IMG/VR virus record: IMGVR_UViG_3300032241_001304
Coordinates: 1 to 34,792 of that record
Direction: 5' to 3' (one strand)
DNA: 34,792 nt
From: a virus
The position numbers were made by a program, and so were the translations under genes. Positions within the stretch are counted from its first letter, which is position 1, and each line of letters starts with the position of its first letter. Positions 1 to 34,792 of the stretch are shown piece after piece. Under the pieces are notes generated by a model. It worked only from the letters and a program-made list of their open reading frames with translations, ran no database searches and was not told the DNA's origin.

Positions 1-1
1 G

Positions 2-2209
2 GGTCCTACAGGAAATACCGGCGCAACAGGTTTGTATGTTTCAACAACAAACTTAGATATTAATGGAAATTTAATTCTAGGTTTAAGTGATAACGTTACA
101 TTCCTTAATGCAGGTAACGCATTAGGTTCTACTGGTGCAACAGGATTTGGTGCTACTGGTGCTACTGGTGTTCAAGGTGCTACTGGACCACAAGGTGCTA
201 CTGGACCACAAGGCGCAACAGGTTTTGGTTTTATTCCTTTAGTTTCTTCTTCTTATTTGGGACAAGTTTATGGTTCAGTTGTTTTTGACGTTGGTGTAAA
301 CTACGGAACCTATGGTTGGCAACCAGGTCAACGTGTAAGAATTATTGCGGATATTTCTGATTATAGTGAAGGTATAATTACAGATTACACCAACAACTTC
401 TTAACAGTAAATGTAGATTATGTTGTTAGTGGCGGCACATATCTTCCTTATCCTAATGCTGGAGGAAACTTTGGTGCTTGGGTTATCACAGTAGCTGGCC
501 AAGTTGGTTCTACAGGTTCACAAGGTTCTACTGGTGCAACAGGATTTGGTGCTACTGGTGCTACTGGTATTGGCGCTTCAGGTGCTACAGGCGCTACTGG
601 ACCACAAGGTGCAACAGGTTATGGTGCGACAGGATCCACAGGACCTACAGGTTCTACAGGTTCTACCGGACCACAAGGTGCAACAGGTTATGGTGCTACT
701 GGTGCCTCAGGTTTAGGTTATGATAATTTAACTTCACAGTCAGTTTTTCAATTAGGTATTGGTAATTTTTCTTTTAGTGTTAATCAAGCTCAAGGAACAA
801 ATGCATGGACAACAAATAATAGAGTTCGTGTATTTTATGATTATGCAAATGATCCAGGTAATACTGAAGGACCAATTACACTTTACGGCGAAGGCAATAT
901 TGTATCTTATACTGGTTTAGATTTAACTGTAAATTTTGATATTATTAGTGGTTCAGGACAATATCAATATTGGAAATTTACTTTAATTGGAATACCAGGC
1001 GCTACTGGTGAAGTTGGTGCAACAGGTTTAACGGGAACACAAGGACCTACAGGTGCAACCGGTTTACAAGGTGATATTGGACAAGTTGGTGCAACCGGTG
1101 CCACCGGCATTGGTGCTACTGGTGCTACAGGTCCACAAGGTCTAGGTGGTGATCCTGGTGGTGCAACAGGAGCTACAGGACTTCCAGGCACCACAGGACC
1201 TATAGGTTTAAGAGGTGCTACTGGTGCAACAGGTGCCGGTTCTACAGGAGCTACAGGTGCAACTGGCGCATTGACACCATGGATAGTAGTATATTCAGAT
1301 TATACTGCAAATAATGGCGACCAAGTAGTTTGTAATACACAAGCAGCATCATTTAAATTAACTTTACCTGCAAATCCAGTACTTGGATATCAAGTTGTTG
1401 TTTTAGACGGTTATAATTTTTCAATTAATAATTTAACTGTATTAAATAACGGTGCAACAATTGAAGGTTATAGTGATATTTTATTACTTGATATTGGAAG
1501 CACATTAACATATTTTACATATGATGGCACAACATGGCAAATGTCAACAACGACAGGACCTGTTGGTGCTACCGGTTTTCAAGGTGCTACCGGTCCTGCA
1601 GGACCAGCAGGTAGTAGTATTAAAGTTACAGGTTATGCAAATAATTCGGCATATTTACCTTCTGTTGGTGATTATACAGGACCATTTTATAATGGACAAA
1701 TTAATGACGGATACATAACTTTGGATAATGGACACCTAAATATATTTACAGGCAGTGCTTGGGTAGATATAGGAAATGTTACAGGTCCAAAAGGTTCTAC
1801 CGGCGCAACAGGGGTTGGTGCAACAGGCGCTTCAGGTGTATATGGTTCTACTGGTGCTACAGGTATAACTCCTGTAATAACATATTATAAGAATTACAAT
1901 TATGTTGGTTTAGTTCCAGGTGGTGTTGGTACAGCAAGATGGTATCCAGACCCAACATCAAATACATATACATTTACTAGCGCATATATAACAGCAGGAA
2001 GTCCGCCGACAGGTGGCGATTTAATACTATCAGTTAAGAAAAACGGTTCAACAGTAATAACAACAGTAACTTGCCAGAATGGAACATATAAGTCATTACC
2101 GGTTTTACTAAATAGTACAATAACACCTGGTGATTATCTAACTGTAGATGTCACGCAAGCCTATGGTGCAGCAGATGCTTCATTAACATTAACATATTTA
2201 CGGAGTTAA
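2..2209 (+). CDS. Collagen-like tail fibre protein (5' partial)
   Basis: The reading frame is open to the left edge: codons 2-31 already encode Gly-X-Y repeats, so the TTG at 32 is not the start and the N-terminus lies outside the window. Five collagen-like Gly-X-Y stretches (about 130-225, 496-720, 994-1275, 1556-1615, 1783-1870), rich in GAT, GPQ and GST triplets, alternate with globular beta-rich segments. The segment at about 1276-1555 resembles a common phage fibre module (NYTANxGD, then LPANP, then YDGTTW). The C-terminal ~110 residues form a non-repetitive, probably beta-sandwich tip. In known phage fibres, collagen repeats trimerise into shafts. The role in host attachment is inferred from this architecture and from the fibre neighbours. 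Y positions of the triplets are mostly Thr, and Pro is mostly at X (GPQ, GPT). The next gene starts 4 bases after the stop. Confidence 0.88.
130..1870 (+). repeat. Interrupted collagen-like Gly-X-Y repeat tracts
   Basis: Nine-base units coding mostly Gly-Ala-Thr, Gly-Pro-Gln and Gly-Ser-Thr recur in five tracts separated by globular domains. The tracts are repeatedly broken by Gly-hydrophobic-Gly steps (GFG, GIG, GYG, GVG, GLG), where one residue of a triplet is missing. X-Pro-Gly sites, the usual collagen hydroxylation target, are few: I see GIPG, GDPG and GLPG, all in the third tract. Confidence 0.9.
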
Positions 2210-2213
2210 AACA

Positions 2214-4487
2214 ATGTCAGTTACAAATAGCGCATATACCACCAATAGTATTAAAGTTACTATTGCTAATGAATACAACTCATCCAACGTAATTAACGGC
2301 GTTGATTCTGCAATGACCACTTTAGGTTGGACCATTTGGGATTATCAGGCTAACGCATCAACATACAACCCAATCACAACAAGGGTTTATCGTGTAATTA
2401 ATGCTGATGCAACAACATACAAATATTGTATTGTTCGTTGGAATACAATCAACTTAACATTTAACATTTCTACTTGTGATTCATGGGATAACGTGGGTCA
2501 CTTACCAACTAACGAATGTTGGACAAATACTGGTGCGTTTGTACAATATTATGACTTAGTACAATCATTTATTTTAGTTTCTGCCACAACTCGTCATTGT
2601 ATGTTCTGGCCATTTGTACTTAATGAACCAGGAATGTGGTCTGCAATTTTAGAATTTGAACGTATCGCTAACGAAGATACAGCAGCTGCAGGTTATCCTT
2701 GCTACGCTTATACAAATTCTTTGATGATTGGTACACCATTTGCTCAAATGAATAATACTGGTATTGCTGGTGGTCTAAACGGTGCAAGTCAGATTATGTT
2801 TGCTTTCTCCAGAACTCCTGACGGTCAAACTGGTGCATATGCAGCTAAAGTTTACGCTCCAATTACTAACCGTGGTATGTTCCCACCAAACTATCCACAA
2901 GGTACTATATCAGTTTCAGCTGATTCTTCTGGTTTATTTTTACAATTAGCATCTTATTACAACATCACATACGGTTGGAATCCACTTAACTCTATCGTAT
3001 CTCCTGTTTCTGTTGATGCACAAACTAAAACAATGCCTTTTGGTCGTGCATTTAACGTAGGCGTAACAAAACCATTAGGTTCTTTCTTAGATTCTACAAC
3101 AATCTTAGGTGATAATACTGGTGGTTGGCCAAACGCTGCAGGTTCTAACACAGAATATTTACTATTACCAATGAATGGTGGTTTCGAAGGCACTTCTGCT
3201 TACGGTTCTAGCCAACAATCCACTTTTGCAGGTAACACAGCTGGTGCTGTGATTGCTAGGTCAATTGGTATTGGTACATTAGTTTGGATGGCATCATCTG
3301 ACGGTATTAGAACATATGATACAACACAGGGTAACGGCGGTCTTTCAGTACTACGTTATGCACAATCTAACGGTGTTTATGATATTATATATGACGGACA
3401 AAGAAGTGTTTACGGCTCAACTAACACGGGCGTTGTTAAGATTGATACTGCAAACTTCTACGCTGTTTCACTCAACACAGTACTACAAGGTACTGCTTAT
3501 TTGGGTCTAGATAACAAATATTTGTATGCTACACAACGTATTGCTAACGTTCAACCTACATTGTATATGATTAACACAGTATCATTCTCTGCTGGTGTTA
3601 ACGGTGTTAATATTCCAGGTAACGTACACGTATTTGCACAGTTTGCTAACGTTGGTGGTTCTGGTGTAAGATTCTCTACTGCTGCAAACCCATATCAGTT
3701 AGCTTTCCCTTCTGGTTACGGTGTTCCTGTTCCTGATTATACAGGTAACGTTTATGTTGCAACACAACCAGGTGTTGGTGCATTACTTTCACAAAATTTA
3801 TGGATTGTACAAGTTAACTCCGAATCAGGAAACGCAATTGCTAACGTAGTGAATCCAACATTCCCATTCCCAGCAAGTTCATCTGCACCAAACTCAGCAA
3901 ACGTTTATTCTAGCTTTATTATTGATTATAACCAAATGCCTTCAAACCGTATATTCTTGGTTACATCAAACGCTGCTGGTACTCCTCCAACAGGTACAAT
4001 TTGGGAATTGCAGCCTAATACTATGGTCACTTTAGCATCTAATACATGGGTAACAACAGCATTTACTGCTAACTCTACATATACTAATATGCAGGCTAAC
4101 GTATATGCTGGTGTTGCAAACGTTTCTATGGACTTCCGTGCTGACTTAAACGTAATTCCTTATCGTGGTATGTGGTATATTATGCCTAAGAAAGTTGGAC
4201 AGAACTTAGGTAACCCACCAAACAGTTACGCATCTAAAGTTATGTTTGCTCATCCACAATCACCAGGTGCTGCAGGTTTAATTCAATGGGTATCTAACTC
4301 AGCAATTACTTCTATTGCAAACAACAACCCTTACGGTTCAGCTGTAACTGCGTCAACCAACGGTTGTCGTTTATATGCTCCTTTGTATTCCAACACATCA
4401 ACCGGTGCATTACAAGTGATAACCGGTACTTACGGTTTGTTAGGTATTAATGGTACATCTACAGGAAGATTGTTACTTAAAGGATAA
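2214..4487 (+). CDS. Large virion structural protein, probable tail/fibre component
   Basis: This 757-aa protein has no signal peptide or catalytic motif that I recognise. The N-terminal ~200 residues are rich in aromatics and Cys (motifs ALGWTIWDY-like, TCDSWD, FWPF, NEPGMW, EFERIA). They resemble an N-terminal domain I associate with phage structural proteins, but I cannot name the family. From about residue 342 to 470 there are short beta-strand repeats with Gly-Asn turns and patterns such as DGIRTYD and TGVVKID, suggestive of a beta-propeller. The ATG at 2214 follows a GGAG ribosome-binding site at 2202-2205, which overlaps the end of the collagen-like fibre gene. Asn codons look biased to AAC, unlike the neighbouring repeat genes, which would fit high expression. 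A role as an abundant tail or fibre protein is inferred from context only. Confidence 0.7.
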   Translation: MSVTNSAYTTNSIKVTIANEYNSSNVINGVDSAMTTLGWTIWDYQANASTYNPITTRVYRVINADATTYKYCIVRWNTINLTFNISTCDSWDNVGHLPTNECWTNTGAFVQYYDLVQSFILVSATTRHCMFWPFVLNEPGMWSAILEFERIANEDTAAAGYPCYAYTNSLMIGTPFAQMNNTGIAGGLNGASQIMFAFSRTPDGQTGAYAAKVYAPITNRGMFPPNYPQGTISVSADSSGLFLQLASYYNITYGWNPLNSIVSPVSVDAQTKTMPFGRAFNVGVTKPLGSFLDSTTILGDNTGGWPNAAGSNTEYLLLPMNGGFEGTSAYGSSQQSTFAGNTAGAVIARSIGIGTLVWMASSDGIRTYDTTQGNGGLSVLRYAQSNGVYDIIYDGQRSVYGSTNTGVVKIDTANFYAVSLNTVLQGTAYLGLDNKYLYATQRIANVQPTLYMINTVSFSAGVNGVNIPGNVHVFAQFANVGGSGVRFSTAANPYQLAFPSGYGVPVPDYTGNVYVATQPGVGALLSQNLWIVQVNSESGNAIANVVNPTFPFPASSSAPNSANVYSSFIIDYNQMPSNRIFLVTSNAAGTPPTGTIWELQPNTMVTLASNTWVTTAFTANSTYTNMQANVYAGVANVSMDFRADLNVIPYRGMWYIMPKKVGQNLGNPPNSYASKVMFAHPQSPGAAGLIQWVSNSAITSIANNNPYGSAVTASTNGCRLYAPLYSNTSTGALQVITGTYGLLGINGTSTGRLLLKG

Positions 4488-4494
4488 AAATTGA

Positions 4495-7400
4495 ATGGCG
4501 GCGAATAATGTATACCAATTCGCCAATTCAATCATTGGTGGTATAACATCCGGTTCCTATGCATTATCTGCTAGAGGTAGTGCAAAATATGGCGAATCTA
4601 TTGCGGGAGGCTTAGAGAGAGCAGGCCGTACTTGGTTCGCCAGTACCATTCAATATTCTTCTTACGCAAAAGCAAATACAAATCTAAGTAGAACTGGTGG
4701 AAGTTCTTTTGCTAGTACTATTCAATATGCTTCTGCACCACATTTTATTCCAAATTTAAGAATGTCTGGTCAACCTGTCAACTCAGTTCTTGGCATGTTA
4801 CCAGATACTTTATATTTTAGAAATTCGGTTGCTGCAACTCATAATGGCCAATCGGTTGCTGGTTGGTCTCCATTAGCAGCCAATTTTTATAAATTATCAA
4901 CCACTAAAAATGCACAGGAAGTTTCTGGTAATCAAAGTAATAGTTTTTTATATGCTTGGGCTAATAAATTTCAAAATCAAAGTAAAAGAACTTCAGCATA
5001 CAAAGATTCTAATAGCATCTATTATGCCTTAGGTCAAAAGTTTTTATATTTTGGAAGAACTTACAGACCTTTAGTTGTTCAATTAGGTATGTTGCCTTTT
5101 ACTTTATACTTCAGAAATTCGGTTGCTACAACGCATAATGGTCAATCGGTTGCTGGTTGGAATACAGCTTTAGCGGTAGATTTTTACAGAATTTCAACCA
5201 CCAAAAATGCACAGGAAGTTGGTCTTAAAGACTTAACCAATTTATCCTATTATTCTTTGGCAGGAAAATATAAATTTAGCGGTTTCAGAACATCAACTGA
5301 TATTGCAATAGAAGTGCCCTTCACTACTTCAGTTTTATATTTTAGGAATTCTGTTGCGGCTTCACATGATGGTCAAAGTTCTGTTGATTGGAAAGCCGGT
5401 TCTACAATGAGTAGTTTTTTCAGAACAACTACCACTAAAAATGGACAAGAACTTCTTAATAGTCAACCAGTTAATACCTACTACGCTTGGTCAATTAAAT
5501 CACAACTTCGATTTAAAACTAGTCAACCTACTCAAATAGGCGTAACATATTTTGCTTGGGTAGGTAAAACATTATACAATCAATTTAGAACATCATCTAC
5601 TGATACTATAACAGTTCGTTTTAATTCAACCTATATTATTCCAAGAAATTCTGTTTGGTATAATCATAATGGTCAAATATCATTAGATTTCAAAGCTGGT
5701 TCTACTATTAGTAGTTTCTATTTGGATAGTCCGGGCGGTGGTTATACTTTATATAATGCAAAAGGTGTTGGACCTGGTTGGGGAAATCCAGCATTTAGAG
5801 TAAATTATACAAGAGCATATGCTGCTTGGGCCCAAGCACCCGTTGATAAAAAGACCAATGCAGTTTCAGATTACCACACAAGATATACTGACCATTTAAG
5901 TAGATATACTAATGGTCAACTTGGTATGTTAACTGCACAATTATATTTTAGAAATTCGGTTGCTGCAACTCATAATGGCCAATCGGTTGCTGGTTGGAAT
6001 ACAGCTTTAGCGGTAGATTTTTATCCAAGGTCAATTACTAAAAATAATCAAGAAGTTTCTGGTAATCAAAGCAATAGTTTTTTATATGCTTGGGCTAATA
6101 AATTTCAAGGAGGTCCCACAAAAACTACATCAACTAATCAAGTTGCTGTAACTTATTATGGTTTAGTAAGTAAATTTTTAATCAATTTTAAAACATCATC
6201 TACTGATAATATAAGTGTAAGATTTAATACTGTAGCAATTAATTTTAGAAATTCTGTATCATTTACTCACGATGGTCAAAGTTCGGTAGACTTTAAAGCA
6301 GGTTCTACCATCAGTAGTTTCTATAAAATTTCAACTACTAAAAATGCACAGGAAGTTGGTCTTAAAGACTTAACCAATTTATCATATTATGATTCAGTAG
6401 GTAAATTCTTAATCAACTTTAAAACAAGTAGTGTTGATACATTATCAAATCGATTTAATACTGTAGCAATTTATTTTAGAAACTCGGTATCATTTACTCA
6501 TGACGGACAAAGTTCAGTAGATTTCAAAGCAGGTTCTACAATGAGCAGTTTCTTTAGGGTAACTACAACCAAAAACGCACAAGTACTTCTTAATAGTCAA
6601 CCAGTTAATACCTACTATGCTTGGGCAACTAAGTTCCAAGGAGGCGGATTTAGAACAACATCAACTAATCAAATTGGTGTTACCTATTTTGCATGGGTTG
6701 GTAAAACATTATATAATTCATTTAGAACATCAACTGATATTGCAATAGAAGTACCATTTACAACAGTTGCAATTGCATTTAGAAGTTCTGTTAGTACACA
6801 TAACGGTGAATCTCCAGTTGATTGGAAAGCCGGTTCTACCATCAGTAGTTTTTATAAAATTTCAACCACTAAAAATGCATTGGAAGTTGCTGGTGGCCAA
6901 GCAGTTAACACCTACTACGCTTGGGCTAATAAATTTATAGTCAATGGTTTAAGAACAATATCAACCAATCAGGCAGGAACAACATATTTTGCTTGGGCTA
7001 ATAAATTTATAGTCAATGGTTTAAGAACAAATTCTATAACAAAATGGTTACCATTTAGTTCTGTAAATCAAATAAGCAAAACTACTGCACACCTAAGCGT
7101 AACATCATTTACTTTTAGTATTTCAACATTACAAGTTTATCCGTATGATAACTATGGTGATTTTTCAAAATCAATCATCATAGGTTCTATGCCAGTTGCA
7201 GTTACACCAAAAGGTTTCTATATTGATAGAAAATGGAATGAACCTGGTGTACAACAAAGATACGTTTGGAGTGCAAATACCGCACCAGCAAATTCTGGAC
7301 AAACAGCACCAAATTTATCACATGTATTTTTTGCACAGATAGTTAATGTAAGTCATCTAAATTGTTTCTCATATAGAACAGTAAGTCGAGGAATAATTCC

Positions 7401-7539
7401 TCAATTTATTAATGTTCCATTTATGGCATTCAATGCTAAATATGGTACATTCAGTAGAAATATTATAACTTATGCATTAGATATTGAAGCTACAATAACT
7501 GGAACATCAGCGAATAAATATTACCAATTCTGGAGTTAA
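4495..7539 (+). CDS. Modular repeat-rich fibre-like protein
   Basis: This 1014-aa protein is built mostly from imperfect modules. About eight copies of a motif like LYFRNSVAATHNGQSVAGW occur, coded near 4812, 5110, 5345, 5641, 5945, 6243, 6475 and 6775. Each is followed by KAGSTxSSFY, STTKNAQEV and YYAWANKF segments in varying order. The final ~170 residues (from about 7030) are non-repetitive. Composition is polar, rich in Ser, Thr, Asn and aromatic residues, with no transmembrane segment and no enzyme motif, which suggests a beta-solenoid or other fibrous fold. Its place between virion protein genes supports a fibre or adhesin role. Many modules are nearly identical at the DNA level, pointing to recent shuffling inside the gene. 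I do not recognise a named family. The ATG at 4495 lies 7 bases after the previous stop, with AAGGA upstream. Confidence 0.72.
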   Translation: MAANNVYQFANSIIGGITSGSYALSARGSAKYGESIAGGLERAGRTWFASTIQYSSYAKANTNLSRTGGSSFASTIQYASAPHFIPNLRMSGQPVNSVLGMLPDTLYFRNSVAATHNGQSVAGWSPLAANFYKLSTTKNAQEVSGNQSNSFLYAWANKFQNQSKRTSAYKDSNSIYYALGQKFLYFGRTYRPLVVQLGMLPFTLYFRNSVATTHNGQSVAGWNTALAVDFYRISTTKNAQEVGLKDLTNLSYYSLAGKYKFSGFRTSTDIAIEVPFTTSVLYFRNSVAASHDGQSSVDWKAGSTMSSFFRTTTTKNGQELLNSQPVNTYYAWSIKSQLRFKTSQPTQIGVTYFAWVGKTLYNQFRTSSTDTITVRFNSTYIIPRNSVWYNHNGQISLDFKAGSTISSFYLDSPGGGYTLYNAKGVGPGWGNPAFRVNYTRAYAAWAQAPVDKKTNAVSDYHTRYTDHLSRYTNGQLGMLTAQLYFRNSVAATHNGQSVAGWNTALAVDFYPRSITKNNQEVSGNQSNSFLYAWANKFQGGPTKTTSTNQVAVTYYGLVSKFLINFKTSSTDNISVRFNTVAINFRNSVSFTHDGQSSVDFKAGSTISSFYKISTTKNAQEVGLKDLTNLSYYDSVGKFLINFKTSSVDTLSNRFNTVAIYFRNSVSFTHDGQSSVDFKAGSTMSSFFRVTTTKNAQVLLNSQPVNTYYAWATKFQGGGFRTTSTNQIGVTYFAWVGKTLYNSFRTSTDIAIEVPFTTVAIAFRSSVSTHNGESPVDWKAGSTISSFYKISTTKNALEVAGGQAVNTYYAWANKFIVNGLRTISTNQAGTTYFAWANKFIVNGLRTNSITKWLPFSSVNQISKTTAHLSVTSFTFSISTLQVYPYDNYGDFSKSIIIGSMPVAVTPKGFYIDRKWNEPGVQQRYVWSANTAPANSGQTAPNLSHVFFAQIVNVSHLNCFSYRTVSRGIIPQFINVPFMAFNAKYGTFSRNIITYALDIEATITGTSANKYYQFWS
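4810..7030 (+). repeat. Shuffled in-frame DNA modules inside the 1014-aa fibre gene
   Basis: Exact repeats read by eye are 4810-4866 with 5941-5997 (57 bases), 5143-5186 with 5980-6023 (44 bases), and 6919-6958 with 6991-7030 (40 bases, offset 72). All offsets are multiples of three, so the frame is kept. Different modules pair with different partners, giving a mosaic rather than a simple tandem array. Confidence 0.85.
7513..7520 (+). promoter_or_regulatory. Putative T4-type late promoter box AATAAATA
   Basis: This is an exact match to the NATAAATA late box of T4-like phages. It lies 22 bases before the GTG start at 7543, a spacing close to that of the boxes before gp13, gp19 and the gp67-like gene. 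It falls inside the 3' coding end of the 1014-aa gene (codons for Asn-Lys-Tyr), so chance is possible. Confidence 0.4.
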
Positions 7540-7542
7540 CAA

Positions 7543-7962
7543 GTGACAATAAAACAAAGCCAACTTGCTGGCACCGGTATAACAGTTTCGGGAACATCAG
7601 CGAATACAATATTTTCCGCAACATATTTGGACGATGTTTCAAATTTGTGTGACGGTTTTACAAATGCTTTTCCTTTAACTTACAATCAACAACCGGTTTC
7701 AGTATTGAGCCCAACAAGTCTTATTGTTACAGTTAACGGTGCAATTCAACCATCTTTTAATTATAACTATGATGTTATATGGGGGAGCCAAGTTCTAGAT
7801 GCTAAAGATGGTTACACAATCGACCAAAACGGTTTATTAAAATTTTGTATTTGCCCTCCCCAAGGTTCAAGTATTCAGATTAAAACAGAATATAATAGTT
7901 CTAATGCAGCTATAAAAGTGTACCCATTTGCCGCAACCGATATTGTTATGGGTATTAATTAA
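7543..7962 (+). CDS. Small fibre-associated protein of unknown function
   Basis: This 139-aa ORF starts with GTG, preceded by GGAG at 7532-7535 (7-base spacing). It is in the same frame as the 1014-aa gene, separated from that gene's TAA only by a CAA codon. The protein looks like a small beta domain: GFTNAFPLTY, then LIVTVNGAIQPS, then a Gly/Asp turn region and a closing IQIKTEYN strand. This pattern resembles modules found in phage fibre or tail proteins, though I cannot assign a family. It shares the GTSAN sequence, and the 16 bases coding it, with the C-terminus of the upstream protein. It may be an independent tip or linker protein, or a detached C-terminal domain of the upstream fibre. 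The flanking genes are virion proteins and nothing suggests an enzyme. Confidence 0.65.
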   Translation: MTIKQSQLAGTGITVSGTSANTIFSATYLDDVSNLCDGFTNAFPLTYNQQPVSVLSPTSLIVTVNGAIQPSFNYNYDVIWGSQVLDAKDGYTIDQNGLLKFCICPPQGSSIQIKTEYNSSNAAIKVYPFAATDIVMGIN

Positions 7963-7967
7963 CCTTA

Positions 7968-7974
7968 CTAAATA
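7968..7974 (+). promoter_or_regulatory. Weak late-promoter-like box CTAAATA
   Basis: CTAAATA lies in the 35-base gap before the 1005-aa gene, 23 bases upstream of its ATG at 7998. This matches the position of the exact NATAAATA boxes elsewhere but has one mismatch. A GGAG ribosome-binding site follows at 7986-7989. Confidence 0.35.
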
Positions 7975-7997
7975 TATGATTAAATGGAGTTATTAAC

Positions 7998-10900
7998 ATG
8001 TCTAGAAAAACGGTATATGATGCTTATTATACATTCAATCCTGCTACAAAAACGATTGTAGTAAATAAAGGTATTCCACGTGAGCGTTTAGTTTTAATTA
8101 CTGACGTTACAACAAACCAAGTACTTTATAACTTTTCGGATCCAAATTTAAAAGCCACAACATATACAGTTGCAACAGATAATGGTAACCAAGCAAACGT
8201 AACAACAACAATCGTTTTACAATATAATACTACAGCGTTAGCAAACACCGACAAATTACAAATTGTTGTTGACGAATATGATGAATCATTTAAGCCAGCT
8301 GAAACTCAGTTGGATCCAGTAAATAAATTTAGAGTATCTGAAGGACAGGCATTAATTGATACCGACTTTGAATATTCTACACAATTTACTAAGTGGGAAA
8401 ATTTAGCAATGATTAATAATAAGCCTTTTGCTTATTATACTGTAGGTAATACAATTACTATAACTGATGTTACAGCGACAACAAATATGAGGTCGCTTAC
8501 AGTTAATACTTACCCACAAATTCCGCCAGCTATTGGTACTCCTTTTTATATGCAGGATACTCTATGGGCTCCAGCAGATGGTTTGTTTATTGTAGACTCA
8601 AACAATTCAACAACAAATACTTTTACGTATACAGCAAGAACACTTTGGTATAATTCTACACAATCTATTTTAAATCCTAATGTGACTGTAGGTTATTATG
8701 GTTATACATTTACAAACGCTGCAATTCCAATTACATCTATTAATAATGGTAATACAACAATTACTGTACAAACTTCTGTACCTCATGGACTATCATTAGG
8801 TAATGAAATTGCTTTAACGGGGGTTTCAGGAACATCAAGTCCTCCAAACGGTTCGTGGATTGTCTCAACCATTATTAATCCTTATACTTTTGTTTTTTAT
8901 TCAACATATACACCTATTGGTCCTTTAACTGGCGGTACCTTATATGTTAGACCACAAGGTCAATCAGTACATCGAGCATTTGATGGTGGTGTGAGATTTG
9001 GTTGTAATGCAACAAGTCACGGACACCAAATGATTCGTCAAACAAGACGACAATTTAGGTATCAATCCGGTAAAAGTATTCAAATGAGTACTGGTACTGT
9101 TATGAGACCTAATATTGATATCGATTCAATGACATCATCAGGTGTAACTATAACAGTAACAACTAAATCACCACATTTTTTAACTCCTAACGTAGCATTT
9201 TCTATTAGAAATGCTAATGATGCAGCGTATAATGGAACTTTTATTGTACAAAATGTTTTAGATTTTTATCGATTTACATATCAAGCAAATTCTACTCCAG
9301 TTAATGCTCAAGCAGGCGGACAATATCAATTATCAATTTTAAATTGGTATGGTGGCGGAACAAGAGTTGGTTTATTTAATGACCAAAATGGAGTATTTTT
9401 TGAATATGACGGGCAAACATTATATGCAGTAAGAAGAACATCAACATATCAATTATCAGGAACAGTAAGTTGTGTTTCTAATTCTGCACTTATTACTGCT
9501 AATACTAACAATGGTGCAACTACAGTATTTACAAAACAATTAACTCCCGGTGACTATATTGTATTAAAAGGAATGACGTATAAAGTAGTTAATATTTTAA
9601 GTGATACACAATTAACAATTACTCCTCCATTTAGAGGTTTAGTAAATTTAAATAATGATATAGTTAGTAAAACTGTCGATTTAAAATATCCACAAAGTAT
9701 ATGGAATATGGATAGGTGTGACGGTACCGGACCATCAGGTTATAATTTAGATTTATCTAAAATGCAAATGTTCTATTTGGATTATAGTTGGTATGGTGCA
9801 GGTTATATTCGATTTGGGTTTAGAGCATCAGATGGAAATATTGTTTACTGTCACAAAATATTAAATAATAATACAAATTATGAAGCATATATGAGGTCAG
9901 GTAATTTACCTGGTCGTTATGAAACTAACACATTTAGTAAACAATCTGTTTTGGCAGCAACTTTAAATTCAACAGATACAACTGTGAGCGTTGCCGATAC
10001 AACAGGTTTTCCTCCAAATGGAACTGTGTTTGTCAATAACAATACACAAATGGAATTTATTAATTACCAAGGCATTACAAATAATGTTTTACAAAATTGT
10101 GTAAGAGGTCAAGCAGGAGCAAATACATTAACCGCAGCGTTAGTTGCTGGTAGTCCTACTGCTTCTATTTCATCATCAGCAGGTTTACAACTTGGTCAAT
10201 TTGTACAAAACCCTGGAATATATCCTTCCGGTGCATTTATTTCTGGAATAGTTCCAAACTTTTCAGTAACGTTAAGTCAAGCTTCATTAATTACAGGAAC
10301 ATTTCAATTATTATTTGCGCCTATGGCAAATACTGCTACAACATTTACATATTCATCTTCAGCTCCTACGGTAGTAGCAATGCACGCTCCACAATTTGCC
10401 TCTGAAATTAGCCATTGGGGTACTTCTGTTATGATGGACGGAAAATTTGATAACGACCCACACTCTTATATTTTCACAAAAGGTATGACATCTGCTCTTT
10501 CTATTAACTACGGTCAAACAAATGCCGTTATGAGCTTTAGGATTTCTCCTTCTGTAAGTAACGGTATTGCTGGTACAGCTTTAGGTATAAGAGAAATTGT
10601 TAATCGTATGCAAATGGTGTTTACACAGATGGACGTTTTCTCCAATGGACAATTTTTGATTCAATTTTTATTAAATGGAACAGTTTCTTCCTCTGCACCA
10701 AATTGGTCTAACGTAGGCGGTTCTTCATTAGCACAATATATTTTCCATAATCCTGCAACAACAGTAGCTGGCGGCGAATCAATTTTTGGATTCTTCTTAA
10801 ACACAACTGGTGGTACAAACTATACAACAACACAACAAGACTTGTCATTAGTTCGTGATTTGGGAACAAGTATTTTAAGTGGTGGTTTCCCAGACCCAAC

Positions 10901-11015
10901 AAGAGGAATATATCCAGATGGACCAGACATTCTTACAGTCGTTGCAACGAATTTGGCAACATCAGGTTCTTCAAATATTTTTGCTCGTATGTCATGGCAA
11001 GAAGCACAAGCATAA
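7998..11015 (+). CDS. Large virion structural protein (fibre or baseplate associated)
   Basis: This 1005-aa protein looks like a widespread type of large structural protein in aquatic T4-like phages. The N-terminal ~100 residues form a beta-rich domain (FNPATKTIVV, then PRERLVLITDV, then YNTTALANTDKLQIVVDEY). A central motif around residues 333-368 contains RFGCNA, QMIRQTRRQFRYQSGK and MSTGT. Further on come GVFFEYDGQTLYAVRR, a WNMDRCDGTGPSGY motif, and WYGAGYIRFGFR near residue 600. The last ~250 residues form another globular region. There is no coiled coil, membrane segment or enzyme motif. Family resemblance is from memory of sequence patterns. Assignment to fibre, baseplate or another virion part is inferred from its place inside a fibre cluster. 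The ATG at 7998 has GGAG 8 bases upstream. Confidence 0.72.
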   Translation: MSRKTVYDAYYTFNPATKTIVVNKGIPRERLVLITDVTTNQVLYNFSDPNLKATTYTVATDNGNQANVTTTIVLQYNTTALANTDKLQIVVDEYDESFKPAETQLDPVNKFRVSEGQALIDTDFEYSTQFTKWENLAMINNKPFAYYTVGNTITITDVTATTNMRSLTVNTYPQIPPAIGTPFYMQDTLWAPADGLFIVDSNNSTTNTFTYTARTLWYNSTQSILNPNVTVGYYGYTFTNAAIPITSINNGNTTITVQTSVPHGLSLGNEIALTGVSGTSSPPNGSWIVSTIINPYTFVFYSTYTPIGPLTGGTLYVRPQGQSVHRAFDGGVRFGCNATSHGHQMIRQTRRQFRYQSGKSIQMSTGTVMRPNIDIDSMTSSGVTITVTTKSPHFLTPNVAFSIRNANDAAYNGTFIVQNVLDFYRFTYQANSTPVNAQAGGQYQLSILNWYGGGTRVGLFNDQNGVFFEYDGQTLYAVRRTSTYQLSGTVSCVSNSALITANTNNGATTVFTKQLTPGDYIVLKGMTYKVVNILSDTQLTITPPFRGLVNLNNDIVSKTVDLKYPQSIWNMDRCDGTGPSGYNLDLSKMQMFYLDYSWYGAGYIRFGFRASDGNIVYCHKILNNNTNYEAYMRSGNLPGRYETNTFSKQSVLAATLNSTDTTVSVADTTGFPPNGTVFVNNNTQMEFINYQGITNNVLQNCVRGQAGANTLTAALVAGSPTASISSSAGLQLGQFVQNPGIYPSGAFISGIVPNFSVTLSQASLITGTFQLLFAPMANTATTFTYSSSAPTVVAMHAPQFASEISHWGTSVMMDGKFDNDPHSYIFTKGMTSALSINYGQTNAVMSFRISPSVSNGIAGTALGIREIVNRMQMVFTQMDVFSNGQFLIQFLLNGTVSSSAPNWSNVGGSSLAQYIFHNPATTVAGGESIFGFFLNTTGGTNYTTTQQDLSLVRDLGTSILSGGFPDPTRGIYPDGPDILTVVATNLATSGSSNIFARMSWQEAQA

Positions 11016-11024
11016 GAGGAACAC

Positions 11025-14000
11025 ATGCTTATAACGAGTTCGTTTCAGGTAACACCTGCTAACTCTCCTAATGACACATCCACGTATTATGCTTCTTTTC
11101 AGCAAATTACTAGTGGCAGAAGTTCTGCCATCTATACTGTTCCAACTATAACATATGTTCCTTCTACAGGAATATTAAGTTTATCTTCAGGTATTAAATT
11201 AATTAGTGGTGACGGCATAACTGCCGTTACTTTTACTAGTAATACCATAACAACGAATACACTCAATGTCATAACCACAGCTGCTAATACAATTACGGTT
11301 AGTAATTTATTTTCAAATATTAGTGTATTAAATGTTACCACGGCCAATACAATTACTGTTGGTTCTTTATACACCAATAATGAAATAGTTAATGTAAGTA
11401 CAGCTAATACGATTACTGTTGGTTCTTTATACACCAATAATGAAATAGTTAATGTAAGTACAGCTAATACGATTATTGTTACTAATTTAATTTCAAATGT
11501 TTCTACATTAAATGTTACATCAGCTAATACAATTACTATTAAAAATTTAAATAGTAATATTAGTACATTGAATGTTACAACCGCTAATACAATTACTGTT
11601 AACAATTTAATTTCAAACGTTTCTACATTAAATATTGCCACAGCAAATGCACTTACTGTAAGTAATTTAAATAGTAATATTAGTGTATTAAATGTTATTA
11701 CATCAAATACCATCAACGTTAATACACTATTTGCAAATGTTGTAACATTTAATGTTATATCTGCAGGTTCTCTTTCTTTACCTACATTTAATGTTGGTAA
11801 TATATTTGCAAACGTTATTACAACAAATACATTTACATCAGCAATAATTAATTCTAATAATATTAATAGTAATATTTTTTCTTCTAATATTATTTTTGCT
11901 AATACTTTTACCGCAAACGTTTCAAATGCAAATTATTTTACTTCTAATAATATATTAGTTAATTTTAATTTAAATTCAAACGTTACCACACTTAATACAA
12001 CAACTGCAAACAATTTAACAGTAAGATTAAATTTAATAAGTACCGCAAATTCAACATTAAACGTTGCTACCGCAAATACTCTTAATGTTAATTCTGGTTT
12101 TAATACCAATTTAGCAAATGCTAATACTTTATTAGTGAGATTAGGACTTACAGGAAATACAATTACTTCCAATACAATCTCAACTAATACTTTCACTTCA
12201 AATATTATTAGTGTAACAACTACATCAACATTAAATGTAGTAACATCAAATACAATTACAACTAATGTAATAACAACAAATACATTATCTGCAAATATTA
12301 TTAGTACAAATAGTATTACATTATCTACAATTTCTGCAAATAATATAACTTCAAATACAATTAATTCAATTACTATTATTGGTAAAACAGCCACAATTAA
12401 TGGCGTTGAATTGTATGCATATACTAATGCAGCATTTGCTTATGCAAACGGCATTTCAGCTCCAATAATTTCTTTGTTTCAAGGCATTACTAATACACAA
12501 AACACCAACACAAATGCTATAAACCAATATGCTCAATCAGCATTTGGATTTGCTAACGGTGCTTTTATACAAGCTAATGCAGCTTTTGCTAATGCTAATA
12601 GCACACTAGTATATTTGTACGGTGTTAGTGCCGGACAAAACAATACTATAAATGCCGTAAACCAATACGCACAATCGGCATTTATAAATGTTAATACTGC
12701 TCTTATTTTAGCTAATGCTTCATTTGCTAATGCTAATACTAGCATCGCTTATCTTTATGGTGTTAATGCATTTCAAAACACCTCAATTAATGGTATTAAC
12801 ATTTACGCACAATCCGCTTTCTTACAAGCAAACTCGGCATATATTCAAGCCAATGCAGCTTTTTCAGCAGCTAACAATGTATTCCCACAAGTACAACCAG
12901 CATTTAATACTGCCAATTTGGCATATTTAAATTCTAACGCAGCTTTCATTCAAGCCAATGCGGCCTTTACTGCTGCTAATAATGTATTTCCGCAAGTACA
13001 ACCAGCATTTAATACCGCCAATGCAGCCTTTATACAAGCTAATGCGGCATTTAGTTTTGCAAATAGTATAAACATTTATTTTCAAGGCGTAAGTAATACA
13101 CTTAATGTTTCTGTTAATGCTGCTTTTATACAAGCTAATGCGGCTTTCGCAAATGCCAATAGTACTTTAATATATCTTTATGGTGTTAATGCTGGACAAA
13201 ATGCTAATATTATAGCTATCAATACTTACGCACAAAACGCATATGCTTATGTTAATGGTGCTTTTATACAAGCCAATGCTTCGTTTGCTAACGCCAATAC
13301 TAGCATATCTTATCTTTATGGTGTTAATGCAACACAGAATGCTAATATTGCTGGAATTAATACATATTCACAAAGTGCTTACGCATTTGTTAATGCAGCT
13401 TTCATTCAAGCCAATGCTTCATTTTCTAATGCTAATACCAGTATATCTTACCTTTACGGAGTTAATGCTAGTCAAAATGCTAATATTACGGCAGTTAATC
13501 AATATTCAACATCATCATATGGTTATACAAATGCAGCTTTCATTCAAGCCAATGCCGCTTTTGCCAATTCAAATACAACAACAGCTTATCTTTATGGTGT
13601 TAATACTGGTCAAAATAATACCATAACGGCAGTTAATCAATATGCAGCTTCAGGATATTCATTAGCTAATACTAAATTCTCCAGTGCAGGCGGTACAATT
13701 AGTGGTGATGTGGTTGTTACAGGTAACTTATTCATTAATGGTTCACAAACATCTATTAATACAAATTCAGTTATCACAAATGATTCTTATTTAATATTAG
13801 CGAATAATAATAATGTATCGGATACATTAGATATTGGTTTTACAGGTGTTGCAAACGTTAATTCTTTATCATCTTCAGGAACATTATATTTTGGTTTGGC
13901 AAGATTAGCAGGAGGTTTATCTGGTTATTCTGCGCCTTGGTTCTTATATAAAAACGTACCTAATGACCCTACAGTTACAAATTTGAGCACACAAGGTGTT

Positions 14001-17000
14001 ATTGATGCCTATCATACTGCAACACTTAGAGCAAATATTACTGGCGGTATAATAACAAACTTGGCCAATACAATTGGTATACTTGATGGTGGTACAAATA
14101 ATTCAACATTTGTTACTAATCAAATTACATTTTATAATGGTAGACAAATAACATCATTAGCAAACGTAGGCACACCAGGAACATATGGTAACGCTAATAC
14201 TATTGTTACTATTACAACAGATGGATATGGTCGAGTATCTGGTAGTTCAAATGTACCAATTTCCATTATTGGTCCACAAGTGCAAGGATTACAAGGTGTA
14301 ACAGATTCACAAAATACAGCTATGGGTGCAATTAACACTTATGCACAATCTGCTTATGCTTATACTAACGCAGCTTTCATACAAGCAAATGCTTCATTTG
14401 CCAATGCTAATACTAGTATTGCTTATCTTTATGGTGTTACAGCTAATATTAATGTAATTACTACCGCAATTAATCAATATGCACAAGGTGCTTATGCTAA
14501 TGCTAATACTAGTGTTGCTTATCTTTATGGTGTTAATGCTGGACAAAATACAACAATAACAGCAGTAAATCAATATGCATCAAGTGGATTTGCACAGGCA
14601 AATGGATGGCAAGGTGTAACTAATACAATTAACATTACAACAAACGCTATTAATAATTATGCTCAATCAGCATATGGATTTGTCAATGCAGCTTTCATAC
14701 AAGCAAATTCTTCATTTGCCAATGCTAATACTAGTATTGCGTATTTGTATGGTGTTGATGCGGGTATTAATGTGGTTACTACTGCAATTAATCAATTTGT
14801 GTCTACAGCATATGCTAACGCTAATGCAGCTTTTATACAAGCTAATGCGGCTTTTGCTAACGCTAATACCACAACAACTTACATGTATGGTGTTAACGCT
14901 ACACAAAATACTAATATAACGGCAGTTAATAATTTTGTACAAGGTTCATATGCCAATGCTAATACTAGTATTGCTTATCTTTATGGTGTTACAGCTAATA
15001 TTAATGTAATTACTACCGCAATTAATCAATATGCACAAGGTGCTTATGCTAATGCTAATACTAGTATTGCTTATCTTTATGGTGTTAATGCTGGTATTAA
15101 TGCAACAGTTGTTGCCGTAAATCAATACGCTCAACAAGCATTTGGTGTTGCTAATGCAATCAATCAATATGCACAAGGTGCTTATGGTTCACAAAACACA
15201 TTTATTACTTTCCAAGCAGGTGTTGATGCTCAACAAAATTCTAATGCCATATATCTTTTAAATTATGCACAACAAGCATATGCTTGGGCAAATACAATCA
15301 ACATATATTTTTCTGGTGTAAATAATTATGCCAATAATTATGCCAATGCAATTAACACTTATGCAACATCAGCATATTCTTATGCAAATGCAACTTATGC
15401 TTATTATCAAGGCGTTGACAATACACAAAATACTAATATTGCTTCTGTAAATAATTATGCGGCTGGTGCTTTCCAATTAGCAAATTCAACTAATACCACA
15501 CTTAATAGTTATAGTGCAGGTTCAGCAAGTACTGTCAATGCAGTTAATCAATATGCACAATCTGCTTTCTTACAAGCAAACTCGGCATATATTCAAGCCA
15601 ATGCAGCTTTTAATACTGCTAATGCAGGATATAATTCAGCGGTAGCTGGATATTTAAATTCTAATGCGGCTTTCATACAAGCCAATGCGGCTTTTGCTAA
15701 CGCTAATAGTAGTATTGCTTATTTGTATGGCGTTAATGCTACAACTAATAATAATGTTATTCAAGTGAATAATTTTGCACAAGGTGCTTATGCCAATGCA
15801 AATACAACAACAGCTTATTTGTATGGTGTTAATGCAACACAAAATACAAATATTGCAGCTGCTACTGCCACATTAGGACAAAATTTTGCATATGCAAATG
15901 CAGCTTATGCTTCTGCTAATTTGGTAGCTAATCAAGTATTTTCAGTATATAATGTTAATAGTGTTTCATTGACAGCAGTGACAAATACATTTGGTGTTTT
16001 ATCTTCAACCAATCTTGGAACAGCAACTCCGTTTTATGAATATGCCGCAGCAAATACTGCTGGTTTATTGGGTGCAGCTTCGTTAACCGCTTCAACATCT
16101 GTTACAGCAGGTACAAATGATGATGGTTATTGGACATTAAGTTTGCCTTGGAGTTGGATGTACCCAACAGATACAAATGGTACAACATCAAACGTATCAA
16201 CAATTTATGTTGGTACAAATGGTTATGTCACGTTATCTTCAGGTTCAGCAGTATCGTCTGCTGTTAGTGCATCTAACCCAGCACAACCAAAATTATTATT
16301 TGCCCCACAAGATTTATCAACACAAAGAATATATTATGGTATTGAAGGTTCTTCACCAAACAGAAGTTATCGTGTAAGGGTTGAAGCTTCTTATCCAGCT
16401 ACACCAGCACAAGCACTAGGAAGTCCTAACGTAGTTGTTGAATTGACTTGGTTTGAAAATGACCACACAAGAGTTGATGTTGTTTACGGAACAAATGCAG
16501 CGTCAAGTTATAATATTATTACTCCCGGAATGTATAGTGCTTCAGCTGCATTATATACATTTACAGGAGCGGGTTACGTTGGCCAAGGTTATCGTTTTGG
16601 TGCAAACTTAACCGGTTTTGCAAATACTTATGGTTATGTTATTGCATATGGCAATACAATGAATATTACTGCAAGTACAGCAAACGGAATTAATTTACTT
16701 GCCAATAATATTACGAGAAGTATTGATATTGGTTTAAGAACAACAGGTATAACTTCTTATGGTACAACTGTAACTTACGGTGGTACATCAGGAGGCAATG
16801 GTTATCAAGTTCCTTCTTTAACAATAGATGCTTTTGGACGTATATTGTCCGCACAAAATAATGCGGTCAATTTTTCAGTTTCATTATTTGGAACTACCGG
16901 TTCAGCAACATTAGCAAATAGCCAGTCATTGACTATTACATCTTCAAATACATATATTGTTACCTCTGCATTAACTACTTCAGGTGGTGTTAATCAAACA

Positions 17001-17456
17001 TTTACAATACAACCACAATTATCGGGTGTATCTTACGGAACATATAAAACTCCAGATATGATTGTGGATACTTATGGTCGTGTTACGCAAATTTCTAGTA
17101 ACACATCTTTAAGAACAAGTTTAAATCCAGTTATTCAATCAGTAACAACAGCAACAAGTGGAGTAGTTACACCTACTGCCGGTAGTTGTGACCAATTTGA
17201 AGTTACTGCATTAGACGTTAATACTACATTTGCAATTCCAACAACAGGAACATCTTTTGCTGATGGTCAAAAATTAATACTTCGCATAAAAGATAATGGT
17301 TTAGCACGAACATTAATTTGGACAACAAGTCTAGGTGGTTATAGACAAGTAGGTGCATCATTACCAGGCACCACTATTCCAGGCAAACCTTTTTATGCAG
17401 CGTGCATATATAATTCACAAGACGGCTATTGGGACGTAGTAGCTGTTTCGCAATAA
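11025..17456 (+). CDS. Giant repeat tail fibre protein (2143 aa)
   Basis: An AGAGGA ribosome-binding site precedes the ATG. Residues ~60-470 carry a 20-residue repeat around NTITVxNL and STLNVTTA, probably beta-structured. Residues ~470-880 and ~1085-1635 are arrays of a 46-residue unit (AFIQANAAFANAN, then IAYLYGVNA, then INQYAQSAY) with heptad-like Ala/aromatic spacing, which suggests a trimeric coiled-coil shaft. Between them lies a globular block (~883-1085) with SGDVVVTGNLFINGS and TDGYGRVSG motifs typical of phage fibres. Residues ~1635-1870 hold a beta domain (LPWSWMYPT, GSSPNRSYRV, WFENDHTRVD) shared with the next gene. The C-terminal ~110 residues (TSGVVTPTAGSCDQF, then LRIKDNGLARTLIWT, then YNSQDGYWDVVAVSQ) match a common phage fibre end domain. 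It is therefore very likely a long tail fibre carrying receptor-binding parts. Confidence 0.85.
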   Translation: MLITSSFQVTPANSPNDTSTYYASFQQITSGRSSAIYTVPTITYVPSTGILSLSSGIKLISGDGITAVTFTSNTITTNTLNVITTAANTITVSNLFSNISVLNVTTANTITVGSLYTNNEIVNVSTANTITVGSLYTNNEIVNVSTANTIIVTNLISNVSTLNVTSANTITIKNLNSNISTLNVTTANTITVNNLISNVSTLNIATANALTVSNLNSNISVLNVITSNTINVNTLFANVVTFNVISAGSLSLPTFNVGNIFANVITTNTFTSAIINSNNINSNIFSSNIIFANTFTANVSNANYFTSNNILVNFNLNSNVTTLNTTTANNLTVRLNLISTANSTLNVATANTLNVNSGFNTNLANANTLLVRLGLTGNTITSNTISTNTFTSNIISVTTTSTLNVVTSNTITTNVITTNTLSANIISTNSITLSTISANNITSNTINSITIIGKTATINGVELYAYTNAAFAYANGISAPIISLFQGITNTQNTNTNAINQYAQSAFGFANGAFIQANAAFANANSTLVYLYGVSAGQNNTINAVNQYAQSAFINVNTALILANASFANANTSIAYLYGVNAFQNTSINGINIYAQSAFLQANSAYIQANAAFSAANNVFPQVQPAFNTANLAYLNSNAAFIQANAAFTAANNVFPQVQPAFNTANAAFIQANAAFSFANSINIYFQGVSNTLNVSVNAAFIQANAAFANANSTLIYLYGVNAGQNANIIAINTYAQNAYAYVNGAFIQANASFANANTSISYLYGVNATQNANIAGINTYSQSAYAFVNAAFIQANASFSNANTSISYLYGVNASQNANITAVNQYSTSSYGYTNAAFIQANAAFANSNTTTAYLYGVNTGQNNTITAVNQYAASGYSLANTKFSSAGGTISGDVVVTGNLFINGSQTSINTNSVITNDSYLILANNNNVSDTLDIGFTGVANVNSLSSSGTLYFGLARLAGGLSGYSAPWFLYKNVPNDPTVTNLSTQGVIDAYHTATLRANITGGIITNLANTIGILDGGTNNSTFVTNQITFYNGRQITSLANVGTPGTYGNANTIVTITTDGYGRVSGSSNVPISIIGPQVQGLQGVTDSQNTAMGAINTYAQSAYAYTNAAFIQANASFANANTSIAYLYGVTANINVITTAINQYAQGAYANANTSVAYLYGVNAGQNTTITAVNQYASSGFAQANGWQGVTNTINITTNAINNYAQSAYGFVNAAFIQANSSFANANTSIAYLYGVDAGINVVTTAINQFVSTAYANANAAFIQANAAFANANTTTTYMYGVNATQNTNITAVNNFVQGSYANANTSIAYLYGVTANINVITTAINQYAQGAYANANTSIAYLYGVNAGINATVVAVNQYAQQAFGVANAINQYAQGAYGSQNTFITFQAGVDAQQNSNAIYLLNYAQQAYAWANTINIYFSGVNNYANNYANAINTYATSAYSYANATYAYYQGVDNTQNTNIASVNNYAAGAFQLANSTNTTLNSYSAGSASTVNAVNQYAQSAFLQANSAYIQANAAFNTANAGYNSAVAGYLNSNAAFIQANAAFANANSSIAYLYGVNATTNNNVIQVNNFAQGAYANANTTTAYLYGVNATQNTNIAAATATLGQNFAYANAAYASANLVANQVFSVYNVNSVSLTAVTNTFGVLSSTNLGTATPFYEYAAANTAGLLGAASLTASTSVTAGTNDDGYWTLSLPWSWMYPTDTNGTTSNVSTIYVGTNGYVTLSSGSAVSSAVSASNPAQPKLLFAPQDLSTQRIYYGIEGSSPNRSYRVRVEASYPATPAQALGSPNVVVELTWFENDHTRVDVVYGTNAASSYNIITPGMYSASAALYTFTGAGYVGQGYRFGANLTGFANTYGYVIAYGNTMNITASTANGINLLANNITRSIDIGLRTTGITSYGTTVTYGGTSGGNGYQVPSLTIDAFGRILSAQNNAVNFSVSLFGTTGSATLANSQSLTITSSNTYIVTSALTTSGGVNQTFTIQPQLSGVSYGTYKTPDMIVDTYGRVTQISSNTSLRTSLNPVIQSVTTATSGVVTPTAGSCDQFEVTALDVNTTFAIPTTGTSFADGQKLILRIKDNGLARTLIWTTSLGGYRQVGASLPGTTIPGKPFYAACIYNSQDGYWDVVAVSQ
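11352..11475 (+). repeat. 60-base tandem repeat, exact
   Basis: Bases 11352-11415 equal 11412-11475, a 64-base identity at period 60, giving two identical 20-residue units (VGSLYTNNEIVNVSTANTI). Degenerate units of the same 60-base period run on both sides from about 11280 to 11720. Confidence 0.92.
14399..14513 (+). repeat. Exact 115-base direct repeat, copy 1
   Basis: Bases 14399-14513 are identical to 14951-15065, with offset 552, four times 138. After one mismatch the match continues for about 28 bases. This looks like a recent duplication within the fibre gene. Confidence 0.9.
14951..15065 (+). repeat. Exact 115-base direct repeat, copy 2
   Basis: This is the partner of 14399-14513. 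It codes for part of the IAYLYGV and INQYAQGAYANANTS segments of the 46-residue unit. Confidence 0.9.
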
Positions 17457-17480
17457 ACGTATTATAATATTATGTAAACC

Positions 17481-20400
17481 ATGGCAAATACAACTACAAT
17501 AGTTCTTACAACTTCAAATAATGGCACTTCTTGGTTTGTTCCTGATGATTGGAACAACCAATATAATACAATCTATTTGTGGGGTGCAGGTGGTGGAGGC
17601 GCAGGTTCATTTGATGAAACTGTTTCAGGTTATCAACTTGAAGCCACAGGAGGTTCAGGTGGCGGCGGTGGCGGTTTTACAAAACTTCAAAATCTTAAAT
17701 TAGTACCTAAACAACAAGTCACTTTTACTGTTGGTGTTGGTGGTTATGCCGGAGCATCTATTGGTTATATTGGAGGAGGAAATGCCAATGGTGGTGATGG
17801 TGGTAATACACTATTCTTCTATTCAACGTATAAAGCCGGTGGTGGTCAAGGTGGTAGGTCTATTATTCCGGTCAATTATACAATTGGTGCTGCAAATAGT
17901 ACTCCAGGAGGGTTAGGAGGATATGGTGCATCTTATAGCGGAGGAAATGGAGGCGCTTCAGGATTAGCATTATTATTTGGTCATACAGGAGCCGGCGGTG
18001 GCGGAGGTGCAGCTGGCGCTTTAGGTCCTGGGGGTTATGGTGGTAACGGCAATACAGCATCAGGATTACAAGTAGGAGGCGGAGGAGGTGGCGCAAGTGG
18101 TGGTAGTAATGGTTACGATGCCGAGTCCGTAAAGGTCGGTGTTGGTGGTGTTGGCGGCACTTCAGGACCAAATACGATTAATATATTATACAGTTATTAT
18201 CCTGGAGGTTCAAATGGGACTTCAGGATTATATGGTAGTGGTGGTGCCGGCGGTGGTTTAGTTTATGGTGGCGGTATTGGAAGTTCTGATTTAGAGATTG
18301 CAAATACTTTTGGTTCTGGTTCAGGTGGTGGCGGAGGAGGTCTAACTGCAAATAGTGCCGGTTGGGGAGGATTCCCAGGAGGTGGCGGTGGTGGGGCAGC
18401 TTTCATTGATGCTTCAACAATAAACATTGCAGGTAATGGTGCTAATGGTCTTATCGTTATTCAATATGTTCCTGTTGTTTCACAAAACTCTTATGTATTT
18501 TCATCAACAACACCAAACACAATATGGACTGTTCCTGATGATTGGAATGCTACAGGAAGTAAAATAGAATTATTTGGTGGTGGAGGCGGAGGCACAGGCG
18601 TTATAGATTTACAAAACTCAACATCACCCGTATACTCATCACAAATTAAAGCTTCTAACGGTGGCGGTGGTGGAGGTTATTTACGAATAAACAATTTAAA
18701 TTTACTTCCAGGTCAAAATGTACAAATAACTATTGGTTCTGGTGGTCGAGGAGGAAACGGACTTTATATTTCTCCTACAGTTGGTTCGGTGTATACACAA
18801 TCAAATCTTTCTAGTAATGGTGCGGCTGGCGGCAATACAAGTATTCTTTTTAGAAAAACATTTGGTTATGAAGGTAACTCAGCGTTTACAGCAAGAGGCG
18901 CCAATTCTGCAAATATCTATGCGACAAATACAACAATAGGTTCAGTTTTTTCCATAACTGGTTCAGGTGGTAACTACGATTACTCACTTTCTTCTTCTTA
19001 TTCTGAAACTGCAACCATAACAGGAAATTTTGGCGGCAATGGTGGCGTAGGTTTATTGACCACAACTATTGGTTCAAATTGGATTGCTTTAGGTGGTAGT
19101 GGTGGAGGAGGTGCAGGTAACTTTTATGGCCAAGGAAGTAATGGTGCAAGTGCAACATTAGCTGCAAATGGTGCAATAGGTGGAGGTAGTGGTAATTTAG
19201 TACAAACACAAAATAGTTATAGTTTTGGTCCAGGTTCAGGAGGTAATGCCGACTCTCCAGGTTATAATGGTTTTGATATTGCATTTACAAGTGTAGGTGC
19301 AGGTGGAGGTGGTGGCGGCGCAAACGCATACACAAACACAGCAGGTTATGGTGGTTACGCAGGAGGTGGCGGTGGTGGTGCAGGGTCAAACGGAACATCA
19401 GGATTACCTGGGAATTTTTATGGTGCAAACGGGTCAAATGGATTAGTTGCAATCTCTTATACAAATACTCCTGCACCACAAATTATTACATTAACATCCG
19501 GCAATTCAATTATTTTACCAAATGATATGACTTCATATAATGAAATTCATTTGATTGGTGGTGGAGGTGGCGGTTCAGGTAATTTAACATATTACGGTCC
19601 AGCAAATACATATGTTTCATTAGCCAATTCAATTATTGGTTGGCAAATAATTAATACTACTGCTAATGCAGCTGCAAGAAATGAACTTGCTACAACATAC
19701 GGTCAATTTGGGTCTGCATTTCCAAGTAGTATTACGATACCTTGGGGTTGGACATATCCAACAAGTCAAACCGGTTCGGCTTCACGACAAACAGTATATC
19801 TTAATCAACAAGGAGCCGTAAGTCCTGGGTCAAACGTATCATCTTATACTTATGGTGCTTTTAGTAATGCATTTTTATTTGGTTCACAATATTATAGTAC
19901 AACAGGCAATCTATATTGGGCTAATTATACTTATTCTTCCGGTAAAGTTGCTAATTATGGAATATTTGGAACAACACCAAATAGAACATATGAAGTTTTA
20001 TGGCAACAAGTAAATGGTTATAATCAAACCAACTCAGGCCAATATTCCTTTCAAAATTTTTATGTTCGTTTTTTTGAAAATGATCCAAGTAGAGTTGAAT
20101 TTATAATACCTCTTGTATCACAATCGTTATCAGAGTGTTTAGGATGGTGGTTTGCAGGAACATCTCCTGCAACCGGAACAAATATTATTAGTGGTTCAGC
20201 AAGCAGTGAAAATTATGGTGCTGTTGCTAACAACACATCTTTTACATTAATAGGACTTAGAGATACACAGGCAAAAATTTGGACTAACGGTACCAATGAT
20301 GGACTAGGAATTGCAGGTGCAGGAGGCGGTGGTGGAGGTTATACAAGACTTTTTAATGTTCCTTTATTTCCTAATTCATTAATCAGTTACAACATTGGTA

Positions 20401-21362
20401 ATACTGGTGCAGGAGGATTATCTTATAATTTTGCAAATGGTTCAACTGTATCAATTACTGGAATTATTAGTGCTAATGGTTCACCTGGAGGTAATACAAC
20501 GTTTTTATCGAATACGTATTCTGCAAATGGTGGCGCAGGAGGAATACTTGCGGCTGCAAACGTAGGATTAAATGGTTCACCTCCTATTGTTGTAGCATAT
20601 TCTGGAGGTATAGGAGGAACAGGAAGTAACTCTAGTGGAGGCAATGGAAATACAAACCTTATTGTTTCATCAACATATGGAACAAAAATGCAAAGTTATT
20701 CGAATGTTTCACCGATAATTATGGGTGGCGGAGGCGGTGGTGGTGCAGGAGGACAAAATGGTCCAGGTGCAAATGGAGCACCAGGTTCTTACGCAAACGG
20801 TTCAAGTTACAACACAACTGTTGCATGGGGAACAAATTTTCCTAATGCAGTATATGGTGGAGGTGGTGGTGCAAGTTCTGGTGGCACAGCAGCAAATACA
20901 TTTAACGGAGGAAATAGTTACTTCGTATTAAATGGCGGAGGTGATGCAAACACAAGTGGAGGTTCTATTGTTGCAAATGCAATTAATGGAATTCAAGGAG
21001 GTGGTGGCGCCGGAGGTTGGCAAGGACCAGGAGGTTCGGGAAGTTATTATACTAGAGAAATTACTTTTGCTGGCGCTGGTTCTGGTTCAGGTGGAGGTGG
21101 TGCAGGTAATAACTTGGTTGGAACAATATATGCAGGCGGACCAGGAGGTACTTATGGTGGTGGCGGAGGAGGTAATGATTTAGTTGGATTACCTACGATA
21201 AGCAATACAGCAGGATATTTAACAACAGAAGGTTCGGGACTACAAGCAGCTAATGGCGCACAAGGAGTTATCATTATTAAATATTGGCAAACTCCACCAA
21301 ACACAATTAATCCCACAAATTTAACCACAGCTGGTGGTGCTGGAATGTTTATGTTATTTTAA
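17481..21362 (+). CDS. Glycine-rich tail fibre/adhesin protein (1293 aa)
   Basis: Three related modules each begin with a strand such as TVPDDWNATGSKIELFGGGG and continue into runs of poly-Gly and Gly-Gly-Ala: about residues 1-328, 330-660 and 668-1293. Such Gly-rich modules occur in phage adhesins and tail fibres, where poly-Gly helices can pack into a receptor-binding layer. That fold is inference here. The third module is split by a ~220-residue beta domain (residues ~712-935; IPWGWTYPT, GTTPNRTYEVLWQ, FFENDPSRVEF) homologous to one in the upstream 2143-aa fibre. The protein ends in a hydrophobic GGAGMFMLF tail. No good ribosome-binding site precedes ATG 17481; the leader (17457-17480) is AT-rich with a short palindrome. 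Translation may depend on coupling to the upstream fibre gene. Confidence 0.8.
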   Translation: MANTTTIVLTTSNNGTSWFVPDDWNNQYNTIYLWGAGGGGAGSFDETVSGYQLEATGGSGGGGGGFTKLQNLKLVPKQQVTFTVGVGGYAGASIGYIGGGNANGGDGGNTLFFYSTYKAGGGQGGRSIIPVNYTIGAANSTPGGLGGYGASYSGGNGGASGLALLFGHTGAGGGGGAAGALGPGGYGGNGNTASGLQVGGGGGGASGGSNGYDAESVKVGVGGVGGTSGPNTINILYSYYPGGSNGTSGLYGSGGAGGGLVYGGGIGSSDLEIANTFGSGSGGGGGGLTANSAGWGGFPGGGGGGAAFIDASTINIAGNGANGLIVIQYVPVVSQNSYVFSSTTPNTIWTVPDDWNATGSKIELFGGGGGGTGVIDLQNSTSPVYSSQIKASNGGGGGGYLRINNLNLLPGQNVQITIGSGGRGGNGLYISPTVGSVYTQSNLSSNGAAGGNTSILFRKTFGYEGNSAFTARGANSANIYATNTTIGSVFSITGSGGNYDYSLSSSYSETATITGNFGGNGGVGLLTTTIGSNWIALGGSGGGGAGNFYGQGSNGASATLAANGAIGGGSGNLVQTQNSYSFGPGSGGNADSPGYNGFDIAFTSVGAGGGGGGANAYTNTAGYGGYAGGGGGGAGSNGTSGLPGNFYGANGSNGLVAISYTNTPAPQIITLTSGNSIILPNDMTSYNEIHLIGGGGGGSGNLTYYGPANTYVSLANSIIGWQIINTTANAAARNELATTYGQFGSAFPSSITIPWGWTYPTSQTGSASRQTVYLNQQGAVSPGSNVSSYTYGAFSNAFLFGSQYYSTTGNLYWANYTYSSGKVANYGIFGTTPNRTYEVLWQQVNGYNQTNSGQYSFQNFYVRFFENDPSRVEFIIPLVSQSLSECLGWWFAGTSPATGTNIISGSASSENYGAVANNTSFTLIGLRDTQAKIWTNGTNDGLGIAGAGGGGGGYTRLFNVPLFPNSLISYNIGNTGAGGLSYNFANGSTVSITGIISANGSPGGNTTFLSNTYSANGGAGGILAAANVGLNGSPPIVVAYSGGIGGTGSNSSGGNGNTNLIVSSTYGTKMQSYSNVSPIIMGGGGGGGAGGQNGPGANGAPGSYANGSSYNTTVAWGTNFPNAVYGGGGGASSGGTAANTFNGGNSYFVLNGGGDANTSGGSIVANAINGIQGGGGAGGWQGPGGSGSYYTREITFAGAGSGSGGGGAGNNLVGTIYAGGPGGTYGGGGGGNDLVGLPTISNTAGYLTTEGSGLQAANGAQGVIIIKYWQTPPNTINPTNLTTAGGAGMFMLF

Positions 21363-21371
21363 AGGAATATT

Positions 21372-21947
21372 ATGAAAGGTGATTGGTGTTATTTTAATCA
21401 AAGTTTTACAAAAGAAGAATGTAAAAATATTTTAGATTTAGGTTTAAAAGTTGAACCGGAAAAAGAAGCTAGACTAGGTGTTAACGGTGACTATAAATCT
21501 GACGACTCCGTTCGTAGAAGTAAAATAAGATTTATCTATTCTAATTGGCCAGAATATGAATTTCTTTTTGATAAAATTTGGAAATTAGGTATTCAAGCAA
21601 ATCGTGAATGGTTTAATTTTCATATAACAAATTTATCTTTTATACAATTAGCAGAATATGATGCATCTTATCAAGGAGAATATAAAAGACACCAAGATGT
21701 TTTTTGGTTAAACGGCGACAATAAATATCACCGTAAGTTATCATGTATTATTCAATTAAGTGACCCCAATGATTATGAAGGAGGAAATTTCGAAATGTGG
21801 GTAAGTGAACAACCTAATAAAGTAGAAATTCGTAATCAAGGTTCAGTTATTTTTCTTCCATCTTTTGTAGAACATCAAGCTAATCCTGTAACTAAAGGAA
21901 CAAGATATAGTATTGCTGTTTGGTTTGAAGGACCAAAATGGGTATGA
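21372..21947 (+). CDS. 2-oxoglutarate/Fe(II)-dependent dioxygenase, prolyl 4-hydroxylase-like
   Basis: This 191-aa enzyme has the double-stranded beta-helix signature of the family. The iron-binding HxD is His107-Gln-Asp109 (KRHQDVF), the distal His is His168 (VEHQANPV), and the 2-oxoglutarate-binding Arg is Arg178 (GTRYSIAVW), ten residues on. YEGGNFEMW at 135-143 and the preceding CIIQLSDPNDY are typical core strands. Members couple oxidative decarboxylation of 2-oxoglutarate to hydroxylation of a substrate, often Pro, Asn, Asp or Lys in proteins. Size and motifs fit a soluble single-domain enzyme. The gene follows the Gly-rich fibre by 9 bases (AAAGGA ribosome-binding site) and overlaps the glycosyltransferase gene. 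Similar oxygenases are common in T4-like cyanophages, with uncertain substrates. A fibre-protein substrate is inferred from context. Confidence 0.88.
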   Translation: MKGDWCYFNQSFTKEECKNILDLGLKVEPEKEARLGVNGDYKSDDSVRRSKIRFIYSNWPEYEFLFDKIWKLGIQANREWFNFHITNLSFIQLAEYDASYQGEYKRHQDVFWLNGDNKYHRKLSCIIQLSDPNDYEGGNFEMWVSEQPNKVEIRNQGSVIFLPSFVEHQANPVTKGTRYSIAVWFEGPKWV

Positions 21948-23092
21948 GATTTCATATATTAGGGTTACCACACACAGTATCATCAAAAGAATTTAACGCT
22001 TGTGCTTATACACAAAAAGTAGTTAAATTTGCCAAAATGATGACCGCAAGAGGACATACTGTTATTCACTATGGCCATGAAGAATCCAATTTAGATTGTA
22101 CAGAACACGTTACAGTTTTATCATCAGATGATTGGAAAAAATCTTATGGTGACCATGATTGGCGAAAACATTTTTTTAAATTTAATACAAACGACCATGC
22201 ATACCAAACATTTTATAAAAACGCTATCGAGGAAGTCGGCAAAAGAAAACAGAAGAATGATTTTATATTACCTTTTTGGGGTTCTGGCGTTAGGCCTGTT
22301 TGTGACGCTCATGCTGATTTAATTTGTGTTGAACCAGGAATTGGTTATGCTGGTGGTCATTGGGCAAGATGGAAAATATTTGAGTCGTATGCTATCTATC
22401 ATGCATATTATGGTTTAGATTCTGTTGGTTCATGTAAACAAGATTGGTATGATGCAGTAATACCAAACTATTTTGACCCTGACGATTTTACTTATTCAGA
22501 AGAAAAAGATGATTATTTTTTATTTTTAGGTAGAGTTTATGAAGGTAAGGGTGTAAACATTGCTATTCAAGCAACAGAAAAAGTTGGTGCCAAATTAATT
22601 GTTGCTGGACAAAATAGTCTTAAAGATATGGGTTACACAGAAACCCCGCCTCATGTTACAGAAATTGGTTATGCGGATGTAGAAAAAAGAAAACAACTTA
22701 TGTCAAAAGCTAAAGGTGCGTTTATTGCATCTTTGTATACTGAACCTTTTGGTGGTGTTCAAATGGAATGTTTATTTTCTGGCACCCCAACTATTACCAC
22801 CGATTGGGGTTCTTTTGTAGAAAACAATATTCATGGAGTAACAGGATATAGATGTAAAACTTTTGAACAGTTTACTTGGGCAGTAAAAAATATTGATAAA
22901 ATTAAACCATCAAATTGTAGAGATTGGGCTATAAACAACTTTTCATTGGAAAAAGTTGCAATAATGTATGAAGAATACTTCCAATCGGTATTAAATGTTT
23001 ATAATGGCCAAGGATGGTATGAAGTTAATGATTCCAGACAAAATTTAGATTATATGAAGAAAGAATATCCTGGTATATTATTGAATAAATAG
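21938..23092 (+). CDS. Glycosyltransferase, GT4-like (GT-B fold)
   Basis: The 384-aa protein has an N-terminal half starting with a strand-loop RFHILGLPHTV and a helix with an ARGHTVIHYGH pattern. The C-terminal GT-B domain contains FLFLGRVYEGKGVNIAIQA near residue 188 and the nucleotide-sugar-binding EPFGGVQME (E-x7-E) near 268, followed by GTPTITTDWGSFVE. This is typical of family GT4 retaining transferases, which move a sugar from a nucleotide donor. Donor and acceptor cannot be read from sequence. The gene overlaps the dioxygenase by 10 bases at ATG 21938, with AAGGA 5 bases upstream; a second ATG at 21944 would give an ATGA overlap but an 11-base spacing. This overlap implies translational coupling of the two enzymes. 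Candidate acceptors are fibre proteins, host surface glycans or DNA; fibres are favoured by position. Confidence 0.87.
   Translation: MGMRFHILGLPHTVSSKEFNACAYTQKVVKFAKMMTARGHTVIHYGHEESNLDCTEHVTVLSSDDWKKSYGDHDWRKHFFKFNTNDHAYQTFYKNAIEEVGKRKQKNDFILPFWGSGVRPVCDAHADLICVEPGIGYAGGHWARWKIFESYAIYHAYYGLDSVGSCKQDWYDAVIPNYFDPDDFTYSEEKDDYFLFLGRVYEGKGVNIAIQATEKVGAKLIVAGQNSLKDMGYTETPPHVTEIGYADVEKRKQLMSKAKGAFIASLYTEPFGGVQMECLFSGTPTITTDWGSFVENNIHGVTGYRCKTFEQFTWAVKNIDKIKPSNCRDWAINNFSLEKVAIMYEEYFQSVLNVYNGQGWYEVNDSRQNLDYMKKEYPGILLNK
23084..23091 (+). promoter_or_regulatory. T4-type late promoter box AATAAATA before gp13
   Basis: Exact NATAAATA, overlapping the TAG stop of the glycosyltransferase gene and 19 bases before the gp13 ATG. 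It would start a transcript for the neck gene block. Confidence 0.65.
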
Positions 23093-23110
23093 TAAATAAA
23101 GGAGATTCTA

Positions 23111-23890
23111 ATGGCATCAATTCCAATTAACGGCAGGAACGATTTTAAAAATTATTGTAAAAAACGTTTAGGTTGGCCCGTCATTGACATTAATGTTGAT
23201 GATGACCAAGTAGAGGACCGTATAGATGATGCTTTGCAATATTGGCAAGATTATCACTTTGATGGGTTACAAAAAGTCTATTATATCAAAGCGTTATTAC
23301 AATCCGATATTAACCAAAGATACTTAGATTTAAGTAATTCTGAAGATGCTGATGGTAATCCTATGGAAATTGTTGGTATTACTCGTATATTTCCAGTCCA
23401 AGATTCACAGGCAAATGTCAATATGTTTGACCTTAGATATCAATTACGTTTAAATGAGTTGTACGACTTTACCTCCGCATCATACATCAACTATACATTA
23501 ACACAACAACATCTAAGGTCTCTAGAAATTATGTTCTCTGGAGAAGTTCCTATTCGTTTCCAAAGACACATGCAAAGATTATATATTGATTGGAATTGGG
23601 GCGACCAAGAAGCACCAATTGGTACAGTTGTTGTGGCAGAAGCTTATGCAGCTATTAATCCTGATGTATACAGTAAAGTTTGGAATGACCGTTGGTTGAA
23701 AGAATATGCTACCGCTTTAATTAAAAGAAGTTGGGGCAATAACATGAAAAAATTTGGCGGACTTCAATTACCTGGTGGTGTAACACTTAATGGTAAAGAA
23801 ACGTATGACGAAGCTGTAGAAGAAATTGAACGTTTAGAAAAAGAAATGGAAATGAATTACGGCGCTCCGCTAGAATTTTTCATGAACTAA
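23111..23890 (+). CDS. 13: Neck protein gp13-like (head completion)
   Basis: The 259-aa protein matches the gp13 neck family of T4-like phages. An N-terminal FKNYCKKRLGWPVIDINV is followed by an acidic VEDRIDDALQYWQDYHFDG, a central beta region, and a C-terminal KVWNDRWLKEYATALIKRSWGNNMKKFGG, ending in an acidic helix. gp13 closes the packaged head together with gp14 and forms the connector with the tail. T4 gp13 is somewhat longer (309 aa); the shorter length agrees with cyanophage-type versions. A GGAG ribosome-binding site precedes ATG 23111, and a late promoter box overlaps the upstream stop. gp14 follows after one base, as in T4 order. Confidence 0.9.
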   Translation: MASIPINGRNDFKNYCKKRLGWPVIDINVDDDQVEDRIDDALQYWQDYHFDGLQKVYYIKALLQSDINQRYLDLSNSEDADGNPMEIVGITRIFPVQDSQANVNMFDLRYQLRLNELYDFTSASYINYTLTQQHLRSLEIMFSGEVPIRFQRHMQRLYIDWNWGDQEAPIGTVVVAEAYAAINPDVYSKVWNDRWLKEYATALIKRSWGNNMKKFGGLQLPGGVTLNGKETYDEAVEEIERLEKEMEMNYGAPLEFFMN

Positions 23891-23891
23891 T

Positions 23892-24773
23892 ATGCCAGTT
23901 AATCACTATTTTAATAATTACGGTTCTTTACAAGAACAACGGGTCATCGAGGACTTAATTGTAGAATCAATTAAGATTATGGGTTTTGATGCCTATTATT
24001 TACCAAACAATAATGACCAAGCTCGTGATTTATTATTTGGTGAAGATCCAGTTAAAAAATTTCAAAATGCATTTCCTTTGGAAATGTATCTTTCTAACTC
24101 TTTGGAATATGCTGGTGAAAAAGAATTCTTTTCTAAGTTTGGTTTAGAAATTAAAAACAATGTTAATGTAATTGTTTCTAAAAGGTCCTTTTCACTAAGA
24201 GTACCACAAAATATTTTTACTAGACCCCGTGAAGGTGATTTAATTTATGTTCCTTTTTTAAATGGTACTGGTGAATTATATGAAATTAAATTTACAGACC
24301 AAACAAAAGACTTCTTCATGTTAGGAAGAAAAGTGCCTTACTTCTACGAATTACAATTAGAGAAGTTTAAGTATTCACAAGAATTAATATCTACTGGTAT
24401 TGCAGACATTGATGCTGTTGTGACAGATTCAGCATACACATTACACCTTAATACCGGCGGAGGTTCAGGAACATATGTCACAACAGAAATCGTATATCAA
24501 TCCTTGGACGGAACATATGCAAACGCAAATTGCTCTGCTATTGTTCAATCCTGGATTCCTTCTTCTAACACACTTTCTGTGTCCACTATTACCGGTGAGT
24601 TTATTGATGGTAGGACAATTATTGGAGGATTAAGTAATGCATGTTACACATTAACTACATTTGATCCATTAAATTCTCCTGCAAATAAAGAAAATTATGA
24701 CAATCAATACATTAATACACAAGGTAATGCTATTACAGATTATAGTCAAATAAATCCACTTGGTAGTATATAA
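23892..24773 (+). CDS. 14: Neck protein gp14-like with extra C-terminal domain
   Basis: Residues 1 to about 165 match gp14 neck proteins: NHYFNNYGSLQEQRVIEDLI, IMGFDAYYLPN, FEAGEK-like LEYAGEKEFFSKFG and RPREGDLIYVPF. gp14 acts with gp13 in head completion and head-tail joining. The protein has 293 residues against 256 in T4. The additional residues ~187-257 form a small beta domain (GTYVTTEIVYQS, then ITGEFIDGRTIIG, then NACYTLTTF) whose equivalent is seen at the C-terminus of the next gene, gp15. The gene starts one base after gp13 with no clear ribosome-binding site, so translation is probably coupled. It ends in a one-base TAATG overlap with gp15. Confidence 0.9.
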   Translation: MPVNHYFNNYGSLQEQRVIEDLIVESIKIMGFDAYYLPNNNDQARDLLFGEDPVKKFQNAFPLEMYLSNSLEYAGEKEFFSKFGLEIKNNVNVIVSKRSFSLRVPQNIFTRPREGDLIYVPFLNGTGELYEIKFTDQTKDFFMLGRKVPYFYELQLEKFKYSQELISTGIADIDAVVTDSAYTLHLNTGGGSGTYVTTEIVYQSLDGTYANANCSAIVQSWIPSSNTLSVSTITGEFIDGRTIIGGLSNACYTLTTFDPLNSPANKENYDNQYINTQGNAITDYSQINPLGSI

Positions 24774-25843
24774 TGTCCAATACAACATATAATCGAATAA
24801 TTAGAAAACTAGTGTTAGGATTTGGTAATCTATTTGATAGTATTACTTTGGTAAGATACAATCCGGACAATTCAGAATCAGAAAGATTTATTGTTCCATT
24901 AGAATATGCAACAAAAGAATTATACGTTAGGCGTTTAGAAGGTGATGCCAATTTAGATAAAAAAGTTCAAATCACTTTACCTCGTATGTCATATGAAATG
25001 AATGGATTATCTTATGATGCAAATAGAAAACAAAATACTTTAGGTCAAAATTTTACATCAACAACCAATGGTGTCGTTGGTCAATATAATCCAGTACCTT
25101 ATGATTTCGATTTTTCTTTATATCTTTATGTTAGAAATGTAGAAGATGGTACACAAATCATAGAACATATTTTACCTTATTTTACACCAGATTATACAGT
25201 AAGTTTAAATTTAATACCAGAATTAGGAATTAAAAAAGAAGTTCCAATTATTTTAAAGTCTACTTCTTACGAAGTTAACTATGAAGGACCTAGAGAATCA
25301 GATACTCGCATGATTATTTGGACTTTAAACTTTACAGTTAAAGCTTTTATATTTGGACAATCTTCATCTACAAGTTTAATTACAACATCAATTACAAACT
25401 TCTTAAATGAAATTAGTCCATCAGACACCGTAGTATTTAATATGTCATCATCTGGTACAGGAACATATAAAGAAGGTGAATTAGTATATCAAGGATACTC
25501 AGCAGGCACAGCAACAGCAACAGCTAAAGTAGTAAAATTGGTAAATAATGAAATACACTTAACCAATATTAGTGGAAATTTTTTATCAAATCAACCAATT
25601 ATTGGTTTAACAACAAATGCAAATTACACATTTACAAGTTATCAACTTATGCCAACAAATATTGCAACTATTGAAATAGAACCTAATCCTATTTCAGCTA
25701 ACGCTAATAGTTCTTATACATATACTACAAGCATATTCGAAACAACACCAGGTATAACACAACCAACATTCGAAGATTTGATGTTAGAATCTGGTACAGA
25801 AGATTTATCAACAGAATCCGGCAGCTTGGATTATTTAATTTAG
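24773..25843 (+). CDS. 15: Tail completion / sheath stabiliser gp15-like with extra C-terminal domain
   Basis: The N-terminal ~195 residues match gp15 of T4-like phages: YNRIIRKLVLGFGNLFDSIT, VPLEYATKELYVRR, ITLPRMSYEMNGLSYDANRK and a closing WTLNFTVKAFIFG strand. gp15 caps the tail tube and sheath and contacts the neck. At 356 residues it is clearly longer than T4 gp15 (272). Residues ~226-291 hold a beta domain (GTYKEGELVYQG, then NISGNFLSNQPIIG, then NANYTFTSY) matching the one in gp14, followed by a Ser/Thr/Glu-rich acidic tail. The start overlaps the gp14 stop by one base. A small fibre gene follows 9 bases downstream. Confidence 0.9.
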   Translation: MSNTTYNRIIRKLVLGFGNLFDSITLVRYNPDNSESERFIVPLEYATKELYVRRLEGDANLDKKVQITLPRMSYEMNGLSYDANRKQNTLGQNFTSTTNGVVGQYNPVPYDFDFSLYLYVRNVEDGTQIIEHILPYFTPDYTVSLNLIPELGIKKEVPIILKSTSYEVNYEGPRESDTRMIIWTLNFTVKAFIFGQSSSTSLITTSITNFLNEISPSDTVVFNMSSSGTGTYKEGELVYQGYSAGTATATAKVVKLVNNEIHLTNISGNFLSNQPIIGLTTNANYTFTSYQLMPTNIATIEIEPNPISANANSSYTYTTSIFETTPGITQPTFEDLMLESGTEDLSTESGSLDYLI

Positions 25844-25852
25844 AGGTTAAAA

Positions 25853-26653
25853 ATGGCAAAGTCATTACAATTTAGAAGATATGTGACGTCCGCCCTTGCT
25901 ACAATAACAGGAGCACAAGGCGAATTAATTGTTGACTCACAACAATGGAATCTTACATTACATGATGGTTCAACTCCTGGTGGAAATTATTTAATAACTG
26001 CACCACAATTGAGTTCTAACGTATCATTTTTATTAAGTGTTAATGCAACACAAAACAATAGTATTTTTGGTGCGTATGCTCAAGCAAATGCATCTAATAA
26101 TTTAGCACAAGCAGCATTTAATTTTGCTAACAATTACACAACCAATATTTTAACGATTGGAGGACAATCAGTTAATTTGGCAACTTCTGGAAACGTTACT
26201 ATTCCAGGAACAATTATATCTACAAACCAAATTACGTTAGTACCGGGTCTTGGTTTACAACAATACATATTTGATACTACCGGTTTAACTTTCCCTGATC
26301 GCACACAACAAAATACTGCGTACACAACAAACATACCACAAAACGTAATATCTGTTAGTCGTACACTAGCAAATACTGATTCAGCTAAACATTTATATTA
26401 CACAGGAAGTTCTAATGTATCATTAACTATACCTGATAATGGACAATTTAATTGGCCAATTGGTACAACAATTGTTATTGTTTCTAAATCAACATCTAGT
26501 GCAAATGTAACCATTACGCCTAACACAAACGTTTCTTTATATCTAGCAGGAAATCCATCTTCTGCATCTAGAAATGTAACAACTTATGGTATGGCAACAC
26601 TTTTAAATACCGCTGCAAATACTTGGTTCATCAATGGTTCAGGAGTAGTATAA
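25853..26653 (+). CDS. Small tail fibre protein with Mtd-like N-terminal domain
   Basis: The 266-aa protein begins with LQFRRYVTSALATITGAQGE, then LIVDSQQWNLTLHDG and STPGG. This resembles the N-terminal module of major-tropism-determinant-like and other phage fibres (RRG...GELxxDT...xxHDGxTxGG). Residues ~60-95 hold one unit of the Ala/Asn repeat (SVNATQNNSIFGAYAQANAS) that also builds the 2143-aa fibre. The C-terminal half is a beta module ending in ATLLNTAANTWFINGSGVV, common at fibre tips. AGAGG precedes ATG 25853. The gene sits between gp15 and gp16, which are adjacent in T4, so it looks like an inserted fibre gene. It probably attaches to the tail or neck, or pairs with the giant fibre. 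It ends in a one-base TAATG overlap with the next gene. Confidence 0.75.
   Translation: MAKSLQFRRYVTSALATITGAQGELIVDSQQWNLTLHDGSTPGGNYLITAPQLSSNVSFLLSVNATQNNSIFGAYAQANASNNLAQAAFNFANNYTTNILTIGGQSVNLATSGNVTIPGTIISTNQITLVPGLGLQQYIFDTTGLTFPDRTQQNTAYTTNIPQNVISVSRTLANTDSAKHLYYTGSSNVSLTIPDNGQFNWPIGTTIVIVSKSTSSANVTITPNTNVSLYLAGNPSSASRNVTTYGMATLLNTAANTWFINGSGVV
26641..26645 (+). promoter_or_regulatory. Ribosome-binding site AGGAG that fixes the start at 26653
   Basis: AGGAG lies 7 bases before ATG 26653, inside the end of the small fibre gene. It favours this start over an in-frame upstream codon at 26623, which would extend the protein into the fibre gene by 10 codons. Confidence 0.8.
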
Positions 26654-27288
26654 TGTCTATTGTTTCGGTGTTAATGAATAATGTCCAATCAATAACCATA
26701 TTGAAAAACCTTTATTATCCAGCAGTAACAGTTGGTACAAATAATGGTTGGACTTTAAACACCAGTAATACATATTCAATTCCATCTGGATTTACTTTTT
26801 TAAATACTATTGCATTTGACCCATCTCACATCGGGTCAAATTGTAGTTTAGCAAACACAAATCATTCAATTAGTTCTACTTCAAACCAATCAGGTATAAC
26901 AAATTATAAAATAATTTCAGGAACAAAAGTAATGTTCTCTGCAACATTATTAAATACAAATGGTACAGGCGATAATATTTTTATTGGTATTGTTAGACAA
27001 ACTTTTAATGTGTCGTATCATATAGGTTTTGATCCAGCTTCTCCAAGCGGTTACGGTGCAGGATTTGGTGATGATGGTTCGTTTGCTTATCATGGTACAA
27101 TTACAGCAGAACAATTCTTAGGTTACCCTAATTTTACAACAGCAGGTTCGTTGGTTGATGTTGCAGTTGATACAGTAAATAAAAAAATGTGGTATAGAGT
27201 AAATGGTGGAAATTGGAATAATAATGCCTCTTATGACCCAGGCACAAACACAGGCGGACTAGATATATCCGTATTAACAGGATTATAA
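26653..27288 (+). CDS. SPRY/lectin-like small virion or fibre protein
   Basis: This 211-aa protein starts at ATG 26653, chosen for the AGGAG site and the one-base overlap with the upstream stop. The sequence reads as a single beta-sandwich of SPRY or concanavalin-like type: KIISGTKVMFSATLL, IFIGIVRQTFNVSYHIGFDP, SGYGAGFGDDGSFAYHG, then VDVAVDTVNKKMWYRVNGGN-like strands and an NNASYDPGTNTGG loop. In SPRY-like proteins the VDxxxxxMWYRVNG hairpin is the most recognisable part. Proteins of this type in phages are thought to bind carbohydrates or host surface molecules. I infer a receptor-binding or decorating role from the fold and from pairing with the Mtd-like fibre. Identity of the fold is moderately sure; virion location is not shown. 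Confidence 0.68.
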   Translation: MSIVSVLMNNVQSITILKNLYYPAVTVGTNNGWTLNTSNTYSIPSGFTFLNTIAFDPSHIGSNCSLANTNHSISSTSNQSGITNYKIISGTKVMFSATLLNTNGTGDNIFIGIVRQTFNVSYHIGFDPASPSGYGAGFGDDGSFAYHGTITAEQFLGYPNFTTAGSLVDVAVDTVNKKMWYRVNGGNWNNNASYDPGTNTGGLDISVLTGL

Positions 27289-27291
27289 AAT

Positions 27292-27726
27292 ATGAGTAAC
27301 ATTGATAAATCTTTAAGTGATGCATTTAATATAAATCCAATTGGTGATTCAAAAAATGATTTATCTGGAACAAAAAGTCCAGTATTATCTACACACTATA
27401 AACAAGCCGATATTGAAGAAGATTTAAATGATGCATATCAACAATCAAAAGAAAATCTACAAGGTATTTTAGACCAAGGCAAAGATGCCATGGAAGAAAT
27501 ACTTAATATTGCCAAAGCAGGTCAACATCCTAGAGCGTTTGAGGTTTATGCTACACTATTAAAAAATATGACTGAAGCTAATGATAGACTTCTTAAAATC
27601 CAAAAAGAAATGCGTGAAATGGATAAAAAGAAAGAAGTTAATAATACTAATATTGACAAAGCCATTTTTGTTGGTTCAACGGCCGAACTAGGTAAACTGC
27701 TAAAAGGCAAAAAAGATGAACAATAA
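27292..27726 (+). CDS. 16: Terminase small subunit gp16-like
   Basis: The 144-aa protein matches gp16 of T4-like phages (164 aa in T4). The central region IEEDLNDAYQQSKENLQGIL, then MEEILNIAKAGQHPRAFEVY and LLKNMTEANDRLLKIQKEM, forms two long helices expected to oligomerise as a coiled-coil ring. The charged N- and C-termini are probably flexible. gp16 regulates the ATPase and nuclease of gp17 during initiation of DNA packaging. The C-terminal KGKKDEQ is basic-acidic. The gp17 gene begins inside its last codons (overlap of 11 bases), the normal coupling for this pair. The upstream gene ends only three bases before ATG 27292. Confidence 0.92.
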   Translation: MSNIDKSLSDAFNINPIGDSKNDLSGTKSPVLSTHYKQADIEEDLNDAYQQSKENLQGILDQGKDAMEEILNIAKAGQHPRAFEVYATLLKNMTEANDRLLKIQKEMREMDKKKEVNNTNIDKAIFVGSTAELGKLLKGKKDEQ

Positions 27727-29389
27727 AGAAAGTTACCGTGACAATCCCCTACTAAAAAGAGTTGGTGTTAGGGTAAACTATACGCAAGAACAATTAGATG
27801 AATATATTAAATGTGCTAAAGACCCTGTTTATTTTTCAAATTATATAAAAATTATTACACTAGACGAAGGTCTTGTTCCTTTTGAAATGTACGATTTTCA
27901 AAAAGAAATGATAAGGACTTTTCACGATAATCGTTTTGTTATTACTAAATGTCCTCGGCAGGTTGGTAAAACAACCACGGCAGTAGCTTATCTTTTATGG
28001 ACAATTCTATTCCAAGATTCACAAAACGTTGCCATTCTTGCTAACCGAGGTAACACGGCTCGTTCAATTTTAAGCAAACTTCAATTAGCCTATGAAAATT
28101 TACCAATGTGGTTACAACAAGGTGTAGTTGAATGGAACAAAGGGCGTATTGAGTTAGAGAACGGTTCAATTATTGTTGCAGATTCTACATCTTCCGCAGC
28201 TGCTCGTTCTGGTTCGTTTAACATTGTATTCTTAGATGAGTTTGCTTTCGTACCGTCTAATATTGCTTACGAATTTATTACTTCAGTTTATCCAGTTATT
28301 ACCGCTGGTACAAAAACAAAAATTCTAATTGTATCAACACCAAATGGTATGAATATGTTTTATAAGATTTGGAATGATGCAATTAATAAAAGAAATAATT
28401 ATGTACCATTTGAAATTCATTGGTCAATGGTGCCAGGCCGTGATGAAGAATGGAAAGAAGAAACAATTAAAAACACATCTGAACATCAGTTCAGACAAGA
28501 ATTTGAAACCGAGTTTTTAGGTTCTTCAAACACTTTAATTTCTGCAAAAAAACTACAACAATTGACTTATAAAGTACCAATTGCAGAACACGACATGGTA
28601 AAAATTTATAAAAATCCAGTTAAAGGAGATGATGAGAATAAAAAAGACCACTTGTATGCTGTTTGGGTAGATGTGTCGGAAGGTAAAAATTTAGACTGTT
28701 CAACATTTTCTGTAATAGATATATCGACCATGCCTTACGAACAAGTAGCTACTTATAAAAGTTCTTCTATTTCTCCCATATTATTTCCTACAGTAATTCA
28801 TAATGTTGCTCGTTTATACAATGATGCATATATTTTAGTAGAGATAAATAACACACCACAGGTTGCAGACATTTTACACCATGACCTGGAATATGAGAAT
28901 GTATTTAAAGTATTTACTGGAAATAAAAAACCTCAACAATTGTCTGCTGGGTTTGCCAGAGGTATACAATTAGGCCTTAAAATGTCCACACAAGTTAAAA
29001 GAATTGGTTGTTCCAATTTAAAAACTTTGTTGGAATCAGATAAATTGATTATTAATGATTTTGATACCATATCAGAATTAACTACTTTTGTAGCAGCCAA
29101 ATCGTCTTTTGCTGCGGAATCCGATGCAAATGATGATATGGTAATGGGTTTGGTGATGTTTGCATGGGCAACCACGCAAAAGTACTTTAGAGAAATAGTA
29201 CAACATGATGTAAGAAAACAGATTCAGTTAGAAAATTTAAATCAATTAGATGAGGAAGTGTTACCTGCACCAATCATTGAAGATGGTTTAAGACATAAAT
29301 TTGAAGTAATAGATGGTGACGTTTGGGAAAAAGCAGATTCAGAACCCACATATGCAGGTTTTTTACGTGATACATTGCGGAATCTATAA
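27716..29389 (+). CDS. 17: Terminase large subunit gp17-like (packaging ATPase/nuclease)
   Basis: The 557-aa protein (610 in T4) carries a complete two-domain terminase. An adenine-binding region FEMYDFQKEMI lies at 56-66. Walker A is CPRQVGKTT at 79-87, and Walker B IVFLDE at about 170-175 has the catalytic Glu175. The coupling motif IVSTPNG is at about 205-211. The C-terminal RNase H-like nuclease shows the three acidic residues expected: Asp319 (VDVSEG), Glu376 (LVEINN) and Asp473/474 (ANDDMVM). It pumps DNA through the portal into the prohead and cuts the concatemer. The ATG at 27716 lies inside gp16. All key residues are present, so the enzyme appears intact. Confidence 0.97.
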   Translation: MNNKESYRDNPLLKRVGVRVNYTQEQLDEYIKCAKDPVYFSNYIKIITLDEGLVPFEMYDFQKEMIRTFHDNRFVITKCPRQVGKTTTAVAYLLWTILFQDSQNVAILANRGNTARSILSKLQLAYENLPMWLQQGVVEWNKGRIELENGSIIVADSTSSAAARSGSFNIVFLDEFAFVPSNIAYEFITSVYPVITAGTKTKILIVSTPNGMNMFYKIWNDAINKRNNYVPFEIHWSMVPGRDEEWKEETIKNTSEHQFRQEFETEFLGSSNTLISAKKLQQLTYKVPIAEHDMVKIYKNPVKGDDENKKDHLYAVWVDVSEGKNLDCSTFSVIDISTMPYEQVATYKSSSISPILFPTVIHNVARLYNDAYILVEINNTPQVADILHHDLEYENVFKVFTGNKKPQQLSAGFARGIQLGLKMSTQVKRIGCSNLKTLLESDKLIINDFDTISELTTFVAAKSSFAAESDANDDMVMGLVMFAWATTQKYFREIVQHDVRKQIQLENLNQLDEEVLPAPIIEDGLRHKFEVIDGDVWEKADSEPTYAGFLRDTLRNL

Positions 29390-29391
29390 AA

Positions 29392-29399
29392 CATAAATA
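29392..29399 (+). promoter_or_regulatory. T4-type late promoter box CATAAATA before gp18
   Basis: Exact NATAAATA two bases after the gp17 stop, followed by a 51-base leader with AAGGAG at 29438-29443 before the sheath gene. This is the longest leader seen among the late genes here, consistent with separate strong expression of the sheath. Confidence 0.65.
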
Positions 29400-29450
29400 T
29401 CATTATGGTATTTAAACAGCCAATAACATCATATTCAAGGAGATAATAAA

Positions 29451-31163
29451 ATGGCATTTTCAATCTCTCCAGGCGTAACCGTATCTGAAGTCGACTTAAC
29501 AACAGTCGTTCCTTCAGTTTCAACTACAGCCGGTGCTTTTGCAGGTAATTTTGTGTGGGGACCTTGCAATAAACGTATTTCAGTAGATAGTGAAACAACA
29601 CTAAACTCATATTTTTTTGATCCAGACGCTAACACCTATGTCTCATATTATTCTGCGGCTTCTTTTTTAGCATATGGTAATAATTTAAAAGTTGTTCGTG
29701 CTTTAGCTGCAAACGCTAAAAATGCAACTGCAAATTCATCTGCTATTGCTCCACAGATTGCTAATGCAGACATTTATGAAGCTTCTTATTTAAACAGTAC
29801 CAATAATAATGCTCAATCAGCATTTGTTGCTAGATATACAGGTGCTTTAGGTAATTCATTAACCGTTTCTATTATAGATGCTGGTTCTACATTCTCAACC
29901 TGGAACATTAACGGTATCGGTGTTTCTTCATATTTCCCAGCTGCACCAGGCACTTCAGCATCTTGTTCTGCTGGTGGCGGTACAAATGATGAAGTACATA
30001 TCGTTGTTATGGATACAGGTGGAATGTTTAGTGGTACAAAAAATACAGTATTAGAAGTTTTCCCATTTGCGTCTAAAGGATTTGATGCAGTAGATTCATT
30101 AGGAAATTCATCTTATTGGAAAAATGTGTTGTTCAATAACTCAGAATACATTTTTGCCATGGATCCTCCAAACTACTCATCAACAAGTGGCACTTGGGGT
30201 TCAACAATTACTGGTACCGCATTTACAACTTTAGCAACATCATACACATATGCACTATCAAATGGTGCAGACGATACACCAAGCGATAGCGCATTACAAA
30301 ATGCTTTCAGTTATTTTGTTAATTCAGAAGCTGTTGATATTTCTTTAGTGGTTACTGGTGGTGCAAGTATTGCTGTACAACAGTATGTTATTGATAATAT
30401 TGCAAATGCTCGTAAAGATTGTGTAGCTTTTATTTCTCCACCATCTAGTGCAGTTGTTAACCAAAATGGTAACGAAGTAACTAATATTACTACATGGTAC
30501 AATTCTTTAGCTAGAACTACAAGTTATGCAGTTGCTGATACCGGTTGGAAATACATGTATGACAAGTACAATAACACATATCGTTATATTCCATTAAATG
30601 CGGATATTGCCGGTTTGTGTGTATATACCGATACGGTTCGTGACCCATGGTTCTCACCTGCAGGTTATAATCGTGGCAGTTTAAAAAATGTTGTTAAGTT
30701 GGCATGGAATCCAAACAAATCACAAAGAGATACTTTGTATTCTTTAGGTATTAACCCAGTTGATACTTTCCCTGGCCAAGGTACTATTTTGTTTGGTGAT
30801 AAAACTTTACAATCTAAACCATCTGCATTTGATAGAATTAATGTCCGTAGATTGTTTATTACATTAGAAAAAGCAATTTCTACTGCTTCTAAATTCTCAT
30901 TGTTTGAATTTAACGATGATTTTACTCGTAATCAGTTTGTTGCTTTAGTAACACCTTTCTTGCGTGATATTCAAGGTCGCCGTGGTATCTATGACTTCCG
31001 TGTTGTTTGCGATAAAACAAATAATACTCCACAAGTTATTGATGCTAATCAGTTTGTTGGTGACATCTATATCAAGCCTGCTCGTGCTGTTAACTTCATT
31101 CAATTGAATTTTGTTGCAGCAAGGACTGGTGTAGATTTTAGCGAAGTCGTTGGTAAATTCTAA
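29451..31163 (+). CDS. 18: Tail sheath protein gp18-like
   Basis: The 570-aa protein (659 in T4) starts with SISPGVTVSEVDLTTVVPSV and AGNFVWGPCNK, the conserved N-terminus of myovirus sheath proteins. It ends with a conserved C-terminal domain: DPWFSPAGYNRG, NPVDTFPGQGTILFGDKTL, INVRRLFITLEKAI, FEFNDDFTRNQFV and a GVDFSEVVGKF tail. The middle is a more variable surface domain, shorter than in T4. The sheath subunit surrounds the tube and contracts to drive the tube into the host. A strong AAGGAG ribosome-binding site and its own late promoter box fit a highly expressed product. Confidence 0.97.
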   Translation: MAFSISPGVTVSEVDLTTVVPSVSTTAGAFAGNFVWGPCNKRISVDSETTLNSYFFDPDANTYVSYYSAASFLAYGNNLKVVRALAANAKNATANSSAIAPQIANADIYEASYLNSTNNNAQSAFVARYTGALGNSLTVSIIDAGSTFSTWNINGIGVSSYFPAAPGTSASCSAGGGTNDEVHIVVMDTGGMFSGTKNTVLEVFPFASKGFDAVDSLGNSSYWKNVLFNNSEYIFAMDPPNYSSTSGTWGSTITGTAFTTLATSYTYALSNGADDTPSDSALQNAFSYFVNSEAVDISLVVTGGASIAVQQYVIDNIANARKDCVAFISPPSSAVVNQNGNEVTNITTWYNSLARTTSYAVADTGWKYMYDKYNNTYRYIPLNADIAGLCVYTDTVRDPWFSPAGYNRGSLKNVVKLAWNPNKSQRDTLYSLGINPVDTFPGQGTILFGDKTLQSKPSAFDRINVRRLFITLEKAISTASKFSLFEFNDDFTRNQFVALVTPFLRDIQGRRGIYDFRVVCDKTNNTPQVIDANQFVGDIYIKPARAVNFIQLNFVAARTGVDFSEVVGKF

Positions 31164-31169
31164 TAAATA
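31162..31169 (+). promoter_or_regulatory. T4-type late promoter box AATAAATA before gp19
   Basis: Exact NATAAATA overlapping the gp18 stop codon, 23 bases before the gp19 ATG, which has a TAGGAG ribosome-binding site. Confidence 0.65.
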
Positions 31170-31192
31170 ATTCAACGATATAGGAGAAAAAA

Positions 31193-31738
31193 ATGGCATT
31201 TAACGTATCAGAATTTAGAGCGAATATGATTGGAGACGGAGCTCGTCCCAATCTATTCCAAGTTGAATTAACCTTTCCAACAATTGCTCAAAATGGTGTT
31301 GCAGCTGCACAAGCAACAACTTTCCAAGCAAAGTCTGCTCAACTTCCAGGTTCAACAATTGGTGTAGCACCGCTTTATTACTTTGGTCGTGAATTAAAAT
31401 TTGCAGGCAATAGAACATTTACTGACTGGACAATAACTATTATTGAAGATGAGAACTTTACAGTTCGTAATTCAATGGAATCATGGTTAAATGCAATCAA
31501 CAGTCATGCTGGTAATATTCGTAATCCTGCTGCTAATGAACTTCCAGGTTACACAGTTGATGCTTTTGTTACTCAGTTTAGTAAAACTGGAGATTCTTTG
31601 AAGAAATATAGATTTGTTGGTTTATTCCCATTAGATGTTGCACCAATTGATTTAGATTGGGGCACTAATGACACCATTGAAGAATATGCAGTAACCTTTG
31701 CATATCAATGGTGGGAAACAGATGGCGTCACAACCTAA
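31193..31738 (+). CDS. 19: Tail tube protein gp19-like
   Basis: The 181-aa protein (163 in T4) matches gp19. RPNLFQVELTFP is followed by FQAKSAQLPGSTIG, the conserved ELKFAGNRTFTDWTITIIED, then a helix NSMESWLNAIN. The end has RFVGLFPLDVAPIDLDWG, then IEEYAVTFAYQWWE. The subunit forms hexameric rings stacked into the inner tube through which DNA passes. gp18 and gp19 are adjacent as in T4, each with its own late promoter box. The intrinsic terminator just downstream ends the sheath-tube transcription unit. Confidence 0.97.
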   Translation: MAFNVSEFRANMIGDGARPNLFQVELTFPTIAQNGVAAAQATTFQAKSAQLPGSTIGVAPLYYFGRELKFAGNRTFTDWTITIIEDENFTVRNSMESWLNAINSHAGNIRNPAANELPGYTVDAFVTQFSKTGDSLKKYRFVGLFPLDVAPIDLDWGTNDTIEEYAVTFAYQWWETDGVTT

Positions 31739-31753
31739 TCTATTTAATTTTAC

Positions 31754-31789
31754 GAAAGGGACGAAAGTCCCTTTCATTATGTTTTTTTT
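31754..31789 (+). terminator. Rho-independent terminator after gp19
   Basis: A perfect nine-base stem GAAAGGGAC / GTCCCTTTC (31754-31762 with 31767-31775) closes a GAAA tetraloop. It is followed after six bases by a run of eight T (31782-31789). Stem, stable tetraloop and T-run make a strong intrinsic terminator. Confidence 0.9.
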
Positions 31790-31808
31790 GACTTGGAAAT
31801 AAAATAAT

Positions 31809-33443
31809 ATGGCAGCTAATAAATTCTCACTTTTTGGTTTTACTATTTCACGGAAAGAGTCTGAAGATGAACAATCCGTGCAACAATCTTTCACGCCCCC
31901 AACAAACGACGATGGCGCTCTCACCATTACTTCTGCGGCATATTATGGAACATATGTTGATTTAGACGGCACAGCAAAAAACGAAATTGAATTAATTTCA
32001 CGTTATCGTGAAATGGCCATGCAGCCAGAAATTGAATCAGCTATTGATGATATTATTAATGAAGCCATTTGCCAAGACGATGATGGTAGAAATATTAAAA
32101 TGGTATTAGACGATTTACCTGTTCCTGATAAAATTAAAAAAGCACTACAAACAGAATTTGGTACCATACTTAAATTGTTAAACTATAACAATATGGCACA
32201 GGACATTTTCCGTAGATATTATGTCGATGGTAGATTATATTTCCATGTTATTATTGATAGAGAAAAACCAATTGAAGGCATGAAAGAATTGCGTTATATT
32301 GACCCACGTAAATTACGCAAAGTGCGTGAAGTCAAAAAGAAAAAAGATGAGCGTACTGGCGTGGAGGTTATGAATGTTATCAACGAATATTACATTTACA
32401 ATGACAAGGTTGTGTCTGGTTCTTCTAGCAACTTTGGTCCCGTTGGAGTTCGTATCACTACCGACTCCATTATTTCTGTTGTTAGTGGTCTTATGGATTC
32501 CCGCCGTGCTGTGGTCCTCTCGTATCTTCATAAAGCTATTAAACCACTTAACCAATTAAGGATGATAGAAGATGCAACTGTCATATATCGAATTTCTAGG
32601 GCTCCTGAGCGTAGGATTTTTTATATTGATGTGGGTAATCTTCCGAAATTAAAAGCAGAACAATATCTCCGTGACATCATGGTTAAATACAAGAACAAGC
32701 TTGTATATGATGCCAACACAGGTGAAGTTCGTGATGACCGTAAATTTATGTCTATGATGGAAGATTTTTGGTTACCACGTAGAGAAGGCGGAAAAGGTAC
32801 AGAAATTTCTACTTTGCCTGGGGGTCAAAATTTAGGTGAGTTAGAAGATGTTAAATATTTTGAAAAAAAATTATACAAAGCATTATGTGTTCCTATTTCA
32901 CGTTTAAATCCAGAATCTTCTGGTTTTTCTCTTGGTCGTGTAAATGAAATTACACGTGACGAATTAAAGTTTGCTAAATTTGTTGACCGTATGCGTAACA
33001 AATTTGCTGATTTATTTGACCAAGCAATGCGTGTACAATGTGTATTAAAAGGCATTTGTACGGTAGAAGAATGGAATGAATTTAAAGAACACATTTATTA
33101 TGACTTTATTAAAGACAATAACTTTACTGAACTTAAAGATGCTGAGTTAATGAAAGAGCGTTTAGCTTTATTACAAGAAGTGGATCCATATACAGGTCGT
33201 TATTTTTCACAAGCATGGATTCAAAGAAATGTATTACGTTTAAATGATGAAGATATTAAAGAAATGCAAGCTGAGATTGATGAAGAAAAAGCAATGGGTC
33301 TTGGTTTACCACAACAAACAATGAATGACGTAGCACAAGCTTCAATGATGTCTGATGTACCATCACAACCAACACATCCAGACGATTTAAAAGCAATGCA
33401 AAAAGAAGAAACTACGTTTAACAAAGTGAAACGTTTATTATAA
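31809..33443 (+). CDS. 20: Portal vertex protein gp20-like
   Basis: The 544-aa protein (524 in T4) matches gp20. Features are a GTYVDLDG segment, EIELISRYREMAMQPEIESA, IDDIINEAICQDD, then FRRYYVDGRLYFHVIID, YIDPRKLRKVREVKK and a central SYLHKAIKPLNQLRMIEDA helix. It continues with ISRAPERRIFYIDVGNLPK, YKNKLVYDANTGEVRDDRK, SMMEDFWLPRREGGKGTEI, STLPGGQNLGELEDVKYF and PISRLNPESSGFSLGR. A dodecameric ring of gp20 sits at one head vertex, nucleates prohead assembly and is the channel for packaging by gp17. The gene follows the terminator by about 20 bases. I see only a weak GGAAA ribosome-binding site and no exact late promoter box in front of it. Confidence 0.97.
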   Translation: MAANKFSLFGFTISRKESEDEQSVQQSFTPPTNDDGALTITSAAYYGTYVDLDGTAKNEIELISRYREMAMQPEIESAIDDIINEAICQDDDGRNIKMVLDDLPVPDKIKKALQTEFGTILKLLNYNNMAQDIFRRYYVDGRLYFHVIIDREKPIEGMKELRYIDPRKLRKVREVKKKKDERTGVEVMNVINEYYIYNDKVVSGSSSNFGPVGVRITTDSIISVVSGLMDSRRAVVLSYLHKAIKPLNQLRMIEDATVIYRISRAPERRIFYIDVGNLPKLKAEQYLRDIMVKYKNKLVYDANTGEVRDDRKFMSMMEDFWLPRREGGKGTEISTLPGGQNLGELEDVKYFEKKLYKALCVPISRLNPESSGFSLGRVNEITRDELKFAKFVDRMRNKFADLFDQAMRVQCVLKGICTVEEWNEFKEHIYYDFIKDNNFTELKDAELMKERLALLQEVDPYTGRYFSQAWIQRNVLRLNDEDIKEMQAEIDEEKAMGLGLPQQTMNDVAQASMMSDVPSQPTHPDDLKAMQKEETTFNKVKRLL

Positions 33444-33446
33444 ATA
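33439..33446 (+). promoter_or_regulatory. T4-type late promoter box TATAAATA before the gp67-like gene
   Basis: This is the exact T4 consensus TATAAATA, spanning the gp20 stop codon and 25 bases before ATG 33472, which has a TAGGAG ribosome-binding site. It would serve the core protein, the 188-aa gene and the protease. Confidence 0.7.
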
Positions 33447-33471
33447 GTTAAACCGCATATAGGAGAATTAA

Positions 33472-33660
33472 ATGTCTGATTACTCAACTAGAAATATTAT
33501 TGACTACGCAATGGACGATAACGGTATTAAATTTAGAGAAGCTTTATATGCTTCTATACATGACAAAGTTTCCGCTCACATCGAAGATAAGATGAAAGAG
33601 CTTTCTAAAAATATCGTTAATGAGCCAGAAGAAGAAGTTAATGCAGAAGAAAGCGAATAA
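33472..33660 (+). CDS. 67: Prohead core protein gp67-like
   Basis: This is a 62-aa, highly charged protein between portal and protease, the position of T4 gene 67 (80 aa). The N-terminal NIIDYAMDDNGIKFREALYA is followed by a helix HDKVSAHIEDKMKELSKNIV and an acidic tail EPEEEVNAEESE. In T4 this small scaffold component fills the prohead and is cut by gp21 into internal peptides. Length, acidic tail, helical nature and location all agree. Sequence similarity of so short a protein is weak evidence on its own. TAGGAG and a perfect late promoter box precede it. Confidence 0.8.
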   Translation: MSDYSTRNIIDYAMDDNGIKFREALYASIHDKVSAHIEDKMKELSKNIVNEPEEEVNAEESE

Positions 33661-33663
33661 TAA

Positions 33664-34230
33664 ATGGCCAATAAATTTACATACCAAATTTTAAGAGACA
33701 CAGTAACAGAGTCAATTATTAAATTGACCGGCACATTTGACGGTACTGGTCAAGAAGCAAATAATACACGTATTCAAGCAAATACATTGTATGGTGCTTT
33801 AGATGCAAATAATGTTCTCTTACGTACTTCAGCAAGTTTAAGTAATACTGCTTTATCTTATTATGATTTACAATTAACAGGATTAAAATATTTTGTAAAT
33901 TTTCCAGTTTCTGGAACAATTGGTTCAGTTGAAATTTTTTGGAATGGTGGAGCAGCAGGTTCAAGTTCAGCCAACCAATATGCAAATTCAGCAACAATTT
34001 TCCATTTACAAGGACAAGGCGAATTTGGATTAGGAGAACAGTTACCTTCTATTTTAAACAATGCTGCTGGAAATCCTATAGGTGATATAGGAGTTTATAC
34101 AACAGGAGCAACTGCAGGTTGCGCTTATACATTAGTTTTATGTTTACGTAAAAATAATCAAATGTATCAACGTGGTCAGTTTAATGATCCGGCTGCATTT
34201 AACTATGGTAGTTATAAATTAACACCATAA
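33664..34230 (+). CDS. Beta-rich putative virion protein between core and protease genes
   Basis: The 188-aa protein starts YQILRDTVTESIIKLTGTFD, then GTGQEANNTRIQANTL, and looks like a family of uncharacterised proteins in aquatic T4-like phages. It continues with alternating strands (YYDLQLTGLKYFVNFPVSG, then VEIFWNG), a GQGEFGLGEQLPSILNNAAG loop, a GDIGVYTTGATAGCAYTLVL strand pair and a short CLRKNN end. It has no coiled coil and does not resemble gp68, which holds this position in T4. A single beta-sandwich domain is likely. A role in the capsid (decoration or vertex) or elsewhere in the virion is suggested only by position. ATG 33664 lies three bases after the upstream stop, with a weak ribosome-binding site. 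Confidence 0.72.
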   Translation: MANKFTYQILRDTVTESIIKLTGTFDGTGQEANNTRIQANTLYGALDANNVLLRTSASLSNTALSYYDLQLTGLKYFVNFPVSGTIGSVEIFWNGGAAGSSSANQYANSATIFHLQGQGEFGLGEQLPSILNNAAGNPIGDIGVYTTGATAGCAYTLVLCLRKNNQMYQRGQFNDPAAFNYGSYKLTP

Positions 34231-34246
34231 TAAAAAGGTAAAAACA

Positions 34247-34792
34247 ATGAAACTAATTAAAGAAATTTACGAAACTGTAAGTTATATTACCGAAGGAGAT
34301 GACGGTAAAAAAGGACTTTTTATTGAAGGTCCTTTCCTTGTTTCCGAAAAGAAAAACAAAAACGGCCGTTTGTATGAATACAATACGATGAAAAAAGAAG
34401 TTCATCGTTATACTGAAGAATACATTAATAAAAACCGTGCATTTGGTGAATTAGGCCATCCTGAAACACCTACCATTAACTTAGACCGTGTATCACACAT
34501 GATTGTTGGTTTAAGAGAAGATGGTCATCAATGGATTGGTAAAGCAAAAATTTTAGATACACCAATGGGTAACATTGCTCGTCAATTGATTGAAGGCGGC
34601 GCACAATTAGGAGTATCTTCTAGAGGTATGGGCTCATTGAAAAATGTTAACGGTGTTAATGTTGTTCAGCCCGATTTTTATCTAGCCACAGCGGCAGATA
34701 TTGTAGCAGACCCTTCTGCACCTGGTGCTTTTGTACAAGGTATTATGGAAGGTAAAGAATGGATGTTAGTCAATGGTGTTTGGACCGAACAA
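34247..34792 (+). CDS. 21: Prohead protease gp21-like (3' partial)
   Basis: ATG 34247, with AAGGT upstream, opens a frame that runs off the right edge after 182 codons (T4 gp21 has 212 residues). The sequence is that of the T4-type prohead serine protease: GLFIEGPFLVSEKKNKNGRL at the start, the catalytic-His region FGELGHP with His71, then HMIVGL. The catalytic-Ser motif LGVSSRGMGS lies at about 121-130, with ADIVADPSAPGAF after it. gp21 sits in the prohead, digests core proteins and trims the capsid protein after assembly, then destroys itself. Only the C-terminal ~30 residues are missing from the window. Next to the gp67-like gene, this confirms the head-assembly module. Confidence 0.95.
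   Translation, partial: MKLIKEIYETVSYITEGDDGKKGLFIEGPFLVSEKKNKNGRLYEYNTMKKEVHRYTEEYINKNRAFGELGHPETPTINLDRVSHMIVGLREDGHQWIGKAKILDTPMGNIARQLIEGGAQLGVSSRGMGSLKNVNGVNVVQPDFYLATAADIVADPSAPGAFVQGIMEGKEWMLVNGVWTEQ

What the first reader, a model, noticed from the sequence alone, without database searches (positions are those of the whole stretch)
21372..23092. Overlapping prolyl-hydroxylase-like dioxygenase and GT4 glycosyltransferase beside a fibre cluster with a collagen-like fibre: a possible fibre-modification cassette
Seen: an intact 2OG/Fe(II) oxygenase (HxD...H...R) directly follows the Gly-rich fibre by 9 bases and overlaps a GT4-type transferase. The same plus-strand block opens with a fibre built of Gly-X-Thr and Gly-Pro-Gln triplets. 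Known: animal collagen is matured by 2OG hydroxylases followed by glycosyltransferases, and some bacterial collagen-like proteins with Thr-rich triplets are glycosylated on Thr. Inferred: the two coupled enzymes decorate one or more fibres, altering stability or receptor specificity. Caution: the collagen-like gene lies about 19 kb away, X-Pro-Gly sites are rare in it, and the Gly-rich or Asn-rich fibres are nearer.
Basis: partly seen in the sequence, partly recalled or inferred. Interest (0 to 1): 0.75.

Follow-up and report, generated by a model that had tools for sequence, protein, structure and literature searches.

The report
Phage enzymes that decorate collagen-like fibres
A virus of bacteria carries two coupled genes, a prolyl-hydroxylase-like enzyme and a sugar-transferring enzyme, which across many related viruses travel with genes for collagen-like tail fibres, so these viruses probably chemically mature their own "collagen" much as animals do, although no chemistry has yet been measured.

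Summary
An intact 2OG/Fe(II) oxygenase (OX, 21372-21947) starts 9 bases after a Gly-rich fibre gene and overlaps a GT4 glycosyltransferase (GT, ending 23092), just before neck gene gp13 of a T4-like cyanophage-type genome fragment.

GT has a long Gly-X-Y (collagen-like) gene as immediate neighbour in 20 of 40 dereplicated clusters, against 2.6% of other genes and 1 of 79 gp13 controls. The OX subfamily has one within four genes in 34 of 48 clusters, followed by interchangeable glycosyltransferase modules: GT4, GT2, or a three-domain protein resembling procollagen galactosyltransferase, the LH3 glucosyltransferase and a lysyl hydroxylase.

Fibre composition follows enzyme content. Lys at Y is 0.18-0.59 of triplets with the lysyl-type enzyme and at most 0.04 otherwise. 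Pro at X is 0.49 with OX and 0.18 without. The OX model's best fold matches are prolyl hydroxylases.

Caveats: the chemistry is inferred; the Pro-OX link rests on few independent events; the window's own collagen gene lies 19 kb away, is truncated and Pro-poor, so it is an atypical member. The adjacent Gly-rich fibre shows no substrate signature.

The parts
21372..21947 (+). OX: 2OG/Fe(II) protein hydroxylase, prolyl-hydroxylase fold, 191 aa
   Evidence: Pfam PF13640 5e-16; HxD...H...R invariant; AlphaFold pLDDT 90, best PDB matches are prolyl hydroxylases
21944..23092 (+). GT: GT4-type glycosyltransferase (longest ORF from 21938; conserved start probably 21944, ATGA overlap with the OX stop)
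   Evidence: Pfam PF00534 2e-15, PHROG_3408 2e-187; EX7E motif; fold nearest UDP-glucose-dependent GT4 enzymes
2..2209 (+). Collagen-like fibre gene, truncated at the left edge of the record; 73 Gly-X-Y triplets interrupted by globular segments; the only collagen-like candidate substrate in the window
17481..21362 (+). Gly-rich fibre (1293 aa, 25% Gly), 9 bases upstream of OX; no enrichment of Pro-Gly
11025..17456 (+). Asn-rich repetitive fibre (2143 aa); a fibre of related sequence precedes OX-GT in the relative L015
23111..23890 (+). gp13-like neck protein (head-tail adaptor); in L009, L013 and L088 collagen-like genes lie between GT and this gene, here there are none
   Evidence: PHROG_211 3e-39
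23892..24773 (+). gp14-like neck protein
   Evidence: Pfam T4_neck-protein 1e-28; PHROG_460

Best explanation
OX and GT are a translationally coupled late-gene pair that post-translationally modifies the phage's own collagen-like (Gly-X-Y) fibre proteins before virion assembly. Most likely OX hydroxylates Pro at the X position of Gly-Pro-Y triplets, and GT transfers a sugar (probably glucose from UDP-glucose) to Thr at the Y position. Together they would stabilise or solubilise the triple helix and alter or mask the fibre surface. SHOWN: gene anatomy, intact catalytic motifs, predicted folds, co-occurrence and adjacency with collagen-like genes across dereplicated relatives, and correlation of fibre composition with enzyme content. 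INFERRED: the substrate residues, the donor sugar, the biological effect, and that in this window the collagen-like product of 2-2209 (and perhaps collagen genes off the fragment) is modified in trans.
For: GT-collagen adjacency: 20/40 90%-identity clusters, on either side, usually 30-50 bases apart, against 25/949 background genes in seven large GT-bearing contigs (binomial p 2e-21) and 1/79 gp13 controls. Collagen adjacency changed state at least 12 times on the GT tree. Even a 31-33%-identical GT in cultured phage S-CBWM1 overlaps a collagen-like tail-fibre gene by 4 bases. All 17 GT-bearing records over 40 kb hold long Gly-X-Y runs, against 5 of 12 GT-less gp13 records over 40 kb (exact p 5e-4). 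In cultured S-CAM7 and in ACG-2014f the order is collagen ... GT ... 2OG oxygenase ... tail fibre. OX subfamily: a collagen-like gene within four genes in 34/48 clusters; collagen upstream of gp13 in 8/8 loci with OX against 4/31 without. Module exchange downstream of OX: GT4; DUF6445 plus GT2; OX2-GT2-GT2/methyltransferase; or GT25-GT_PLOD-lysyl hydroxylase. The last protein matches procollagen galactosyltransferase 1 (1e-19), LH3 (5e-33) and a lysyl hydroxylase/glycosyltransferase entry 6ax6 (1e-8). Composition: Lys at Y 0.18-0.59 in 6 clusters with that protein, at most 0.04 in 50 others (p 7e-7); Pro at X 0.49 with OX against 0.18 without (p 2e-5), and 0.51 against 0.16 within GT loci (p 0.002); Thr at Y 0.63 with GT against 0.36 (p 2.5e-4). 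GC content does not explain it. OX fold: P. putida P4H, Dictyostelium PHD, PHD2, viral collagen P4H; the profile also hits prolyl 3-hydroxylase 1, 6e-9. No relative of GT was found in 84,980 species genomes, so it looks virus-specific.
Against: No chemistry measured. The p values are not corrected for shared ancestry: on the gp13 tree only 3 well-supported independent OX contrasts exist (Pro goes the predicted way in 2.5, against in 0.1, sign test p 0.25), and only 1 on the GT tree. The window itself is an outlier: its collagen is 19 kb away, Pro at X only 0.16, and OX-GT sits between a Gly-rich fibre and gp13. Some collagens are Pro-rich at X without a visible OX (L143, L158, S-CBWM1), and L164 is Lys-rich at Y with no lysyl-type enzyme found in its 17.9-kb record. 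A basal group of GT relatives (L072, L073, L076, L078, L080) has no collagen gene nearby. The closest solved OX sequence relatives are PKHD/PiuC-type hydroxylases.
Confidence: 0.7

Rival explanations
1. Auxiliary metabolic role: GT modifies host surface glycans (superinfection exclusion) and the 2OG oxygenase tunes host 2-oxoglutarate or nitrogen metabolism. This is the reading given in the cyanophage and pelagiphage literature.
For: Published interpretation: 2OG oxygenases are discussed with host nitrogen/2OG status (PMC3037559; PMC9602691), and GTs beside tail-fibre genes were read as O-chain modifiers (PMC7029224). A basal GT group lies outside collagen neighbourhoods.
Against: It does not explain gene-for-gene adjacency to collagen-like genes, repeated on both sides and in several phage lineages, nor the covariation of Lys-Y and Pro-X with enzyme type, nor the exchange of GT for a protein with procollagen galactosyl/glucosyltransferase and lysyl hydroxylase domains.
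Confidence: 0.12
2. Hitch-hiking: the enzymes belong to mobile fibre cassettes that shuffle with adhesin genes, so adjacency reflects the recombination hot spot before gp13, and the enzymes have other targets.
For: The stretch before gp13 is hypervariable, and OX-GT occurs here and in L276/L286 next to gp13 without an adjacent collagen gene.
Against: In the same hot spot gp13 itself has a collagen neighbour in 1/79 loci; ACG-2014f and S-CAM7 keep the association at a different place, after baseplate genes; compositional covariation is not predicted.
Confidence: 0.12
3. The pair modifies the adjacent Gly-rich (or Asn-rich) fibre rather than a collagen-like one.
For: 9-base spacing in the window; other 2OG oxygenases follow Gly-rich fibres in L161, L167 and L170.
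Against: No enrichment of Pro-Gly in the Gly-rich fibre; those other oxygenases are outside the OX subfamily (29-31% identity); most OX-GT relatives lack a Gly-rich fibre at this place.
Confidence: 0.1
4. DNA hypermodification: oxygenase and GT act on phage bases.
For: Phage GTs can glycosylate DNA (general knowledge); a phage HY126 GT is a distant fold match (TM 0.58-0.61).
Against: OX folds with protein prolyl hydroxylases rather than nucleic-acid oxygenases; the genes lie in the structural block; the nearest GT folds are UDP-glucose GT4 enzymes acting on small molecules or sugars.
Confidence: 0.03

Closest known systems
Animal procollagen lysyl modification (LH3/PLOD3 with COLGALT1)
   Same: Hydroxylase plus glycosyltransferase acting on Gly-X-Y protein; sister phage cassettes (S-CAM9 type) carry GT25, GT_PLOD and lysyl-hydroxylase-like domains in one protein next to a Gly-X-Lys fibre
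   Different: The window's OX is prolyl-hydroxylase-like and its GT is GT4, not GT25/GT_PLOD; separate coupled genes; no secretory pathway
Mimivirus L230 and R699 (collagen lysyl hydroxylase/glucosyltransferase; galactosylhydroxylysyl glucosyltransferase; PMC9546862)
   Same: Virus-encoded collagen plus its own hydroxylase and GT
   Different: Eukaryotic giant virus; lysine-directed; different GT folds; bifunctional L230
Bacillus anthracis P4H and glycosylated BclA (PMC8968730)
   Same: Bacterium with a collagen-like protein that is glycosylated, and a P4H that hydroxylates X as well as Y prolines in model peptides
   Different: Spore coat, not virion; genes not coupled with phage fibres; GT families not compared here
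Skp1 prolyl hydroxylation and glycosylation in Dictyostelium (own knowledge; PHD fold match 6t8m)
   Same: Soluble prolyl hydroxylase working with a GT on a cytosolic protein
   Different: There the sugar is put on the hydroxyproline itself; in the phages GT and OX occur independently
PHROG_61 2OG-Fe(II) oxygenases and PHROG_3408 GTs of phages
   Same: OX and GT belong to these catalogued families
   Different: Catalogued as morons/auxiliary metabolic genes; no fibre role assigned

Membership tests
2OG/Fe(II) oxygenase, prolyl-hydroxylase (P4H/PKHD) fold class | HxD...H facial triad plus 2OG-binding Arg in a predicted 2OG-oxygenase fold | tested here: met
2OG/Fe(II) oxygenase, prolyl-hydroxylase (P4H/PKHD) fold class | Nearest folds are protein prolyl hydroxylases | tested here: met
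   (4iw3, 6t8m, 5l9b, 5c5t); by sequence nearest PKHD-type, then P3H1 and P4H
Collagen prolyl hydroxylase | Hydroxylates Pro in Gly-X-Y polypeptide | not testable with these tools
   Only indirect: Pro-X enrichment with OX, weak after correction for ancestry
GT4 retaining glycosyltransferase (GT-B) | Glycos_transf_1 domain with EX7E motif, GT-B fold | tested here: met
Protein (collagen) glycosyltransferase | Transfers sugar to a Gly-X-Y protein | not testable with these tools
   Indirect: adjacency and Thr-Y
Animal-type collagen lysyl glycosylation (GT25 / GT_PLOD / LH) | GT25 or GT_PLOD domain present in the pair | tested here: not met
   Window OX/GT hit neither domain; sister cassettes of S-CAM9 and CRP-6 do
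Collagen-like protein (window 2-2209) | Runs of Gly-X-Y triplets | tested here: met
   73 triplets, interrupted by globular segments; gene truncated at the record edge
OX-GT-collagen cassette | Collagen-like gene adjacent to OX or GT | tested here: not met
   In this window the collagen gene is 8 genes and 19 kb away; met in many relatives

The most novel reading that the evidence does not exclude
Tailed phages run an exchangeable collagen-maturation toolkit: a core fibre prolyl hydroxylase (OX) combined with one of several glycosylation modules (GT4 with or without a fused methyltransferase, GT2 sets, or a one-polypeptide galactosyltransferase-glucosyltransferase-lysyl hydroxylase), with the Gly-X-Y sequence of the fibre co-evolving to supply the residue each module uses. 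The many 'auxiliary metabolic' 2OG oxygenases and GTs of cyanophages would then in part be virion-maturation enzymes.
Probability: 0.5. Interest if true: 0.88.

Novelty: new variant of a known kind. Interest (0 to 1): 0.76.

Why it matters
Collagen hydroxylation and glycosylation are treated as an animal trait with a few outliers (mimivirus, Bacillus spores). A phage-collagen paper states that bacteria and viruses lack the prolyl hydroxylases needed (PMC3368898), and cyanophage 2OG oxygenases are discussed as metabolic reprogrammers with no function specifically investigated (PMC9602691). If these enzymes mature virion fibres, a large, puzzling class of cyanophage genes gains a function, phage fibres gain a chemical layer invisible in the DNA, and small soluble collagen hydroxylases and glycosyltransferases become available for making recombinant collagen. 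Cultured carriers (S-CAM7, S-CAM9, S-PRM1, S-CBWM1, CRP-6) make it directly testable.

Tried and rejected
Gly-rich fibre as substrate: no Pro-Gly enrichment; tblastn of it found nothing (the low-complexity filter is on, so uninformative). Fusion of GT with OX: the about 180 extra residues of 560-aa GTs proved to be methyltransferases (Methyltransf_23 or FkbM), not an oxygenase. GC content as cause of Pro-X: rejected, GC is lower in OX loci. Cellular origin of GT: no relative found in genome contigs. Promoters/terminators in the block: no more than in shuffles. The built-in whole-record pattern control ('read backwards') equals the pattern itself and so is useless as a control. Independent-contrast tests are underpowered.

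Full report
WHAT IS THERE. The window is a virus record of 34,792 bases with a T4-like structural block: fibre genes, then gp13- and gp14-like neck proteins and a tail-sheath stabiliser. OX (21372-21947) and GT lie between a 1293-aa Gly-rich fibre and gp13. The catalytic residues are conserved. The likely GT start is 21944, giving an ATGA overlap. The record's left edge cuts a collagen-like gene in mid-collagen.

RELATIVES. tblastn against 50,697 phage records finds GT at about 70% identity in the large cyanomyoviruses S-CAM7 and ACG-2014f, and at 31% in S-CBWM1. In ACG-2014f the order is collagen triple helix protein, two small genes, GT, overlapping 2OG oxygenase, small gene, tail fibre; in S-CAM7 two collagen-rich genes directly precede GT. 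In S-CBWM1 GT overlaps a tail-fibre gene with 63 Gly-X-Y triplets. OX at 45-48% identity is found in S-CAM9, S-PRM1 and S-8S5x, two genes downstream of a large tail-fibre gene with Gly-X-Y runs.

ASSOCIATION TEST. 80 IMG/VR loci with GT plus the phage hits collapse to 40 clusters at 90% identity; 20 have a gene with at least 10 Gly-X-Y triplets as immediate neighbour, upstream in some and downstream in others. In seven large GT-bearing contigs 25 of 949 other genes have such a neighbour; for gp13, a gene of the same region, it is 1 of 79. All 17 GT-bearing records above 40 kb contain long Gly-X-Y DNA runs, against 5 of 12 GT-less gp13 records above 40 kb, one of those weakly. On the GT tree collagen adjacency changed state at least 12 times.

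OX AND ITS MODULES. An OX-centred scan and the gp13 scan show OX beside collagen-like genes with five kinds of follow-up: GT4; nothing but gp13; DUF6445 plus GT2; OX2-GT2-GT2/methyltransferase; and a 613-aa protein. That protein is GT25 (procollagen galactosyltransferase-like), GT_PLOD (LH3-like glucosyltransferase) and a lysyl-hydroxylase-like domain. It lies next to OX in S-CAM9 and S-PRM1, and a relative, with no OX in the stretch read, lies two genes after a collagen-like tail fibre full of GAKGQKGE in Roseobacter phage CRP-6, a 45-kb phage of a different kind.

SUBSTRATE SIGNATURES. Over 56 locus clusters with a nearby collagen-like gene: Lys at Y is 0.18-0.59 in the six clusters with the lysyl-type protein and at most 0.04 in the other fifty. 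Pro at X has median 0.49 with OX and 0.18 without, and 0.51 against 0.16 inside the GT set. Thr at Y is 0.63 with GT and 0.36 without; Gln at Y goes with the GT2B module. GC content runs the wrong way to explain Pro. These tests do not correct for ancestry. Contrast tests give 3 supported pairs on the gp13 tree (2.5 for, 0.1 against) and 1 on the GT tree, consistent in direction but not significant. Exceptions are listed under evidence against; Lys at Y alone does not imply the enzyme, since E. coli prophage collagens are GPK-rich and L164 has it without the enzyme being found.

STRUCTURES. OX model: pLDDT 90; best folds are P. putida P4H (with EF-Tu), Dictyostelium PHD, PHD2, and viral collagen prolyl hydroxylase. 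The profile also reaches prolyl 3-hydroxylase 1, whose collagen site is the X position (own knowledge). GT model: pLDDT 84; nearest are UDP-glucose-dependent GT4 enzymes.

MECHANISM. Because GT occurs without OX beside Thr-rich, Pro-poor collagens and OX occurs without GT beside Pro-rich ones, the likeliest chemistry is two parallel marks, Hyp at X and O-glycosyl-Thr at Y, with methyltransferase fusions of GT (10 of 44 tree rows) hinting at methylated sugars. In sister cassettes with the lysyl-type protein, animal-like glycosyl-hydroxylysine is likeliest. As precedent, B. anthracis P4H hydroxylates X as well as Y prolines in model peptides, and BclA is glycosylated. All of this is inference from sequence.

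THE WINDOW AS A MEMBER. It is atypical: in its nearest GT relative, L009, collagen genes sit between GT and gp13, and here they do not. Its only visible collagen is 19 kb upstream, GAT-rich (many Thr-Y sites, few Pro-X sites) and truncated. Action in trans on that fibre is the best guess, not shown. The adjacent Gly-rich fibre shows no signature.

NOVELTY. In the open-access library searched, no report of phage collagen-modifying cassettes was found; the stated views are that viruses lack prolyl hydroxylases and that cyanophage 2OG oxygenases reprogramme metabolism. Subscription literature was not searched. Filed as a new variant of a known kind (virus- or bacterium-encoded collagen modification).

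Noticed in passing
L004:8555-10396 (S-CAM9), L005, L006, L229, L233, L236, L237, L223:5926-7695 (CRP-6): About 600-aa phage protein combining a GT25 collagen galactosyltransferase-like, an LH3-type glucosyltransferase and a lysyl-hydroxylase-like domain, beside collagen-like tail fibres with Lys at Y; annotated 'hypothetical' or '2OG oxygenase'.
   Followed up: partly
L168:5652-9944; also L121, L163, L166, L299, L301, L306, L316: Cassette of tandem collagen-like genes followed by OX, a second 2OG oxygenase, a GT2/DUF6445 protein and a GT2-methyltransferase, then gp13; these collagens are Gln-rich at Y.
   Followed up: partly
L049:10001-11680, L063:1954-3750, L068:8183-9955 and others: GT4 fused at its C-terminus to two different kinds of SAM methyltransferase (Methyltransf_23 or FkbM); fusion state changed at least 9 times on the GT tree.
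   Followed up: partly
L009:9444-10004, L013:3346-3906, L088:10567-11133: A 186-188 aa protein with a DIGGGP motif (methyltransferase-like by eye, no Pfam hit for the L088 copy) sits between OX and GT.
   Followed up: no
L161:7664-8251, L167, L170: A different 2OG oxygenase subfamily follows Gly-rich (about 24-38% Gly) fibre genes just before gp13.
   Followed up: no
L143, L158, L003; L164:14512-15120: Collagens that break the rule: Pro-rich at X with no OX in view, and Lys-rich at Y with no lysyl-type enzyme found in the 17.9-kb record.
   Followed up: partly
window 4495-7539 and 11025-17456: Fibres with strong internal repeats (FRNSVAATHNGQS units; ANAAFIQANAAF units).
   Followed up: no
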